Of a stretch of 64,000 nt of DNA, positions 1 to 64,000 are shown in pieces (position 1 is the stretch's first letter; each line of letters opens with the position of its first letter). Both the position numbers and the translations under genes were made by a program. The stretch comes from Paenibacillus sp. 19GGS1-52. Lineage in GTDB: Bacteria > Bacillota > Bacilli > Paenibacillales > Paenibacillaceae. The notes beneath the pieces were generated by a model that worked only from the letters and a program-made list of their open reading frames with translations, did not search any database and was not told the origin of the DNA. The stretch is taken from positions 4,960,001-5,024,000 of the forward strand of contig NZ_CP059724.1 of NCBI RefSeq assembly GCF_022369515.1, in the 5' to 3' direction.

Positions 1-596
1 GAGTTATGGGTCAGAGTCCACAACGAAGTGCCGTCACCATGAATGACGAGGGGCAAGCCCTTGCGAATGCGGTCCACAAGTGCCCATGGATGCTCCCAAC
101 TGGTGAGTGACGCCGGTATCGCTGTATCTCCATAAGTATGAGAGGGACGAACAATGGTAACCGGAAAATTGCTGCTGTGGTATGCTTCCAGCAATAATTC
201 TTCACAGGCAATTTTATCACGCGAATACTGCCAGTAAGGATTCTCAAGCGGGGTCTCTTCCGTAATGAGATAGTTCCGTTGTGGCTTCTGGTAGGCAGAA
301 GCGGAGCTGATATAAATATACTGTTTTGTTTTGCCAGTAAACAGTTCAATATCTGTCTGCACATGATCCGGTGTAAAAGCGATCCAGTCAACGACAACAT
401 CGAACTCATAATCCTTGAGCGCTTCTGCAGACTCTGCCTGATTGCGGATATCGCCTCTGATTACCTTCGTACCTTCCGGTACGAACTCGTCACGTTGGCC
501 TCTATTAAATAAATACAGCTCCACCCCGCGCTCCACGGCTAGCCGTGATACTGCTTGGCTGATCAATCCCGTGCCGCCGATAAATAATACCTTCAT
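1..596 (-). CDS. NAD-dependent epimerase/dehydratase (SDR), partial at window edge
   Basis: An open minus-strand frame runs from an ATG at 594-596 to the window edge, so the C-terminus is missing. The protein starts with a Rossmann dinucleotide-binding loop (GGTGLIS at about residues 7-13). It carries the Y-x3-K active-site pair in QYSRDK, as expected for an extended short-chain dehydrogenase of the nucleotide-sugar epimerase/reductase type. Its ATG overlaps the TGA of the upstream SDR gene (ATGA, 593-596), so the two are probably translationally coupled in one operon with the aldo/keto reductase. The substrate cannot be told from sequence; a sugar or sugar-derived ketone is the usual inference. 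Confidence 0.85.
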   Translation of the reverse strand, partial: MKVLFIGGTGLISQAVSRLAVERGVELYLFNRGQRDEFVPEGTKVIRGDIRNQAESAEALKDYEFDVVVDWIAFTPDHVQTDIELFTGKTKQYIYISSASAYQKPQRNYLITEETPLENPYWQYSRDKIACEELLLEAYHSSNFPVTIVRPSHTYGDTAIPASLTSWEHPWALVDRIRKGLPLVIHGDGTSLWTLTHN

Positions 597-1450
597 GCTT
601 CACTCTCCTTAACATAATCCCGCCAAGCATGCTTAGGCTGCCAGTTCAGCAGCTTCTTGGCTTTCGCATTGCTGAGTAGCGTCTCATAACCCTCAAATGG
701 CTGACGGAAATCTGTCACCTCTGGAAAACGTGCGGCCATTAAATCTCGGCTTGAAACTGCCATGCTCGTATCATCCGCCGCTATATTAAGTGCCACAGAC
801 CCCAGTCCTTCGGCTTCGATCGCCAACTGGCAGGCCTCTGCAACATCCCTTGTGTCAATATAGCTCCACAGAATCCGGTCACGCTGCTCAGGATCATGAA
901 TAAAGGACGGGAAACGTTCGTAAGCCGAAGGATCAATAACATTTCCGATTCTAAGCGAAACGACCTGCATACCCGTTCTGTGGTGGAACATATCTGCCGT
1001 CTGCTCGTTCACAATTTTGGACAGACCGTAGCTATCTTGGGGCAACTGAGGATGATCCTCGTCAACCGGCACATATTGTGGACCAAAGCGATTGACTGCA
1101 AAAACAATCCCGTAGGAGGATTCACTAGAAGCGATAACCGCTTTTCGAATACCGAGCCCTGCAGCAGCCTCCAAAATATTGTAAGTAGACATGACATTAT
1201 TCTGGAATGTGACCTCGTTCGTCTTAATATGTGCGGCCGGTATGGCAGCCAAATGCACCACTGCATCAGCACCTGCCAGTACACCATACACTTCACCCAG
1301 ATTATTTAAATCAGCAACGAGGGTATGGCAAAGTGGGTCAGCAGGTTTTTGCGTATCTACGTTTACAACCTCATAGCCCTGCTCTACAAAATGCCGCACT
1401 ACCCATTTCCCCAACATTCCGCTTCCACCAGTAATAACAACCTTAGTCAT
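593..1450 (-). CDS. NAD(P)-dependent epimerase/dehydratase (SDR)
   Basis: This 285-residue extended SDR has the nucleotide-binding motif GGSGMLG at residues 8-14. Active-site Ser residues lie near 109-112, and the catalytic Y141-x3-K145 pair sits in YGLSK. The ATG at 1450 is preferred over an upstream in-frame start because an AAAGGAGAA ribosome site sits just before it. It follows the aldo/keto reductase by 28 bases and overlaps the next SDR by four bases. The family oxidises, reduces or epimerises nucleotide sugars and related compounds; the substrate is unknown here. Pairing with a second SDR and an AKR suggests a small carbohydrate or detoxification operon. Confidence 0.88.
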   Translation of the reverse strand: MTKVVITGGSGMLGKWVVRHFVEQGYEVVNVDTQKPADPLCHTLVADLNNLGEVYGVLAGADAVVHLAAIPAAHIKTNEVTFQNNVMSTYNILEAAAGLGIRKAVIASSESSYGIVFAVNRFGPQYVPVDEDHPQLPQDSYGLSKIVNEQTADMFHHRTGMQVVSLRIGNVIDPSAYERFPSFIHDPEQRDRILWSYIDTRDVAEACQLAIEAEGLGSVALNIAADDTSMAVSSRDLMAARFPEVTDFRQPFEGYETLLSNAKAKKLLNWQPKHAWRDYVKESEA

Positions 1451-1478
1451 GTTCTTATTCTCCTTTTGTAGGATAAGA

Positions 1479-2417
1479 CTAACTAATAATATCCTCAATT
1501 TGCTTCAACACTTCATCTGTAAGCTCTATACCAGAAGCTTTAACATTCTCCTCAACCTGTTCTGGACGACTCGCACCAACAAGCGCACTGGCTACATTCG
1601 GCTGACGTAAGATCCAAGCCAAGGCCAGATTTCCGACTGAAATATTCAGTTCAGCAGCAATTGTGCCCAACTGGCGGACTTGTTCGATCTTTTCTTCTGT
1701 AATGCCTTTGCGCATCCAATCCAGCTTAGCCGCACGGCTATCTGCAGGAATGTCAGATATGGAACTGTATTTACCAGTCAGCAATCCTTGCGCTAGCGGA
1801 GAGAACACAACCTGTCCAATACCCTTCCGCTGCCCAAGCGGGATAATCTCTTTCTCGATATAACGCTCAAACATATTATAAATAGGTTGATTGACGACAA
1901 TGTGATCGAGCAGGTAACGATCCGCTACAGCCAGCGCTTCCGCCATTTGTGCAGCCGTCCATTCACTAACACCAATGTAATACACTTTGCCTTGGCGAAC
2001 CAGATCATCCAGTGCACGCAAGGTCTCCTCTATCGGAGTCTCCGTATCATAACGGTGGCAATAGAGAATATCCACATAATCTTCACCGAGCCGCTTTAAG
2101 CTGGCATGACACTGCTCTGTGATATGCTTACGGGAAAGTCCACGATCATTAGGTCCTTCACCCATATCACCATATACTTTTGTTGCCAATACATAAGATT
2201 CGCGCGGATATCCACGTAATGTCTCACCCAATACCTTTTCCGCTGCACCCTTCTCATATACATTAGCTGTATCGAAAAAATTAACACCTAATTCGTAAGC
2301 GGTTTCAATGGCTTTGACAGCATTCTCCTTCTCTACATATCCTCCGTATGTCAGCCAGCTGCCTAAGCTGATTTCACTAACTTTAAGACCGGTTCCACCT
2401 AGTCTGCGATATTTCAT
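1479..2417 (-). CDS. aldo/keto reductase
   Basis: This 312-residue cytosolic NADPH-dependent oxidoreductase belongs to the aldo/keto reductase superfamily, KCNAB/YghZ-like branch. The catalytic tetrad is visible: D49 and Y54 (FDTANVY), K80 (LATKV) and H121 (YCHRYD). The start at 2417 is chosen because AGGAG lies seven bases upstream; the longer frame would include that site. It heads an operon with two SDR genes and is divergent from an HxlR regulator, the usual arrangement for a redox-responsive or electrophile-responsive reductase. The physiological carbonyl substrate is not known. Confidence 0.92.
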   Translation of the reverse strand: MKYRRLGGTGLKVSEISLGSWLTYGGYVEKENAVKAIETAYELGVNFFDTANVYEKGAAEKVLGETLRGYPRESYVLATKVYGDMGEGPNDRGLSRKHITEQCHASLKRLGEDYVDILYCHRYDTETPIEETLRALDDLVRQGKVYYIGVSEWTAAQMAEALAVADRYLLDHIVVNQPIYNMFERYIEKEIIPLGQRKGIGQVVFSPLAQGLLTGKYSSISDIPADSRAAKLDWMRKGITEEKIEQVRQLGTIAAELNISVGNLALAWILRQPNVASALVGASRPEQVEENVKASGIELTDEVLKQIEDIIS

Positions 2418-2545
2418 CCGTATTGCTCCTCTCAATATCCTACTGTTATCATTAGTAGGGTTGCTTCAAGTTCATATTCATTCTAGAATAGTTTATATAT
2501 AATAGAAAGAAGTGAAAAATAGTTTATTATATGATCCCTAATATA

Positions 2546-2569
2546 GTTGCTATACTCTAGTATAGTAAC
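2546..2569. promoter_or_regulatory. Near-perfect palindrome, candidate HxlR operator
   Basis: GTTGCTATACT and AGTATAGTAAC form an 11-base inverted repeat with one mismatch and a two-base centre. It lies 21 bases before the hxlR-type start and within the divergent promoter region shared with the reductase operon. HxlR proteins bind as dimers to such sites and usually repress the divergent gene. Binding is inferred. Confidence 0.5.
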
Positions 2570-2590
2570 ACCGGAGCAGGAGGAGATTCC

Positions 2591-2935
2591 TTGAAAACGG
2601 TTAAATCTGCCAGTAATTATATCCCCAAGAGCCCTGTTACAATTGAATGTAATGTGGAAAAAACACTAAATGTGCTAGGTGGAAAATGGGCGTTCCTGGT
2701 TCTGCGAGAATTGTTCGATGGAACCCAGCGTTTCGGAGCGCTGCAGCGCAAAATTGACAATGTCAGCCCTCGTGCCCTGACTACTACTCTGCGCCATCTA
2801 GAGGAGCAAGGTGTACTTGAACGCCATGTTTTTCCGACCGTCCCAGTCACAGTAGAATATTCCTTAACGCCAAAAGGCGAGGATTTGCACCAAATCCTGA
2901 AAGAAATGAAGCTGTGGTCAGCCAAATGGACGTAA
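2591..2935 (+). CDS. HxlR-family winged-helix transcriptional regulator
   Basis: This 114-residue DNA-binding protein has the HxlR/MarR-like signature: a Cys near the N-terminus (IECNVEKTL), the conserved GGKWAFLVLREL helix, the recognition region SPRALTTTLRHLEEQGVLER, and the wing EYSLTPKGEDL. It starts with TTG after GGAGGAGA. Many HxlR proteins sense electrophiles or oxidants through a single N-terminal Cys and control a neighbouring reductase. The divergent aldo/keto reductase operon is the obvious target, and a palindrome between the two genes is a candidate operator. Confidence 0.9.
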   Translation: MKTVKSASNYIPKSPVTIECNVEKTLNVLGGKWAFLVLRELFDGTQRFGALQRKIDNVSPRALTTTLRHLEEQGVLERHVFPTVPVTVEYSLTPKGEDLHQILKEMKLWSAKWT

Positions 2936-2964
2936 CGGCCGCAAACCTATCTTTTTAATAATTC

Positions 2965-3017
2965 AAAAAATCCCCTTCGAGTAACAGTTGCTATACTGCT
3001 GACTCAAGGGGGTTTTT
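2965..3017. terminator. Bidirectional Rho-independent terminator
   Basis: The arms CCCCTTCGAGT (2972-2982) and ACTCAAGGGG (3002-3011) pair almost fully. An A-run flanks the left and a T-run the right, so it can stop both the hxlR transcript and the converging peptide operon. The loop contains an exact copy of the hxlR operator half-site (2987-2997). Confidence 0.8.
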
Positions 3018-3046
3018 CGATACATGAAATCATATAATTATTCAGC

Positions 3047-3322
3047 TTAAAGGGCCTGCTCAGATTCTAGAATAGCATGAATTTCCAAGAAAAAAGCAAA
3101 CAACTCCTCAACATCATTTACCGCTTCGATATAATTGCAAGAGTAGGCCTGAGTCATATTCTCCGCGATTTGAGATGCCTGATTCAGACCATTAATATGA
3201 TCCCATATGGTTACGGCAGTATCATTGAGCGTATAGGCTTTACCATTACCGAATAATATCGTTTGCCCTCCTATAACTCGTTTGCGAAAATGTATTGATT
3301 TCTTATAAAGAATATCATCCAT
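3047..3322 (-). CDS. PqqD-like peptide chaperone (RiPP recognition element)
   Basis: This protein of about 91 residues has the PqqD fold pattern: an N-terminal beta segment (RVIGGQTILFGNGKAYTLN), then TAVTIWDHINGLNQASQIAENM and a helix with DVEELFAFFLEIHAIL. PqqD-type RRE proteins bind the leader of a precursor peptide and deliver it to the radical SAM or other modifying enzyme. It is the last gene of the operon and follows the nucleotidyltransferase directly. A TTG three bases upstream (3325) is an equally spaced alternative start. Its presence is a strong argument that the operon modifies a ribosomal peptide. Confidence 0.82.
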   Translation of the reverse strand: MDDILYKKSIHFRKRVIGGQTILFGNGKAYTLNDTAVTIWDHINGLNQASQIAENMTQAYSCNYIEAVNDVEELFAFFLEIHAILESEQAL

Positions 3323-3325
3323 CAA

Positions 3326-4141
3326 TTAGAATTCTCCCTTCTGCCCGATCCCGTCAATTATAAAATTAATAAACTCTAACAGCCGCTCTGCCTGTTTTCC
3401 AATCTCCTGTCTATCCATATTTGAACAATGAAACAAGAGCTGATTTACTCTTTTGAGAATAAAGGCAGCCTCAGGGTCCTCTAGAGCCAACGAATTCAAA
3501 AGAATATAGGTCCACTTTTTCTTGTCCAACGTCCGTTGTTTAGAGAATAAGAATGCCTGCACTGCTTTGAAAAGAGCGTCATGTGCAATAATATAAGCGG
3601 TCTCGAATTGTGAGATTTCCAGATTTCCCAGAATATCATCATAGTCATTATCAATACTATTAATCAGCTTTCTACTCATAAATTTGCAAAACTTCGCTTG
3701 ATCCAGCCGATTGCGAGCTTGAAAATAACTCTGCTGATTAAAAATAGGCTTACTTACAATAAAACGATGTAATAACGATGTCACATCATCAAGAGAGTAG
3801 CCAACAATATCAATTTGATTATTAGTCCTTATACTCAAATCTTCGAAATTCAGTGCCTTTACTTGTTTAAGCAAACTTTCTACCACGGCCTCCGGCCAAT
3901 ATTCGATATCGCAATTGACTCCTTGTACCGTAACAAAAGTGGTCTTCACATCGTCGTTGTTATAGACAATTTCTTCGATATCGTTTAAGGAGTGAAATTC
4001 TTTCTTAATAACAAACACATCTAGATCTGATTTTGAATTACCAATTCCTTGGATCAGCGATCCACTCAAAAAAACATAATCCTCATCATTAAGAGCAATC
4101 GCTTTTAACAACTCCTCTTTAATCTCATCAATATTAAGCAT
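3326..4141 (-). CDS. Nucleotidyltransferase-fold protein
   Basis: This 271-residue protein begins with a DNA-polymerase-beta-like nucleotidyltransferase core: G27-S28 in LSGSLIQGIG, D39 and D41 in SDLDVFV, and a third acidic residue near D78 (CDIEYW). The rest is helical and may be substrate-binding. Such enzymes transfer NMP groups to small molecules, proteins or phosphorylated peptides. Similar proteins occur beside HPr-kinase-like genes in some Bacillales lasso-peptide clusters. Here it lies between the ABC permeases and the PqqD-like gene, preceded by AAGGAG. A role in tailoring or self-protection is inferred, and the acceptor is unknown. Confidence 0.75.
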   Translation of the reverse strand: MLNIDEIKEELLKAIALNDEDYVFLSGSLIQGIGNSKSDLDVFVIKKEFHSLNDIEEIVYNNDDVKTTFVTVQGVNCDIEYWPEAVVESLLKQVKALNFEDLSIRTNNQIDIVGYSLDDVTSLLHRFIVSKPIFNQQSYFQARNRLDQAKFCKFMSRKLINSIDNDYDDILGNLEISQFETAYIIAHDALFKAVQAFLFSKQRTLDKKKWTYILLNSLALEDPEAAFILKRVNQLLFHCSNMDRQEIGKQAERLLEFINFIIDGIGQKGEF

Positions 4142-4164
4142 CCGGTTAGCTCCTTAACTTAAAT

Positions 4165-4956
4165 TTAGTAGGAATCCAAGCTAGCTCTGACTTTGGATAT
4201 TCGCTCAAATAAATGGAGAAGTAAATAGCCCAAACCAAAGTAACCTAGGCCCAAAAGAAGCTCTTTAATGATATGGCTGAATACAAGTGCTGAAAACCCA
4301 TCACTATTTAATAATTGACAAGCAACAATCCCGTTAGTAAGCGGCAGGAAGCCCGAGATATGCTGAATCCATATGGGAAGATGTGACAGAGGAACTACAG
4401 CACCGCTGAACAGCCAAAGAACAAACATGCATAGATTCATAATTAAATTCAGATCCCGTACAATATAACCGGCTGAACCGATTAATAGACCAAATCCCAT
4501 TGCAGAAAACATACTGCATAAAATAATGATCGTTAGAAATCCAAAATCAGGAGTAAACACATTCACATGAAAAACTAGCAGGCTAAAGATAAATCCCATT
4601 AATACGGATAAACATCCATCAATAATATGCATAAATGCTCGTCCTATAAATACAAAGAATTTATTAGCCGTGGAGGCTATGACCAGGGTTAATGTGCCAA
4701 AGCGCCTTTCCTGCGTAATCACAAAACCGACCCCGAATAATGCATTATAAGCACATAATAAAAAAGAATTTCCGATTATATAGCTAGTCATTTTTTCGTC
4801 GCCGTAAATATACCGGGATAGCAGCACCAAAAAAGATAGCTGGCAGAGGGGGTTTGCTATCTTGATTAGAATAAAAGTTTTGAAATCCATAAAACCGTAC
4901 AATGCTTTATAGGATAATAACGATTGCCGAAAAAACCTTGCAAGATTAGTCCCCAT
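4165..4956 (-). CDS. ABC-2 type transporter permease
   Basis: This 263-residue integral membrane protein has about six hydrophobic segments and the ABC-2 layout of drug, antibiotic and polysaccharide exporters. The late segment LFSGAVVPLSHLPIWIQHISGFLPLTNGI is typical of the family. It starts one base after the stop of the other permease. It probably forms a heterodimeric exporter with that permease and the ATPase at 5740, moving the operon's product out of the cell or protecting the producer. Confidence 0.85.
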   Translation of the reverse strand: MGTNLARFFRQSLLSYKALYGFMDFKTFILIKIANPLCQLSFLVLLSRYIYGDEKMTSYIIGNSFLLCAYNALFGVGFVITQERRFGTLTLVIASTANKFFVFIGRAFMHIIDGCLSVLMGFIFSLLVFHVNVFTPDFGFLTIIILCSMFSAMGFGLLIGSAGYIVRDLNLIMNLCMFVLWLFSGAVVPLSHLPIWIQHISGFLPLTNGIVACQLLNSDGFSALVFSHIIKELLLGLGYFGLGYLLLHLFERISKVRASLDSY

Positions 4957-4957
4957 C

Positions 4958-5743
4958 TCAATGCACTCCCAGAGTTCCTTTTTCTCTTATTAAACTATTG
5001 AAATTTTTATAGAACAGTACCATTAAAGCTAGATATATCACATTCAGCAAACTAAATACGCTTAACTTCCATATGAAATCCGGGTAGCTCAGATTGCCTG
5101 ACATACTCTCTTTTAGCAGATCCGTGGACCAGGTTGGAGATAAAATATAAGAAAACCATTGCAACCCTTTGGGCAAAAGTGTAACGGGGAATACAACTCC
5201 ACACAAAATAAAAACAGGGTACTCTAAACAGTTCATAAATACTCTGGAATTCCTCGAAAGAGTGAAAAGTAAGGCTAACAGTAGGGAAATAATGATAAAG
5301 GATAAAATAGTTACGATAGCGGATGAGATAAAAAGCAGTGGCTGTCCTATTGTGACCCTAAACCCTAGCAATCCCGTTACACAGACGATACTAATCACAA
5401 CGGAGAACAGACCTAAGGCGATGTTTCCCAATACCTTTCCCAAATAAATAATTCTGAAATCACTTGGCACAGTGTATATCGTTTCTAAAGTACCCATATA
5501 TCTTTCACGTTCAATATCACTTGCAGAGGAATAAATCATTGAACTCCACAGATTCATGATCCCGGTTCCGATAATAATACGTTCACCGATGTCTGAAAGC
5601 TCGGAACGATTATACATAAAGTAAAGCAGTAGGGAATAAAACAATGGCTGTAGAATAATGACAAACCGGAAGGTAGGTCTGGAGAAGCTTTGCTTCATGT
5701 GGATAATAAAGCTAGCACAAATTGTCCTTAATATGTATTTCAT
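4958..5743 (-). CDS. ABC-2 type transporter permease
   Basis: This 261-residue membrane protein has about six transmembrane segments. The first lies near residues 27-45, and the family-typical CGVVFPVTLLPKGLQWFSYILSPTWSTDLL lies near residues 175-205. The ATG overlaps the TGA of the ATPase gene (ATGA, 5740-5743). Pairing with a second ABC-2 permease and a DrrA-like ATPase points to export rather than uptake. The substrate is presumably the peptide-derived product of this operon. Confidence 0.85.
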   Translation of the reverse strand: MKYILRTICASFIIHMKQSFSRPTFRFVIILQPLFYSLLLYFMYNRSELSDIGERIIIGTGIMNLWSSMIYSSASDIERERYMGTLETIYTVPSDFRIIYLGKVLGNIALGLFSVVISIVCVTGLLGFRVTIGQPLLFISSAIVTILSFIIISLLLALLFTLSRNSRVFMNCLEYPVFILCGVVFPVTLLPKGLQWFSYILSPTWSTDLLKESMSGNLSYPDFIWKLSVFSLLNVIYLALMVLFYKNFNSLIREKGTLGVH

Positions 5744-6717
5744 GAGGACTCCTTGACATAACTGATATAAATGTCTTCCAAACTAGCCTCTTTCATTTCT
5801 ATTCCTTTGATTTCGTAATCAGATAAATAACCGATTATTGCTTTCATTACGGCTGAAGGGTTAACCGAAAGTATTTTAAGCAGATCCCATTCGTCTTTCC
5901 TCTGTCTCTGCACAGAAGAGGATTCTCCGATTTCGGATATAATTTGTTCAACAGTTGAATCCGATAATGGACTCACCTTAATTTCGAGCATTGAAGCCTC
6001 ATTTTTACCCTTTTTTATATTCGCAGTCGTGTCCAGGGCAAGTATTTTCCCTTTATCCATGATTGCGAGTCTATCGCACAATTCATCAGCCTCATACATG
6101 TAATGGGTTGTAATAACAATTGTTTTGCCTTTTTGGGATAGATTCTTCACAATATTTCTCAGTTCCTTGGCACCCACTGGGTCTAGGCCTATCGTAGGTT
6201 CATCCATAAACAAAATTTCAGGATCATTTACAAGACCTCTCGCAATTTGCAATCTTTGCTTCATGCCCTTAGAGAAATTTTCTACTCGTTCGTCTCCCCG
6301 TTCCTCCAACCCAACCAATTTAAGCAATTCGGGAATCCTCTCTTCTTTGACCTTTTTCGGGATCTTATAAAGATCTGAGAAGTAGAGCAAATTATCCCTC
6401 GCGCTGAGTCTCCAATACAGATTGCGTTCCCCACCATATATGAAATTAATAAGGGGTCTAAGCAGCTTTTCTTCACCAAACGGCTTATATCCCAGCACTT
6501 CGACTTCCCCTCCTGAAGGAGCAAGCAGGGTTGTAAGAATCTTAATGGTAGTTGTCTTTCCCGCCCCATTAGGTCCAAGTAAACCAAATATTTCTCCTCG
6601 TTTTACCTCAAAGGAAATATCATTGATTGCATGCGTAGTCTTTTTCACTTTTTTAAAAATACCATTATTGAACGTATAATCTCTTTTCAAATTACGAACC
6701 TTAATTACAGTGTCCAT
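5740..6717 (-). CDS. ABC transporter ATP-binding protein (DrrA/CcmA-like exporter)
   Basis: This 325-residue ATPase has Walker A GPNGAGKTT (about 48-56), signature FSKGMKQRLQIARG, Walker B LFMDEPTIGLDP and the switch His in TTHYMYEADEL. The C-terminal extension after residue 230 is typical of antibiotic-export ATPases. The ATG at 6717 is chosen because the upstream GTG lies inside the preceding gene and AAAAGAG is eight bases away. The stop of the protease gene overlaps the ATG by one base, so all exporter genes are coupled to the peptide and protease genes. Confidence 0.92.
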   Translation of the reverse strand: MDTVIKVRNLKRDYTFNNGIFKKVKKTTHAINDISFEVKRGEIFGLLGPNGAGKTTTIKILTTLLAPSGGEVEVLGYKPFGEEKLLRPLINFIYGGERNLYWRLSARDNLLYFSDLYKIPKKVKEERIPELLKLVGLEERGDERVENFSKGMKQRLQIARGLVNDPEILFMDEPTIGLDPVGAKELRNIVKNLSQKGKTIVITTHYMYEADELCDRLAIMDKGKILALDTTANIKKGKNEASMLEIKVSPLSDSTVEQIISEIGESSSVQRQRKDEWDLLKILSVNPSAVMKAIIGYLSDYEIKGIEMKEASLEDIYISYVKESS

Positions 6718-7454
6718 CACAACAACTCTTTTCTATCAACGTTGACACTGAAAATATGTATATACCTTAAATTAAGGATGATCCTCGGCGAATTATAAAC
6801 CAAATGCGCCAGAATAGATGGCAGCAAAGAATGAGAAAGAATAAATAGTTCGCCAGAGGTTAGCCCAAACAGAATCTGGATAATAAAATCATACGAACTA
6901 AAACGGTTAGACCACTGGGTTCCATAATGTGAGAGAAAGAAGAGAAAAGCACCTAAAAACAAATTAATCACATATAACTCTCCAACCGTGATCATAACAA
7001 ATCTAAAAAAATACTCTTCAGCAACTGGTGCAGCAATTAGCAAAATGATCGTTGACCACAGATCAATTCGTTCTTTGACTGGTGATAAAGCTATAAAATC
7101 AGCGGATAATATGACTTTCCATTCCTTCAACTTAGGCAAAATAAAGGCTAGTCCAATAATTATTCCCACGCCAGACCAGATAGTCCAATATTCAAAATAC
7201 GTCTCCGGATATTTACCTATTGCCAACGGTACCAGCATAGGAAGGATATAAAAGCTTCTTCTAATCAAAAGTGAACTTGCTCTATACTTCTGGGAGCGAA
7301 TTCTGCGCACATTGCCCATAATTAGAATCTGTAGCGTCCATAGTGCACAAAATTCACTATATCCAGAATCTGATATGGACATTAGCAGCAATAAAAAGAT
7401 ACTTGCCCATAGCAGATTTTCTCTACCGTTCATATAGTTGCTTTCCTTAATCAT
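6717..7454 (-). CDS. CPBP-family intramembrane metalloprotease
   Basis: This 245-residue polytopic membrane protein carries all three CPBP (CAAX protease/Abi) motifs: EE146-147 with R151 (AEEYFFR), F172-x3-H176 (FFLSH), and H217-x3-N221 (HLVYN). Members cleave membrane peptides and serve in prenyl-protein processing, bacteriocin immunity and maturation of some RiPPs. It is the first gene after the 22-codon peptide gene. It could therefore remove a leader, release the product at the membrane before export, or act as immunity protein. The function is inferred from position. Confidence 0.85.
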   Translation of the reverse strand: MIKESNYMNGRENLLWASIFLLLLMSISDSGYSEFCALWTLQILIMGNVRRIRSQKYRASSLLIRRSFYILPMLVPLAIGKYPETYFEYWTIWSGVGIIIGLAFILPKLKEWKVILSADFIALSPVKERIDLWSTIILLIAAPVAEEYFFRFVMITVGELYVINLFLGAFLFFLSHYGTQWSNRFSSYDFIIQILFGLTSGELFILSHSLLPSILAHLVYNSPRIILNLRYIHIFSVNVDRKELL

Positions 7455-7472
7455 TTCACACCCCCAGAGAAC

Positions 7473-7510
7473 AACTAGGGTGACAATAATAGCATATCGC
7501 CACCCTGGTT
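7473..7510 (-). promoter_or_regulatory. Long hairpin after peptide gene, no T-tract
   Basis: A roughly 16-bp stem forms in the minus-strand transcript (AACCAGGGTGGCGATA against TATTGTCACCCTAGTT). It has G-U pairs and one mismatch, and it lies 15 bases after the stop of the 22-codon gene and 19 before the protease start. Without a T-tract it is more likely a processing or RNA-stability element than a full terminator. It would keep peptide mRNA more abundant than exporter mRNA. Confidence 0.5.
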
Positions 7511-7524
7511 ATTCCTTCTGCTAG

Positions 7525-7593
7525 TTACTGCTCATGCATAAGAGCAGCTGGAATTTTGATCTCAGTTGCCTTTGGTTTATTATACTTTTTCAT
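7525..7593 (-). CDS. 22-residue candidate precursor peptide
   Basis: This very short gene starts with ATG at 7593, has a near-consensus AAGGGGGTGA ribosome site seven bases upstream and stops with TAA at 7525-7527. Its ATG overlaps the stop of the HPr-kinase-like gene (ATGA). The peptide begins KKYNKP, resembling the Y-x-x-P or W-x-K-P start of RRE-bound leaders and of PqqA, and ends AALMHEQ. PqqA itself is 22-24 residues and is handled by a PqqD protein and a radical SAM enzyme, both encoded here. The only hydroxyl amino acids are Tyr4 and Thr10, and there is no Cys. The product is unknown; the strong ribosome site is the best evidence that it is a real gene. Confidence 0.7.
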   Translation of the reverse strand: MKKYNKPKATEIKIPAALMHEQ

Positions 7594-8633
7594 GTTATCA
7601 CCCCCTTTTGGGATTCGATCAGTTCAAATAGCTTAACAATAGTTGTCTGTATATCCTCGTCTACTTCCAAAAAAAGAATGTTCGGAAAAGCTTTGAGCCT
7701 ATCGAACATATTTAAACAATTAGAAAAAGACATCTGTTTATCCTGTTGCAGGCCATGCCAGTTCATTGAATAGGTATCCTGCGGCGTGAAGCAGTTCAAA
7801 GCGAGAATATCCTGCAAATCTGCAGATTCATTCTTATTGAGCAGAACTATCATGTAAGTAAGAGGTGAGCTGGAGACTCTTCTGTCCACGCCTATTTGTG
7901 AAGGCAGCAGCTGCAACTTCGAATGAATTCTTCCCAACGTGGTATCATCAATCTCTGCATAATCAGTTGGAAAGAGATGAGTAGTGTGCTCAAAGTTCTT
8001 AATGGTTTTATAGGTCAAATTATAGTAAGTTGGCCACCCATAAACTGTGAACTTCCCTTCCTGTTCCTGTAAATATATACGGTCTCTGGAGACTTCCGAA
8101 TATCCATAATCATAGATTAAATTCAAAGACAAGGTAGTTTTCCCCTTCCCTTTATCTCCCATAAAAATAATTCCTTCATTGTTACTGTTCATGACTGCAG
8201 AAGCATGGTACATTATGGCTCCTGTTTCTTTTTCAATCATAACTTTCACAAAATCTCTGGTAACTCGGATTCCGTCTCTGGATAACATGGAGATATCTTT
8301 ATTCAATATTTTGATATGTTTTGTGAAATAATTCACTATATAGACGCTTTTGGTGAGTTGATTATAAACATATCGAACATACCCTTTATCTAAGTAAAAT
8401 CCTTGTTCATTAAAAGCAGGCTTATCGCTACTATGAATAGAAATCCGTTCACCTTTCTCCAAGATAGTACCTATCTCTGGCGAATGTTCCTCTAGCAGCT
8501 CCACTATGAAATGACATTTCCCTTCTGTTTCTGACGGTTTAAAGTAGTCCTCCAGAAATGGAAATATGAATGCTTCCAGAGCTTCAGAACAAACAAGTCC
8601 CCAGATGATACTGAGGTAAGACAACCTTTTCAT
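7590..8633 (-). CDS. HPr kinase-like ATP-binding protein
   Basis: This protein of about 347 residues has an N-terminal domain of unknown fold and a C-terminal HprK-like domain. The latter shows a conserved His (YHASAV) and a P-loop GDKGKGKTT (about residues 159-167). It lacks the HPr-binding context of true HprK. Homologues in Bacillales lasso-peptide clusters (PadeK type) phosphorylate the precursor peptide. The gene lies between the radical SAM enzyme and the 22-codon gene and overlaps the latter. Several ATGs follow AGGAG; the one at 8633 gives the most usable spacing. Phosphorylation of the peptide or its product is the inferred role. Confidence 0.75.
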   Translation of the reverse strand: MKRLSYLSIIWGLVCSEALEAFIFPFLEDYFKPSETEGKCHFIVELLEEHSPEIGTILEKGERISIHSSDKPAFNEQGFYLDKGYVRYVYNQLTKSVYIVNYFTKHIKILNKDISMLSRDGIRVTRDFVKVMIEKETGAIMYHASAVMNSNNEGIIFMGDKGKGKTTLSLNLIYDYGYSEVSRDRIYLQEQEGKFTVYGWPTYYNLTYKTIKNFEHTTHLFPTDYAEIDDTTLGRIHSKLQLLPSQIGVDRRVSSSPLTYMIVLLNKNESADLQDILALNCFTPQDTYSMNWHGLQQDKQMSFSNCLNMFDRLKAFPNILFLEVDEDIQTTIVKLFELIESQKGVIT

Positions 8634-8658
8634 CTGATCCATCATCTCCTAAGAAATC

Positions 8659-9660
8659 CTACTTAATGTTGGCTCGAAACGCTTTGTAATCGGGAATGTG
8701 GTAACTCGGATAAGTAATTGATCCATCCTCCAACCCTCTTTTTACTCCAAAGGATTGAAGAAATTTGTCTAGCTTCTCATCGTAATTGGAATTTGCAATG
8801 TTGATGGTCGGAAAGCCTGCTGTGTAACAAGCTGCTAAATCGCCTCCGGGACTGATACGAAGAGATTTGCAGTTCTGCTTAACACAGAAATAACCTCTTG
8901 TATGGTGGTACACTATTGCAATAGGAGTTTTATAATTGTTTACTGTCCAATAATCACAAGCCCAATTATTACCTTTCACATTGTTGGCAGGCATAAGACT
9001 TCCGAGTTCCTTTTGCAGAAACTCTTCCAGCTCACGTTTGGAGACATGGTTGTCCAGAAAGAAGTCACCCGGCTGTTCGGACGTGGAGAATGGAAGTAGT
9101 TCCATTAAGCGCAGAATAATTTCATGTTCCTGACAAAACTCGATCATTGTTAATATTTCATTGAAGTTATACCTTCTCAGAACAACCATATTTATCTTTA
9201 TAGATTCAAAGACTGATTTACTTATAGCAATACCTCGGAGCACCTTTTCTAAATGATCCGTTTGGCTGATATTATGAAATATATCGGGGTTAATGGAGTC
9301 AACGCTTATGTTTACCCGCTTTACTCCAACTTCACTTAAATCCTCGGCGTATTTATACAGAAGTGAACCATTTGTTGTCAAATAATAATTAAGATGATGA
9401 CCGTTATTCTTGACCGTTCTTAACACTTCTACAAGTGAAGGTAACAGTAAAGGTTCACCACCCGTAATATGCACGTCTTTAATTCCCAGTTCGGCCGAAA
9501 TCGTTAGAATTTCAATTAAATCTTGAGAGGTTAAATCATTCTTTTGCCCACATTCTCCTTCAGGATTACAGTACACGCAGCGGTAATTACACTGCGGTGT
9601 AACCCCAATTCGTAATAGATAACCTATTCCCACTGCTAATTCCTCTGCACACTTTGCCAT
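8659..9660 (-). CDS. Radical SAM enzyme, MoaA-like, candidate peptide maturase
   Basis: This 333-residue protein has the [4Fe-4S]/SAM motif C24-x3-C28-x2-C31 (CNYRCVYC) and the SAM-binding GGEP at 67-70. A second cysteine set C259-x4-C264-x13-C278 matches the auxiliary cluster region of MoaA (there CX2CX13C) rather than a SPASM domain. It lacks the C-terminal Gly-Gly tail needed for MoaA function, and no molybdopterin gene is nearby in the operon. With a PqqD-like partner and a tiny peptide gene it is best read as a peptide-modifying enzyme. Its TTG/ATG region overlaps the phosphatase stop by one base. Confidence 0.85.
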   Translation of the reverse strand: MAKCAEELAVGIGYLLRIGVTPQCNYRCVYCNPEGECGQKNDLTSQDLIEILTISAELGIKDVHITGGEPLLLPSLVEVLRTVKNNGHHLNYYLTTNGSLLYKYAEDLSEVGVKRVNISVDSINPDIFHNISQTDHLEKVLRGIAISKSVFESIKINMVVLRRYNFNEILTMIEFCQEHEIILRLMELLPFSTSEQPGDFFLDNHVSKRELEEFLQKELGSLMPANNVKGNNWACDYWTVNNYKTPIAIVYHHTRGYFCVKQNCKSLRISPGGDLAACYTAGFPTINIANSNYDEKLDKFLQSFGVKRGLEDGSITYPSYHIPDYKAFRANIK

Positions 9661-10277
9661 TACAACTCGCTCCTCTTCATCACAAATCCTTGTTTATATT
9701 CCTTCTCGTGTATTCTGGAATAACAAATCTTATTCCCTTCTATGCAATAGATATATTCATTAGGTACGTCCATAGCCAAAACCTTATCTATATCCAGGTT
9801 ACAGAGCAGCTTAATTAGAATTTTGTTGATTGCTTTGTGTGCTACAATCACTGCGTTTTCCTTAATATAAAGTCTTGAAATCTGGTCGGTAAAATATTGC
9901 AGCCTTCCTTCCAAATCTTCGTAGTTTTCCCCGCCGGGATAACAGAACCTATAACGGGATAGCTTATCCGAATCTTTTTCACTTCTTCTTGAAAGTTCGG
10001 ATTTGTGAACTCCCTCTGCTGTACCACAGCATTTTTCCGTCAGACAATCTTCAAGTATGATAGGAATCTGGTGCCTACCCGAAATGAATTTCGCTGTATT
10101 ATAGGCTCTGCCAAGTGGACTGGAGAACAATGCATTCACCTTTATACCATAAAAGAAGTGTGACAGTAGTATTGCTTGTTGAATACCTTCTTTTGTTAAT
10201 TCAGAGTCCTTTCTCCCTTGAACAATATTTTGTGATGACCACCGCGTTTCTCCATGTCTTGCAATATAAATAGCCAA
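9660..10277 (-). CDS. Histidine phosphatase family protein (CobC/PhoE-like)
   Basis: This 205-residue phosphatase has R7-H8-G9-E10, the second arginine R57 in SSPLGRA, and the C-terminal catalytic H147 (IVAHKAINK). The branch resembles alpha-ribazole phosphatase/PhoE enzymes that act on small phosphate esters. It is the first gene of the peptide operon, starting with TTG after AAGGGGGT, and has its own strong promoter 62 bases upstream. Together with the HPr-kinase-like gene it suggests a phosphorylation-dephosphorylation step in the pathway; that is inference. Confidence 0.88.
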   Translation of the reverse strand: MAIYIARHGETRWSSQNIVQGRKDSELTKEGIQQAILLSHFFYGIKVNALFSSPLGRAYNTAKFISGRHQIPIILEDCLTEKCCGTAEGVHKSELSRRSEKDSDKLSRYRFCYPGGENYEDLEGRLQYFTDQISRLYIKENAVIVAHKAINKILIKLLCNLDIDKVLAMDVPNEYIYCIEGNKICYSRIHEKEYKQGFVMKRSEL

Positions 10278-10338
10278 GTTTACCCCCTTAAGTTAAAGCG
10301 AAAACGCCTTAAATCGATGAAATGTTTTTATTTACCAT

Positions 10339-10366
10339 ATTATACATTTGGTACACTGTATTTCAA
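10339..10366 (-). promoter_or_regulatory. SigA-type promoter of the peptide operon
   Basis: The minus strand reads TTGAAA (10361-10366), a 16-base spacer and TATAAT (10339-10344), a near-consensus vegetative promoter. It leads into about 55 bases of untranslated leader before the TTG at 10277. The rest of the 10278-10543 gap shows no convincing gene. Confidence 0.75.
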
Positions 10367-10543
10367 TATATTTATTTGTATTTTTATGTAATAAAAAGTA
10401 AATAAAAGTCGAAAGTAAAGACCATTATGTGAACTGAATTTAGTTATATATTTGTGGAGCACGATATCAATGGCTTCTGTTACTAAAACACAAATAACAA
10501 GGCAACTTCTCACTCTTTTCTGATAGTTAATCTTATCCACAGC

Positions 10544-10580
10544 AAAAAGACTGTCCCAAATCTATAATAACTTGGGACAG
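10544..10580 (-). terminator. Rho-independent terminator of the first SLH gene
   Basis: A perfect nine-base stem CTGTCCCAA/TTGGGACAG (10551-10559 and 10572-10580) is followed on the minus strand by TCTTTTTG. It lies 36 bases past the stop of the SLH gene at 10617. Confidence 0.85.
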
Positions 10581-10616
10581 CCCCTGAGACCCTTTTTTCT
10601 AATACATGTTCCTAAT

Positions 10617-13496
10617 TCACTTGTTCAGTTGTGCCAATAATTTCAGCAGCACCGTCACAGCCTCAGCTCTTGTAGCAGAGTCTTGAGGGGCGAACTCGTT
10701 GTCCCCTTTTCCTTGCACCATCCCGGCTTGCTTCACGAAATCCACGCTGGCTTTCGCCCATGCTGGAATATCTTTGTCATCGGCGAAGCTTGTGGTCAGC
10801 TTGACTTCGGTAGACTCACCCAGCGCTTTGGCGAGGATGACGGCCATCTCGGCGCGTGTAATTTCTGCATTCGGACGGAAACCGCCGTCCTCATACCCTG
10901 TAATAATGCCTGCTCGCACCGCTTGTGCGATTGCCGTCTGCGCCCATGCTCCGATTTTTGCTGTATCTGTGAAGGTCAATTGAGCTCCTGCGTCTTGCGT
11001 TTTCAGCACTTTCATCAGCATCACTGCGAATTCCGCACGTGTCACCGTACGATTCGGCTGGAACGTTCCGTCTAGGTAACCCTTAACCATCCCAATGCTC
11101 AGCGCTTGTTTGATGCTTGCTTCTGCCCAATGTCCTGCGACATCGCTGAAGTTGATTTCCGTAGGTGTGTCTGTTACGGGCTCGTTTACTGGTAATCCCG
11201 TCGCTTTGTCTACACTAAGTACTGCATATTTCCCTAAATGATTGACCTCTATTAGGATGTGATTCCCTTCGATCTTGCCACCTGCTACTTCAACCCATGC
11301 TTTCCTCACTTCGTCATAGTAGAATACCGCTGCCTTCTGGTTGCTGTTCATGAGAGTTGGATCAAACGTAAAGTTCATTGTGACCGGTTTACTGAAGTCC
11401 TCCGCAAAGTTTTTCGTAATCTCGTACATAGGGCTGAGTAGGATCTCGTTATTCGCGAAAAGAATTTGAGAGTCCAATACTTTTTTGATCGTTAATATCA
11501 GCTCTTTGTTTATCGCTCCTACGGGAATAGAGATCTTAATAGCATCCTCGAAACTAACCTCGCCTGCTTGGTTTACAGGAAGCGTTAATGTGCCATTCGT
11601 GCTGGTAACGTTGCTGTTGCTTGGTGTTGTCGAAGTACTGCCAGTGCTAATAAGCTGTGTTGTTGGGAAAACGGCAGTCACAACACCCGAATTTGCTATG
11701 TTCGTCGTTGTTGCTCCAACTACACTGAAGAAATTAGCAGGCACTCCCGTTAATGTATATCCTTCCTTTGGAGTGATGGTAATCGTTGCAGTGTAGGCTG
11801 TTCCTTGGGCAAATAGTGTCGTCGTTGGCGACCAGCTAAGTGTTGCTGTGTATTCTGCTGAATACGTTACGGTAGTTACCGGCTTTGCTCCGGTTACTGG
11901 CGCTGTTACTCCAGCTATGACTCCTGTTGTGATAAGCGCTGCTGTTGCCGGGAATACCGCGGTTACAACTCCTGAATCCGCTTCATTCGTCGTTATTGCT
12001 CCAGCTACAGTGAAGGAGTTCGCAGGCACTCCTGTTAATGTATATCCTGCCTTTGGGGTAATTGTAATTGTCGCGGTGTACGCTGTTTCTGGGACAAATA
12101 ATGTCGCCGTTGGCGACCAGCTAACCGTTGCGGTATATTCTGCCGAATACGTTACGGCAGTTACTGGCGTTGCCCCAGTTATTGGCGCTGTAACTCCATA
12201 TATAGCTCCTGTTGGGATAGGTAAGATCTTGATATTCTTGGCATCTACATTCCGAATTTGTTCAGTAGACTCCTGTTGATTAGTTGTTTCTTTTACTCGA
12301 ACATAAATCATATCACCCAACTCGACAACAATATTGTCCACGCTTGTATCTGTAATCGACGTGTACGTACCTGTGTTTACTTTATACTCCATCCCACTCG
12401 TCACGCCGGTTAACTTTGTTGTTCCTGCATTCGTTCCTGGTGCCAAGGCTATAAACGCCCATAATTTGGGGTATTCGCCTGAAAGCATATACCAATCTTC
12501 GCTAAAGTTCCAATCACTAAATGTGTTTGGAACTTGCATTTCTTCGGTTGTTTTACCAGTGCCATTCCCTGTATCCGACTGCCCCGTTGTGCTGCTATCG
12601 TAGAAGCTGTAGTTAACTACGACGCCATAGCTGTTGTTATAACCAAGCAACCCACCCACATATCGATTTCCACTCACACTTCCTGTAGCGTAACTGTTGT
12701 TGATAATTCCGAGTCTGTCGTAACCAGACAAACCGCCCACAAATTGATCTCCACTCACACTTCCTGTGGCGTAACTGTTGCTGATAGTTCCTTCGTTTTC
12801 ACTAACCAAACCGCCCATATAGGCAAATCCACTCACACCTCCTGTGGCGTAACTTTTGCTGATGGTTCCGCCATTATAACCAACCAAGCCGCCCATATTT
12901 CTATACCCGCTCACACTTCCTGCGGCGTAACTGCTACTGATGGTTCCGCTGTTAAAGCCAACCAAGCCGCCCGCAGTACTATCTCCTTCCACACTTCCTG
13001 TGACATAACTGTTGCTGATAGTTCCGAGGTTAAAACCAACCAAGCCGCCTACGTATGTCCCACCTTTCACATCAATATCTTTCAGATTCATATTGGTCAT
13101 AATCCCCCCAATTGCTCCGAATAACCCGATGTAATATCCTTGCTTATCAATCTTCAGGTTTGTGATTGTATATCCATTGCCATTCATGTTCACCACAAAC
13201 AAATGAACGATATTTTGATTTGTTGTTCCTATCGGCTCCCAATTTGCATAACTACTCAAATCAATATCCGCTGTCAACTCAAAAAAAATATCCGCGTCTA
13301 CATGATTTCTAACTTCATTAAGCTGATCAGCCGTAGCGATCTGATAGGGATCGCTTGCTGTACCCGTTCCTCCAGCGAAGTCCGCCGTTGCAGCATAAGC
13401 CTTCCCTCCGCTTGGCCCAATAACTCCCGACATTCCACCCATTACCATTAATACCACCAGGAACATCGCCAATCCTTTTTTATACACCCTATACAT
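10617..13496 (-). CDS. SLH-domain surface protein with GLUG repeats (2 Ig-like repeats)
   Basis: This 959-residue secreted cell-surface protein has, in order: a signal peptide ending near AYA (residue 35); about seven GLUG repeats of the pattern GGLVGxNxGTISNSYATGSVSG (about 100-320); a linker domain; and two ~90-residue Ig-like repeats beginning GVTAPxTGAxPVT (about 420-590). A ZU5-like domain follows (VSFEDAIKISIPVGAI...), then three SLH domains (about 775-959) that bind pyruvylated wall polymer. GGAGGAAAAGC precedes the ATG. It is the last of three tandem paralogues. The role is probably adhesion or S-layer-associated surface function; the ligand is unknown. Confidence 0.92.
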   Translation of the reverse strand: MYRVYKKGLAMFLVVLMVMGGMSGVIGPSGGKAYAATADFAGGTGTASDPYQIATADQLNEVRNHVDADIFFELTADIDLSSYANWEPIGTTNQNIVHLFVVNMNGNGYTITNLKIDKQGYYIGLFGAIGGIMTNMNLKDIDVKGGTYVGGLVGFNLGTISNSYVTGSVEGDSTAGGLVGFNSGTISSSYAAGSVSGYRNMGGLVGYNGGTISKSYATGGVSGFAYMGGLVSENEGTISNSYATGSVSGDQFVGGLSGYDRLGIINNSYATGSVSGNRYVGGLLGYNNSYGVVVNYSFYDSSTTGQSDTGNGTGKTTEEMQVPNTFSDWNFSEDWYMLSGEYPKLWAFIALAPGTNAGTTKLTGVTSGMEYKVNTGTYTSITDTSVDNIVVELGDMIYVRVKETTNQQESTEQIRNVDAKNIKILPIPTGAIYGVTAPITGATPVTAVTYSAEYTATVSWSPTATLFVPETAYTATITITPKAGYTLTGVPANSFTVAGAITTNEADSGVVTAVFPATAALITTGVIAGVTAPVTGAKPVTTVTYSAEYTATLSWSPTTTLFAQGTAYTATITITPKEGYTLTGVPANFFSVVGATTTNIANSGVVTAVFPTTQLISTGSTSTTPSNSNVTSTNGTLTLPVNQAGEVSFEDAIKISIPVGAINKELILTIKKVLDSQILFANNEILLSPMYEITKNFAEDFSKPVTMNFTFDPTLMNSNQKAAVFYYDEVRKAWVEVAGGKIEGNHILIEVNHLGKYAVLSVDKATGLPVNEPVTDTPTEINFSDVAGHWAEASIKQALSIGMVKGYLDGTFQPNRTVTRAEFAVMLMKVLKTQDAGAQLTFTDTAKIGAWAQTAIAQAVRAGIITGYEDGGFRPNAEITRAEMAVILAKALGESTEVKLTTSFADDKDIPAWAKASVDFVKQAGMVQGKGDNEFAPQDSATRAEAVTVLLKLLAQLNK

Positions 13497-13775
13497 TGCT
13501 TTTCCTCCTCTATAACTACTTAACTTCGTATAAATTTCACGAGAAAATCTGAACTCCTATGCTCCATTGTGTTATTTATCATTGTGTCACCCTACTATAA
13601 GCCTTTCAGCGCAAAAAAGTACCTCCCCATTTGGGGAGGTACACGTAAAAATTTGCGATTCCTCAGATAATCTAACTAATTTTTGGAAATTGACTCGTCT
13701 TGGAGAGTACCCTGCTTGATGATTTATGAAATATACCCTATGCATTCCAGAATGATGTTCGCTATATTTTCTCTG
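13497..13775 (-). repeat. Spacer homologous to the one at 18099-18377
   Basis: This intergenic stretch holds the trailer of the middle SLH gene, a terminator hairpin and the leader of the first SLH gene. The leader shares TTATAGT-RRGGTG, ACACAATGG and GAGGAGGAAA elements with the leaders at 18099 and 21831. The trailers of the two spacers are also alike (GAATGATGTTCGCTATA). The duplicated unit therefore included flanking control DNA. Confidence 0.75.
13612..13642 (-). terminator. Terminator hairpin, SLH-array copy 1
   Basis: A perfect ten-base stem GTACCTCCCC/GGGGAGGTAC with loop ATTT is followed by six Ts on the minus strand. It sits 134 bases after the middle SLH gene and about 120 before the next start codon. 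It may end the upstream transcript or attenuate the downstream one. Confidence 0.85.
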
Positions 13776-16700
13776 TTAGTTACTCAGTTGTGCCAATATT
13801 TTCAGCAAAACCGTTACTGCTTCAGCTCTTGTAGCAGGGTCTTGAGGAGCAAACTCGTTATGGCCTTTGCCTTGCACAATACCGGCTTGCGTCACGAATT
13901 CCACACTGGATTTCGCCCATGCTGGAATATTCAAATCGTCAGAGAAGCGGAAGGTCAGCTTAACTTCGGTTGATTTACCCAGCGCTTTGGCGAGGATGAC
14001 TGCCATCTCGGCGCGTGTAATTTCCGCATTCGGACGGAAAGCGCCGTCCTCATAGCCTGTAATCATGCCTGCTTGCACCGCTTGCGCGATTGCTGTCTGC
14101 GCCCAAGCTCCAATTTTTGCTGTATCGGTGAAGGTCAATTGCGCTCCTGCGTCTTGCGTTTTCAGTACATTCATCAGCATCACCGCGAATTCCGCACGTG
14201 TCACCGTACGATTCGGCTGGAACGTTCCGTCTAGGTAACCTTTGACCATTCCAATGCTCACGGCTTGTTTGATGCTTGCTTCTGCCCAATGTCCTGCGAC
14301 ATCGCTGAAGTTAATTTCCGTGGGGACGTCTATTGTTGGCATCTCAGTCGCTTCGTCTACAGCCAATACCGCAAACTTCGTAAAGTGATTGCTATCTACA
14401 GTGATTTTATTACCGCTGATCTTGCCGCCAATCTCCACCCAAACCTTTTTCAATTCGTCATAATAGAATACGGACGCCTTTTGGTTGCTCTTTAGTTGGC
14501 TTGGATCAAACGTAAAGTTCAGCGTTACCGGTTTATTGAAGTTCTCCGAGAAGTTTTTCAGCATTTCGAATACAGGGCTGAGGAGAATCTCGTTATTCAT
14601 GAGAAGCCTCTGAGTGTCCAGTACCTTATCGATCGTTAATTTCAGTTCTTCATCTATCGCTCCTACGGGAATAGAGATCTTAACGGCATCCTCAAAGTTA
14701 ACTTCGCCTGATTGGTTTAGTGGAAGCGTTAATGTACCATTCGTGCTGGTAACCATGGGGTTACTTGGTGTTATTGAAGTACTGCCAGTGCCAGTGCCAG
14801 TGCCAGTACCAGTGCTAACAGGCTGTGTTGCCGGGAATACCGCCATCACAATGCCCGAATCGGCTGCATTCGTCGTTGTTGCTCCGGCAACGGTGAAGAA
14901 GTTTGCAGGCACTCCTGCTAATGTATGTCCTGCTCTTGGAGTGATTATTATTAATGCTGTATAGGCTGTTTCTCCAACAAATAATGTCGTCGTTGGCAAC
15001 CAAGTAAGTGTTGCTGTATATTCTGCCGAATAGGTTACCATAGTTACCGGTGTCGCCCCTGTTACTGGTGCCGTTACACCAGCTATCCCTGCAGTTGTGA
15101 TGGGAACTATTGTCACAGGAACTTCTGTGACCGGTGTTGCTTCTGTCGCCGGAAATCCTACGACTACAACACCGGAATCCGCTCCATTCGTCGTTGTTGC
15201 TCCGGCTACGGTGAAGAAATCGGCTGGCACTCCCGTTAAGGTATATCCTACTCTGGGAGTGATTATTATTAATGCGGTGTAGGCTGTTCCTCCAACAAAT
15301 AATGTCGTCGTTGGTAACCAACTAAGTGTTGCTGTATATTCCGCTGAATACGTTACCGTAGTTACCGGCGTTGCCCCTGTTACTGGCGCTGTTACACCAG
15401 CTATCCTGGCAGTTGCAATAGGGACGGTTATCACAGGGACTTCTGTGACCGGTGTTGCTTCTGTCGCCGGAAATTCTGCGGTAACAACACCGGAATTCAC
15501 TCCATTCTTCGTTGTTGCACCAGCTACAGTGAAGAAGTTTGCTGGCACTCCCGTTAAGGTATATCCTGCTCTGGGCGTGATTATTATTAATGCGGTGTAA
15601 GCTGTTCCACCCATAAATAATGTCGGCGTTGGCAACCAAGTCAGTGTGGCTGTATATTCAGCCGAATTCGTTACCATAGTTACTGGCGTTGCCCCTGTTA
15701 CTGGCACTGTTACACCACCTATGGCTCCTGTTGCGATAGGTAGCGCTGCCGTTGTCGGAAATTCCGCAATCACAACGCCTGAATCCGCATCATTCTTCGT
15801 TGTTGCTCCAGCGACAGTGAAGAAGTTTGCAGGCACACTCTTTAAGGTATATCCTGCTTTGGGGGTGAGGGTAATCGTTGCTGTATAAATTTCTACTCCT
15901 GCAAATTTTGTATCGACTGCAGGCGACCAGGTTATTGCGGCTGTATATTGTGCTGTATCTGCTATTGTCGTTACGGGCGTTGACCCTGCAATTGGCGCTG
16001 TCACACCAACTATGGCTCCTGTTGTAATTGGGATGGCTGCCGTGGCTGGGAATTTCGCGGTTATAACGCCTGAATCCGCATCATTCGTTGTCGTTGTTGA
16101 TCCGGCTACGGTGAAGGCGTCTGTAGGCACACCTATTAAGGTGTATCCCGCTTTGGGGCTGATGGTAATCGTTGCTGTATAGATTTCTGCTCCTGCAAAT
16201 GTTGCCTTTACTGCAGGCGACCAGGTTAGCGAGGCTGTATATTGTGCTGTATCTGCTATTGTCGTTACTGGAGCTACCCCTGCAATTGGCGCTGTCACAC
16301 CAACTATGGCTCCTGTTGCGATAGGGACCGCTGCCGTGGCTGGGAATTTTGCGGTTATAACGCCTGAATCCGCATCATTCTTCGTTATTGCTCCAGCCAC
16401 CGTGAAGGCGTCTGCAGGCACACCCGTTAAGGTATATCCTAATTTGGGGGTGATGGTAATAGTTGCTGTATAGATTTCTGCTCCTGCGAATTTCGCATCC
16501 ACTACAGGCGACCAGATTAGCGAGGCTGTATATTGTGCCGTGTCTGCTATTACAGCTACTGGCGTTTCCCCTGCTACCGGCGCTGTCACTCCAATAATGG
16601 CTCCTGTTGCGATAGGGAGCGCTGCCGTTGCCGGGAATTCCGCATATACCATGTTGGAATTCGCTCCATTCTTCGTTGTTGCTCCAGCGACGGTGAAGAA

Positions 16701-18098
16701 GTTTGCAGGCACACTTGTTAAGGTATATCCTGCTTTGGGAGTGATGGTAATCATTGCTGTATAGGCTACCGCTCTGGCAAAAATTGCATCTCCAGGGAAC
16801 CAGGTTAGCGAAGCTGTATATTGTTCTGTGTCTGTTATTGTAGATACTGGCGTTTCCCCGGCTACGGGTGCCGTCACTCCTTCTATGGATTTTATAGCTA
16901 TAGGTACTAAGGTTTTTGGGAAAATGGCTGTTATAACGCCTGAACCAGCTTCATTCGTTGTGATTGCTCCGTCTACGGTGAAGAAATTTTTAGGCACACC
17001 CTTTAATGTATGTACGGAGTCAGGCGTAATTATAATCGTTGCTATATATTCTGTTCCTCCATCAAATACTGTAGTCGTTGGCGACCAGCTAATGGTTGCT
17101 GTGTATTCTGCCGTAGCCTTTATTACGGATACTGGCGTATCGCCTGGTATTGGCGCTGATATGCCAGCTATCGCTGCTGCAATAGAGTTAATTGGAGTTT
17201 GAGTAGTATTATCGAACCCAACCAACCCACCCACTGAAGCTGTTCCACTTACACTTCCGGTGGCATAACTATTGCTGATGGTTCCGAAATCATCTTGAAA
17301 CCCAACCAATCCACCTACAAGTAAATCTCCACTCACACTTCCGGTGGCGTAACTATTACTGATGGTTCCAGAGTTATTACCGACCAATCCACCTAATGTT
17401 GCATCTCCACTCACACTTCCGGTGGCGTAACTGTTGTCGATGGTCCCATAATTAATACCAGCCAAACCTCCCGAATTATAAGGCTTATCACCATTCGGTT
17501 GCAGAATGCCATTCACAGTAACTGTGGCGTAGCTATTGCTGATGGTTCCACCCCCGTTGTTTAGAGACACCAACCCACCTGCCCCACTAGATCCACTCAC
17601 ATGTCCTGTGACATGGCTATTGCTAATGGTTCCATTGTTCATTCCTGCCAATCCGCCCACTGCTTGACCTTTAACCTCTACATCTTCCAATATCATATGA
17701 GAAACCTCAGCATACTGGTTTATTGCTCCGAACAATCCTGCAGCAACATATCCTGTACTTTCTAACTTCAGATTAGTGATTGTATACCCATTTCCATCCA
17801 TTCTCCCTTTAAATGGGAACCCAACAACATAACCTATCGGTTCCCAATTTGCGTAACTACTCAAATCAATATCCGCTGTCAACTTAAAATAAAGGCCCGC
17901 ACCTAAATAATCTCTAACCAAATCTAGCTGATCAGCGGTTGCGATCTGATAAGGATCGCCTGCTGCACCCGTTCCTCCAGCAAAGCCTCCCGCAGCATAA
18001 GCCGTCCCTCCACCAGATACTATCACTCCTGATATTCCACCCATTACCATTAACAACACCAGAATGATTGATATTCCTTTTTTAAACACTGTATTCAT
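13776..18098 (-). CDS. SLH-domain surface protein with GLUG repeats (8 Ig-like repeats)
   Basis: At 1440 residues this is the largest of the three paralogues. The signal peptide ends near AYA (residue 35). About six GLUG motifs follow (residues 95-300), then eight ~90-residue repeats beginning GVTAPVxGxTPVTxI and ending DSGVITAxFPATAA. After a Gly-Thr linker (GTGTGTGTG) come a ZU5-like domain and three SLH domains at about 1260-1440. The ATG has GAGGAAGTAGA upstream. Secretion and wall binding are well supported by the signal peptide and SLH domains. The long repeat stalk probably projects the GLUG region away from the cell; the ligand is not known. Confidence 0.92.
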   Translation of the reverse strand: MNTVFKKGISIILVLLMVMGGISGVIVSGGGTAYAAGGFAGGTGAAGDPYQIATADQLDLVRDYLGAGLYFKLTADIDLSSYANWEPIGYVVGFPFKGRMDGNGYTITNLKLESTGYVAAGLFGAINQYAEVSHMILEDVEVKGQAVGGLAGMNNGTISNSHVTGHVSGSSGAGGLVSLNNGGGTISNSYATVTVNGILQPNGDKPYNSGGLAGINYGTIDNSYATGSVSGDATLGGLVGNNSGTISNSYATGSVSGDLLVGGLVGFQDDFGTISNSYATGSVSGTASVGGLVGFDNTTQTPINSIAAAIAGISAPIPGDTPVSVIKATAEYTATISWSPTTTVFDGGTEYIATIIITPDSVHTLKGVPKNFFTVDGAITTNEAGSGVITAIFPKTLVPIAIKSIEGVTAPVAGETPVSTITDTEQYTASLTWFPGDAIFARAVAYTAMITITPKAGYTLTSVPANFFTVAGATTKNGANSNMVYAEFPATAALPIATGAIIGVTAPVAGETPVAVIADTAQYTASLIWSPVVDAKFAGAEIYTATITITPKLGYTLTGVPADAFTVAGAITKNDADSGVITAKFPATAAVPIATGAIVGVTAPIAGVAPVTTIADTAQYTASLTWSPAVKATFAGAEIYTATITISPKAGYTLIGVPTDAFTVAGSTTTTNDADSGVITAKFPATAAIPITTGAIVGVTAPIAGSTPVTTIADTAQYTAAITWSPAVDTKFAGVEIYTATITLTPKAGYTLKSVPANFFTVAGATTKNDADSGVVIAEFPTTAALPIATGAIGGVTVPVTGATPVTMVTNSAEYTATLTWLPTPTLFMGGTAYTALIIITPRAGYTLTGVPANFFTVAGATTKNGVNSGVVTAEFPATEATPVTEVPVITVPIATARIAGVTAPVTGATPVTTVTYSAEYTATLSWLPTTTLFVGGTAYTALIIITPRVGYTLTGVPADFFTVAGATTTNGADSGVVVVGFPATEATPVTEVPVTIVPITTAGIAGVTAPVTGATPVTMVTYSAEYTATLTWLPTTTLFVGETAYTALIIITPRAGHTLAGVPANFFTVAGATTTNAADSGIVMAVFPATQPVSTGTGTGTGTGSTSITPSNPMVTSTNGTLTLPLNQSGEVNFEDAVKISIPVGAIDEELKLTIDKVLDTQRLLMNNEILLSPVFEMLKNFSENFNKPVTLNFTFDPSQLKSNQKASVFYYDELKKVWVEIGGKISGNKITVDSNHFTKFAVLAVDEATEMPTIDVPTEINFSDVAGHWAEASIKQAVSIGMVKGYLDGTFQPNRTVTRAEFAVMLMNVLKTQDAGAQLTFTDTAKIGAWAQTAIAQAVQAGMITGYEDGAFRPNAEITRAEMAVILAKALGKSTEVKLTFRFSDDLNIPAWAKSSVEFVTQAGIVQGKGHNEFAPQDPATRAEAVTVLLKILAQLSN
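14783..14816 (-). repeat. Hexanucleotide microsatellite coding a Gly-Thr linker
   Basis: About five units of the six-base motif CAGTGC (plus strand, one unit varied) encode alternating Gly and Thr before the ZU5-like domain. The two paralogues have only one unit at the same place. Slippage would change linker length without a frameshift. Confidence 0.8.
14822..17190 (-). repeat. Eight tandem ~280-bp coding repeats
   Basis: These are successive units of the Ig-like domain, each ending in the sequence for FPAT or FPKT and starting with GVTAPV or a variant. The central units (with ADTAQYTASLTWSP) and the last three (with TYSAEYTATLTWLP) form two similarity groups. This suggests local amplification by unequal recombination. 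Confidence 0.85.
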
Positions 18099-18377
18099 TC
18101 TACTTCCTCCTCTAAAACTACTAAATACTGAATATATTCATATAAAAATCCTAATAACCCATTCCATTGTGTCATTCCTCATTGCACTCACCTCACTATA
18201 ACTCTATTCGCACAAAAAAATACCTCCCCATTTGGGGAGGTAAGGGTAAAAAATTTATGATTTCTAAGAAGATTTTACTATTTTTTGAAATCCGCTAGTC
18301 ATGGAGAATATTCTGCCTGATGATTTAATTCAATTCACCCTAACCATTCTTGAATGATGTTCGCTATAGTTCCTCTA
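18099..18377 (-). repeat. Spacer homologous to the one at 13497-13775
   Basis: This spacer contains the trailer of the third SLH gene, a terminator hairpin and the leader of the middle SLH gene. Its length (279 bases) equals that of the other spacer. A 26-codon frame beginning ATGACACAATGG overlaps the SLH start as ATGA, but the frame is not kept in all copies, so it is not called a gene. Confidence 0.7.
18214..18242 (-). terminator. Terminator hairpin, SLH-array copy 2
   Basis: A nine-base stem TACCTCCCC/GGGGAGGTA with seven Ts following on the minus strand. It is nearly identical to the hairpins at 13612 and 21947. Confidence 0.85.
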
Positions 18378-21300
18378 TCACTTGTTCAGTTGTGCCAATA
18401 ATTTCAAAAGTACCGTTACAGCCTCAGCTCTTGTAGCAGAGTCTTGCGGGGCGAACTCATTGTCCCCTTTTCCTCGCACTATTCCCTCTTGCTTCACGAA
18501 ATCCACACTGGATTTCGCCCACGCTGGAATATCTTTGTCATCGGCGAAGCTTGTGGTTAGCTTAACTTCGCTAGACTTACCCAGCGCTTTTGCGAGGATG
18601 ACTGCCATCTCGGCGCGTGTAATTTCTGCATTCGGACGGAGACCACCGTCCTCATAGCCTGTAATCATGCCAGCTTGCACCGCTTGCGCGATTGCTGTCT
18701 GCGCCCACGCTCCGATTGTTGCTGTATCTGTGAACGTTAGTTGTGTGCCTGCTCCTTGTGGCTTGAGCACATTCATCAGCATCACCGCGAATTCCGCACG
18801 GGTCACCGTATGATTCGGTTGGAACGTTCCGTCTTGGTAACCCTTGACCATTCCAATGCTCACGGCTTGCTTGATGCTTGCTTCTGCCCAATGTCCTGCG
18901 ACATCGCTGAAGTTGATTTCCGTAGATGTGTCCGTTACTGGCACTCTTACTGGCAATCCCGTCGCTTCGTCTACACTAAGTACTGCATATTTCCCTAAAT
19001 GATTGACCTCTACAATAATGCGATTCCCTTCGATCTTGCCACCTGCTACTTCAACCCACGCTTTCTTCACTTCGTCATAGTAGAATACCACTTCCTTTTG
19101 GTTACTTTTTACAAGGGTTGGATCAAAGGCAATGTTCAACGTAACCGGTTTACTGAAGTCCTCCGCAAAGTTTTTCGTAATCTCGTATACAGGGCTGAGC
19201 AGGATCTCTTTATTCGCCAAAAGAATCTGAGTATCCAGCACCTTGTGGATAGATAATATCAGTTCTTTGGCAACTGCTCCTGTGGGAATAGAGATCTTAA
19301 CGACATTCTCGAAGCTAACCTCGCCTGCTTGGTTTACCGGAAGTGTTAATGTACCATTCGTGCTGGTAACGATGCTGTTGCTTGGTGTTGTCGAAGTACC
19401 ACCAGTGCTAATAAGCTGTGTCGCCGGGAATACGGCGGTCACAACTCCTGAGTCCGCTGCATTCGTCGTTGTTGCTCCGGCTACACTGAAGAAATTAGCA
19501 GGCACTCCCGTCAATGTAAATCCTGCCTTTGGAGCGATTGTTATCGTTGCGGTGTAGGCTGTTCCTTGGACAAATATTGTCGTTGTTGGCGACCAGCTAA
19601 CCGTTGCGGTATATTCCGCCGAATACGTTACCGTCGTTACCGGTATTACTCCGATTACTGGTGCTGTCACTCCAGCTATCCCTGCTGTTGCGATGGGGAC
19701 GATTGTCACAGGTACTTCTGTGACAGGTATTGCTGCCGTCGCCGGGAATACGGCGGTCACTATGCCTGAACCCGCATCATTCGTTGTTGTTGCTCCGGCT
19801 ACGGTGAAGAAGTTGGCAGGCACCCCCGTTAAGGTGTACCCTGCTTTGGGGGTGATTGCAATTGTCGCAGTGTAAGCTGTTTCTGGGGCAAATAATGTCG
19901 TCGCTGGCGACCAGCTAACCGTTGCGGTGTATTCTGACGAATACGTTACGGCAGTTACTGGCGTTGCCCCGGCTATCGGTGTAGTCACTCCAGCTATGGC
20001 TCCTGTACTAATAGATACTGTGGCGGTCGCCGGGAATTCGGCGATCACAACGCCGGAATCCGCATTATTCGTTGTCTGTATTGCTCCAGCTACAGTGAAG
20101 GAGTTCGCAGGCACTCCTGTTAATGTATATCCTGCTTTGGGGGTGATTGTAATCTTGGCTGTATAGGCTACTGCTCCTGCAAAGGTTGCATCTACTGGGG
20201 ACCAGTCTATCGATGCTGTATATGTTGTATCCGCTATTGCCGTAACTGGCGTTGCCCCGGCTACCGGTACAGTCACTCCAGCTATGGTTCCTGTTGCAAT
20301 TAATTTCATGATATCCCCGGCATCTACATTCAACATTTGTTCATTGGAAGCCGGCTGAATTGTTGTTTCCTTTACTCGAATATAAATCCGATCCCCTACC
20401 TCGACAGCAATGTTGTCGACGCTTGTATCCACAATCGTCGTGTACGAGCCTGTGTTGACTTTATACTCCATCCCACTCATCACGCCGGTTAACTTCGTTG
20501 TTCCTGGAATGGCTGTTCCAACCGTCAACACCGCTGTTTGTGGTGCTGCTGCTGACTTAATATTTATTTTTTCGGCCGTGAATATTTTTGCGATTGAATT
20601 AGGTGATGCTACACGGACGAGGATCTCATCACCTGAATCCACAGTAATATTATCGACAGAACTACCCGAAATTGCCGTGTAATTGGCAGCGTCCATCGAA
20701 TACTCCATACCATTCGGAATATTATTCAACTTCGTTGTTCCCGCATTCGTTCCTGGTGTCAAGACTATAAACGCCCATAATTGAGGATATTGACCTGAAA
20801 ACATATACCAATCTTCACTGAAATTCCAATCACTAAATGTGGTTGGATTTTGCATTTCTGCGGTTGTTTTACCAGTGCCTTTATCTATATCCGACTGTAC
20901 TGTTGTGTCGCTATCATAGAAGCTGTGGTTGATGGTTGCATAGCCAGATTTGATACCAACCAAGCCGCCCACATATTGATTTCCATTCACTTTCCCTGTG
21001 GCGTAACTGTTGCTGATGCTTGTAAAATAATCGAGTATACCAACCAAACCGCCCACATATTGATTTCCATTCACACTTCCGGTGGCGTAACTGTTGCTGA
21101 TACTACATGGAATATTATTTATCATAGTCCTACCAACTAAGCCGCCCACGGTGTTATATCCTTTCACAATTTCCGTGGTGTAACTGTTGCTGATATTTCC
21201 AACGTTAATGCCAGCTAAGCCGCCCACATTGTCACCTCCACTCACATTTCCGGTGGCATAACTATTACTGATAGTTCCAGGGTTATCTCCCACCAAGCCG

Positions 21301-21830
21301 CCCACACCGTCACCTCCACTCACACTTCCGGTGGCGGAACTATTACTGATGGTTCCTTCGTTAATTCCCACTAAGCCACCCACACTGGATCCGCCTTCCA
21401 CCATAATATCTTCCAGAATTACATTGGAAATTTTCCCTATATTCGCTCCGAACAATCCGCTACCACCTCCTGCTTGGTTTACAATCATCAAATTTGTGAT
21501 TTTAAATCCATTGCCGTCCATGTTCCCATAGAACCTTAAATTAAAGTTGTATGAGTCATATGTTCCTATCGGCTCCCAATTCGCATAACTACTCAAATCA
21601 ATATCCGCTGTCAACTCAAAATAAAGCCCCGCCTCTAAATGATTCCTAACCTCATTCAACTGATCCGCCGTTGCAATCTGGTAGGGATCACTTGCTGAAC
21701 CATCTCCTCCAGCGAAGCCTCCCGCAGCATGAGCCGTCCCTCCATTAGGTGCAACTACCCCCGATACCACACCCATTACGATTAATATCACCAGGAAGAT
21801 CGATATCCCTTTTTTATACACTCTATGCAT
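18378..21830 (-). CDS. SLH-domain surface protein with GLUG repeats (3 Ig-like repeats)
   Basis: This 1150-residue secreted protein has a signal peptide ending near AHA (residue 35), about eight GLUG motifs, and two small domains beginning LTPGTNAGTTKL and LTVGTAIPGTTKL. Three ~90-residue Ig-like repeats, a ZU5-like domain and three C-terminal SLH domains complete it. The start at 21830 is used because AGGAGGAAATAG precedes it; a 26-residue N-terminal extension would put the signal peptide in the wrong place. It is the first of the three SLH genes in transcription order and follows the MalT-like regulator, which may control it. Confidence 0.92.
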   Translation of the reverse strand: MHRVYKKGISIFLVILIVMGVVSGVVAPNGGTAHAAGGFAGGDGSASDPYQIATADQLNEVRNHLEAGLYFELTADIDLSSYANWEPIGTYDSYNFNLRFYGNMDGNGFKITNLMIVNQAGGGSGLFGANIGKISNVILEDIMVEGGSSVGGLVGINEGTISNSSATGSVSGGDGVGGLVGDNPGTISNSYATGNVSGGDNVGGLAGINVGNISNSYTTEIVKGYNTVGGLVGRTMINNIPCSISNSYATGSVNGNQYVGGLVGILDYFTSISNSYATGKVNGNQYVGGLVGIKSGYATINHSFYDSDTTVQSDIDKGTGKTTAEMQNPTTFSDWNFSEDWYMFSGQYPQLWAFIVLTPGTNAGTTKLNNIPNGMEYSMDAANYTAISGSSVDNITVDSGDEILVRVASPNSIAKIFTAEKINIKSAAAPQTAVLTVGTAIPGTTKLTGVMSGMEYKVNTGSYTTIVDTSVDNIAVEVGDRIYIRVKETTIQPASNEQMLNVDAGDIMKLIATGTIAGVTVPVAGATPVTAIADTTYTASIDWSPVDATFAGAVAYTAKITITPKAGYTLTGVPANSFTVAGAIQTTNNADSGVVIAEFPATATVSISTGAIAGVTTPIAGATPVTAVTYSSEYTATVSWSPATTLFAPETAYTATIAITPKAGYTLTGVPANFFTVAGATTTNDAGSGIVTAVFPATAAIPVTEVPVTIVPIATAGIAGVTAPVIGVIPVTTVTYSAEYTATVSWSPTTTIFVQGTAYTATITIAPKAGFTLTGVPANFFSVAGATTTNAADSGVVTAVFPATQLISTGGTSTTPSNSIVTSTNGTLTLPVNQAGEVSFENVVKISIPTGAVAKELILSIHKVLDTQILLANKEILLSPVYEITKNFAEDFSKPVTLNIAFDPTLVKSNQKEVVFYYDEVKKAWVEVAGGKIEGNRIIVEVNHLGKYAVLSVDEATGLPVRVPVTDTSTEINFSDVAGHWAEASIKQAVSIGMVKGYQDGTFQPNHTVTRAEFAVMLMNVLKPQGAGTQLTFTDTATIGAWAQTAIAQAVQAGMITGYEDGGLRPNAEITRAEMAVILAKALGKSSEVKLTTSFADDKDIPAWAKSSVDFVKQEGIVRGKGDNEFAPQDSATRAEAVTVLLKLLAQLNK

Positions 21831-21946
21831 TCTATTTCCTCCTCCATCACTACTTAACTTCGTATAATTTTCATGATAATTTCCAAACTGTAAGCTCCAC
21901 TGTGTCATTTCTCATTGCATCCACCCCACTATAAGCCTTTTCGCGC

Positions 21947-21975
21947 AAAAAAATACCTCCCCATTTGGGGAGGTA
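21947..21975 (-). terminator. Terminator hairpin after the MalT-like regulator
   Basis: The same TACCTCCCC/GGGGAGGTA stem and T-run as in the SLH spacers, here 15 bases after the regulator stop. This is probably the ancestral location, later copied with the SLH gene leader. Confidence 0.88.
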
Positions 21976-21989
21976 CGCATAAATATTTA

Positions 21990-24560
21990 TTAGTCCAAAA
22001 TCATTAATTCTTTGGCACGTTGCAGGGCTTGTACCCGATTGTTCGCTCCAAGCTTTCTGTACACATTCCGAATATGGAACTTTACGGTTTCACCTGTGAT
22101 GTTTAGATTTGACGCAATCTCCTTATTCGTCAATCCTCCTGCAATCAACAGTAGAACCTTCGTTTCCTGATCTGTCAGTATTTCTTTACGAGACTGTTCG
22201 TCTTGTGACACTTCCTGGATCATGAGCTGCATAGCTTGAAGCAGTTGCTTTACATAATTAGAAGAAACAAGGGGTGCTTCCCTCAATTCACTACCCTGCT
22301 GCCTCTTTCCATAAACCGATAGCAGTTCTGCCATCACAGGGCCTTCATCTAAAAAGCTGCGGATGTACCCCTCTGGCTCTGCCAAATGCAGAACCTTCTC
22401 TAACTGATGGAGCGCAGCCTCCGTTTGACCCGAGCGCTGCAGCGTTATACTTTGTAGAATGTTTACCTGAATACGATCCCGGAGACGATCTTCCTTGTCA
22501 AATAAAGAATTCAATCGTTCCAATAGGTACAACGCTTCATTCATACGTTCAGACGCTACTAGAACTCTAGCCAAAGTTAGATACTCAGCTACACGACTCA
22601 GTGATACCTCATCCGTATGCGCCAGACCGCATCTTTGCAACCAATCCATAGCCTCTTGAAGCGATCCTTGCCGCAGAGACAGACAAGCTTGTTCCGCTTC
22701 GATTCTGAGCATAAATAATTCGTTATCCGGAGAGTCAATCTGCAATTTCAATTGGACGAGCAGCTCTGATGCCTGAATTGGATTTCCTTTGGCTTGCTGA
22801 ATCCGTGAAGCGCTAATGGAAATTTGCATCATAATCCTCGCAAAAGGCCGCATATCCTTACGTCCAAGAACCATAGCAGTATACGACTCCGCCTCTTCCA
22901 ACTGATTCCACTCGTACAATAACTTACTGTAGGAAGCACACAAGAATCCGAGAAAAGGATATTGCTGCTTGTTGCGCCACACTGTAATCCATTTCAACAG
23001 GAACACGTCCGCTGCATGAAGATCGTTGATATGTGCCAATAGATCATCAGAAGAATCATACCCTTGATATCTATTGCGCCCCACCGTTTGAAAAAAACTG
23101 CCTTCCGGCATATACCGTTCTACTAGCGCGAAGTATTCTGACGTTCGTTCCAAATCTTTTTGAAGATAAGAGGTAATCGCTTGAAAAAAGTAGATATTGC
23201 CCATAGCCTGCTTCCATTCCACATCAGTTACTCTCTTCTCCAATGCTTGAAACCGGATCGTAGCTTGTTCCACTCTTTGGAAAGCTGGTTTCCATTCACC
23301 AACGCCCAGTAAGACGGATATGTAAAACAGTTCGATCATGGGCTTCTCCGCAAAGGAGTTTTCCGGTAAAGCAGAGACCCAGCGGATTAATACAACACTT
23401 TTCGTTTGCACTAAATTATGTAAATTTCTCTCAATCAACCGAACAGCATCATGCACCTGTTTACCCTCTAAATAATGTTCCACCGCTTCAATGTCCAACC
23501 CTTGATTCTCTAACCCAAGCGCCGCATTAACATGCACCTGCACCCAGCGATCCGGGTCTGTTCTGAATAATTGCTGTTGTAGAAAATCAGACAGTAAATG
23601 ATGATATCTATACCAGTTCCTATGATCATCTAGGGGGACAATAAATAAGTTTATTTGCTCTAATCTTTCCAACTGGGCTTGACCGTTGCGTTGACCGGTT
23701 ACGGCCTGGCACAACGAAGAGTTCATACGGCTTAAAATAGACGTTTCCAATAAAAAAGTACGCGTCTGCTCCGATTGATGACGAAACACTTCCTGTAATA
23801 AATAATCGGAGATATGATGCTGATGACCACTGAACTGCTGAATGGTCTCGGCAATATCACCACTACGTTTCAAAGAGATCGCCGCCAGCTGCAGGCCGCT
23901 GATCCAACCTTCAGTTTGCTGGAACAGCTGTGTCACTTGCTCTTGGGTTAATCCTAAATCGGTCGTCTCCCGAAAAAAGACAAGTCCCTCGTCTAGTTGA
24001 AACCGCAAATCCTGCATCATGATTTGATGTAATTCACCTTTGGCTAGAAGCCTGGCGGTTGGTATGGCTAGATCTGTACGACTGGCAATATATAGATGAA
24101 TATGAGGAGGCAAATGTTCAAGTAAATGGATCATAGACTGCTGGATAGTGGGAAGTTCAATGACATGATAATCATCGAGAATAATCACCAGTTCGCGGGG
24201 GAAGCGATTCAACTCATTCAAGAGTTCTGTGATTGCCGGCTCCACAGACGGTGAAGGTCCTAATTCAAGAAGAGAATGGACCGCCAAGCCAAAACCCGGC
24301 TCTCTCTCCTGAATGGAAGCTGTGACATAACCCCAGAACTGAATCCAATCATTATCCTGCTTATCCAGCGAAACCCATGCCACAAGGCTGTTACATTGTT
24401 TCACCCATTCACTTAACACCGTAGTTTTGCCATAGCCAGCCTGCGCAGAAACTAACGTCAACTTGGCCTCCATCCCCTCATTCAGCTTAAGAATCAACCT
24501 CGGACGGGATACCAAAGATTTACGCACATGAGGGATGTGAAGTTTTGTACTTACAATCAA
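21990..24560 (-). CDS. MalT-like LuxR-family transcriptional activator (LAL/STAND)
   Basis: This large cytosolic regulator of about 856 residues has an N-terminal NTPase with Walker A AQAGYGKTT and Walker B LVIILDDYH. A long helical TPR-like sensor follows, then a C-terminal LuxR helix-turn-helix (LTDQETKVLLLIAGGLTNKE through NVYRKLGANN). STAND activators oligomerise on ATP and inducer binding. The TTG at 24560 is chosen because GGAGGGG lies seven bases upstream, while the ATG at 24575 has no ribosome site; this start gives the usual IVSTKLHIP N-terminus. It precedes the SLH array and is a candidate regulator of it. The inducer is unknown. Confidence 0.9.
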   Translation of the reverse strand: MIVSTKLHIPHVRKSLVSRPRLILKLNEGMEAKLTLVSAQAGYGKTTVLSEWVKQCNSLVAWVSLDKQDNDWIQFWGYVTASIQEREPGFGLAVHSLLELGPSPSVEPAITELLNELNRFPRELVIILDDYHVIELPTIQQSMIHLLEHLPPHIHLYIASRTDLAIPTARLLAKGELHQIMMQDLRFQLDEGLVFFRETTDLGLTQEQVTQLFQQTEGWISGLQLAAISLKRSGDIAETIQQFSGHQHHISDYLLQEVFRHQSEQTRTFLLETSILSRMNSSLCQAVTGQRNGQAQLERLEQINLFIVPLDDHRNWYRYHHLLSDFLQQQLFRTDPDRWVQVHVNAALGLENQGLDIEAVEHYLEGKQVHDAVRLIERNLHNLVQTKSVVLIRWVSALPENSFAEKPMIELFYISVLLGVGEWKPAFQRVEQATIRFQALEKRVTDVEWKQAMGNIYFFQAITSYLQKDLERTSEYFALVERYMPEGSFFQTVGRNRYQGYDSSDDLLAHINDLHAADVFLLKWITVWRNKQQYPFLGFLCASYSKLLYEWNQLEEAESYTAMVLGRKDMRPFARIMMQISISASRIQQAKGNPIQASELLVQLKLQIDSPDNELFMLRIEAEQACLSLRQGSLQEAMDWLQRCGLAHTDEVSLSRVAEYLTLARVLVASERMNEALYLLERLNSLFDKEDRLRDRIQVNILQSITLQRSGQTEAALHQLEKVLHLAEPEGYIRSFLDEGPVMAELLSVYGKRQQGSELREAPLVSSNYVKQLLQAMQLMIQEVSQDEQSRKEILTDQETKVLLLIAGGLTNKEIASNLNITGETVKFHIRNVYRKLGANNRVQALQRAKELMILD

Positions 24561-25300
24561 GGAATACCCCTCCATATATAAATTGAATTGAATTTATGAA
24601 AGTCATGCTGGAATTCGTTTTACATCCGCATTGCGTCTTTTAACTCAAATTATATCAGATATGAAAGCCCTATACACTGAGTGGTAAGGCAGCCCCTGTG
24701 GAGGATTCACAATAGATTCTTTCAAAAGGAACTAATGGTCACTGAAAATTATTGCTCATCTCCCTAAATTCCGAGGAAGACCGGAACCAATCGCTACTTT
24801 AAGTTCCCGGGCAAACTCTAATCACTCTACGGATTACCAATCTGCCCTTCATGCGTGTCCTAGTTTATAAAGCGTACTCTGAATATAAAGAAGGTGGCAT
24901 CTGGGGAGGCATTCCCAATTACCACCAATTCTATCATCCAGCTTGCTTTACAGCTGTATTCGGCATCACGTATGCTGACTTTTTCTTCATCTTTATAGCA
25001 CACTGCAAATCGGTCGTATTACCATTCCTTGCAATACATCCAGCGCCAGCTCTTCGGTAATTTTATCCGTCATACAGATTTCTACGCTGTTTGTAGATAC
25101 TGCAAAAGTACATTAATTCTCTATTAAGAGTCTAGCATTAAAGCAAGAACAAGAATATTTAACTTGGGCCGATGTTGTCACTTTTATTTATTCTATTTGG
25201 TGGACTGGCTTGCCAGCTGTTTAATTAGTGATTGATCAATAATTAGATGTTTTACAGCTAACTAGCATTCTTGTACTGAAGTGTTCCTCTGCGGAAGAAT
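24561..25300. other. Gene-poor stretch with possible IS3-type remnant
   Basis: No frame with a ribosome site and coding character was found over about 740 bases. On the minus strand around 25000-25090 a short stretch reads MTDKITEELALDVLQ. This resembles the integrase-core segment of IS3-family transposases (MSDKxTEDLALxAL), but it is cut by stops on both sides. The 69-codon plus-strand frame at 24851 has no recognisable features. Confidence 0.35.
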
Positions 25301-25301
25301 T

Positions 25302-25340
25302 CAAAAGGAGTAAAGCTTCCCCCTCGGGACTGCTTTACTC
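25302..25340 (-). terminator. Terminator after the broken cotJC copy
   Basis: A perfect nine-base stem GAGTAAAGC/GCTTTACTC (25308-25316 and 25332-25340) followed by CCTTTTG on the minus strand. Confidence 0.7.
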
Positions 25341-25356
25341 CTTTCAGTTCATTTCT

Positions 25357-25747
25357 TCAATACACTCGCTTATACTCCCGATCCTCAATAATAATCTGCA
25401 CCGCTTCCTTAAACCGAATAGCATGAATAATCTCACGTTCCCGTAGGAACTTGAGGCTGTCCTGCAGATATCCACGTCATCCGTCATATCAATCAGCCAC
25501 TGATATGTAGCCCGGGCCTTTTCCTCGGCGACAATATCCTCATATAAGTCAGCCAGCGGATCGCCTTTAGCGGCGATATAGTTAGCGGTAAACGGAACCC
25601 CAGCGGCGTTGTTATAGAATAGTGCATGATCGCGGGTCGCATAATTCGGACCAAGTCCAGCGGCCTCCAACTGCTCAACCGTGGCGTCTTTGGTCAGCTT
25701 ATAGATCATGGTTGCGATCATCTCAAGGTGGGCGGACTCCTCCGCGC
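25357..25747 (-). pseudogene. Truncated, frameshifted cotJC copy
   Basis: This segment matches the intact cotJC at 27663-28232 at roughly nine bases in ten. It lacks the first third of the gene and has no start codon or ribosome site. A two-base insertion in the GATATCC stretch near 25468 shifts the frame after MTDDVD. Restoring the frame gives the normal C-terminus (FLREREIIHAIRFKEAVQ...) and a TGA at 25357-25359. Together with the intact gene it forms direct repeats flanking the TetR/hydrolase pair. Confidence 0.88.
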
Positions 25748-25814
25748 AGAGAGGTTATACATCATCCTACATTCTGAAACTCCAACTCAATAAAACCATG
25801 AAAAGAAAAACATT

Positions 25815-26357
25815 TTAGTTTATAAGCTTCTCGAATAACTGTACCACTTGCTTTGCTACATCTTCAATATCACTATCTATTTCCTGCAGTACATAAGCCT
25901 CCAATACACCCATGGTTGCTGTTGCCAAAAACTTTAAGAAAATCGTCTTATCAATTAGGGGGTGCGAGCCCTCATGAATTTTGTTGTCAATCTCGCCTGT
26001 AGTAAATAACAGCAGTTTACTGCGAAATGCTGAAGCATGTTTGCTTTTAAATAAAGCAGCGAAAAACGGTTTATGCTGCTCAACATACGAGAACCATAAT
26101 ATCGAGCCCTCTAAAATCCCCAAATCTTTTTTTTGATCACTTATCTTTTTCATTTGCGCGATATGGTCATCTACAATCTTATCTAACAGATCGTATTTAT
26201 CAACATAATGAAGGTAAAATGTCTTTCGGCCCAAATTGGCTTGTTCTGTAATATTTCTGACCGTAATCTCGTCAAACCCTTCCTTGACTAACATTTGCAA
26301 AAAGGTCGTTTGAATGGCCTGCCTGGACTTCACAATTCTTCGATCAACTTTCTCCAC
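25815..26357 (-). CDS. TetR-family transcriptional regulator
   Basis: This 180-residue regulator has an N-terminal TetR helix-turn-helix (ITVRNITEQANLGRKTFYLHYVDKYDLL, about 30-57) and a helical C-terminal ligand domain of the TetR_C_7 type (WFSYVEQHKPFFAALF). It is divergent from an alpha/beta hydrolase 165 bases away, the usual arrangement of a repressor and its target. The spacer contains GTGTAATAA twice (about 26404 and 26490), a possible binding element. The ligand is unknown. Confidence 0.88.
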   Translation of the reverse strand: MEKVDRRIVKSRQAIQTTFLQMLVKEGFDEITVRNITEQANLGRKTFYLHYVDKYDLLDKIVDDHIAQMKKISDQKKDLGILEGSILWFSYVEQHKPFFAALFKSKHASAFRSKLLLFTTGEIDNKIHEGSHPLIDKTIFLKFLATATMGVLEAYVLQEIDSDIEDVAKQVVQLFEKLIN

Positions 26358-26522
26358 ACCGGAATCCTCCTCTCGTTGCTACACACATATAACGGAATGT
26401 GTAATAACACTCATATCACATCATGTGGTTATTGAATAAACGGATCATTCAGAATAACATAAGTATACACAAAGCGATTAAAACTCACTAGTGTAATAAA
26501 ATAACAAAGGTGGTATACAATT

Positions 26523-27440
26523 ATGACAGTGATTCAAAAAAAGGTATCGTTCCCCGCGAATAGACTGCAAGTAGCGGCGATCTTAAATATGCCAGAGCAA
26601 GCTGAAGAGAAGAAGCAATTCCCAGCTATTGTCTGTGTTCATCCGGGCAGCAGCTGTAAAGATCAAACGGCAGGCATTTATGCAAAAAAACTTGCTGAGC
26701 TAGGGTATGTTACCATTGTATTCGATGCATCTTATCAAGGAGAGAGCGAAGGTGAACCTCGTCACGCCGAATACCCCGCTGCACGGGTTGAAGATGTTCG
26801 CTCTGCGGTGGATTACCTGACTACGCTAGATTGCGTAGACGCACATCGTATTGGCACATTAGGGGTTTGCGCAGGAGGCGGATATGCTGTAAATGCTGCA
26901 ATGACAGAGCGGCGCATCCAAGCCGTTGGTGCGGTTTCTGTGGCGAATATAGGACGTGGATATCGTGAATACGATCCGATCCAAATGTTAGAACAAGTTG
27001 CCCAGCAACGCACTGCCGAAGCACGTGGAGCCGCACCACTTATTACAGAGTGGGTGCCTGGCAGTCACACCGAAAGAGAAGCAGCAGGCATGACTGAGCT
27101 TGACCTTGTAGAAGCTGTTGATTACTACAGAACACCAAGAGGCCAGCACCCTAACTCTCCGAACAAATTGAAATTCACAAGCGTAGACTCCATCATCGCC
27201 TTTGATGCCTTTCATTTGGCAGACATTTTACTGACTCAGCCTTTACAGATTATTGTGGGTGGCGTACAAGGAGCATTTGGTTCATACCGTGACGGCCACG
27301 ATCTATATAGCCGAGCAGCCTCTAAGAAAAAAGATTTATTTATTGTTGATGGAGCAAGCCACTATGATTTGTATGATAAGCCAGAGCCCGTAAGTAAAGC
27401 TGTTGAAAAACTAAAAGCTTTCTTCAAAGAAAACCTTTAG
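26523..27440 (+). CDS. Alpha/beta hydrolase (dienelactone hydrolase-like, YcjY type)
   Basis: This 305-residue cytosolic hydrolase has the oxyanion region VCVHPGSSCKDQ near residue 40. The nucleophile elbow is G-V-C116-A-G, with Cys in place of Ser as in dienelactone hydrolases, and the catalytic His lies in DGASHYDLYD near residue 283. Related proteins are found as stress-induced esterases or carbohydrate-linked hydrolases. AAAGGTGG precedes the ATG. It is divergent from a TetR regulator that probably controls it. The substrate is not known. Confidence 0.85.
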   Translation: MTVIQKKVSFPANRLQVAAILNMPEQAEEKKQFPAIVCVHPGSSCKDQTAGIYAKKLAELGYVTIVFDASYQGESEGEPRHAEYPAARVEDVRSAVDYLTTLDCVDAHRIGTLGVCAGGGYAVNAAMTERRIQAVGAVSVANIGRGYREYDPIQMLEQVAQQRTAEARGAAPLITEWVPGSHTEREAAGMTELDLVEAVDYYRTPRGQHPNSPNKLKFTSVDSIIAFDAFHLADILLTQPLQIIVGGVQGAFGSYRDGHDLYSRAASKKKDLFIVDGASHYDLYDKPEPVSKAVEKLKAFFKENL

Positions 27441-27473
27441 TAGCTTCGCTGCCACTGATCCAATTATTGAATA

Positions 27474-27519
27474 GCCTCGGACAAACCAGGGTCTATAAAC
27501 GACCAGGAAAATCCGAGGC
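27474..27519 (+). terminator. Possible terminator after the hydrolase
   Basis: The arms GCCTCGG and CCGAGGC pair perfectly around a 32-base loop that can itself pair in part. The following T-run is short (TTTATG), so termination strength is uncertain. Confidence 0.5.
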
Positions 27520-27662
27520 TTTATGTCGCCTAACATCATCGCGAATATCAAATAGCCCCACCTAACGGTAGGGGCAGAATTTGAATATACTGTAATCAAA
27601 ATGTCCTAGAAACTGAAAGTAGATATCGCAAAAAGAAGTCAGTTTGACCTCACTCTACGAAA

Positions 27663-28232
27663 TTAGAATACCTTCTTCTTCTCCCGATCCTCAATCAATA
27701 TCTGCACCGACTCCTTAAACCGGATCGCATGAATAATCTCCCGCTCCCGCAGGAACTTGAGGCTGTCCTGCAGATCTACGTCATCCGTCATGTCAATCAG
27801 CCACTGATATGTAGCCCGGGCCTTCTCCTCGGCGGCAATATCCTCATATAAGTCAGCCAGCGGATCACCTTTGGCCGCGATATAGGTAGCGGTAAATGGA
27901 ACCCCAGCGGCGTTGTTATAGAACAGTGCATGATCGCGCGTCGCATAATTCGGACCAAGACCAGCAGCCTCCAGCTGCTCAATAGTAGCGTCCTTGGTCA
28001 ACTTATAGATCATGGTTGCGATCATCTCAAGGTGGGCGAACTCCTCGGTTGAGATATCATTTAACACACCAATCACCTTATCCGGTATACTATACCTCTG
28101 GTTCATATAGCGCAGCGCGGCTGCCAGCTCACCGTCTGCACCTCCATATTGCTCCATCAAATAACGTGCCATCCGGACATCACATTTGCTGACACGCACT
28201 GGATATTGCAGTTTTTTCTCATATATCCACAT
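27663..28232 (-). CDS. cotJC: Spore coat protein CotJC (manganese-catalase-like)
   Basis: This 189-residue protein has the ferritin-like manganese-catalase fold. Metal-ligand positions are visible as E..H in STEEFAHLEMIATMI and later E..H residues (AAEEKARATYQWL, REREIIHAIRF). CotJC is an inner spore-coat component in Bacillales made in the mother cell under SigE. It is the last gene of cotJABC, starting 58 bases after cotJB. A broken second copy lies at 25357. True catalase activity of CotJC is debated, so the name rests on family and operon. Confidence 0.95.
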   Translation of the reverse strand: MWIYEKKLQYPVRVSKCDVRMARYLMEQYGGADGELAAALRYMNQRYSIPDKVIGVLNDISTEEFAHLEMIATMIYKLTKDATIEQLEAAGLGPNYATRDHALFYNNAAGVPFTATYIAAKGDPLADLYEDIAAEEKARATYQWLIDMTDDVDLQDSLKFLREREIIHAIRFKESVQILIEDREKKKVF

Positions 28233-28290
28233 TCAGGAACTTCCCCTCCTTATAAACTTAAGTGGTCAGCTACTACTATTCCTTCTTTCT

Positions 28291-28557
28291 TTATACCTGC
28301 CAAGGCCATGGGCTCTGGTTCCATTCCCACGGACATTTGGAATACGCCCGGCCAAAGTTCTGCAGCGGTCCGTACAGCTCCTGAAACTGCTTTGCTAGCC
28401 TGGTGCGCTCCTGGGTCAGCTGGTTGAATTGTTGTATGCTTCTTAAATCCTCCGGATGAGTATTCAAGTACAGATTGAGCTCTACCAGGGCAAAATCTAG
28501 AATCTGCAGCTGTTCCAGCATCTCATAATAACGGGGCTCGCAAGGGTTTGCCTCCAT
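28291..28557 (-). CDS. cotJB: Spore coat protein CotJB
   Basis: This 88-residue protein is typical of CotJB: the helical core YYEMLEQLQILDFALVELNLYLNTHPED is followed by the aromatic C-terminus ending YSKCPWEWNQSPWPWQV. It lies between cotJA (three-base gap) and cotJC. The product is assembled into the inner spore coat together with CotJA and CotJC, and the three are thought to depend on one another. Confidence 0.93.
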   Translation of the reverse strand: MEANPCEPRYYEMLEQLQILDFALVELNLYLNTHPEDLRSIQQFNQLTQERTRLAKQFQELYGPLQNFGRAYSKCPWEWNQSPWPWQV

Positions 28558-28560
28558 ATC

Positions 28561-28776
28561 CTAGTTCTCTCCTCTACACTTGGACTCATACGGACTGAAT
28601 AGCGCCGGCCAGAGCGTACCCGCTCTCAACGCTTCAGGTAAACTAAACTGCTGCAGATCGGGCGGCTGAAAAGTGATGAATTGATTTGGGGGTACAACAA
28701 ACGTCTTGAACGGTACAGGCGGGCAGGGATCAAACGGCCCCCTATACGGTGTGTACACACGTTCCTGTGAATTCAA
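28561..28776 (-). CDS. cotJA: Spore coat-associated protein CotJA
   Basis: This 71-residue protein is proline-rich, with the CotJA signature YxPYRGPFDPCPP and a C-terminal SLPEALRAGTLWPALFSPY. It starts with TTG preceded by AGGAGG. It is the first gene of the operon. The leader carries a perfect 11-base inverted repeat ending 18 bases before the start. CotJA is needed for CotJC to assemble on the spore in Bacillus subtilis. Confidence 0.93.
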   Translation of the reverse strand: MNSQERVYTPYRGPFDPCPPVPFKTFVVPPNQFITFQPPDLQQFSLPEALRAGTLWPALFSPYESKCRGEN

Positions 28777-28793
28777 GGTTACATCCTCCTAGT

Positions 28794-28832
28794 GGTTCAG
28801 AATATCTGTTTCAGTAGCTGTTATTCTGAACC
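28794..28832. promoter_or_regulatory. Perfect inverted repeat in the cotJ leader
   Basis: GGTTCAGAATA (28794-28804) and its exact complement (28822-28832) are separated by 17 bases. They lie directly before the cotJA ribosome site. It could be an operator or an RNA hairpin controlling translation; there is no T-tract. Confidence 0.55.
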
Positions 28833-28883
28833 TTATCCTTTATACCTAATTTATGACGGGTGCCCAAGGATTAAGACGGATAA

Positions 28884-28936
28884 CAAAAAAAAACCTTATC
28901 CTGCAAAAGCGACATTCGCTCTTGCAGGGTAAGGTT
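28884..28936 (-). terminator. Strong terminator after the CNNM/HlyC gene
   Basis: A 15-base stem (AACCTTATCCTGCAA against TTGCAGGGTAAGGTT, one G-U pair) is followed on the minus strand by about nine Ts. It lies 27 bases past the stop of the gene at 28963. Confidence 0.92.
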
Positions 28937-28962
28937 GATTCGTGTGTAACCCCTATGCATTC

Positions 28963-30315
28963 TTAATCCTCATCCGTCCCTGAGGAGTTATCTTCTTCCC
29001 GGGCAGGTGGTTCACGATGAATATTAATTCTCGTAATCCGCAGTCTTGTTGATTCCTCTACTTCAAAAATAACATTCCCAACGATAACTCGTTTTCCTTT
29101 GGCAGGGTTACCTTCAAGCTCCTTGAATAGCCATCCACCAATGGAATCTACTTCCTCATCCTCAATAACCACGCCGGTGATATTGTTGACATCCTCAATC
29201 AGCATACGGCCTTCCACGGAAATGTATTCACCATTCCGTTCGACACTTGGCCGCTCATTCTCGAATTCATCATGCAAATCGCCAACAATCTCTTCCATGA
29301 TTTCTTCCACTGTCAACAGGCCGGCTGTACCGCCATATTCATCCACTACAAGTGTAAGTTGGGCTTTGTTCTTCTGCATCAACCGCAGCACATGGCTAAT
29401 CTCCATAGACTCCGGCACATTAAGGATAGGACGAACAAGTGACGCGAGATCATTCTGCTGCTCAGGTGCCGCAAACAGCAAATCGGTAATATGAATAAAA
29501 CCGATAATCCGGTCCTTATCCTCCAGCGCAACCGGATAACGAGAATGCTTCGTTTCGATGATGATATTCATATTCTCTTCCAATGTAAGGTTACTGAATA
29601 ACACATCCATATCCGTACGCGGAAGCATAACTTCCCGGGCCAACAGATCAGAGAATTCAAAGATATTGTCCATGAGCTTCATTTCATCTTTGTCGATGAC
29701 CCCGCTCTTGGCGCTCTGATTCATCAAAATACGGATTTCTTCCTCAGAGTGAGCCGCTTCGGCTTCATTCGCAGGCTCAACACCCACCATTCGCAACAGT
29801 GCGTTCGCCGATGCGTTAAGCACCCAGATAAAAGGCATAAACACATTATAGAAGAACATCAGCGGTGCGGATAACACCAGCGCGGTGCCTTCAGTTTTTT
29901 GAATAGCCAGGGACTTCGGTGCAAGCTCACCCAGCACTATATGTAGAAAAGTAATAATCGAAAATCCGATAATAACAGATACAGTCGCAATCACTGTAGA
30001 GTCGGTGACCCCAAAATTGTACATTAGCGGTTCAACCAGCAGCTCCGAAATGGCTGGCTCGCCTACCCAGCCCAGTCCAAGTGAAGCCAAGGTAATCCCA
30101 AACTGCGTAGCGGATAAATAAGAATCCAATCTTTTATTGACCTTTAATGCGTAACCGGCCATTTTGTTGCCTTCACTGACCAATTGCGTCAACCGAGACT
30201 GCCTGACCTTAACCAACGAAAACTCCGCCGCCACAAAGATACCGTTCAATAACACGAGCACCAGAACCAGCAAAAGATTAAGCAGCAATCTTCCTACTTC
30301 AAATTCCGTATGCAC
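28963..30315 (-). CDS. CNNM/HlyC-CorC family transporter-associated protein
   Basis: This 450-residue membrane protein has an N-terminal DUF21/CNNM domain with about four transmembrane segments (LLLNLLLVLVLVLLNGIFVAAEF at 9-31; FGITLASLGLGWVGEPA). A CBS-domain pair follows at about 215-335 (MLPRTDMDVLF, LRLMQKNKAQLTLVVDEYGGTAGLLT), then a C-terminal CorC_HlyC domain (about 350-430). The family includes magnesium-efflux proteins (MpfA/YhdP of Firmicutes), although many members are misnamed hemolysins. The start is GTG at 30315 with only a weak ribosome site. It is followed by a strong terminator, and yfkAB lies immediately upstream. Confidence 0.9.
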   Translation of the reverse strand: MHTEFEVGRLLLNLLLVLVLVLLNGIFVAAEFSLVKVRQSRLTQLVSEGNKMAGYALKVNKRLDSYLSATQFGITLASLGLGWVGEPAISELLVEPLMYNFGVTDSTVIATVSVIIGFSIITFLHIVLGELAPKSLAIQKTEGTALVLSAPLMFFYNVFMPFIWVLNASANALLRMVGVEPANEAEAAHSEEEIRILMNQSAKSGVIDKDEMKLMDNIFEFSDLLAREVMLPRTDMDVLFSNLTLEENMNIIIETKHSRYPVALEDKDRIIGFIHITDLLFAAPEQQNDLASLVRPILNVPESMEISHVLRLMQKNKAQLTLVVDEYGGTAGLLTVEEIMEEIVGDLHDEFENERPSVERNGEYISVEGRMLIEDVNNITGVVIEDEEVDSIGGWLFKELEGNPAKGKRVIVGNVIFEVEESTRLRITRINIHREPPAREEDNSSGTDED

Positions 30316-30333
30316 TATAATAACGCCCCATTT

Positions 30334-31464
30334 CTACAGAGTGATCGCTTTTCTTGCTTTAAAATCAACATTCGGGTAATACATATCTGCCACTAAAAGA
30401 TTAGGTCCACAACAGCTAGCTGCGTCACAGTGACAATTCACCAACTGATTAAGTGGATGTTTAGTCTGCCACTCTATAAATATGTCATCCAGCTTACGGC
30501 CTGCAATATTTCCAAAAGCGGCAATATCGGCAAAATCCGTCACAAAAACATCCCCTGTAAACAGGTTTACGTTCACTCGATTCCGTCCATCCGGATCATT
30601 GCGAAGCGTAACGTTCTGCTCGGTCCGTAATCTGCGCAGCAGCATCTGATCCTCTTCCAAGGAACTGCAGGCAAAGAAAGGAAGCGTTCCGAACAGCATC
30701 CACATTTCTGGATCACGGTTGTCCAGTAGATCATGAATGGCGGCAGCCATTTCCGGCAGCGAGAGCACCGGCAGTGCAGAAGCAAAGCTAGTAGCATACA
30801 TCGGATGTACCTCATGCCGCTTGGCTCCCATGTTACGAATCAGCTGGTGAATCTCCGGCAGCTTGGTATGCGTACGATAGTTAATCATGGTTTCGGCAGA
30901 AATGAACATTCCATCGCTGCTTAAGCGACGAGAATTCTCGATCATAGTGTCATACACTCGGTAGGCCGCTGGTTTAGAAACGGAATGACCGCTGTTTGCA
31001 AAGCCCACCTCATGAAAATCGTCGCCGTTCACATAATTGAATGAGATATGCATAACGTCCAGATAGGGAAGCAGCAACTCATAGCGAGAATATGGCATCG
31101 TCAAATTGGAATTAATCTGTGACTTCAGGCCACGTTCCTTAGCGTATTTCAACAGGGGTACTATCGTATTCTTTACGGTTTCAGCCCGGAACATCGGCTC
31201 TCCGCCTGTGATACTAATCGTCTGAAGATGCTCCACTTCCTCCAAGCGGTCAAGCATTTGCTTAAGCGGCAGCATCTCTCCTTCTTTAGCAGTCAGAGCA
31301 TCACCTACAGCACAGTGCTCACACCGCATATTACATAAATTTGTAACTGTCATCTCCACACTTGTCAGTACATGTCTCCCCTGCTGGCGGAGAGAAGTAA
31401 TCGGATCCCATGGATCGTAGCTTGGCGACAGCTCCTTTATTGATGATGATCTAATTACATTCAT
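30334..31464 (-). CDS. yfkAB: Radical SAM protein YfkAB (CxCxxxxC motif)
   Basis: This 376-residue radical SAM enzyme has C-x3-C-x2-C in CNMRCEHC (near residues 43-50), SAM-binding GGEP, and the family-defining CHCDAASC motif in its C-terminal region. It corresponds to the fused form of Bacillus YfkA and YfkB. Its reaction is unknown. GAAGGAG precedes the ATG. It lies upstream of the CNNM/HlyC gene and may share its transcript. Confidence 0.88.
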   Translation of the reverse strand: MNVIRSSSIKELSPSYDPWDPITSLRQQGRHVLTSVEMTVTNLCNMRCEHCAVGDALTAKEGEMLPLKQMLDRLEEVEHLQTISITGGEPMFRAETVKNTIVPLLKYAKERGLKSQINSNLTMPYSRYELLLPYLDVMHISFNYVNGDDFHEVGFANSGHSVSKPAAYRVYDTMIENSRRLSSDGMFISAETMINYRTHTKLPEIHQLIRNMGAKRHEVHPMYATSFASALPVLSLPEMAAAIHDLLDNRDPEMWMLFGTLPFFACSSLEEDQMLLRRLRTEQNVTLRNDPDGRNRVNVNLFTGDVFVTDFADIAAFGNIAGRKLDDIFIEWQTKHPLNQLVNCHCDAASCCGPNLLVADMYYPNVDFKARKAITL

Positions 31465-31625
31465 TAGTGATTACTCCTTCAAAGCTTATTCCTTAACTCA
31501 TTCCTTATTATTAACCCAAAATAGTCCCGAACGAACGCTGACTTACCCTATATCATACCACGTTAAGCCAAAAAACTGCATTTCTATGTGTTCAGGACAA
31601 GTCATATTCATATTTCGGCAAAAAA

Positions 31626-31658
31626 ACAGAAAACAGCGGGAATGAAATCAGGTCCCGC
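31626..31658 (-). terminator. Probable terminator after the HD-GYP gene
   Basis: The stem GCGGGA/TCCCGC (31636-31641 and 31653-31658) is followed on the minus strand by TGTTTTCTGTTTTTTTG. It lies about 55 bases past the stop of the gene at 31713. Confidence 0.65.
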
Positions 31659-31712
31659 AAAAATAGCGAATCACCCTGACGTCTCTCCACGCTGCATGCT
31701 CAATAATGATAT

Positions 31713-32816
31713 TCATGTCGGATTCCGAACAGGCTCGCCTTGATCTGCTACATCAATGATGACAATGGAGAGCGCCTTGCCCAGATCTCGTTCGAACGGA
31801 ACAACTTCCTCTCCTTCAACACCTCTAAAAATACGCACCACTGGTCTGTGTGGTGTAGTAGGATCTATCTTGACCACCACACCGCTCTCTCCAGTACTGA
31901 GAGTCACAGTAAGACCTAATGGATAGATCGCTACGCGATCTCGAAATAGTTCAAGTTGCTTTTGCTCATAAAGCGTTCCGGAACCTACATAAAGCGCCTC
32001 GACTGCCTGGTGTGGCAGCATCGCTTTTTTGTAAATACGGTTCGAGGTCATAGCGTCATAAGAGTCCGCCACTCCAAGCCATTTGGCATATTCATGAATT
32101 TGCGGCCCAGTCAGGCCGCGTGGATAGCCGGAGCCGTCAATACGCTCATGATGCTGCAATGCGCAATGTGCAGCGAGCAGCGGGATATTAGGTTCCTCTT
32201 TGAGAATCCGATAGCCGATCTCCGTATGCGCCTGCATGTGACGAAATTCCTCATCGCTGAGCAAGCCCGGCTTCTGTACAATTTTGATCGGAATTTGTGT
32301 TTTACCAATGTCATGCAACAGAGCACCCAAACCTATGACTCTGAGTTCCTCTTTGCTGTAGCCATGAGCTATTGCCAGCACAAGTGTATACAGACATACA
32401 TTTAGTGAATGAACATACAGATAGTTGTCCGTCGTATGCATATCTAGCAGCATAATCATCGGATCTTCCTGTAAAGACATATCATCTAATATATTGTCCA
32501 TAAGCTTGGAGAACTTTTTGTCCAGATGATAAAAACCCTTAGTAATGCCGGAAGCACCAGACATTTGCTGAAACTGGTTTCTGATCACCTTAAGCGCTTG
32601 GTTGCGCGTCTCGTCCTGCAGCATTCCTGAAATAATAACATCTTCCGTGAACGAATCCTCAATGTAGATGTAGCCGATATCGAGCTTAGCCAAACGCTTA
32701 ATCAGCGGATCACTCAGTTCCACACCATCTGCGAGCAGAATCAGGCCCTCATCATTATATATTTTTTTGCCCAGCTTCATTCCCGCCTGAAGCCGATTCA
32801 CGGATACTAATCGCAC
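31713..32816 (-). CDS. HD-GYP domain phosphodiesterase
   Basis: This 367-residue protein has an N-terminal beta-rich domain typical of Bacillales HD-GYP proteins (RLVSVNRLQAGMKLGKKIYNDEGL) and an HD-GYP domain with H168-D169 (LLHDIGK) and HHERIDGSGYP at 222-232, all ligands intact. HD-GYP enzymes hydrolyse cyclic di-GMP or related dinucleotides. It starts with GTG after AGGAG. A second copy at 36244 lacks the HD histidine. The c-di-GMP role is inferred from the family. Confidence 0.92.
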   Translation of the reverse strand: MRLVSVNRLQAGMKLGKKIYNDEGLILLADGVELSDPLIKRLAKLDIGYIYIEDSFTEDVIISGMLQDETRNQALKVIRNQFQQMSGASGITKGFYHLDKKFSKLMDNILDDMSLQEDPMIMLLDMHTTDNYLYVHSLNVCLYTLVLAIAHGYSKEELRVIGLGALLHDIGKTQIPIKIVQKPGLLSDEEFRHMQAHTEIGYRILKEEPNIPLLAAHCALQHHERIDGSGYPRGLTGPQIHEYAKWLGVADSYDAMTSNRIYKKAMLPHQAVEALYVGSGTLYEQKQLELFRDRVAIYPLGLTVTLSTGESGVVVKIDPTTPHRPVVRIFRGVEGEEVVPFERDLGKALSIVIIDVADQGEPVRNPT

Positions 32817-32963
32817 CTTGGCTCACTCCTGCCTTTAACGGTAAATTACTATTCTGTTGTAAAATCCCTGGGTTATACACTTTGTCTATACCGTTACCTC
32901 AAGAGAACAGGCAAGCTCTCCTCAAGAACAATTCTGATTCTGTACCGTGACCACTAAATGGTA

Positions 32964-33791
32964 TTAACGCATAACCAACAACCAGAATAGTGCCGCTAGA
33001 ATAAATCGATAAATTGCGAAATGGGTCAGTCTGATTTTTTGAATCCATTTCATAAATATAATCACCACAATATAGGCTACTACAAAAGAAACCAGAAATC
33101 CAATAATAAAGTAGGTTATTGTCTCACTCGTGAAGTAACGATAGGAATCCAGCAGCTCATAACCCGAAGCAGCACACATAATCGGAATCGCGATGAGAAA
33201 GGAAAAATCCGCTGAAGCCTTATAGCTTACTCCGCTCAGCATACCGCCTGAGATTGTAGAACCCGAACGTGAGAATCCAGGCCATAGCACTGAAATAATC
33301 TGATAAAAGCCGATAGCCAGCGCCTGTCCATAGGATAAATCGTCAAGTTCATGTGCCGTGATACGAATCTTGCGTTTGTTTACCCATTCAGCGATGATCA
33401 TTAAAATCCCGCCGGCAACAAGAGCCCAAAGTACCGTAGTAGCCCCAAAAAGACTTTTAATAAAATCACGAGCGAAGAAGGCTACCAGAAGTGCCGGGGC
33501 GATACCCAGAATCACATGGATCAGATTCAACCGGGAAGTCGGCATTACACCACCTCTGACCTGACGTTTTCGCCCTATACCAAGTAAATTGAGTATACGC
33601 TGGCGGTAGACAAGGGCAATGGCTAGAATCGCACCTAGTTGAATTACAATTTCATAAGTCTTCATTATCGGTGTCTGATCCGAAAAACCTAAGAGCTGAG
33701 CCGTTAAAATCATATGTCCTGTGGAAGAAACCGGAATAAACTCAGTGATACCCTCGACAATCGCCAGAATTATTGCTGTAATAGTGTCCAT
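32964..33791 (-). CDS. uppP: Undecaprenyl-diphosphatase
   Basis: This 275-residue membrane protein has the BacA/UppP motifs: EGITEFIPVSSTGH at 13-26, with the catalytic Glu residues, and PGFSRSGSTISGG in the second half with the active-site Arg and Ser. It removes a phosphate from undecaprenyl pyrophosphate so that the lipid carrier can be reused in peptidoglycan synthesis. It confers bacitracin resistance when overproduced. CAGGAGGA precedes the ATG. It appears to be a single-gene unit. Confidence 0.96.
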   Translation of the reverse strand: MDTITAIILAIVEGITEFIPVSSTGHMILTAQLLGFSDQTPIMKTYEIVIQLGAILAIALVYRQRILNLLGIGRKRQVRGGVMPTSRLNLIHVILGIAPALLVAFFARDFIKSLFGATTVLWALVAGGILMIIAEWVNKRKIRITAHELDDLSYGQALAIGFYQIISVLWPGFSRSGSTISGGMLSGVSYKASADFSFLIAIPIMCAASGYELLDSYRYFTSETITYFIIGFLVSFVVAYIVVIIFMKWIQKIRLTHFAIYRFILAALFWLLVMR

Positions 33792-33873
33792 AAAATCCTC
33801 CTGATCTGTGGGAATTAAAATATTGCAAGCTGATTCTCAAATGTTCACTTACTTAGTAGCAGGGTCACTCTGC

Positions 33874-35310
33874 TTATGGGGACTTACTCACCCAGCGGGT
33901 GATCACGCATTCGTCTAGACTTTCGGGACGTTGCAGTTCCATCTGCAGCAGATCGCGCAGGAAATGGGGCAACAGAAACAGTGCATCCTTTCCATTCATA
34001 ATGGTCTCATATCCAGCACCAAAAGTGAACATGTCTAGCGTCCCGACATTATACTCGCGATTGTCATCCAGAAGCTCTCCTTCGACAAAAACTGCAATAC
34101 CGCTATCATACGGCATTTTTAAGGGATCGTACAATATTTTTATGCCATCTACTGCTAAACTACCCAGCTGATGACCTCGAAAACCATATCCATAAATTAC
34201 TTTATTGCGAAATTCTTCGGTAAGGCTTTGTTCCAGAGCTATACGAATATCTCGTCCCTCCAGCTTTACTACACATGAGTTAATCGGCGAAGGACATAGA
34301 GCATGCAGCATTCCGGTAGTGATCTCACCCTCTGGCAACGAACCTAATAGCTGGCCTGTATTCACCAGAGATAGCGAGCTCCCTGTAAAGCGGCGCACTG
34401 CCTGTGCCAACAAATTGCCAAAGGGTGATTCTCCTTGCAGGTTAATCGGCAGCTCTCGGTCAGTTATTGCAACTGTCTCCAACATTACTGCACAGGCATG
34501 CTCCAGATGAACACCAACAGCAGGACTGATAATCTCTTCGGAAAGCGTGGGATCAACCGGAATACATTGACCTGTCACCAGCTTAAAGTCTGTTTCGTCT
34601 CCTTGGCGTTCAAAAACAAGCCGGCCGACATAACGTCCGAATTTCCCGGCACCACATACAGCTGTGCCGTTAATCATTAACGGTTCCTCCAGCATATGAT
34701 GGGTATGCCCACCAAGTATAGCATGCACCCCTTCCAGTCTCTCAGCCAGTAATTGGTCTGCTGGAAGCCCAAGATGAGATAAAATAATCAGAACGTCTAC
34801 CTGCGGAGCCAGAAGAAGACACTGTTCGCGGAGCGCAGTCTCAGGGTCCAAGGCATCCCATCCCAAGAGTGAATAGAACGCTGTGAATGCAACTGTAGCA
34901 CCGGTCACTCCTATTCGAAGTCCATCCTTCTCCAGAATAGCATGACGTTTCATCCAAGACGGTGGTTCTCCTGTTGAACTCTCCACAAAATTACAACAAA
35001 CTACAGGGCATTGCAGACCCGTAAAGATAGCACTTAATATCTCCGGAGAAAAGGTTAGTCCTTCGTTATTCCCGATAGTGACGGCATCATACCCTGTCAG
35101 GTTCATCACATCGATATTTGCCTGACCCATAGTTCCTTCTGTCTCCACTGCAGCCCGATCCATATGGTCACCCACATCCAGCAGCAGCAAGGGTTCTTGT
35201 CTCGCTGCAGTCTTTTGCGCGGCAATCACTGCGGCCAAGGGACTCATCATTTCAAAATGGCTATGTATATCATTGGTATGAAGTATGGTTAATCTTTGCG
35301 GCACGGGCAT
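33874..35310 (-). CDS. Metallophosphatase/5'-nucleotidase (YunD-like)
   Basis: This protein of about 478 residues has an N-terminal calcineurin-like metallophosphatase domain (TILHTNDIHSHFE, DVGDHMD, TIGNNEG, LSHLG, GGHTHH) and a C-terminal 5'-nucleotidase domain (SPFGNLLAQAVRR, NTGQLLGSLPEGEIT). There is no signal peptide, unlike secreted UshA, and the layout matches cytoplasmic YunD of Bacillus. An ATG at 35310 (or GTG at 35313) is used because GGGAGGA precedes it; the longer frame to 35364 has no ribosome site. It probably dephosphorylates nucleotides or NAD-related compounds. Confidence 0.88.
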   Translation of the reverse strand: MPVPQRLTILHTNDIHSHFEMMSPLAAVIAAQKTAARQEPLLLLDVGDHMDRAAVETEGTMGQANIDVMNLTGYDAVTIGNNEGLTFSPEILSAIFTGLQCPVVCCNFVESSTGEPPSWMKRHAILEKDGLRIGVTGATVAFTAFYSLLGWDALDPETALREQCLLLAPQVDVLIILSHLGLPADQLLAERLEGVHAILGGHTHHMLEEPLMINGTAVCGAGKFGRYVGRLVFERQGDETDFKLVTGQCIPVDPTLSEEIISPAVGVHLEHACAVMLETVAITDRELPINLQGESPFGNLLAQAVRRFTGSSLSLVNTGQLLGSLPEGEITTGMLHALCPSPINSCVVKLEGRDIRIALEQSLTEEFRNKVIYGYGFRGHQLGSLAVDGIKILYDPLKMPYDSGIAVFVEGELLDDNREYNVGTLDMFTFGAGYETIMNGKDALFLLPHFLRDLLQMELQRPESLDECVITRWVSKSP

Positions 35311-35450
35311 CACAGCAACATTCCTCCCACCAGTAAGGCCACTCATTATTGAAGCAGCTGGCACATGATCTTATACAGCCTAGCATAACATTTCCAAGCT
35401 TAATATGGTATATTGGAATCATTATTAAAATAATTACGAGGTGAATAAGT

Positions 35451-36179
35451 ATGCAAATTACAATCCGTCTATTCGCTGGGTTGGCTGAAATTTTCGGTTC
35501 CTCATCACTGTCCTTTGATGTTGCGGAGAATACTCTAACTGCAGGTAAATTAAAGGAACTCCTCTCTGCCTCCTATCCGGATGCAGCCCCCCAAATTGCA
35601 GTTTCTTTAGTTGCCATTGACCGGGAATATGCCCCAGATGATTCACCCATCTCCGCAACTGCAGAAGTTGCGCTTATTCCTCCCGTTTCCGGGGGCGAAA
35701 CCGGTTCTGTAACCGAGAGTACAGCCGACGGGCTTTACACGATAACGGATCAACCTTTGGTCGCTGAGAAGCTTCTGGATAAAGTACTAGATGCTGCTCA
35801 CGGAGCCTCGCTGATATTTGTAGGAACGACACGCGAGATGACGCAAGGACGGCGAACAACCGCGCTCTTTTATGAAGCTTATATTCCCATGGCCCTGAGC
35901 AAACTTCAGGAGATTGGCAACGAAGTTCAGAAGCGCTGGAACGCTCATTGCGCGATTTCTCATCGCATAGGCTATGTGGGTCTAAAGGAAGCTAGCGTTA
36001 TCATTGCCGTATCTGCTGCTCATCGTGATACTTGTTATGAAGCTAGTCGGTTGGCGATTGAAATGCTGAAGCAGGCCGTCCCCGTCTGGAAAAAGGACAT
36101 CAATGAATCAGAGCAACAATGGTTAGGCTCTGATCAGCTGGCTGCTGCTTTCGAAAATATATCATCAACTACTCTTTGA
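35451..36179 (+). CDS. Fused molybdopterin synthase MoaD-MoaE
   Basis: In this 242-residue fusion, residues 1-82 are a MoaD/ThiS ubiquitin-like domain ending PPVSGG, and residues 95-230 are MoaE with the conserved HRIGYVGLKEAS, AHRDTCYEA and catalytic lysines K207 and K214 (MLKQAVPVWKK). Molybdopterin synthase adds two sulfurs to precursor Z. MoaD must carry a free C-terminal Gly-Gly for thiocarboxylation, so an internal GG followed by Glu implies cleavage or an unusual mechanism. GAGGTGA precedes the ATG. No other moa gene is in the window. Confidence 0.93.
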   Translation: MQITIRLFAGLAEIFGSSSLSFDVAENTLTAGKLKELLSASYPDAAPQIAVSLVAIDREYAPDDSPISATAEVALIPPVSGGETGSVTESTADGLYTITDQPLVAEKLLDKVLDAAHGASLIFVGTTREMTQGRRTTALFYEAYIPMALSKLQEIGNEVQKRWNAHCAISHRIGYVGLKEASVIIAVSAAHRDTCYEASRLAIEMLKQAVPVWKKDINESEQQWLGSDQLAAAFENISSTTL

Positions 36180-36243
36180 TCATTGAATAATTCCAGCTTT
36201 GTTGCTATGCTGAAAAAAATCGATAGTTAAGGTGGCATAGGCA

Positions 36244-37284
36244 TTGAGAGTACACGTCACGGATCTAAAACCCGGTCATTTCTTGGGAGAAGATACCTTT
36301 AGCTCCAGAGGACTTCACGTATTACCTAAAGGTACAAAACTTCGGATAGAAGAAATCGCCAAGTTGATGCAACACAGCGTAGACTATGTTGATATCGAGG
36401 TAGTAACCGAAGAGCCTGCCCCTAAAGGCAGAGCGTCTATTATTAAAGCCGTGACCGGAAATTTTGACAATATGATTGACGGTTTCGAATCTGTATATAT
36501 GGAGGCGTTGACTCAAGGACGTTTTAATCAATCACTTGTAGATGATGTACTTCAACCCTCGCTGCAATCACTGGACAAACATAAAGATGTCGTCTCTTTG
36601 CTACTGCTGCTTGACCGTGAAGATGATTATACCTATAATCACTCCTTACAGGTAGGCATGCTTTCTTACTATATAGCAACTTGGCTCGGATATTCTAAAC
36701 GGGAATGCTACGAAATTGGCCGAGCCGGGTATCTGATAGACATAGGCAAATGCCGAATTTCACCGGCTCTACTCAACAAGCCAGGAAAGTTAACTTCACT
36801 AGAGTTTGAGGAAGTTAAACTCCATACTACATACGGTTACGAGATTATCCGCAATTCCATGGATGACAAACATACAGCTCTGGTTGCCCTTCAGCACCAT
36901 GAACGTGAAGATGGTTCCGGCTACCCCGGTAATCTGACTGCATCCGAGATTCACCCTTACGCCCAAATCGCAGCTGTAGCTGATATTTACAGTGCTATGA
37001 CCACACCAAGGGTTTATCAGTCCAAGCAGGAATTGATTTCAGTTCTACGTGAAATCCACAATCTCAGCTTCGGCAAGCTCAACCCAAAAACAGTACAAGC
37101 CTTTATCCAGCATTTAATGCCCAACTTCATCGGCAAGCGCGTATTACTAAGCACAGGCGACATGGGTGTAATTGTTCTAAACAACCCCATTGATGTCTTC
37201 CGCCCACTAGTGCAGAGCGGTGGGAAGTTCCTCGACCTGTCCCGTGACCGCAATATCGCTGTGGTGGAGATTTATATGGAATAA
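36244..37284 (+). CDS. HD-GYP domain protein with degenerate HD site
   Basis: This 346-residue paralogue of the protein at 31713 has the same N-terminal domain and an HD-GYP domain. HHEREDGSGYP at 218-228 is intact, but the metal-binding HD pair reads I165-D166 (LIDIGK). Loss of this His usually abolishes phosphodiesterase activity, so the protein may be a c-di-GMP sensor or a partner of the active paralogue. It starts with TTG after AAGGTGG. It is 64 bases after moaDE and probably has its own promoter. Confidence 0.9.
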   Translation: MRVHVTDLKPGHFLGEDTFSSRGLHVLPKGTKLRIEEIAKLMQHSVDYVDIEVVTEEPAPKGRASIIKAVTGNFDNMIDGFESVYMEALTQGRFNQSLVDDVLQPSLQSLDKHKDVVSLLLLLDREDDYTYNHSLQVGMLSYYIATWLGYSKRECYEIGRAGYLIDIGKCRISPALLNKPGKLTSLEFEEVKLHTTYGYEIIRNSMDDKHTALVALQHHEREDGSGYPGNLTASEIHPYAQIAAVADIYSAMTTPRVYQSKQELISVLREIHNLSFGKLNPKTVQAFIQHLMPNFIGKRVLLSTGDMGVIVLNNPIDVFRPLVQSGGKFLDLSRDRNIAVVEIYME

Positions 37285-37448
37285 CCCTTCCAAGGGAGGG
37301 CTCAGAAGGGCTCCGCCCTCTGGACGCCTGGAAGCTTGGCGGAACATCGCGGTTATTGTGGACGAATGGGACTATGGATCGTCAGCCCGCCTTGAGTCAC
37401 CCTGCTTTGCTGCGCAAAGGGCGGATGGCTCAAAGCTACATTAAATAA
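37285..37448. other. GC-rich intergenic stretch without a gene
   Basis: This stretch is richer in G and C than its surroundings and contains short inverted segments (GGGCTC...CCGCCC and TTTGCTGCGCAAA). No ribosome site or conserved reading frame was found. It may be an intergenic repeat element. Confidence 0.4.
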
Positions 37449-37496
37449 GGGTAACCTAACAGTCATGTGATTTAATGACTGTAGGTTACCCTTTTT
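37449..37496 (+). terminator. Strong Rho-independent terminator
   Basis: A long stem pairs GGGTAACCTA-CAGTCAT with ATGACTG-TAGGTTACCC around an eight-base loop, followed by TTTTT. It ends the HD-GYP transcript and may also act on the converging bgl gene. Confidence 0.92.
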
Positions 37497-37523
37497 CCTA
37501 GAGAGATACTCTAGCTTTATCTT

Positions 37524-39011
<1,488 letters not shown>

Positions 39012-39039
39012 TCAATGTGATTGATGTAGCCTTAGCTAT

Positions 39040-40407
39040 CTAGTTAACCACTGTTAATAGGTATTCCCCATTTTCCACATTCATCTCAGCGCTTTTGAGG
39101 ACATCCAAATAATTAGCCGAATTGGTTACTATAATTGGTGTAGCCGTTATGAAACCCGCTGCCCTGATCGCTTCTACATCAAATTCTAGCAGCAACTGTC
39201 CTTGCTTCACCTTATCTCCTTCTTTTACCCGTTTCTCGAAGAACTTACCCTTTAGCTTCACTGTATTGACGCCAACGTGGATTAAGAGTTCAGCCCCTTC
39301 ATCGGAAGTGATGCCGATTGCATGTCCTGTTGGAAAGATCGTCGTAATAGTTCCGTTTACAGGTGAAGTCAACCTGCCGGAGGAGGGTTCAATCACAATC
39401 CCTTTACCCATTGCCCCTGAGGCAAAGGCTTCATCTGGCAAAGACTCTAGCGATTGAAGGCTGCCCGACAAGGGACTGACAATTACTTCTTTTTCAATTA
39501 AACTATTCGCTGTATAAGTTGGAATTTCAGGGGTTTGCTCTGGACTGGCTACGGTTGGATCATCAAAGCCCAAGACAAATACAAGCAGAAGTGCAAGTAC
39601 AAAGGACACGACTAAACCGACCACAACCCACACAAATCCGGTTCCAAAATAAGTCGGCAAGGCCAGCAGACCTGGCAGGGAGAATGCTAAAGCTCTTGCT
39701 CCGCCGACAGCTATAATAGCGCCGCCTATTGCGCCGGAAACACAGGCATAGATAAATGGTTTTTTTAATTTAAGCGTAACCCCATAGATTGTAGGCTCTG
39801 TGATACCAAACACCGCAGCCAGGGTTGATGACCCTGCTAAAGCTTTCATTTGCGAATTTTTCGATTTCAAGAATACCCCGAATACTGCACCCGCTTGAGC
39901 AAGGACTGCTGCAGACAGGATAGGCAGCATCGTATCGTAGCCCAGACTGGCTATATTGCTCAGCATGATCGGGACAAATCCCCAATGAACACCAAAGATT
40001 ACAAAAACCTGCCAGAATGCTCCTGCGATTGCACCCGCCGCCAGCGGACTAAGATTATATAGCCATGTATAACCTGAAGCCAACCCGTCACTAATCAGGG
40101 AACCTACAGGACCAAAGGCTAGAAATGTCAAAGGAATCACAATCAGCAACGCGAACATTGGTACAAGTATATTTCTAACCGATTCATGAATAAAGGAACG
40201 AAACCATTTCTCTATATAAGATTGCACCCAAACCGCTAGGATAATTGGGATTACACTAGAGGAATAATTCACAAGAATAATAGGTATCCCGAGAAAACCC
40301 AATGAATCTGTACTGCCAACTGCAGCAATAATTGACGGATAGATTAAGGCCCCTGCCACCGCAACGGAAACAAATTGATTAGTCTGGAATTTCCGGGTGG
40401 CAAAATC
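39040..40407 (-). pseudogene. 5'-truncated beta-glucoside PTS EIIBCA (bglP-like)
   Basis: The remaining sequence encodes most of EIIC (about eight membrane segments, starting FATRKFQTNQFVSV) and a complete EIIA with the phosphorylated His in LLIHVGVNTVKLKGKFF. EIIB (about 90 residues with its Cys) and the first part of EIIC, about 180 residues in all, are absent. The homology begins at 40407 just after in-frame stops and has no ribosome site; the first GTG is at 40359. The preceding antiterminator gene is cut at the same place, so one deletion probably removed both ends. EIIA could still be functional if translated. Confidence 0.85.
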
Positions 40408-40427
40408 GACGTTTCTTAACGTTCATT

Positions 40428-40895
40428 TTACCGTGAGTTCAGGTTTTTCTTGAAATATAAGGCAGTATAGTTGTGAATAAATTTGAGCGCATCCATCCCG
40501 ATTGAGAATTCTTTCTGATAGAAGCGTTTAATTTCGAACAACATCGCATTTTTGAGCACGATTCCTTTTTCGTAGCGCTGAACGGCAAAATGGATATGAT
40601 CGGTTAAGGTCAAATAAATATTATCACTTAGCTCAGTCCCTAGAATCTCATTTGCATAAGTAACAATTTCATTCGCCAATTCCAAATGGGCCACAGGAAT
40701 ATCGTTCAAAAGCTCGGTTAGCTTGGCCGTGAACTCATTCTCATTTAGCAGAAAAATTTTATCTACCTTGTCGGGATCGACGTAATCACCCGCTACCTTG
40801 TTAAAGGATATCCCTCTACCCATCACAATGACTTCCTTACCTTTTTGGTTCTTGGTCAACAAGACATTGTTGTTGAGGACTTTCTCGATAATCAT
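40428..40895 (-). CDS. Truncated LicT/BglG-type transcriptional antiterminator
   Basis: This protein of about 155 residues has a complete co-antiterminator RNA-binding domain at 1-56 (NNNVLLTKNQKGKEVIVMGRGISF) and most of PRD1 to about residue 150. PRD2 is missing; the family is usually about 275-280 residues. The end FKKNLNSR is not family sequence. CAT domains without PRD control are known to be constitutively active in LicT, so the fragment could keep the operon switched on. AGGAGGTG precedes the ATG; a TTG at 40898 is an alternative. The leader carries a matching RAT site and terminator. Confidence 0.85.
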   Translation of the reverse strand: MIIEKVLNNNVLLTKNQKGKEVIVMGRGISFNKVAGDYVDPDKVDKIFLLNENEFTAKLTELLNDIPVAHLELANEIVTYANEILGTELSDNIYLTLTDHIHFAVQRYEKGIVLKNAMLFEIKRFYQKEFSIGMDALKFIHNYTALYFKKNLNSR

Positions 40896-40927
40896 CAATA
40901 TTTCACCTCCTGCATCATATTTTGTAC

Positions 40928-40987
40928 AAAAAAAGCCTAAGTTGATCCCAATATCATTTAGAAAATGATACTCGAATCAGCTTAGGC
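40928..40987 (-). terminator. Conditional terminator in the licT leader
   Basis: The arms GCCTAAG and CTTAGGC (extended through TGAT/ATCA) close a long stem, followed on the minus strand by TTTTTTT. An inner hairpin ATCATTT..AAATGAT forms the top. The 5' arm overlaps the RAT by three bases, so RAT folding prevents termination. Confidence 0.88.
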
Positions 40988-41013
40988 ATTGCCCACGTTA
41001 GCGGTCACAATCC
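40985..41013 (-). promoter_or_regulatory. RAT ribonucleic antiterminator site
   Basis: The minus strand begins GGATTGTGACCG and ends GGGCAATGCC, matching the RAT pattern GGATTGTTACTG...GCAGGCAAAACC bound by SacY/LicT/BglG CAT domains. It lies between the promoter and the terminator of the antiterminator gene, indicating autoregulation. Confidence 0.85.
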
Positions 41014-41025
41014 TGTATTAATAAT

Positions 41026-41053
41026 ATTGTAGCATAAAATTAAGCGATTACAA
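41026..41053 (-). promoter_or_regulatory. SigA promoter of the bgl operon
   Basis: TTGTAA (41048-41053), a 16-base spacer and TACAAT (41026-41031) on the minus strand, about 13 bases before the RAT. Confidence 0.7.
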
Positions 41054-41200
41054 TATTTTTATTCGCCGATGACGAATTAGTGGATATAACCGTTGTTGAT
41101 CTTTCCAAGGTTTAACATCTTTAATATTGGGTTAAACTGATCTGTGCATGAAATCAACAACAGCCCTGCTATACATTTTTCGAAAAAGAGGCTGATCCCA

Positions 41201-41449
41201 ATGCTAACCGTTCATGAGCGTCTTGCTGAGCTATTCATTCTAAGCCGTCAACGCCGGCTTACTACAACTGAAGAAGCCGAGCAGCAGCAGTGCTTACAAG
41301 TAAATGCTATGTATTACTGGGAGCTGGCGCGCCTAAACAATGAAGCTCTTCTGGCCGCTCGTACCGAGGATGCCGAATGGCAGCACGATATTGGTGCACA
41401 GCTGTTTGAATTACGCGTAACAGGCAGAGTGTCCAGACGCCGAAAGTAA
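41201..41449 (+). CDS. Small hypothetical protein (DUF7667-like)
   Basis: This 82-residue, soluble, helical protein has the pattern LTVHERLAELFILSRQRRLT, then AMYYWELARLNNEALLAARTEDAEWQHDI. It resembles small Paenibacillus proteins of unknown function, possibly DUF7667; the match is from memory. The start at 41201 is chosen because AAAAAGAGG lies nine bases upstream. It is divergent from the bgl operon and converges on the exporter genes, with a terminator after it. Function unknown. Confidence 0.7.
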   Translation: MLTVHERLAELFILSRQRRLTTTEEAEQQQCLQVNAMYYWELARLNNEALLAARTEDAEWQHDIGAQLFELRVTGRVSRRRK

Positions 41450-41480
41450 GTAATCTCCTTGGCAGCTTGTAATGAAATAA

Positions 41481-41537
41481 CAGCAGCCCGCTCCCCTATT
41501 GATTCTGCAAAGGGAAGGGGACTGCTGCGTTTGAACT
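41481..41537. terminator. Bidirectional terminator between convergent genes
   Basis: CAGCAGCCC-CTCCCC pairs with GGGAAGGGGACTGCTG around a loop of about 14 bases. The plus side continues GCGTTTG and the minus side TTATTTC. It separates the small gene from the exporter operon. Confidence 0.7.
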
Positions 41538-41546
41538 AACTTTTAA

Positions 41547-43406
41547 TTATAGAAACCTGAACTGCGCTTCAATCAGACCGTTATAAACTCCGTCATGGGA
41601 GGTTAGTTCACGATGGGTTCCTTCTTCTTTGATCTCACCATGATCCAGAACGACAATTTTGTCGGCATGTCGAATCGTTGATAATCGGTGAGCGACGATA
41701 AATGAAGTTCGGCCCTGCAGCAGAATCTTAAGCGCATTCTGAATCTTCAGCTCCGTCTCCGTATCAATACTCGCTGTCGCTTCATCCAGGATCAGAATTC
41801 GTGGATTGGCCAGCAGCGCCCTAGCAAAAGACAAAAGCTGCCGCTGTCCCATGGACAACGCACTGCCACGTTCTTCAACCTCCGTCTCATAACCTCCGGG
41901 AAGCTTGGTGATGAAGTCATGTGCATCCACCGCTTGAGCAGCTTCCTCCACTTCCTCGTCGGTGGCATCGAGCCGCCCAAAGCGAATATTATCCCGAATC
42001 GTTCCCGAGAAAATAAATGTGTCCTGCAAAACGATACTGACCTGCGTGCGCAGACTTTCCAACGTGACCTCACGAATATCAGTGCCGTCAATCGTAATTC
42101 GGCCGTCCGTAATATCATAGAACCGGCTAATGAGGTTAATGATAGTACTTTTACCGGAACCTGTATGACCGACAAGCGCGATCGATTGCCCCGCCTGGAC
42201 GTCGAGACTAATACCCTTTAAAGCTGCACGCCCCTTTTCATATTCAAAAACAACCTGATCAAACTTGATGTCGCCACGAATCGTTGGCAGTGGTTTCGCT
42301 CCAGGCTTATCTTGAACCGATGGCTGCTCATCCAAATACTCAAAGATCCGTTCTGAGGAAGCCATCGCTACCAGCAACTGATTATACATCTGCCCCAGAC
42401 GATTGATAGGGTCCCAGAAATTACTCACATAAGTACTGAAAGCGACTAGAAAACCTATGGTAAGTTCACCCGATTCGATAAGATGAGCTCCATACCAGAA
42501 CAGAATCATGGTTCCGAAGCCGCCGGTGATCTCAATAATCGGACCAAACGCTTGGTTCATCGCCGAAGCCTTATTCCAGGATTTTCTGCTATCAGTATTC
42601 ATTGCATCAAAATAATTCATATTTTCCTGTTCTTGCGTATAGGCCTGCGTAACTCTTATCCCTTGAATCGATTCATTCAGATGTGAATTGATCCTGGAGT
42701 TCTTCATCCGCACATCCTGCCAAGCAAGCCGAATCTTCTGGCGCAGCTTGGTCGAGACTAAGAACATGACCGGAACAGTAATCATCACCGCAAGACCCAG
42801 CTTCCAGTTAAGCAGCAGCAAAATAACCATAATACCAAGTAGTTGCACACAATCGATCATCAAATTGACGACCCCGTTCGTGAACAGATCCTGCAGCGAG
42901 TTGATATCATTCGTTACCCGTACCAATACTGAACCAGCCGGACGTTTATCGAAAAAGTTGAAGGACAGCTTCTGAATATGTCTGAACAAGTCCGAGCGCA
43001 GATCATAAATAACTCTTTGTCCGATCACATTGGTATATTTAATCCGGTAAACACCAGCGATCCATTGTATTAAATATAAGACAACTACACTAGCCGTAAG
43101 CGTGTAAAGAAGGGTCAGACTTGGGTGTCCATCCTTGGGAGCAATCGCCTTGTCTATGGCGAGACTCGTCAGGAAGGGGACCGTCAGCTTGGTAATCGTC
43201 CCGAGAATCATCATGATCGACACGAGCGGAAGCATCTGCCTCGCATATGGCTTCATGTAGCCGAACAGTCTGGTGAACTGCTTCCAGTCGAATGCCTTGT
43301 CAATCAGATCATCGTCTTTATATACAAAACGCTCATCAAGAATTTCTGCTTGTGTTTTCTTATTCTTCGAACCCCTGGCTACATTATGATTAGCTTCAAG
43401 TTTCAT
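41547..43406 (-). CDS. ABC exporter half-transporter (BmrD/YheH-like)
   Basis: This 619-residue protein has a six-helix type I exporter membrane domain (about 50-345) and a C-terminal ATPase domain. The ATPase has Walker A VGHTGSGKST, signature LSMGQRQLLSFARAL, Walker B ILILDEATASID with the catalytic Glu, and switch His in VAHRLSTI. It follows its partner by six bases. The pair matches the heterodimeric multidrug exporter BmrCD, in which this subunit holds the catalytic glutamate. Likely substrates are drugs or lipophilic compounds. Confidence 0.92.
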   Translation of the reverse strand: MKLEANHNVARGSKNKKTQAEILDERFVYKDDDLIDKAFDWKQFTRLFGYMKPYARQMLPLVSIMMILGTITKLTVPFLTSLAIDKAIAPKDGHPSLTLLYTLTASVVVLYLIQWIAGVYRIKYTNVIGQRVIYDLRSDLFRHIQKLSFNFFDKRPAGSVLVRVTNDINSLQDLFTNGVVNLMIDCVQLLGIMVILLLLNWKLGLAVMITVPVMFLVSTKLRQKIRLAWQDVRMKNSRINSHLNESIQGIRVTQAYTQEQENMNYFDAMNTDSRKSWNKASAMNQAFGPIIEITGGFGTMILFWYGAHLIESGELTIGFLVAFSTYVSNFWDPINRLGQMYNQLLVAMASSERIFEYLDEQPSVQDKPGAKPLPTIRGDIKFDQVVFEYEKGRAALKGISLDVQAGQSIALVGHTGSGKSTIINLISRFYDITDGRITIDGTDIREVTLESLRTQVSIVLQDTFIFSGTIRDNIRFGRLDATDEEVEEAAQAVDAHDFITKLPGGYETEVEERGSALSMGQRQLLSFARALLANPRILILDEATASIDTETELKIQNALKILLQGRTSFIVAHRLSTIRHADKIVVLDHGEIKEEGTHRELTSHDGVYNGLIEAQFRFL

Positions 43407-43412
43407 ACGGCC

Positions 43413-45173
43413 TCACTCCCCCACTCTTCCGGCATCTCTTGCCAAATAATCAGCGTATTGAATCCGGTAGACGTCTTGATAGGGACCGGGCACCTCGATA
43501 AGCTCTTTATGTGTACCTCGCTGAATCATACGACCTTCATTCATAACAACGATCAGATCGGCATGCCGCAACGAGGAAATCCGGTGGGCAATAATAAGTG
43601 TTGTGCGCCCTCGCATAACCTCTTGGAAGCCTGCTTGAATCTCATGCTCTGTCTCCATATCAACAGCGCTGGTCGCATCATCGAGTATAAGAATCCGCGG
43701 ATTCTTCAGCAGAGCTCTAGCGATCGCAATCCGCTGCTTCTGTCCGCCGGAAAGACCCATTCCGCGTTCGCCTACAACCGTTTCGTACCCCTCCGGCATC
43801 TCCATTATAAATTCATGTGCTTTTGCTAATTCTGCAGCCCGGATAATCTCATCCATCGTCACATTCTTCAGACCGTAGGATATATTATTGCGAATAGAGG
43901 AAGAGAACAGAAAGGTCTCCTGAAATACAGTTGCAATTTGCGAACGCAGGCTGCGAACATTGTATTCCCTAATATCAATACCGTCCAGCGAAATACTCCC
44001 TTCATTAACGTCATAGGCGCGCATCATCAGCTGTGTAATCGTTGACTTACCGGAGCCTGTGCCCCCGAGAAACCCGATAACTGCACCTGAAGCTGCTTCA
44101 AAATGAATGTTTGTAACCGCCGGCATTTTGTTCCCATAGGCGAAGGTTACGTGATTAAATACAACATCTCCTTTGACTTCTGCAGCGATAAGTTCACGGG
44201 CAGTATCTTGATCCTTCACATCTATCTGCTGGTTAAGCACCTGAAGCACACGTTCACCTGAAGCCTTGGATTGTGTGTAGTTATTAATATGGAAGCCGAG
44301 GCCCCATACTGGCCCGATAATATACCAGATCAAGCTGAAGAAGGCAACCAGCTCTCCTAGCGACATGTCTTTATTAATGACGAGCGTTCCGCCTACTCCC
44401 AGCAGGATCGCCACGCTGACTGAAGCCAGCAGCTCCATGACTGGAAAATATTTGCTCCATAACTCAGCGGCAAAAATTTGGTTGTTCTTATAGCGTTCAT
44501 TACGGTGTGAGAACTTCTCTACCTCGTAAGCCTCTCTGGCAAACGATTTGACGGTCCGTACACCAGTTACATTCTCCTGAACAGCCGTGGTTAGCGAGCT
44601 TAGTGCAAGCCGCATCTCCTGAAAGGCCGGATGAATCTTGGACTCAAATCGAAAAGCTACAGCAGCCAAAAATGGCATGGTTATCAAAGTGACTAGTGTT
44701 AGCTGCCAATTAATCGTGAACATCATGATAGAACCAAAAAACACCATAAAAAATACATTCAGTAGCTGGGCGAAACCAAAACCAATAAATAAGCGAATCG
44801 CTTCCAGATCCCCGGTCAGCCGGGACATCAAGTCACCTGTCTTGGCCGTATCGTAATAACGGAAAGACAGAAACTGCAACTTCTCATAGCAGGCATTGCG
44901 CAACCGGTAGGCGAGAAAGTTACCTAGCCGCCCGCCAAAAAATCCGTGTGCAAATTGCAGACATGCTTTCACGAATACTACAGCCAGCACACTGAGTGCT
45001 AATACGGGCACCTCTGTGAACTTCATAGGTACAATAACATCATCAATTAACCTTCTTAACAAGTTCGGGGTTATGAGCCCCACTGCAGTTGCCGCGGCCA
45101 AGCATACAATTGAAAGAATCAAAAAATGTAGCTTTTCCCGGTAAAAGCCCCGCAGTTGCCTGAGAACTTCCAT
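43413..45173 (-). CDS. ABC exporter half-transporter (BmrC/YheI-like)
   Basis: This 586-residue protein starts at the ATG at 45173 (GGAGGAGA upstream); the frame extends further only because a leader repeat is in phase. It has a type I exporter membrane domain and an ATPase with Walker A GGTGSGKST and signature LSGGQKQRIAIARAL. Walker B is ILILDDATSAVD, with Asp replacing the catalytic Glu. This makes a degenerate site, as in BmrC and similar heterodimers, where one ATP site hydrolyses and the other only binds. The gene is first in the operon. Confidence 0.92.
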   Translation of the reverse strand: MEVLRQLRGFYREKLHFLILSIVCLAAATAVGLITPNLLRRLIDDVIVPMKFTEVPVLALSVLAVVFVKACLQFAHGFFGGRLGNFLAYRLRNACYEKLQFLSFRYYDTAKTGDLMSRLTGDLEAIRLFIGFGFAQLLNVFFMVFFGSIMMFTINWQLTLVTLITMPFLAAVAFRFESKIHPAFQEMRLALSSLTTAVQENVTGVRTVKSFAREAYEVEKFSHRNERYKNNQIFAAELWSKYFPVMELLASVSVAILLGVGGTLVINKDMSLGELVAFFSLIWYIIGPVWGLGFHINNYTQSKASGERVLQVLNQQIDVKDQDTARELIAAEVKGDVVFNHVTFAYGNKMPAVTNIHFEAASGAVIGFLGGTGSGKSTITQLMMRAYDVNEGSISLDGIDIREYNVRSLRSQIATVFQETFLFSSSIRNNISYGLKNVTMDEIIRAAELAKAHEFIMEMPEGYETVVGERGMGLSGGQKQRIAIARALLKNPRILILDDATSAVDMETEHEIQAGFQEVMRGRTTLIIAHRISSLRHADLIVVMNEGRMIQRGTHKELIEVPGPYQDVYRIQYADYLARDAGRVGE

Positions 45174-45187
45174 ATCTCTCCTCCTAT

Positions 45188-45267
45188 AAGCTTTACGAAG
45201 TAAAGCTAGCTTCGTAAGCATTGACTTAAGCTTTACGAAGTAAAGCTGGCTTCGTAAGCATTGACTT
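45188..45267 (-). repeat. Two 40-bp tandem repeats in the exporter leader
   Basis: Two adjacent 40-base units (45188-45227 and 45228-45267) differ at one base. Each contains a perfect inverted repeat GCTTTAC-GAA-GTAAAGC plus an overlapping CTTCGTAAG/CTTACGAAG pairing. They lie 15 bases before the exporter start. The upstream unit encodes an 11-codon frame (45226-45261) without a ribosome site. Confidence 0.85.
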
Positions 45268-45279
45268 AGCTGGAACAGC

Positions 45280-45300
45280 ATAGCTTACATCCTAAGCTAT
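45280..45300. promoter_or_regulatory. Palindrome ATAGCTTA-5-TAAGCTAT
   Basis: A perfect eight-base inverted repeat with a five-base centre just upstream of the 40-bp repeats and the exporter operon. It is a candidate repressor site or small hairpin. Confidence 0.4.
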
Positions 45301-45583
45301 ATTTTTTAGCGCTTTCATTTTAGGGACTTTAAGCAGTTTATCATCCATAATTTAATGCGGCAAAGCGGAGAATGGACCGTTTTCATCGGTTTATCGGAAA
45401 AAGCCCACTTAAGATAGGGGAAATAGAGGCCTATATCTTAAATTGCTCCTAATTACTCGTTAATGCTGATGAATTATGCATAAGTATAATTTCGCGGAAA
45501 TCTCACCTTGCGGAAAGCGTCCTTTTTACGGATTAATTCCTATAATATTCTATTTATTAATTCTTTATTTTCGGGAAATGGCA
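45301..45583. other. Intergenic region upstream of the exporter operon
   Basis: AT-rich DNA without a credible gene. It contains an interrupted inverted repeat near 45411-45442 (TTAAGATAGG/CCTATATCTTAA). It should include the exporter promoter, but no clear -35/-10 pair stands out. Confidence 0.4.
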
Positions 45584-45618
45584 AACAAAAAGCGTATCCA
45601 GAATTCGGACACGCTTTT
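45584..45618 (-). terminator. Terminator of the suf operon
   Basis: AAAAGCGTGTCC pairs with GGATACGCTTTT on the minus strand (one mismatch), followed by TTTG. It lies 22 bases after the sufB stop. Confidence 0.82.
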
Positions 45619-45639
45619 ATAGTTAATATTTGTAAATGG

Positions 45640-47037
45640 TTAACCGATAGAACCTTCCATCTCCATTTTTATGAGACGATTCATTTCTACTGCATATTCC
45701 ATCGGCAACTCTTTAGTAAAGGGTTCAATGAACCCCATAACGATCATTTGCGTCGCTTCAGCATCTGTCAGGCCGCGGCTCATCAGATAGAATAACTGCT
45801 CTTCAGATACTTTGGAGACCGTTGCTTCATGCTCAAGCGTAATGTTATCGTTCATAATCTCATTGTAAGGGATCGTATCCGAAGTGGATAGATTATCCAT
45901 AATGAGCGTATCGCATTTAATATTCGACTTGGCACCATCCGCATTACGGCCAAAGGAAGCAAGTCCACGGTAAGTAACCTTACCACCATGCTTGCTGATC
46001 GACTTCGATACAATCGTGGAAGTGGTATCAGGAGCCAGATGAATCATCTTCGCACCCGCATCCTGATGCTGGCCTTTACCTGCTACCGCGATGGAAAGCA
46101 CTGATCCCTTAGCTCCACGGCCCTTAAGCACAACTGCAGGGTATTTCATGGTTAGCTTGGAGCCAATGTTGCCATCGACCCATTCCATTGTTGCGTTCTC
46201 TTCAGCAACTGCACGTTTGGTAACGAGGTTGTAGATGTTCGGTGCCCAGTTCTGAATAGTAGTATAACGTACACGCGCGTTCTTCATACACAAGATCTCA
46301 ACAACTGCACTATGCAGGGAGTTTGTGCTGTAGATTGGAGCTGTGCAGCCCTCTACGTAATGTACGAAGCTATCTTCGTCAGCAAGAATCAGGGTACGCT
46401 CGAATTGTCCCATGTTCTCGGAGTTGATACGGAAGTAAGCCTGCAAAGGCACTTCGCATTTAACACCCTTAGGAACATATATGAAGCTTCCGCCTGACCA
46501 GACCGCGCTGTTTAATGCAGCAAATTTATTATCAGCTGGAGGAATGATGGTTGCAAAATATTTGCGGAATAATTCCGGATATTCACGCAGTGCAGTATCG
46601 GTATCCGTGAAGATAACCCCTTGATCTTCCAGAGACTTTTGCATGCTGTGGTATACAACCTCGGACTCATATTGAGCCGAAACGCCGGCTAGGAACTTTT
46701 GTTCCGCCTCGGGGATACCCAGTTTGTCAAACGTTTCCTTGATCTCGGAAGGTACTTCTTCCCAGGTCTTTCCTTGTTTCTCGGATGCTCGTACATAATA
46801 CTGAATATCCTCGAAATCCAGATCGTCCATGTTGCCGCCCCAATTAGGCATCGGCATCTTCCGGAACTGCTCCAGGGATTTCAGGCGGAAATCCAGCATC
46901 CACTGAGGTTCGTTCTTGATTGCCGAAATTTCTCTAACAATTTCGGCCGTCAATCCTTTACCAGACTGGAATATCGACTTGTGCTCATCACGGAACCCGT
47001 ATTGGTATTCCTCCATTTCAGGCGCTTTCTTAGCCAT
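45640..47037 (-). CDS. sufB: Fe-S cluster assembly protein SufB
   Basis: This 465-residue SufB starts [14 protein letters not shown] and has the beta-helix core with [30 protein letters not shown] and the C-terminal [27 protein letters not shown]. It forms the SufBC2D scaffold on which [4Fe-4S] clusters are assembled before transfer. It is last in sufCDSUB, 25 bases after sufU, and followed by a terminator. Confidence 0.97.
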
Positions 47038-47062
47038 GGTGTCAGCCTCCTTGTTTCTAATT

Positions 47063-50005
<2,943 letters not shown>

Positions 50006-50031
50006 AAGTGGTCTCCTCCCTCCTGGCGTCT

Positions 50032-50814
50032 CTATGCTTCCTGTCCTACAGTTTCATCTTCGATTCCGAGTTCCTCTTTAATCCACTCGTAGCCATCTGC
50101 TTCCAGGCGCTCCGCAAGTTCTGGACCACCGGATTTCACGATTCTACCCTGCATCATCACATGTACAAAATCAGGGGTAACATAGTTCAGAAGGCGTTGG
50201 TAATGGGTGATCACTAGGAAACCGCGACCTTCACTACGCATAGAGTTGACACCCTCAGCAACAATCTTTAAAGCATCAATATCAAGGCCGGAGTCAATCT
50301 CGTCCAATATAACGATTTTGGGGTCCAGCATCATCATTTGCAGAATTTCATTACGTTTCTTCTCTCCGCCAGAGAAACCTTCATTTAAGTAGCGGTGCAG
50401 GAACTCAGGGTTCATATCAAGGTCCTTCATCTTGGCTTCCATCTGCCGAATAAAACGGATCAGCGAAATTTCGCTTCCCTCTTCACGGCGGGAATTAATG
50501 GCACTGCGCAGGAAGTCAGAGTTCGTGACCCCGGAAATTTCACTTGGATATTGCATCGCCAGAAAAAGACCCGCACGTGCACGTTCATCAACAGCCATCT
50601 CCAGTAGATTTTCGCCTTCCAGCGTAGCCGTGCCTTCCGTAACTTCATACTTTGGATGTCCCATTAGAGCAGAAGCCAAAGTACTCTTACCAGTACCATT
50701 TGGTCCCATGATGGCGTGAACCTCGCCACCTTTCATTTGAAGGTTAATCCCCTTCAAAATCTCTTTCCCTTCAATCGATGCTTTCAGTCCCTCAATGATA
50801 AATTCTGCGGCCAT
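50032..50814 (-). CDS. sufC: Fe-S cluster assembly ATPase SufC
   Basis: This ABC-type ATPase of 260 residues has Walker A GPNGTGKST, signature FSGGEKKRNEILQM and Walker B IVILDEIDSGLD. It is soluble and drives conformational change of SufBC2D. The ATG at 50814 is used because GGAGGGA precedes it, while the longer frame starts inside that site. It is the first gene of the operon, with a clear SigA promoter and a Fur/PerR-like box upstream. Confidence 0.97.
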   Translation of the reverse strand: MAAEFIIEGLKASIEGKEILKGINLQMKGGEVHAIMGPNGTGKSTLASALMGHPKYEVTEGTATLEGENLLEMAVDERARAGLFLAMQYPSEISGVTNSDFLRSAINSRREEGSEISLIRFIRQMEAKMKDLDMNPEFLHRYLNEGFSGGEKKRNEILQMMMLDPKIVILDEIDSGLDIDALKIVAEGVNSMRSEGRGFLVITHYQRLLNYVTPDFVHVMMQGRIVKSGGPELAERLEADGYEWIKEELGIEDETVGQEA

Positions 50815-50918
50815 AATTAATATTCCCTCCATTGATCGATTTTGCGAAATCAGAAAGCTGTATTTTAACAGGTTATCCCTGATGCCAGCATAATTAGATT
50901 CTATATCACATTATAATT

Positions 50919-50956
50919 ATTATAAATTGAAACTCGTTGATTATCAATGATTCTCA
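50919..50956 (-). promoter_or_regulatory. SigA promoter of suf overlapped by Fur/PerR-like box
   Basis: TTGATA (50942-50947), 17 bases and TATAAT (50919-50924) on the minus strand. The stretch 50938-50956 (minus strand TGAGAATCATTGATAATCA) resembles the GATAAT-type Fur/PerR/Zur consensus and covers the -35. Repression by iron or peroxide sensing is therefore plausible. The regulator is not identified. Confidence 0.6.
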
Positions 50957-51045
50957 CTAATTTTATAACAAACAATGTTTTTTTACAAACATCTATTTGC
51001 ACATTTCACCATACCAAGAGCGATAAAATCCTTTTATAAGGCTGA

Positions 51046-51618
51046 TTATTCTCTTAATGCAGTCATTATAATATTTGATTGCCGTTGAAACTCTTCATCA
51101 CTGAGAACAGGACGGAATTTCCCTACATCAGGCAGAGAGGTTAATTCTATCCATGAGCGGCAGCCAGAATATTCCGGAAGTACTTTAATCTCCAATGGCT
51201 CTTCCAATATATAAACCCGAAGTAGTAAAATATGCAGGGGTTCTGTGGCTTTCCAGCGTAATCTTTCGCTAGCTAAGCCTTCACTCCACATATGATAAGG
51301 ATACAGCAATTCCAATTGTTCCAAAGTACGGACTTCTAAATCTGCAACAGCCTCAGCATAGGCGTTCAGTCTGATCGTTGGTGCATTTGGGTGATATGAA
51401 ACGAGAGATTGTTCGACATAGTGGCGGTCTTTTTCCTTCACCAGTTCAGTGCGCTGATGCTCAAAGGTTGGGTATAAATAGAAGGAATGACTCTTAAGTT
51501 CAAAGCGCCGCGTCTCTTCCTCAATTCCACCTTTACGAAGCACCATAATTTGCTTTCCTTCTATAAGAGCATCTATAGCCGATGCCCACTCTTTTAAAGC
51601 TATAGAATTAGTATTCAC
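51046..51618 (-). CDS. DUF1802 family protein
   Basis: This protein of about 190 residues has the DUF1802 start (ALKEWASAIDALIEGKQIMVLRKGGI) and LYPTFEHQ, both typical of the family, which has no known function. The GTG at 51618 is preferred because AGAGGAG lies nine bases upstream; the ATG at 51669 has no ribosome site. It sits between the suf promoter and dps and is transcribed on the minus strand. Confidence 0.82.
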   Translation of the reverse strand: MNTNSIALKEWASAIDALIEGKQIMVLRKGGIEEETRRFELKSHSFYLYPTFEHQRTELVKEKDRHYVEQSLVSYHPNAPTIRLNAYAEAVADLEVRTLEQLELLYPYHMWSEGLASERLRWKATEPLHILLLRVYILEEPLEIKVLPEYSGCRSWIELTSLPDVGKFRPVLSDEEFQRQSNIIMTALRE

Positions 51619-51750
51619 AGTGAAGCACTCCTCTCCATCGCATATCGTATTAAGATGATTAATAAGCATTATATCGTCTGCGACAAAAGTCTACAAATTA
51701 TACAAGAATCCCTCAAGAAAGATCAGTATTCCGCGATATTTGCGTATAAA

Positions 51751-51785
51751 GAAAAATAAAGCCTCCGTGTTAAGGAGGCTTTATT
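51751..51785. terminator. Terminator after dps
   Basis: The arms AATAAAGCCTCC and GGAGGCTTTATT form a perfect 12-base stem followed on the minus strand by TTTC. It lies 37 bases past the dps stop. Confidence 0.9.
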
Positions 51786-51821
51786 GGCTACATATAGTGC
51801 TGATGCATGAAAGCTATTTAT

Positions 51822-52283
51822 TCAGCCCAAGAAAGAACGCAGCATCCATTGATGTTTCTCGAAATCGCTACGAGTCTTGATGAACAAATCTGCTGTAGGT
51901 TGATCTGTAACTTGTTCCGCAAGCTCAATGCCTTCAGTTAACTCCTCGGAGATCGTTGCAAAGTCTTCAATCAGACTCTGAACCATTGCTCTTGCATCTT
52001 CCTTGCCTGTAGCTTCTTGAATAGTAGAAAGTTCCAAATATTCTTTCATAGTTGCTGCTGGGCTGCCTTTGATGCTTAACAGCCGTTCAGCTACCTCGTC
52101 CATTTTGACTGTAACTTCATCGTACAAATTTTCGAATTTTACGTGAAGGGAGAAGAATTGCTCGCCTTTAACGTACCAATGAAAATTATGAATCTTAACA
52201 TACAATACATTCAAGTTTGCGACCTGACGATTCAGAACCTGCTCCAGAGAAGCAGTATTTACTTTGTTAGATGCTTTAGCCAT
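51822..52283 (-). CDS. dps: Dps-family DNA-binding ferritin
   Basis: This 153-residue ferritin-like protein has the Dps ferroxidase motif HNFHWYVKGEQFFSLHVKFENLYDEV (about 32-57) with H, H, D and E ligands shared across subunits. Dps dodecamers store iron, remove hydrogen peroxide and protect DNA. AAGGAAGGGA precedes the ATG. It lies near the suf operon, and both would be expected to respond to iron or oxidative stress, but no PerR box was clear at this gene. Confidence 0.94.
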   Translation of the reverse strand: MAKASNKVNTASLEQVLNRQVANLNVLYVKIHNFHWYVKGEQFFSLHVKFENLYDEVTVKMDEVAERLLSIKGSPAATMKEYLELSTIQEATGKEDARAMVQSLIEDFATISEELTEGIELAEQVTDQPTADLFIKTRSDFEKHQWMLRSFLG

Positions 52284-52515
52284 AATAATTATCCCTTCCT
52301 TATCCTTAAAATTTAGCCGGTTGTATTATTGACGGTCCGGCCTTGCGGTTGTCTATATTCATTTTACCCTCTAGCATCTAAGACGAAACAAATTTCTTAC
52401 CATCCTTGCTTCTACAATTCTTCCTGTTGCTATTTTGTAGGATGAGCTAAGAAGCCTTGCATTATGCTCTGTTCTAAAAATTAGATTGTGACACCTATAC
52501 GTTCTTATATTCAGG

Positions 52516-52538
52516 CAAAAGAGGCCCTTAGGCCTCTT
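52516..52538 (-). terminator. Terminator after the YunC-like gene
   Basis: A perfect eight-base stem AAGAGGCC/GGCCTCTT with loop CTTA, followed by TTTGCC on the minus strand, 30 bases past the stop. Confidence 0.8.
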
Positions 52539-52567
52539 AAATTTTACAAAATGTTGAATTTTTCTAA

Positions 52568-52870
52568 TTACAGCATTCGAAGTAGCGCGTCTGCACCGCT
52601 CATACCTGGGACAATGCCAAGACTTTCCGCTTCTATAGTAACAGACTCCATCGGGGCAGCCAGCAACTGCGACAATGTGCGCACACCTACAGCACGTCCG
52701 GCTATGATATGGCGGTCAGCAAGCTGCTCATTAAGCAGTCCTACATCTAACGCACCGCACATAATATACCCCCGGCTTGTGCTTATGGTCAGCAGCGTTG
52801 TTTTCGGCAGCTTGACCTCAACCCCGACCAGAGTATGATCACCTACCTTAATAGGTTCTATGGTAACCAA
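52568..52870 (-). CDS. YunC-like DUF1805 protein
   Basis: This 100-residue protein matches DUF1805/YunC: KVGDHTLVGVEVKLPKTTLLTISTSRGYIMCGALDVGLLN. TTG at 52870 is used because AGGAGG lies eight bases upstream; the longer frame begins inside that ribosome site. The function is unknown; in Bacillus yunC is next to yunD, while here the YunD-like gene is far away at 33874. Confidence 0.85.
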   Translation of the reverse strand: MVTIEPIKVGDHTLVGVEVKLPKTTLLTISTSRGYIMCGALDVGLLNEQLADRHIIAGRAVGVRTLSQLLAAPMESVTIEAESLGIVPGMSGADALLRML

Positions 52871-53083
52871 TACCAGCACCTCCTAATTTCTTGATTCTCG
52901 ATGTATGTGTATGCATCTCCACCAGATATTGTGTGGACTATAAACCTATACTTTTGGAGATAAATGGTTCCTAAGTCCCGATACCTCATTTACAGGTATA
53001 TGATTATTTCGAATTTAATGATATAGTTTATCTACTTTCTTATATTCAGCAATAACGTTTCTAACAATAAAGCTGGGGGATTT

Positions 53084-53587
53084 ATGGACAAAAAACTACA
53101 AAATACAGACGGAAATTATCTCTTTAACGTCGACATCCTGATTAATGCCCGTACTAACCCGCTAGCATTGCAATATTTGCTTGAAATGTTGAACAGCAAT
53201 GACAAAACAACTGATTTCAACATTAATTCAGGTCTTGAATTAGGTAGAACCATCGATACTCTTCTACGCTCTGCCAAATTAGCCATGAATCAAGAAGTAG
53301 CTCCTGCCAATTCATTAAAAATACCGATGAAATATTCCAAACAGCAAGCAGAACTCCCTCCAACACAAAGCATAATTGAAACACCAGCTGATGCCTATGG
53401 TAAGATCCATGAATATATTCAAAGTAAACAATTGGTTCGCCTCAGAACAAATCGTCATGGTAAGCAAGTGTCCATGCCCTGCCGTATTTTGAATTTTGAT
53501 GAAGCTGCCAACTCGCTGAGTGTTTACCATGTGGATGAGAAACAGGTCTATACCTTTAACTTGAATGAGATCGACGAATTTCTGTAA
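53084..53587 (+). CDS. Hypothetical protein
   Basis: This 167-residue cytosolic protein matches no family I recognise. The N-terminal half is helical (NPLALQYLLEMLNSN, LELGRTIDTLLRSAKLAM). The C-terminal third (SKQLVRLRTNRHGKQVSMPCRILNFDEAANSLSVYHVDEKQVY) looks like a small beta-barrel, perhaps a ligand- or RNA-binding fold. GGGGGA precedes the ATG, and a terminator follows. It may belong to a Paenibacillus-specific family. Confidence 0.75.
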   Translation: MDKKLQNTDGNYLFNVDILINARTNPLALQYLLEMLNSNDKTTDFNINSGLELGRTIDTLLRSAKLAMNQEVAPANSLKIPMKYSKQQAELPPTQSIIETPADAYGKIHEYIQSKQLVRLRTNRHGKQVSMPCRILNFDEAANSLSVYHVDEKQVYTFNLNEIDEFL

Positions 53588-53601
53588 GCGTAAGCGAATA
53601 C

Positions 53602-53644
53602 AAACAAGCACCCTCCTTTTATTCCTAGGATAGGGTGCTTGTTT
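53602..53644. terminator. Bidirectional terminator
   Basis: AAACAAGCACCCT pairs perfectly with AGGGTGCTTGTTT around a 17-base loop, between the converging hypothetical gene and the DUF423 gene. Confidence 0.88.
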
Positions 53645-53678
53645 GTTTGGGGCAGTTGTTCGGAATGCTATATCCGGC

Positions 53679-54062
53679 TCAGGTTTCCGATCTGCGTGAG
53701 AGTGCCTCCAGGGCCAGAAATATCCAGCCAGCAATAAAGCATACTCCCCCTAGCGGTGTAATCGCACCCAGAACCTTAACACCCGTAATGCTCAGTACAT
53801 ATAAGCTTCCGGAGAAGAGTACGATGCCACTGCACAGAAGCCAACCTGCCCAACGCAATCGTGTACTTTCTCCCCACTGTCCCACTACAAGTGCAATCAG
53901 AATCAGTCCCAGCGCATGGATCATCTGATAATGCACGCCAGTCTCATACACCTGCATGTAGTCCTCGCTAATGATTGATTTCAGCAAATGTGCTCCAAAT
54001 GCACCAATAGCAACACCTAACATAGCCAGTAACGCTCCCCAAGTCATAAATGTTCGTTGCAT
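53679..54062 (-). CDS. DUF423 family membrane protein (YwdK-like)
   Basis: This 127-residue protein has four hydrophobic segments and the DUF423 pattern GAFGAHLLKS near residues 19-30 plus ITPLGGVCFIAGW. The family has unknown function in the membrane. The ATG at 54062 is used because GAGGAG lies ten bases upstream; an earlier ATG falls in that site. Confidence 0.85.
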   Translation of the reverse strand: MQRTFMTWGALLAMLGVAIGAFGAHLLKSIISEDYMQVYETGVHYQMIHALGLILIALVVGQWGESTRLRWAGWLLCSGIVLFSGSLYVLSITGVKVLGAITPLGGVCFIAGWIFLALEALSRRSET

Positions 54063-54235
54063 GGTTATACAGCTCCTCATGTTGGACTTTTCCTATCTTA
54101 ACGTATCGACATGTCATATTTCCAGCAGGCCGGATAATAAATTGCAAATTTTTCCGGCTAGAACTTGCATTTACAGTCTCAATATGAAAAAGTGAATATT
54201 AACTATTCATTCTAAACTCTCAAGGAGTGCTGCTC

Positions 54236-54649
54236 ATGGACTACAATTCTTTGTCGAAATCAGATTCACCCGAACCACCCTACGTCTATGAAGAGATGAA
54301 ACAGAACTTTAAACATTCTGGACCAGGTATTGCTTCTTTCGTCATCAGCTTAGCAACGCTTCTTGGCTACGCCGTTTCCTTCTTAATTGTAGGCGGAATG
54401 GCATCTTCCATCATGAATGAGGCGGGTAATCTATCAACCGATTCATCACAAAGTATTATGTTCTTGGGGCTATCCGTTCTGATCCTTGCTGCTCTTAATG
54501 TAATCGGGGTAGTCATCGGAATTATCGGTATTTCTCTGCGGAAGCGTCGCAAAGTATTCGGAATTATCGGCACTATCATCAACGGGCTTATTATTTTGCT
54601 CTTTATGTTGCTTGTCGCTGCAGTGCTGGTGAACGCCGGAGCAGTTTAA
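54236..54649 (+). CDS. Small DUF4190/DUF4064-like membrane protein
   Basis: This 137-residue protein has an acidic N-terminal tail and three membrane segments (GIASFVISLATLLGYAVSFLIVGG, IMFLGLSVLILAALNVIGVVIGIIGI and LIILLFMLLVAAVLV). It is similar in layout to small Bacillales DUF4190/DUF4064-type proteins. ATG at 54236 has AAGGAG eight bases upstream. Function unknown. Confidence 0.78.
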   Translation: MDYNSLSKSDSPEPPYVYEEMKQNFKHSGPGIASFVISLATLLGYAVSFLIVGGMASSIMNEAGNLSTDSSQSIMFLGLSVLILAALNVIGVVIGIIGISLRKRRKVFGIIGTIINGLIILLFMLLVAAVLVNAGAV

Positions 54650-54686
54650 GAACAAGCTACTTCATAAAGTTAGTTTTGATATGTAC

Positions 54687-54747
54687 AAAAAACCTCTTCT
54701 TTGCTAAATGGTCCAAGCTTCTACCATTATACAAAGAGAGGTTTTTT
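54687..54747. terminator. Bidirectional terminator
   Basis: AAAAAACCTCT-CTTTG pairs with CAAAG-GAGGTTTTTT, with an inner ATGGT/ACCAT stem, and has A and T runs at its ends. It separates the converging membrane-protein and lipoprotein genes. Confidence 0.9.
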
Positions 54748-54785
54748 GGTGCTGTTCATATGAAAGAAAAGTATGCCAAGGCCAA

Positions 54786-55250
54786 TTATCGATTGAGAAT
54801 AAGCTTGGTGAGAATCCGTTGCTTGAGCGTAGCATCGCCTGCCACTGCTTTTTCCACATATTCAAAAGCTACAGGATCATCCGTATTCAAGGTATCCGGT
54901 GCGCTCTCCGTTCCTGCTCCCAGTTCAAAGGCTGTTGCACCTTCGGCAGTATCGATTTCGACGGAATGATTATCAATTTGGCCCACGTAGTTGCCTGTAC
55001 CTTTTATTACCTTCCCTTCCTCATTCGGGGATGGGCTAGGCGCTGCCGTGACGGTAACCGGGGGCTCCGTAGCTGCAGGAGAAGAAGAAGCAATAATCGC
55101 ACTCTCTGTAGGGGCCGGAGAACTAGTAGCTGTAGCTGTGGCTGTGGCTGTTATGGGTGCTGCTGCCGGAGTGTTCCCGCCGCAAGCGGTCAAAACCAGC
55201 CCAAATACAGCGACTGCCGCTATTGCGGATAATGAACGTTGTTGTTTCAT
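54786..55250 (-). CDS. Putative lipoprotein
   Basis: This 154-residue protein has a signal peptide with the lipobox LTAC at residue 23, followed by a Thr/Ala/Pro/Ser-rich linker of about 60 residues and a small C-terminal domain (GTGNYVGQIDNHSVEIDTAEG). The mature protein should be anchored to the outer face of the membrane. GGAGGAGG precedes the ATG. The C-terminal part is not a family I recognise. Confidence 0.82.
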   Translation of the reverse strand: MKQQRSLSAIAAVAVFGLVLTACGGNTPAAAPITATATATATSSPAPTESAIIASSSPAATEPPVTVTAAPSPSPNEEGKVIKGTGNYVGQIDNHSVEIDTAEGATAFELGAGTESAPDTLNTDDPVAFEYVEKAVAGDATLKQRILTKLILNR

Positions 55251-55451
55251 GTTGACTGCCTCCTCCAATGGGTTACGGTACTTTCAGAACGTTCAGGCTT
55301 ATCCTTATAAACGTTTAAACCACCCATGAGGTTGCAAAAGAATTGCCGTGGGACATTCATTCAGGGAGTTTATACTTTCTGCCATTCTCACATATCCCCC
55401 CTCCCCATGAATATACTTTAGTTACAACTACCGATTTATATTCCATGGGAG

Positions 55452-56624
55452 GTGGTCATCCTGTCGCAATCATCCGGTCCTTATTCCTTCGTCGTATCAA
55501 AAGAAGACTGGTCCCTTCACCGCAAAGGCCATCAGGATCAGGAACGTCATCAGCAGAAGGTCAGAGAAGCCATCAAGGATAATTTGCCTGACTTGGTTAC
55601 TGAAGAGAACATTATCATGTCTGACGGCAAACAAATTGTCAAGGTGCCGATTCGCAGTCTGGATGAGTACCGGATTATTTACAACTACCGCAAGCAAAAG
55701 CATGTGGGACAGGGAGACGGTGACAGCCAGGTTGGCGATGTGCTCGGGCGCGATTCGCAGTCAGCGCAACCGGGCAAAGGAGATAAGGCCGGCGATCAGC
55801 CTGGACAGGATACAGTGGAAGCAGAAGTCGATCTGGAGGATCTGGAGGACATTCTGTTTCAGGATATGGAGCTCCCTCATTTAAAACCCAAGGATAAAGA
55901 ACAAATTGAGGTTAAATCCATTACCTTCAACGATATCCGCAAAAAAGGCATGATGTCCAACATCGACAAGAAGCGCACCTTGCTGGAAAATCTACGGCGT
56001 AACTCTAGCAGAGGTACGCCTGGCATTCACAGCATCAGTCCCGACGATTTGCGCTACAAAACATGGGATGATATTACCATTCCTCATTCTAACGCCGTTA
56101 TTATTGCGATGATGGACACCTCAGGCTCAATGGGATCTTTTGAAAAATACTGCGCCCGCAGCTTCTTTTTCTGGATGACCCGCTTTCTGCGCCGCCAGTA
56201 TGAGAAGGTAGAGATTGTTTTTCTTGCCCATCATACGGAAGCCAAGGAGGTCAGTGAGCATGATTTCTTCACCCGCGGCGAGAGCGGAGGCACAATCTGC
56301 TCCTCGGCATATCAGAAGGCACTGGACATTATCGACGCTCGCTATCCGCCTGCCCAGTATAACATCTACCCTTTCCACTTCTCCGATGGCGATAATATAA
56401 CTTCCGACAACGAACGTTGCGTAAAGCTGATTGGTGAACTGCTGAAAGTAAGCAATATGTTCGGCTACGGCGAAGTAAACCAATATAACCGCAGCAGCAC
56501 TCTCATGTCCGCTTACCGTCACCTGAAGCATGAACAGTTCATGCATTATGTCATCAAGGATAAAAAGGAAGTGTATCAGGCGCTAAAGACTTTCTTCGGC
56601 AAAAGAGCGCATATACAACAATAA
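55452..56624 (+). CDS. yhbH: Sporulation protein YhbH (VWA-type)
   Basis: This protein of about 390 residues belongs to UPF0229/YhbH, made under SigE in sporulating Bacillus; the E. coli relative is YeaH, linked to PrkA kinase. The family sequence [20 protein letters not shown] and a VWA-like metal site DTSGSMGSF (about residue 223) are clear. A low-complexity stretch (about 88-125) is rich in Gly, Gln and Asp. The GTG at 55452 overlaps the ribosome site GGGAGG, so translation may instead begin at the CTG at 55461. Confidence 0.9.
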
Positions 56625-56658
56625 CCGCTGAAACCCTGTGCGCATTCCCGTAAAACTG

Positions 56659-56697
56659 AAAAAACCTCTGTCCCGCAATATAGGGATAGGGGTTTTT
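56659..56697 (+). terminator. Terminator after yhbH
   Basis: AAAAACCTCTGTCCC pairs with GGGATAGGGGTTTTT (one mismatch and a wobble) around an eight-base loop, 35 bases past the yhbH stop. Confidence 0.88.
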
Positions 56698-56753
56698 GGC
56701 AATGTCCCCCCTCGTTCCCCGCTAAATTCAGCGGACGGCAAGAAATATCTCTG

Positions 56754-56802
56754 TTGACATTTATATCGGCCAGTGATACATTTTTTATATCGTCAGACGA
56801 TA
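56754..56802 (+). promoter_or_regulatory. padR promoter with palindromic operator
   Basis: TTGACA (56754-56759), 17 bases and TACATT (56777-56782) form a good SigA promoter. A perfect palindrome TATCGTC-A-GACGATA (56788-56802) covers the expected transcription start. PadR regulators often bind such sites and repress their own operon. Confidence 0.68.
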
Positions 56803-56840
56803 CATCGTTGATTGATATAACAAGAGAGTGGTGAGAGAGT

Positions 56841-57170
56841 TTGCCAGAGATCAAAGATCATGGAGCCTTGACGGAAGGTGTATATTATATTCTTTTATCC
56901 CTGCTCACCCCAATGCATGGCTACGGAATTATGCAGAACGTGAAGCTGCTGAGCCAGCAGAGGGTTGAGTTGGGTGCAGGCACATTATATGGCGCGCTTG
57001 GCACCCTGGTGGAACGAGGCTGGATAGAGCCGCTGCAGGGCATTCAGAATTCACGAAAGAAAGAATACAAAATTACGGATGAAGGAATACATGTCGTTCA
57101 GACAGAAATGACCAGACTTGACGAACTTCTGAACAATGGAAGGAAGCTAATGGGGGGCGAAGCGGAATGA
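56841..57170 (+). CDS. PadR-family transcriptional regulator
   Basis: This 109-residue winged-helix protein has the PadR core YYILLSLLTPMHGYGIMQNV and GAGTLYGALGTLVERGWIEP followed by KKEYKITDEG. It starts with TTG after GGTGAG. It overlaps the downstream DUF2812 gene by four bases. PadR-DUF2812 pairs are common in Firmicutes and are thought to act as small membrane-stress or antimicrobial-response units. Confidence 0.92.
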   Translation: MPEIKDHGALTEGVYYILLSLLTPMHGYGIMQNVKLLSQQRVELGAGTLYGALGTLVERGWIEPLQGIQNSRKKEYKITDEGIHVVQTEMTRLDELLNNGRKLMGGEAE

Positions 57171-57715
57171 GTCGAACAGTTCGCAAATTATTCATGGACT
57201 TTGAGAAGGAAGAACAATGGCTGAATGAGATGGCCGCCAAGGGACTTGCGCTTATTAAATACTCCTGGGCCTGTTATGTATTCGAAGAAAGTGGCAGAGG
57301 GGAATTCATTTACCGGCTTGAGTTGCTTGAGAATGATCCAAAGGGAGCCAAATCTGCCGAATACTTAAAGTTTGTGGAGGAAACCGGAGCCGAGTGTGTG
57401 GCTGTCAATTTTCGCTGGGTCATATTCAGAAAAAAAGCAGCGGATGGACCCTTTACAATTTATTCCGATGCCGACTCCATAATAAAGCATTACCAAAGGG
57501 TACACCGCCTGTGGATTTCTTTGGCTATGATGGAACTGGTCATCGGCTTCATTAATCTAGGTATGTCTGTCTTGAACAATCGGAGTTCCCTTTCCAATAT
57601 CAATCTTGTAATTGGTTTGCTGCTTATTGCATTGGGCGCAGTTTTCATTCTGTTCAGTATGCGGGTCCGCAAAAAAATCAAAAAATTATCCAGTGACAAG
57701 CTGATCCGGGACTGA
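57167..57715 (+). CDS. DUF2812 membrane protein
   Basis: This 182-residue protein has the DUF2812 N-terminal domain (KLFMDFEKEEQWLNEMAAKGLALIKYSWACYVFEE) and two C-terminal membrane helices (LWISLAMMELVIGFINLGM and INLVIGLLLIALGAVFILF). It is translationally coupled to the PadR gene (ATGA). PadR proteins often regulate such partners. The exact function is unknown. Confidence 0.9.
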   Translation: MSRTVRKLFMDFEKEEQWLNEMAAKGLALIKYSWACYVFEESGRGEFIYRLELLENDPKGAKSAEYLKFVEETGAECVAVNFRWVIFRKKAADGPFTIYSDADSIIKHYQRVHRLWISLAMMELVIGFINLGMSVLNNRSSLSNINLVIGLLLIALGAVFILFSMRVRKKIKKLSSDKLIRD

Positions 57716-57743
57716 GGAGTCTATCCATATTATAATTGTAAAT

Positions 57744-57776
57744 GGGCCTGAAGCAAATTCCATCTGCTTCAGGCCC
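57744..57776. terminator. Bidirectional terminator
   Basis: A perfect 12-base stem GGGCCTGAAGCA/TGCTTCAGGCCC with a nine-base loop between the converging DUF2812 and GH4 genes. T-runs are weak on both sides. Confidence 0.75.
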
Positions 57777-57784
57777 GTTCTGTG

Positions 57785-59290
57785 TTAGCGTACCTTTTCG
57801 CGGTCCTTACCCTTATCGGATTCCCCGGCATTCTTATTCGCCGCATCACGGTCCTGCATCATTTCGTCAACTGTCTTGACCTTCAAACGGGCAGCACCTT
57901 CGTTATTAGACAGAGTCGGCACAAGTTCTCCTGAGGCCAGCCGCTCTTTCGCTGCTGCTATTGCCTTTCCGTACTGAGGCAGCCACTGCTCTCCGGCCAT
58001 AAGCATCTCGTCAACCATCTGCCAGATTTCTTTAGGATTACAAACCGCACCCACGAGTGGGTCCATCATAAAGGCCTGGCGCAGCAGCAAGTCATCCCCA
58101 TGTACGGCAGCTTCGACGGCTAAGCGCTGTACTGAAATGCTGACGTTGCACACAGCGGCCAGCCCAAGCGGCAGTTCTCCCACGAGTGCTATGGAAATCC
58201 CATTATGGTCCACATAACCCGGAGCTTCAATAATCGCATCACTCGGCAGGTTGGCGATTACACCATTGTTCACTACGTTAAAATGGCCTCTGTAGACTCG
58301 GCCTGTTTCTAAACCTTCTATAATATAAGAGCCGTGTTCCTCACCGCGATTCTCCGCAGTATACTCTAGCGCCGGGTCTTGCATCCAGTTCGGAAAATCG
58401 GTTTCGAACCAGTTGCGCCCTTCTGTACAAACCCGTAAATATCCACCAGTTTCTCCATTAATCCAGCTTCCCAGGTCGATCCAGTCCATAATCTCGGCGC
58501 TGCGCTTGCGGTACCATGGTAAATATTCGCTTAGATGACCGTTCGATTCCGTGCTGTAATACCCAAAACGACGCAGCATGTCGATGCGCACCTTCTCCGT
58601 ACGGCTGAATTCGGGGTGCTTCTCAAAAGCTTCGAGCAAGCCTGCCGTCAGATCCTTGCCCTGATGCTTCGCTGAGATATACCAGGTCTGATGATTGATC
58701 CCCGCACAGATAATATCCACATCGGCTTTGTTCAATCCATAGACATCGGCAATCTGCTGATGCCCATGCTGGACTCCATGACAGAGTCCAATCGTCCGCA
58801 CACCGCCATATTTATTGCAAGCCCAGGTCAGCATAGCCATCGGGTTCGAATAATTAAGCAGCAGTACATCAGGTGAAGCCATTTCTCTAATGTCACGGCA
58901 AATGTCCAGCATCTCAGCAATCCCGCGTTGCCCGTACATAATGCCTCCGGCACAAAGGGTGTCGCCTACACACTGATCAACACCATATTTGAGCGGAATG
59001 TCCACATCGGTTGCGAAAGCCTCAAGTCCGCCCAGACGGATGGTACAAAATACGTACTTGGCATCCTTCAGTGCTTCTCTGCGGTTAGTTGTCGGCTGAA
59101 TCTTTATGTTTAAGCCATTCTCTTGAATATCCCGCTGGCACAGCTCGGTGACCATCTCCAGATTATGGCTGTTAATATCCATAAACGAGACTTCAATCTC
59201 TTGGAATTCCTTTACTGTCAGTAGGTCACGCAGCAGTCCACGTGTAAAGCCGATGCTGCCCGCACCGATAAAAACTACTTTAAAAGACAT
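57785..59290 (-). CDS. GH4 alpha-galactosidase/alpha-glucosidase (MelA-like)
   Basis: This 501-residue NAD- and metal-dependent GH4 glycosidase has the Rossmann loop GAGSIGFTRG at residues 9-18, the metal-binding CHGVQ (about 171) and GINHQTWY motifs, and the full family layout. GH4 enzymes cleave alpha-galactosides or alpha-glucosides by oxidation and elimination at C3. The ATG at 59290 has GGAGG nine bases upstream. It is grouped with an AraC regulator, a chemoreceptor and MalFG-like permeases, consistent with unphosphorylated melibiose-type substrates. The sugar is inferred. Confidence 0.9.
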   Translation of the reverse strand: MSFKVVFIGAGSIGFTRGLLRDLLTVKEFQEIEVSFMDINSHNLEMVTELCQRDIQENGLNIKIQPTTNRREALKDAKYVFCTIRLGGLEAFATDVDIPLKYGVDQCVGDTLCAGGIMYGQRGIAEMLDICRDIREMASPDVLLLNYSNPMAMLTWACNKYGGVRTIGLCHGVQHGHQQIADVYGLNKADVDIICAGINHQTWYISAKHQGKDLTAGLLEAFEKHPEFSRTEKVRIDMLRRFGYYSTESNGHLSEYLPWYRKRSAEIMDWIDLGSWINGETGGYLRVCTEGRNWFETDFPNWMQDPALEYTAENRGEEHGSYIIEGLETGRVYRGHFNVVNNGVIANLPSDAIIEAPGYVDHNGISIALVGELPLGLAAVCNVSISVQRLAVEAAVHGDDLLLRQAFMMDPLVGAVCNPKEIWQMVDEMLMAGEQWLPQYGKAIAAAKERLASGELVPTLSNNEGAARLKVKTVDEMMQDRDAANKNAGESDKGKDREKVR

Positions 59291-59390
59291 CGATATCATC
59301 CTCCGGTCATGAATGGATTGTACTAATCCATTGTAGCAAGGGAGCTACGGGAAGCGTAACCAATATCATGACCAGTTTGGATTAATCGTG

Positions 59391-60329
59391 TCAAATATCC
59401 TCACTATCTTTTTGAATATCCTGCTGGCTGTAACTCCAGGAATGGCGTTCGATGGAATGGCGGTATTCCACAGGAGTGCAATCGGTATATTTTTTAAAAA
59501 GAAGATGGAAATATTGTCGGCTATTAATCCCCACATAATCAGCAATCTCGGCAATGGGGATATCACTTTGCCCCAGCAACATCTTAGCCTTCTCCATTCG
59601 CAGCATCGTCAAATAATCGGTCAGTGTCCGTCCGGTATGTATCTTGAAAATACGATGCAAGTAGCCGGGATGCAGGTTGACAGCTGCAGCAATATCCTTC
59701 ACCTGAATATTCTGGTCATAATTCTGATGTAGAAATTCGATGCTCCGCCGCACATAGAGCTGTGTTGGCTGCTGGCTCATGGGCAGCTGTTCCGAGCGTT
59801 GTCTGGATATCCGCAGCAATAGCTCACAGAACAACAGATGAACCATACTTCCACCATTAGTCCCGCGCTGATCCAGTTCAAGCACCAACCCCTTCAGGAC
59901 GTGATAGATCTCCTCTGGATCAGTCAACACCAGACTGGTAAAGGGAGTCTGCAGTAGTTCAGCCAGCGCTGGTTCTTCTTGGGCCAGCCTGCCGATGGAG
60001 GGAGCGACTCCCTTATATTCCATAAATCCAAATTCCACATTGAGCATCCGACAGGGAATCCCCTCGTCCACGATAAGCCTATGCGGGACATTAGCATCCA
60101 GAATGATTAGCTCACCCCGCTTCAGCCGAAAGCTCTGCTCATACCCTGTATTTGGCCGAACTTCAACAACACAGCTTCCAGAGATAAGATACATAATTTC
60201 CGTCGAATTGTGTCGATGATAAGACATCGTGTAATTATTCCATTGCTTGTAGTAGTAGGCAAAAAACTGTGGACTGTAATCTCCGGCCAGCAATGCCTGC
60301 TGAAAGAGGCTTCCGTTAATGTTTGGCAA
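59391..60329 (-). CDS. AraC-family transcriptional regulator
   Basis: This 312-residue regulator has an N-terminal cupin sensor domain (YHRHNSTEIMYLISGSCVVEV, about 38-58) and a C-terminal double helix-turn-helix (IQVKDIAAAVNLHPGYLHRIFKIHTGRTLTDYL and IPIAEIADYVGINSRQYFHLLFKKYTDCTPVEYR). It starts with TTG after GGGGGAG. It is directly upstream of the GH4 gene and is the probable sugar-responsive activator of this locus. Confidence 0.92.
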   Translation of the reverse strand: MPNINGSLFQQALLAGDYSPQFFAYYYKQWNNYTMSYHRHNSTEIMYLISGSCVVEVRPNTGYEQSFRLKRGELIILDANVPHRLIVDEGIPCRMLNVEFGFMEYKGVAPSIGRLAQEEPALAELLQTPFTSLVLTDPEEIYHVLKGLVLELDQRGTNGGSMVHLLFCELLLRISRQRSEQLPMSQQPTQLYVRRSIEFLHQNYDQNIQVKDIAAAVNLHPGYLHRIFKIHTGRTLTDYLTMLRMEKAKMLLGQSDIPIAEIADYVGINSRQYFHLLFKKYTDCTPVEYRHSIERHSWSYSQQDIQKDSEDI

Positions 60330-60423
60330 GCTCCTCTCCCCCTTTCATAGCTTGATTATTAACTCAAGTGTAGCCTGCAAGAGAGATCCGGACAAGGGAG
60401 CGAGCTTTAAGTGCACAAACAGA

Positions 60424-60460
60424 CCTCCGCATTCCGTGGTTTCCCTACGGCGTGCGGAGG
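60424..60460 (-). terminator. Possible terminator after the chemoreceptor gene
   Basis: The stem CCTCCGCA/TGCGGAGG (60424-60431 and 60453-60460) lies 20 bases past the MCP stop, with extra pairing inside the loop. The minus-strand tail (TCTGTTTG) is weak. Confidence 0.55.
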
Positions 60461-60479
60461 CCCCTAAGTTCACTGCATT

Positions 60480-62534
60480 TCACACGTGAAAAGAGATGAG
60501 AGATTGCTTCAGGTCTTCAGCCAGTCCTTCCAGCTTAGCGGATAGGGCTACCAGTTCCTCGCTGACAATAAATTGCTGTGAGGACATAGAGGCTACTTCC
60601 TGCGTTGAAGCATTGGTCTGTTGCACAACTGAACTGACGCTGGCCATCGATTCACCTAAGCGCTGCTGGAACTCTATCAGCTCAAGGATCGAAGCAGAGG
60701 AGTGGCCAATGTGTCCGATGAAGAGCTCCATTTCCTTTTTGACACTTTCAAATATCGTTGACGACTCCCGCACGGAGGAGATCTGCTCGCGGAACAGTGG
60801 TGCCGCCTCATTGACAACCTTGGCCGTCTCTTCAATGTGTTGGCCAATCTCCTCAGTAATCTTGGAAACGGACTCGATTGACTGATTGGATTGGTTGGCC
60901 AACTGGCGGATTTCATCAGCAATCACAATAAATCCTCTACCGGCTACACCTGCTCTAACCGCTTCAATTGAAGCATTAAGCGCTAGAATATTTGTCTGCT
61001 TGTTCACGGCTATCATCGGGTGCAGAATGCTCCGAATCAGATGCGTACTTTCTCGCAGCTTGGTGGAATTCTCTTGAATAAGATTCATCATATCCATCGT
61101 AGACTCACTTTGCTTCACTAACAGCTTCATTAACTCGGTGCCTTGGTTACTGACGGTTATGACAGACTCAGCCGAGGAATCCAGCACTGTATTCATTTCG
61201 GCTACTTCATTCATTTTGCCACCCATAATTTCCACATTGCGGTTGCTTTTCTCCGCCTCTGCTGCCAAAGTGACTGCTCCCTGGGCAATCTCGCCGGTGG
61301 CTACTGCCACCTCTCTGGCATGAAGTGAGGTTGTCCCCGAGGCTGCAACCAATTGCTCTGAAGTATCCAGCACCTCTTCCGCCGACCTGTTGCTCTGTGC
61401 AGCAAGCCGTGAGATCTGCTCCATCATATTGTTAAAGCTCTGGCCGAGCCGCCCGATCTCATCCTGGCTTTTAAAACGGGTACGAACTTGAAGATTGCCT
61501 TTCTCTCCCTCTTCCATCAATCCAGCCAGCTTGCCAAGCGGACGCCCGATTAAGCGCACCAGCATATACCCGATAAACACCGCTATGACGGCTGCCGCGA
61601 CTACCACTGACAACGTTATGTACAGCAGCTTGCCTGCGGATGCAGTGAAATCACTGACCGGAGCATAACCCATCAACGTCCATTTCGCGGTTGACAACGG
61701 CTGATACACTATGAGTTGAGAGTCGCCTTGCTCGTCAGTGGCTGTGAAGGAATGACTCTCCTTCTTGGATTGCTCTGCTCCTATCTGAATAAATGAGGAC
61801 TGGCCGAGCAAAGCATCATCGTCTCCATAGACGATATCCCCCTCGGGCGTAAGAATACGAATCTCACCCGCAAGTCCAATATGCAGATTGGATAGCACAT
61901 CGGCCAACGCCTTCCCTTTGATCTCGATCAGCATGTAATACTCCGCATCAGGATGCTGGATATTCCGCAGCAGTCTGCCCATGGTGAGGGAGGATTCGCT
62001 ATATGCATCGAAGAAGCCCTTGGGGCGGACCGGAAACCAAACCGGATTCCCCTTCGCATCTGTAATTTGCTTCATTCTTTCGAGAACGCCAGCATCACTG
62101 CGCACCGAACTCGTACCTGTTGATTTATAAGACTCAGCATCAACTAGACTTTTGGCTACCAGCCGGATACCGAACAGTCGCTCATCCGAACCTTTTACCG
62201 AATCCAGCTTTCTGCGTATCCGATCTTCGGCCGCGGTCTTAGCCACCGTAGTGGCTCCAGAACTATTAACAGCCTCCATATCGGCCTTCAATACGGGATC
62301 CACAGCAAATTGTCTGGAAAGTGCTTCATATTCAGCAAGCAGAAAATCAAGTTTATCCGCTGCCTGCAGCGCAGATTGTGATGATGCCGTGGCTACCTCA
62401 TCCGTAATGATCCCTTTGGCTGCATAATATGAAGTCAAACCCAGCACGGAGGTTAGAAGCACTATGGTACAGAACAAAATAACGAACAGCTTTACGCCAA
62501 CTGATCTGAAATGGTAAGTCCGTAACCGTCTCAT
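60480..62534 (-). CDS. Methyl-accepting chemotaxis protein
   Basis: This 684-residue membrane chemoreceptor has TM1 at about 13-35, an extracellular Cache-type sensor of about 265 residues, TM2 near 302-325, HAMP, and a cytoplasmic signalling domain. The hairpin tip is [34 protein letters not shown]. It would control CheA/flagellar rotation in response to an external ligand. It lies between MalFG-like permease genes and an AraC/GH4 pair, so a sugar or a sugar-binding protein is the likely signal. This is inferred from position. Confidence 0.93.
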
Positions 62535-62551
62535 TATTCTATCTCCTCATA

Positions 62552-62595
62552 CAAAATAAAGGCACAGCCCCTCCCATAATGCGTAAGGCTGTACC
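62552..62595 (-). terminator. Terminator after the MalG-like permease gene
   Basis: GGTACAGCC pairs with GGCTGTGCC (one mismatch) on the minus strand, followed by TTTATTTTG. It separates the permease genes from the chemoreceptor gene. Confidence 0.72.
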
Positions 62596-62626
62596 CAGTT
62601 TAAACTGTGAAGCATAAAGCTGACAA

Positions 62627-63472
62627 TTATCCTTTGCTGGCGCCTGCAGTCAAGCCGTCTACAAGCAAACGCTGCAGGAAAATGAACAGAATCATAATCG
62701 GTACAGCAATCAAAACAGCACCTGCCGCAAAAAGTGTGAAGTTGGTGTTCTGGTTACCATTAACCATATCCCACATCCCGACCGCAACGGTCCAATTCTC
62801 TTTGGACCGCAAGATGAGCCGGGCAAAGATGAAATCCACCCATGGACCGACAAACTGAGTCAGTGCCATATAGGTGATCATCGGACGTGACAAGGGCAGA
62901 ATAATCCGCATAAATATGCCAAAATTACTCGCCCCATCAATTCGGGCCGCCTCATCCAGCGAGCGGGGAATGGTATCGAGAAAGCCTTTAGCGATAAACG
63001 TTCCACCTAGTGGCGCACCCGATGCATACACGATGATCAGTGCCAAATGCGTATCCAGCAGATGAAATTCTTTTAGCAGCAGATAAATTGCAATCATACT
63101 CATAAAGCCGGGGAACATCCCCAGGATCAGGACCGTCGACAGTGCCGTTTTACGCGCCTTAAAGCGGAATCTGGACACCGCGTAGCTTGTCAGCAGTGTT
63201 AGTACCACGCCGATAAGCATGGAGCAGATCGCGATCTTAAGTGTATTGGCATACCAGGTTCCAAACATATAGACCGGTGAAGTAAACAGTTCCCTAAAAT
63301 GGTCGAATGTGAAATGATCAGGAATCAGCGTCTTGCTGTACAGGGATTTACCGGGCCGGAAGGACGCCAAAAGAATCCATAAGGCCGGGTACAGCGCAGC
63401 TATTGCTAGTCCTATTAATACAATGTAACTACCTGTTAAGCGAATAAGGTTAGCGAGTTTGCGTCCGCTCAT
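62627..63472 (-). CDS. Sugar ABC transporter permease (MalG-like)
   Basis: This 281-residue permease has six membrane helices and the EAA loop EAARIDGASNFGIFMRIILPLSRP (about 188-211) that contacts the ATPase. The C-terminus GLTAGASKG is typical of MalG/carbohydrate permeases of CUT1 type. The ATG overlaps the stop of the MalF-like gene. The substrate is probably an alpha-galactoside or maltodextrin-type oligosaccharide. Confidence 0.95.
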   Translation of the reverse strand: MSGRKLANLIRLTGSYIVLIGLAIAALYPALWILLASFRPGKSLYSKTLIPDHFTFDHFRELFTSPVYMFGTWYANTLKIAICSMLIGVVLTLLTSYAVSRFRFKARKTALSTVLILGMFPGFMSMIAIYLLLKEFHLLDTHLALIIVYASGAPLGGTFIAKGFLDTIPRSLDEAARIDGASNFGIFMRIILPLSRPMITYMALTQFVGPWVDFIFARLILRSKENWTVAVGMWDMVNGNQNTNFTLFAAGAVLIAVPIMILFIFLQRLLVDGLTAGASKG

Positions 63473-64000
63473 TGGATCATGTCCTCCTCTTTAAATGATT
63501 TGGTCCGGCGGTAATTGTACAGGGAGAAAGAAGCTATAATCACAAAGATAATGATCCCTATGGCCGAGGCCATGCTGTATTTGTTCTGATCCAGCGTCAA
63601 TTTGTACAGCCAGGTTACCAGCAGGTCCGTCGAACCCGCATATTGATAATCCCCATTGACCGGGTTACCTCCGGTTAACAGGAAGATGGCATTAAAGTTA
63701 TTAATATTGCCGGCAAACTGCGTAATTAGGGTTGGTGCGGTTGAGAACAACACCAGTGGCAGGGTTACAATTCTGAACTTTTGGTAAGCAGAAGCTCCAT
63801 CCACCTCGGCTGCTTCATACATATCCCGGGGAATTGTAGTGAGCACACCCATGATAAGCAACATCGATACAGGAATACCAACCCACATGTTAACGACAAT
63901 AACCGTAACCTTAGCCCATACCGGATCAGTCAGCCAAGGCAACCCGCCCAGTCCGAAATATCCCATATACTGGTTGATCGGTCCGAATTGACCGTTGAAC
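63469..64000 (-). CDS. Sugar ABC transporter permease (MalF-like), partial
   Basis: The frame is open to the window edge, so the N-terminus is missing. The visible 175 or so residues include the EAA loop YEAAEVDGASAYQKFRIVTLPL and NINNFNAIFLLTGGNPVNG, which are MalF/LacF signatures. It overlaps the MalG-like gene by four bases and is its transport partner. The sugar-binding protein and the rest of the transporter would lie beyond 64000. Confidence 0.93.
   Translation of the reverse strand, partial: FNGQFGPINQYMGYFGLGGLPWLTDPVWAKVTVIVVNMWVGIPVSMLLIMGVLTTIPRDMYEAAEVDGASAYQKFRIVTLPLVLFSTAPTLITQFAGNINNFNAIFLLTGGNPVNGDYQYAGSTDLLVTWLYKLTLDQNKYSMASAIGIIIFVIIASFSLYNYRRTKSFKEEDMIQ

Follow-up and report, generated by a model that had tools for sequence, protein, structure and literature searches.

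A tandem array of SLH-anchored stalk proteins in Paenibacillus with a predicted shared operator-promoter and one-unit differences in stalk length between two species

Three neighbouring genes of Paenibacillus sp. 19GGS1-52 encode wall-anchored proteins of similar design with stalks of different length, which raises the question of how stalk length changes and whether the genes are switched or expressed together. The analyzed window, a stretch of 64,000 nucleotides, carries G1 (10617..13496, 959 aa), G2 (13776..18098, 1440 aa) and G3 (18378..21830, 1150 aa) as a tandem array on the minus strand. According to open reading frames and Pfam, all three genes are intact and their products are GLUG-headed and SLH-anchored. 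The frame of G3 opens at 21908; its start is likely the internal ATG at 21830, which is preceded by GGAGGAGG. Pfam identified GLUG (PF07581) and three SLH stretches (PF00395) alike in each protein. The G1 product consists of a signal peptide, GLUG head, cap, one GTTKL module, two stalk repeats, post domain and three SLH domains. G3 has the same order with two GTTKL modules and three repeats. In G2, the signal peptide and GLUG head are followed by eight stalk repeats, a linker of TG dipeptides, the post domain and three SLH domains. The common domain order of the original prediction thus holds for head, stalk, post domain and SLH part, but not for the cap, found in G1 and G3 only, or for the GTTKL modules (one in G1, two in G3, none in G2). 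Signal peptides were assigned by eye. Between genes or counterparts, the heads differ in their number of GLUG turns, as roughly counted by motif, and the TG linker 3′ of the G2 stalk differs in length; the post domain has a weak ZU5-like match. SLH anchoring requires a wall-polymer pyruvyl transferase of the CsaB type. Two PF04230 genes are present in the genome; this family also matches 8 of 14 control genomes, including E. coli.

The stalks lie at 11658..12203 (G1), 14826..17171 (G2) and 19419..20285 (G3), all on the minus strand. Motif count and profile HMM agree on two, eight and three repeats and, together with Pfam, bear out the predicted trio of SLH/GLUG paralogues. The repeat, estimated beforehand at about 90 residues, measures 87-89 aa per unit; across the 13 units, 29 of the 89 columns in the alignment do not vary, far beyond chance. 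The G2 units are 62-88% identical at the nucleotide level, with a longest exact tract of 41 bp within the stalk. The two similarity groups noted earlier among the eight were recovered as type A (r2-r5, 76-84% nucleotide identity) and type B (r6-r8, 82-88%), but r1 belongs to neither (62-71% identity to the other seven units). Among the units of the paralogues, G3r1 is of type A, and G3r2, G3r3, G1r1 and G1r2 are of type B. Neither Pfam nor NCBIfam gave the 87-aa repeat of the window proteins a convincing match. One repeat, modelled on its own, came out as a beta structure (pLDDT 94.3), and Foldseek matched this model to nothing in the PDB at E ≤ 0.001. A second structure comparison gave a best Z of 5.2, which in this predicted model may reflect a common beta arrangement only. 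A sequence search of solved chains turned up Contactin-5 twice, both times weakly (E 0.06 and 0.2).

The anatomy of these proteins has parallels in known systems. Periscope Proteins such as Sgo_0707, SasG and Rib combine a distal N-terminal domain, a variable tandem beta stalk and C-terminal wall attachment (PMC8201768, PMC9704523). The same layout is found here, with an N-terminal GLUG head behind a signal-peptide-like N-terminus and three SLH domains as wall attachment. In contrast to Periscope Proteins, the anchor is of the SLH type and the genes stand as tandem paralogues next to a regulator of their own. Fibrillar adhesins likewise join a stalk and a distal domain to a surface anchor, and SLH is among the anchors listed for them (PMC8286594); the window proteins share the tandem-domain stalk and this known anchor. 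However, GLUG is the only head domain that Pfam recognised in the window proteins, with no known adhesive domain, and the term "glug" occurs 0 times in the main text of that paper (PMC8286594). The predicted head (pLDDT 89.8) matches 3n6z at E 2.8e-10 and resembles the GLUG parts of the IgA1 proteases 3n6z and 6xja. No HEXXH motif occurs in the window proteins, which thus give no sign of a protease. An adhesive or ligand-binding function of the proteins would be conceivable.

Counterparts in relatives indicate how stalk length changes. A genome matching Paenibacillus monticola (G037) carries a syntenic array of four genes with 10, 3, 7 and 2 repeats. Three of its genes pair with G1, G2 and G3, and all three pairs differ by one unit (2/3, 8/7 and 3/2, own genome first); the fourth has 10 repeats. 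Two single-gene relatives carry 9 and 10 units, so that the known loci comprise 1, 1, 3 and 4 genes with 2 to 10 units. Units r1-r5 of G2 have corresponded one-to-one with those of the counterpart since divergence (88-96% identity), and the extra G2 unit sits in the type-B block, where the repeat plus a 19-aa spacer recurs. The genome sets searched held one genome per species, and repeat-number variation is thus seen between species only, in contrast to Periscope Proteins.

It has to be asked whether the locus is a fast, phase-variable system of the periscope type, in which homologous recombination changes repeat number within a population under selection for surface change. The one-unit differences in 3/3 pairs would fit such a system. 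The same is true of relative G059, where r2-r7 share 87-97% identity and exact tracts reach 125 bp, pointing to recent tandem duplication there, and of G035, whose contig ends fall inside repeats. However, the most extreme variation in Periscope Proteins goes with the highest repeat identity (PMC8201768), which is approached only in G059. The low identity and short exact tracts of the G2 repeats, together with the one-to-one correspondence of r1-r5, argue against rapid switching, and we regard this explanation as very unlikely. Stalk length appears to change slowly between species: a length that can change is distinct from a length that switches. Of the originally proposed surface-variation system, length change at species level is supported and rapid switching is not.

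Exchange between paralogues was detected in one case. A 57-bp tract in G1r1 (11994..12050, minus strand) is identical to one in G3r1 (20079..20135, minus strand). In this tract, 42 consecutive variable sites are identical, which occurred in 0 of 200,000 permutations; the test treats columns as interchangeable, and uneven rates could inflate the result. None of the 309 within-genome repeat pairs screened otherwise reached the Bonferroni limit (next best 4/3000). At the sequence level, this shows a conversion-like exchange between G1r1 and G3r1. Together with the one-unit differences, the tract supports the earlier idea of unequal recombination and adjustable stalk length; across species, repeat numbers are not identical and paralogues have exchanged sequence.

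Conversion was also considered for the SLH part of G2, where identity to the counterpart drops from 95% (head) and 93% (post domain) to 88% (SLH). The candidate was rejected. Five window genes compared with G037 have a background dS of 0.20-0.43, against which the SLH dS of 0.38 is ordinary and the head and post values (0.14-0.18) are lowish. A clade uniting G2 with its counterpart, as in an unexchanged SLH history, was not rejected by an AU test (p 0.143; for the last 77 codons, 0.391). When G1 serves as the third row, orthologue-only and paralogue-only sites number 89:8 in the post domain and 21:28 in the SLH part; this unevenness along G2 makes recombination near the post/SLH border plausible, with no direction claimed. 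Longest-run permutations over post and SLH parts (21 pairs, 2000 permutations) gave no pair passing 0.05/21; the lowest counts were 6 (W_G2/M_D), 7 (W_G2/M_C), 9 (W_G1/M_B) and 12 (M_B/M_D).

Upstream of each of the three genes lies the palindrome CTCCCCnnnnGGGGAG, followed 23 nt downstream by TATAGT. These predicted operator-promoters, all on the minus strand, were located at 21928..21976 for G3 (palindrome 21953-21976, TATAGT 21928-21933), 18195..18242 for G2 (18221-18242 and 18195-18200) and 13594..13642 for G1 (13619-13642 and 13594-13599). In G037, palindrome and TATAGT precede all four array genes. Allowing ≤1 mismatch, the own genome contains the full element three times; in 100 same-genus genomes, 9 carry a total of 14 sites, against 0 for a reversed-pattern control. 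With up to three mismatches, the own genome yielded seven rows (reversed control, four), namely the three known sites, two other-strand readings of the palindrome and two new weak places. One weak place keeps the bare CTCCCC-GGGGAG; thus the bare core exists elsewhere in the genome, the full element does not. We read the element as probably one operator-promoter per gene; since every paralogue has its own copy, the array would be co-expressed rather than switched.

The same palindrome could act as an intrinsic terminator of the regulator and upstream-paralogue transcripts in a duplicated family, with TATAGT a constitutive promoter or of no function. A GC-rich stem with a T-run directly 3′ of it in 24 of 25 tabulated sites would suit a terminator, an automated scan labels it as such, and wherever it directly follows a regulator it lies ≤60 nt from the stop codon. 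A promoter scan found sigma-70-like sites no commoner than in shuffles, and TATAGT was absent from its list. The remaining features of the sites speak against termination. The last gene, G1, is followed by no palindrome copy but by a different terminator-like hairpin (10540..10582, minus strand, by eye). Pairing at the seventh stem position is lost in 10/25 sites, whereas 22/25 retain the full inner CTCCCC/GGGGAG, although most of the 25 were selected with this core in the pattern. Of the 25 sites, 17 were located via regulators or genes and 8 via a pattern that fixes the spacing; among the former, 14 show the 23-nt spacing to TATAGT or to a variant differing by one base. The exceptional G359 site lacks the T-run yet keeps the spacing. 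Several sites also lie away from regulator 3′ ends (G1 and G2 of the window, three in G037, contig 15 of G159, G015), and the element follows the regulator's GerE HTH rather than its body, as set out below. A terminator as the whole explanation therefore appears improbable; the palindrome may have a dual role as operator and terminator.

Directly upstream of G3, a MalT-like LuxR regulator is encoded at 21990..24575 (minus strand). Its TPR_MalT (PF17874, E 2.8e-41) and GerE HTH (PF00196, E 3.1e-19) matches are above cut-off; an N-terminal PF13401 match (E 3.6e-5) falls below its own, and a Walker A-like P-loop, AGYGKTT, was recognised by eye. All 14 genus sites adjoin a regulator orthologue or fall within its array, one of them, in G015, 1.4 kb from the regulator and not followed by a surface gene. 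The element also lies immediately downstream of two response regulators that lack a MalT-like body but have a GerE HTH of 73-79% identity. Conversely, two MalT-like bodies without that HTH lack the element though an SLH gene follows; the one examined carries Trans_reg_C and BTAD instead. On sequence comparison, the element tracks the GerE DNA-binding domain of the regulator and not its sensor body, and the adjacent MalT-like regulator probably reads the palindrome common to G1-G3. Given the ≤60 nt position, this linkage could be mere 3′-end adjacency. Among the less regular cases, no site accompanies G123b, a response regulator that bears the HTH, the palindrome is altered in G094, and G035b and G005 have altered palindromes with unrelated genes downstream. 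G042 has a spacing shorter by one base and lacks an SLH gene downstream. In other genera (G123, G321, G359) some sites precede non-SLH genes, and the G355 site has neither regulator nor SLH gene alongside.

Three unrelated stalk families, the 87-aa repeat, a cadherin-like and an InlB-B-like family, occupy the same place behind this kind of regulator, which suggests that the stalk as such is kept. GLUG in relatives rests on an N-terminal profile, with Pfam for a few proteins. These loci bear on a further alternative, ordinary birth-and-death of S-layer-like proteins in which repeat numbers drift neutrally and stalk length has no meaning. The slow repeat-number change agrees with it, as does the abundance of SLH-bearing places in the own genome (60 matches to G3, mostly within the SLH part). 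Against it stand the replacement of stalk families in one position and the divergence of the heads: between counterparts, dN is highest in the GLUG part of the head (0.25 in G1, 0.34 in G3), with 0.20 and 0.29 in the signal peptides, while cap, post domain and SLH part show only 0.06-0.11. We consider neutral drift doubtful, if less so than termination. In plasmid records, coverage of G3 stayed below 80% throughout, with partial matches in 12 records. Tentatively, at somewhat short of even chances, the GerE HTH with CTCCCCnnnnGGGGAG-N23-TATAGT could be a portable switch that controls surface stalks in several genera of the family under various sensor bodies (MalT-like, two-component), behind which stalk families are swapped and, in this clade, the promoter-gene unit is amplified to a co-expressed array with different heads at graded heights.

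The MalT regulons of Actinoplanes and E. coli offer a precedent for the operator, with a regulator of TPR and GerE domains as here (PMC7567727). In Actinoplanes, the MalT palindrome overlaps the -35 region and keeps a fixed distance to the start site, ending 34.4 ± 1.0 bases from it; the box of E. coli MalT reads GGGGA(T/G)GAGG (PMC7567727). The half-site GGGGAGG resembles this box, and the palindromic half-sites keep a fixed distance to the predicted promoter. In contrast to these regulons, the targets are surface stalk proteins and the site is predicted. In the literature searched, which took in a minor part of subscription papers, no paper combined GLUG with "SLH domain" or "S-layer homology". 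Among the matches listed for LuxR/MalT, S-layer homology and Paenibacillus, a pairing of such a regulator with surface genes was absent.

The explanation we favour as likely is a set of regulated, tandemly amplified wall-anchored rods with a shared operator-promoter, one-unit stalk changes and short paralogue exchanges. Each rod would consist of a predicted GLUG beta-solenoid head, a predicted all-beta repeat stalk, a ZU5-like post domain and three SLH domains holding it to the cell wall. The MalT-like regulator would sense a signal and bind the palindrome, whose centre lies ~43 bp upstream of each gene's predicted start of transcription, turning on all paralogues together. Promoter and gene would duplicate as one unit; single units (repeat plus spacer, ~95-106 residues) would then be gained or lost by unequal recombination, and the paralogues would trade short tracts. 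The outcome would be a ladder of stalks, 2/8/3 here and 10/3/7/2 in the P. monticola-matching genome, on which the various heads would be displayed at unequal heights. If this is right, the locus would pair a defined regulator with a defined operator for the surface rods of Paenibacillus-type bacteria, and the series of 1, 1, 3 and 4 genes with 2-10 units would be a natural one for testing the function of stalk length.

The genome holding the window consists of one contig (6.83 Mb), in which the minus-strand array (10617-21830; transcription order G3, G2, G1) encodes surface proteins of 959 (G1), 1440 (G2) and 1150 aa (G3, counted from ATG 21830), each with GLUG motifs and three SLH domains. 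Motif and HMM counts of the 87-residue stalk repeat agreed on 2, 8 and 3 copies, as originally noted. The eight G2 repeats had been assigned to two groups; this holds for r2-r5 and r6-r8 (similarity types A and B), while r1 stands apart. Both types are present again in G1 and G3. The proposed common domain order holds only in part, since G1, G2 and G3 are unequal in architecture: GTTKL modules number one, none and two, respectively, and the cap is absent from G2. Compared pairwise at the nucleotide level, the N-terminal parts are 69-76% identical, the post domains (between stalk and SLH) 76-87% and the SLH regions 86-90%. One repeat was modelled as a small all-beta domain (predicted structure, pLDDT 94.3), for which a comparison with solved structures gave no convincing relative. 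The G1 head model is a solenoid-like run of short strands (pLDDT 89.8; 11 sequences), and its closest structural matches are 3n6z (E 2.8e-10) and IgA1 proteases; no HEXXH motif was found in the window proteins.

The repeat was detected (E 1e-8 or better) in 5 of 100 same-genus genomes, including the window genome. At the corresponding place the P. monticola-matching genome G037 carries four tandem genes, with the regulator upstream (88% identical) and with 2 (D), 7 (C), 3 (B) and 10 (A) repeats in transcription order. Counterparts (G3-D, G2-C, G1-B) were set by gene order and module count (GTTKL two each in G3/D, none in G2/C, one in G1/B; none in gene A), and on this assignment all three pairs lie one repeat unit apart. 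Repeats r1-r5 of G2 pair one-to-one with C r1-r5 (96, 92, 93, 88 and 93% identity), and the length difference sits in the type-B block. Unit matching is less clean elsewhere: G1r1 and G1r2 are closest to B r2 and B r3 (90 and 85%) and G3r3 to D r2 (92%), the remaining repeats of G1/B and G3/D being without clear partner. An in-frame TG-dipeptide linker 3' of the G2 stalk (~14783-14815) has 5 units versus 17 in gene C and is a second length-variable segment. Single genes with 9 and 10 units were found in G027 and G059, respectively; r2-r7 of the latter are 87-97% identical, with an exact tract of 125 bp. The G035 gene, split by contig ends within the repeats, was left without a count. At similar loci in G078 and G057 (L087, L089), proteins with cadherin-like stalks measure 1732 and 1891 aa, a difference in length that apparently corresponds to about two repeat units; variable stalk length may thus extend to an unrelated repeat.

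A co-directional cluster (3326-10277) separates the array from an aldo/keto reductase gene; it comprises two ABC-2 permeases, an ABC ATPase, a CPBP-type protease, a 351-aa protein that by eye looks like HPr kinase, a radical SAM protein and a histidine phosphatase. None of these genes matched in the 40 kb covered around the G037 array, and ~4.2 kb past that array are two genes 96-97% identical to those past the cluster in the window. The region looks like an inserted biosynthetic cluster.

G1r1 and G3r1 differ in type (139 of 208 variable sites equal) and have an exact stretch of 57 bp in common, with 42 variable sites matching in a row, a run reached by 0 of 200,000 permutations that assume interchangeable columns. 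Among the 35 repeats of the window genome and G037, these two alone are identical or within 5 differences over the tract. Subject to that assumption, the tract is direct evidence of exchange between paralogues. No other within-genome pair reached the Bonferroni limit (309 pairs; 400 permutations for most, the lowest raised to 3000), and evidence for exchange within the SLH domains is mixed. The proposed unequal recombination is largely borne out by the one-unit differences and the 57-bp tract. Because the longest exact tracts are short (41 bp inside the G2 stalk, 57 bp across the array), frequent recombination at present is not favoured, and "surface-variation system" exceeds the data if switching is meant. 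Against the G037 counterparts, dN in the GLUG part of the head is 0.25 (G1) and 0.34 (G3), compared with 0.06-0.11 in cap, post domain and SLH and 0.20 and 0.29 in the signal peptides; the G2 head is conserved (0.02-0.04). The GLUG heads of G1 and G3 may diverge faster in protein than most other parts, tentatively, since the GLUG-repeat alignment may be out of register.

Directly upstream of the array lies the regulator (21990-24575, minus strand), which combines a GerE HTH with a MalT-like TPR region. At E 1e-250 or better, 14 of 100 genus genomes hold close orthologues, at 16 places in all. At 11 of these a large surface gene (SLH, GLUG-type head or post domain) follows directly (window, G037, G027, G059, G035, G078, G057, G094, G002, G015 contig 10 and G058; G035 and G002 cut by a contig end), and at five other genes follow (G015 contig 12, G042, the second G035 copy, G005 and G056). 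G042 has an SLH fragment on the upstream side of the regulator. The stalk families differ: 87-aa repeats, cadherin-like PF12733 (G078 by Pfam, G057 by eye) and Flg_new PF09479 (G094 by Pfam, G002 by eye).

Upstream of each of G1, G2 and G3 we found a predicted operator-promoter element: ACCTCCCC-AAAT-GGGGAGGT is followed by a T-run and, at constant spacing, by TATAGT. The 16-base palindrome has three copies in its own genome, where the shorter core CTCCCC-GGGGAG occurs elsewhere at least once without TATAGT. Core plus TATAGT (≤1 mismatch) gave 14 sites in 9 of 100 genus genomes (control 0), all at a regulator orthologue or within its array. One of them, an exact copy at ~6108 of L088 (G015), is separated from the regulator upstream by 1.4 kb and has no surface gene directly behind. 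Family-wide there were 22 sites in 16 of 394 genomes (control 0), of which 8, in 7 genomes of other genera, form a fresh test. Four are exact: with a MalT-like regulator on one side and an SLH gene on the other (G159 contig 14, G329), between a response regulator (HTH 73% identical) and a gene with three 87-aa repeats plus SLH (G318), and after a response regulator (HTH 79% identical) before a histidine kinase gene (G123). The one-mismatch sites lie after a MalT-like regulator before other genes (G321, G359), at the start of an SLH gene with no regulator nearby (G159 contig 15), and with neither directly beside (G355).

A stretch of 20 nt separates GGGGAGGTA from TATAGT; counting in the hexamer and a further ~7 nt, the palindrome arm ends some 33 nt before the presumed start. 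This compares with 34.4 +/- 1.0 bases from motif end to start for Actinoplanes MalT, and for E. coli MalT the box is given as GGGGA(T/G)GAGG (PMC7567727). The comparison, drawn once the element was known, supports the operator reading. Eight of 25 tabulated sites were picked by a pattern fixing the spacing, and the fixed TATAGT spacing recurs in 14 of the 17 picked otherwise.

The HTH is kept (63% identical or more) at 13 of the 16 genus regulator loci, with the element (≤1 mismatch) no farther than 100 nt from the stop at eight, at 1.4 kb at one, with spacing one base shorter at one (G042), and with altered palindromes at three (G094, the second G035 copy, G005). Neither HTH nor element was found at the other three: the G015 contig 10 regulator (L096) has Trans_reg_C and BTAD instead, that of G058 resembles it in length and alignment (the domain scan covered L096), and that of G056 ends early. 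The element thus tracks the HTH rather than the sensor body. Physical linkage accounts for part of this association, because the HTH is coded at the gene's 3' end beside the element. Copies that precede G1 and G2, like those within the array of G037, escape this objection, not being beside that end, but could have been duplicated together with their genes. The two response regulators of other genera (L121:3196-6945 and L118:8014-8604), whose HTHs share 73-79% identity with the HTH of the MalT-like regulator, have the element directly downstream. Regulators in L091 and L092 read ETVKSHIK instead of ETVKFHIK and are followed by an altered palindrome, TCCCCC-GGGGGA, so that protein and site possibly co-vary; an L118 response regulator with ETVKSHIK has no site within 1.5 kb.

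The best account of the locus is a regulated, amplified stalk family in which stalk length changes slowly, with some exchange. Its separate ingredients are of known kinds; what appears to be new is their combination, in which each gene was copied along with a predicted operator-promoter that the HTH makes traceable across genera.

Follow-up and report, generated by a model that had tools for sequence, protein, structure and literature searches.

A licT-bglP-bglA operon of Paenibacillus sp. 19GGS1-52 probably broken by a single deletion-inversion event

Introduction

The beta-glucoside operons licT-bglP-bglH of Bacillus subtilis and bglGFB of Escherichia coli encode an antiterminator with the architecture CAT-PRD1-PRD2, an EIIBCA permease and a GH1 phospho-beta-glucosidase, and the isolated CAT domains of the antiterminators SacY and LicT antiterminate constitutively. 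When the sugar is absent, the cognate EII phosphorylates PRD1, which prevents dimerization, and when the sugar is present HPr phosphorylates PRD2 (PMC7430163). The bglG gene of E. coli is described in PMC1489936 as flanked by two terminators, and the relatives of the genome studied here carry a RAT-terminator on either side of licT, as in the known bgl operons.

The operon of Paenibacillus sp. 19GGS1-52 has the same gene content and order as those of B. subtilis and E. coli, but its licT, its bglP and its second RAT-terminator are destroyed. The window that was analyzed is the whole stretch of 64,000 nucleotides at G000:C1:4960001-5024000. The source genome consists of one contig of 6.83 Mb with a completeness of 100%, and its species is represented by this one genome in the comparisons. 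Very probably one deletion-inversion event broke the operon, replacing approximately 1.13 kb (from PRD1 to EIIC) with a 72-76 bp inverted intergenic fragment and leaving a remnant that would no longer import or sense beta-glucosides.

Organization of the operon

The licT-bglP-bglA type operon occupies positions 37524-41053 of the window on the minus strand. Its parts are listed below in the order of transcription, with the inverted scrap and its joint to licT placed between the two truncated genes.

41026-41053, minus strand: promoter-like sequence TTGTAA-16-TACAAT with a TG before the -10 (consensus match only; common to Paenibacillus monticola)
40985-41013, minus strand: RAT antiterminator site (GGATTGTGACCGCTAACGTGGGCAATGCC), which overlaps the leader terminator (pattern match)
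40933-40990, minus strand: leader intrinsic terminator, a stem-loop followed by a T tract (RNA fold; same element in P. monticola)
40428-40895, minus strand: licT', the CAT RNA-binding domain and two thirds of PRD1 from its 5' end, followed by 13 foreign residues and a TAA stop (155 aa counted from the ATG)
40470-40473, no strand: joint of licT and scrap with an overlap of 3-4 nt, GTT[G] (base-level alignment)
40398-40473, plus strand: inverted scrap of the lost licT-bglP intergenic region (blastn opposite-strand match to P. monticola L035 10445-10369)
39040-40397, minus strand: bglP remnant (bglP'), EIIC without its first part and the whole EIIA_1 domain, EIIB absent (domain profiles and P. 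monticola match)
37524-38993, minus strand: bglA-type GH1 6-phospho-beta-glucosidase, 489 aa, intact (Pfam PF00232, E 2.7e-129; NF007158)

The leader retains an intact RAT that overlaps an intact intrinsic terminator, the arrangement of a cognate RAT, and the segment 40930-41020 folds with -35.8 kcal/mol (z -6.4). The promoter-like sequence TTGTAATCGCTTAATTTTATGCTACAAT (41026-41053) may also loosely resemble a CcpA cre site.

In the open reading frame 40428-40898, the domain profile search identifies a CAT_RBD at the N-terminus (PF03123, E 1.1e-21, profile positions 1-54 of 57) and a partial PRD, the match to which ends at position 74 of 90 (positions 2-74), in agreement with the initial annotation that licT stops within PRD1. 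Residues 2-146 of LicT' are colinear with the LicT CAT-PRD1 structure 6twr, and the CAT domain is colinear also with the solved LicT CAT 1l1c. The N-terminal architecture is thus common to LicT' and the 6twr construct, but the natural truncation ends earlier, before H159, and adds 13 foreign residues; the inverted scrap encodes these residues (YTALYFKKNLNSR) and supplies the stop codon. H100 is retained, whereas H159 and both PRD2 histidines (H207 and H269) are lost. Against NF046042 (BglG/SacY antiterminators), LicT' scores 188.8 bits, below the cut-off of 300, and it does not contain two complete PRDs. LicT' is a LicT-derived pseudogene and not a full NF046042 member.

The frame 39040-40422 contains a partial EIIC (positions 69-319 of 319) and a complete EIIA, and the bglP remnant corresponds to residues 167-619 of P. 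monticola BglP with 97% identity. Its match to TIGR01995 (beta-glucoside PTS IIABC) starts at profile position 164 of 618 and reaches 531.8 bits, compared with a cut-off of 614.7; an EIIB with its phosphorylated cysteine and a full EIIC, which a full IIABC has in addition to EIIA, are missing. The remnant has no ATG; translation could begin no earlier than a GTG at 40359, and no ribosome site is visible for it. Downstream, the 6-phospho-beta-glucosidase is intact, as had been read from the frames alone: the bglA product has a full-length GH1 domain and scores 667 bits against the NF007158 cut-off of 639. It is the sole GH1 homologue found in the source genome.

The junction and its probable origin

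The nearest relative compared, P. monticola LC-T2 (G037, locus L035), has an intact operon in the same order, with licT of 280 aa, an intergenic region of 207 bp, bglP of 619 aa and bglA of 489 aa, and the neighbors on both sides of the operon are common to the two genomes. The window is collinear with L035 at approximately 93% up to 40397 and again from 40470. Missing from the window is L035 9796-10921 (1,126 bp). This stretch encodes the last part of PRD1, including H159, the whole of PRD2, EIIB and the portion of EIIC up to BglP residue 166, and it also carries the second RAT-terminator. What the initial annotation listed as gone (PRD2, intergenic region, EIIB and the first part of EIIC) is thereby borne out. 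The proposal of a deletion holds insofar as approximately 1.1 kb is lost, but the deletion is not a plain one, since a piece of the intergenic sequence persists at the joint in inverted orientation. Similarly, the gap between the licT stop and EIIC is short, but it measures 30 bases (40428 to 40397) rather than about 20.

The inverted scrap matches L035 in the opposite orientation over 77 columns with 94.8% identity (blastn, E 2.6e-27), and the base-level view agrees. It comprises the loop and the 3' arm of the second RAT terminator and approximately 20 bp past the arm; the 5' arm and the RAT of this terminator are absent. The homology to licT ends at 40470 and that to EIIC at 40397, so that licT and the scrap overlap as listed above and the scrap and EIIC meet at 40397/40398 with zero overlap. 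Relative to P. monticola, the net exchange is approximately 1,126 bp for 72-76 bp. The intact intergenic hairpin of P. monticola folds with -36.5 kcal/mol (z -6.5), compared with a weak -15.2 kcal/mol for 106 nt (z -1.6) for the scrap in its present orientation. An Rfam search of the region at a relaxed threshold returned chance-level matches alone, all below the gathering scores.

Judged from its product, the event fits best with a template switch at the palindrome of the second terminator. The replicating strand most likely stalled near this strong palindrome, switched to the opposite strand, copied approximately 76 bases backwards and rejoined further along, which would give the scrap between licT' and bglP'. 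Between two unique flanks lies a short piece of the palindrome that once separated them, copied in reverse, and this is the geometry of a short-range template switch: an inverted local copy, unique flanks and a single event. Template switching at quasi-palindromes in bacteria has been reviewed (PMC10710837), and the short template-switch mutations described there are similar to the present junction in that a short inverted copy lies beside a strong hairpin and the joints share few bases, if any, of microhomology. However, the net loss here is approximately 1.05 kb, which is beyond the small indels and substitutions of that review.

Alternatively, end-joining repair may have produced the junction, in line with the EIIC joint, which has no microhomology. 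A history of at least two separate events, in which the terminator hairpin was first inverted from arm to arm and a deletion followed, is improbable. The arms could serve as an inversion site, being repeats in opposite orientation with an outer stem of 12 pairs, but the inverted piece has no 5' arm and extends approximately 20 bp past the 3' arm, for which an arm-to-arm inversion alone is insufficient, and a single event with two switches is simpler. A simple deletion between direct repeats was rejected because the joint holds inverted sequence and the flanks share no repeat. An assembly or library artefact, with the chromosome in fact intact, is a highly unlikely source of the junction: the scrap does derive from a palindrome, a sequence type prone to foldback artefacts, but a foldback would be expected to duplicate the flanks and not to delete 1.1 kb between two unique points, the complete genome is a single contig, and the scrap diverges from P. 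monticola by an ordinary amount.

Distribution and age of the truncation

The truncation is absent from all 80 related loci examined, which were taken from genome_contigs, and in each of them the open BglP frame extends 157 codons or more upstream of where it is cut in the window. The licT frame and the licT-bglP RAT-terminator are present in 22 of the 22 nearest loci (Paenibacillus and Saccharibacillus). The truncation is thus derived and private among the genomes seen. The second RAT-terminator of the 22 nearest loci (licT-bglP intergenic, L040-L061) shows several changes with the hairpin seemingly kept, and this set would suit a covariation test. Additionally, the bglP orthologue of another Paenibacillus (L139, G077:C14:167500-171682, positions 2224-4078, minus strand) lies in three frames with two apparent frameshifts near a contig end; either this gene has decayed there independently or the frameshifts are sequencing errors.

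Between the window and P. monticola, dN/dS is 0.055 for bglP', 0.049 for licT' and 0.052 for bglA, and the intact neighbors range from 0.025 to 0.061. In bglP', the non-synonymous and synonymous changes number 4:10 on the window branch and 4:8 on the P. monticola branch, which are small counts; in bglA, 7 non-synonymous and 23 synonymous changes on the window branch indicate little relaxation. Relaxed selection is not seen in the licT' and bglP' remnants: their dN/dS lies within the range of the neighbors, and the window branch has no excess of amino-acid changes. Since the remnants still exhibit purifying-type divergence (dN/dS of approximately 0.05), the event is recent relative to the split from P. 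monticola.

Consequences for uptake and antitermination

The initial annotation considered the operon unable to import beta-glucosides by its own PTS and named an intact second licT-bglP as one observation that would speak against this. The source genome was searched for an intact second LicT-BglP or beta-glucoside IIABC, and none was found. Because BglP is broken, with EIIB and the EIIC start missing, and no intact second licT-bglP was found in the genome, the loss of import through the operon's own PTS is well supported and almost certain. The operon would also no longer sense beta-glucosides through BglP.

The other EIIC matches in the genome are of the glucose and GlcNAc types, fructose, mannitol, a MurNAc/sucrose-like IIBC and one stand-alone EIIC. 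The other PRD antiterminators were rejected as a second licT, as they adjoin glucose/GlcNAc-type EIIs and one scores as GlcT; a PRD protein of 692 aa was rejected as well and lies near a mannitol PTS. The stand-alone EIIC is of the BglP type (373 aa, G000:C1:2763218-2764345; L128 6228-7349, plus strand), with no EIIB or EIIA beside it and 43% identity to the BglP EIIC. Its conservation at 97% in P. monticola (G037:C10:61443-62570) suggests that it is being kept as an orphan. A transposase-like ORF of 478 aa (G000:C1:2767965-2769401; L128 10965-12401) lies a few kb from it. At the broken bgl operon, no transposase-like ORF is found among the ORFs of 37000-44000.

The RAT pattern matches once in the source genome, before licT', and twice in P. 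monticola, and all three matches are in the bgl operon. A wider LicT regulon on which the CAT domain could act in trans is unsupported by this single genome-wide match. The LicT regulon appears from these patterns to be the bgl operon alone, and effects elsewhere should therefore be small.

Within the operon, constitutive CAT activity with readthrough into bglA is plausible because the CAT domain and the leader RAT-terminator are intact. There is about an even chance that LicT' is a working, unregulated antiterminator, the CAT dimer of which binds the leader RAT without inducer and renders bglA constitutive; the event may then even have been favored. The CAT_RBD is nearly complete (54 of 57 profile positions) and colinear with 1l1c and 6twr, and nothing resembling a terminator in the operon direction was found from licT' or the scrap to bglA. 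Additionally, the inhibitory EII-dependent phosphorylation of PRD1 (PMC7430163) needs BglP, which is broken here. However, the PRD1 stub lacks the domain end including H159 and carries the foreign residues, and such stubs can degrade or dimerize poorly; a benefit of bglA without substrate import is also not evident.

A silent operon is nearly as likely as constitutive readthrough. LicT' would then be inactive or unstable, transcription would not pass the leader terminator, and all genes of the operon, bglA among them, would be silent and starting to decay. The strength of the leader terminator (-35.8 kcal/mol) and the partial PRD1 with its foreign tail are consistent with silence, as is the lack of an evident substrate supply for bglA, given that no other intact BglP-type PTS was found. 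The intact bglA, with its dN/dS of 0.052 and few non-synonymous changes on the window branch, argues against it, but the event is perhaps too recent to tell.

More tentatively, the event may have made a working minimal CAT-only LicT, which would constitutively antiterminate its own leader and drive an orphan phospho-beta-glucosidase; this is possible but rather doubtful. Such a protein would be a natural counterpart of the laboratory CAT-only constructs.

Conclusions

The broken beta-glucoside operon is an ordinary pseudogenization with an unusually clear and informative scar. Its footprint of loss is a known kind of gene breakage and leaves the known biology unchanged, and it provides a clean, recent snapshot of a carbohydrate operon dying in one step. 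The coupling of the deletion to an inverted copy at a terminator palindrome suggests that RAT-terminators themselves can act as fragile sites. An active LicT' would additionally make the locus a natural test of PRD-free antitermination.
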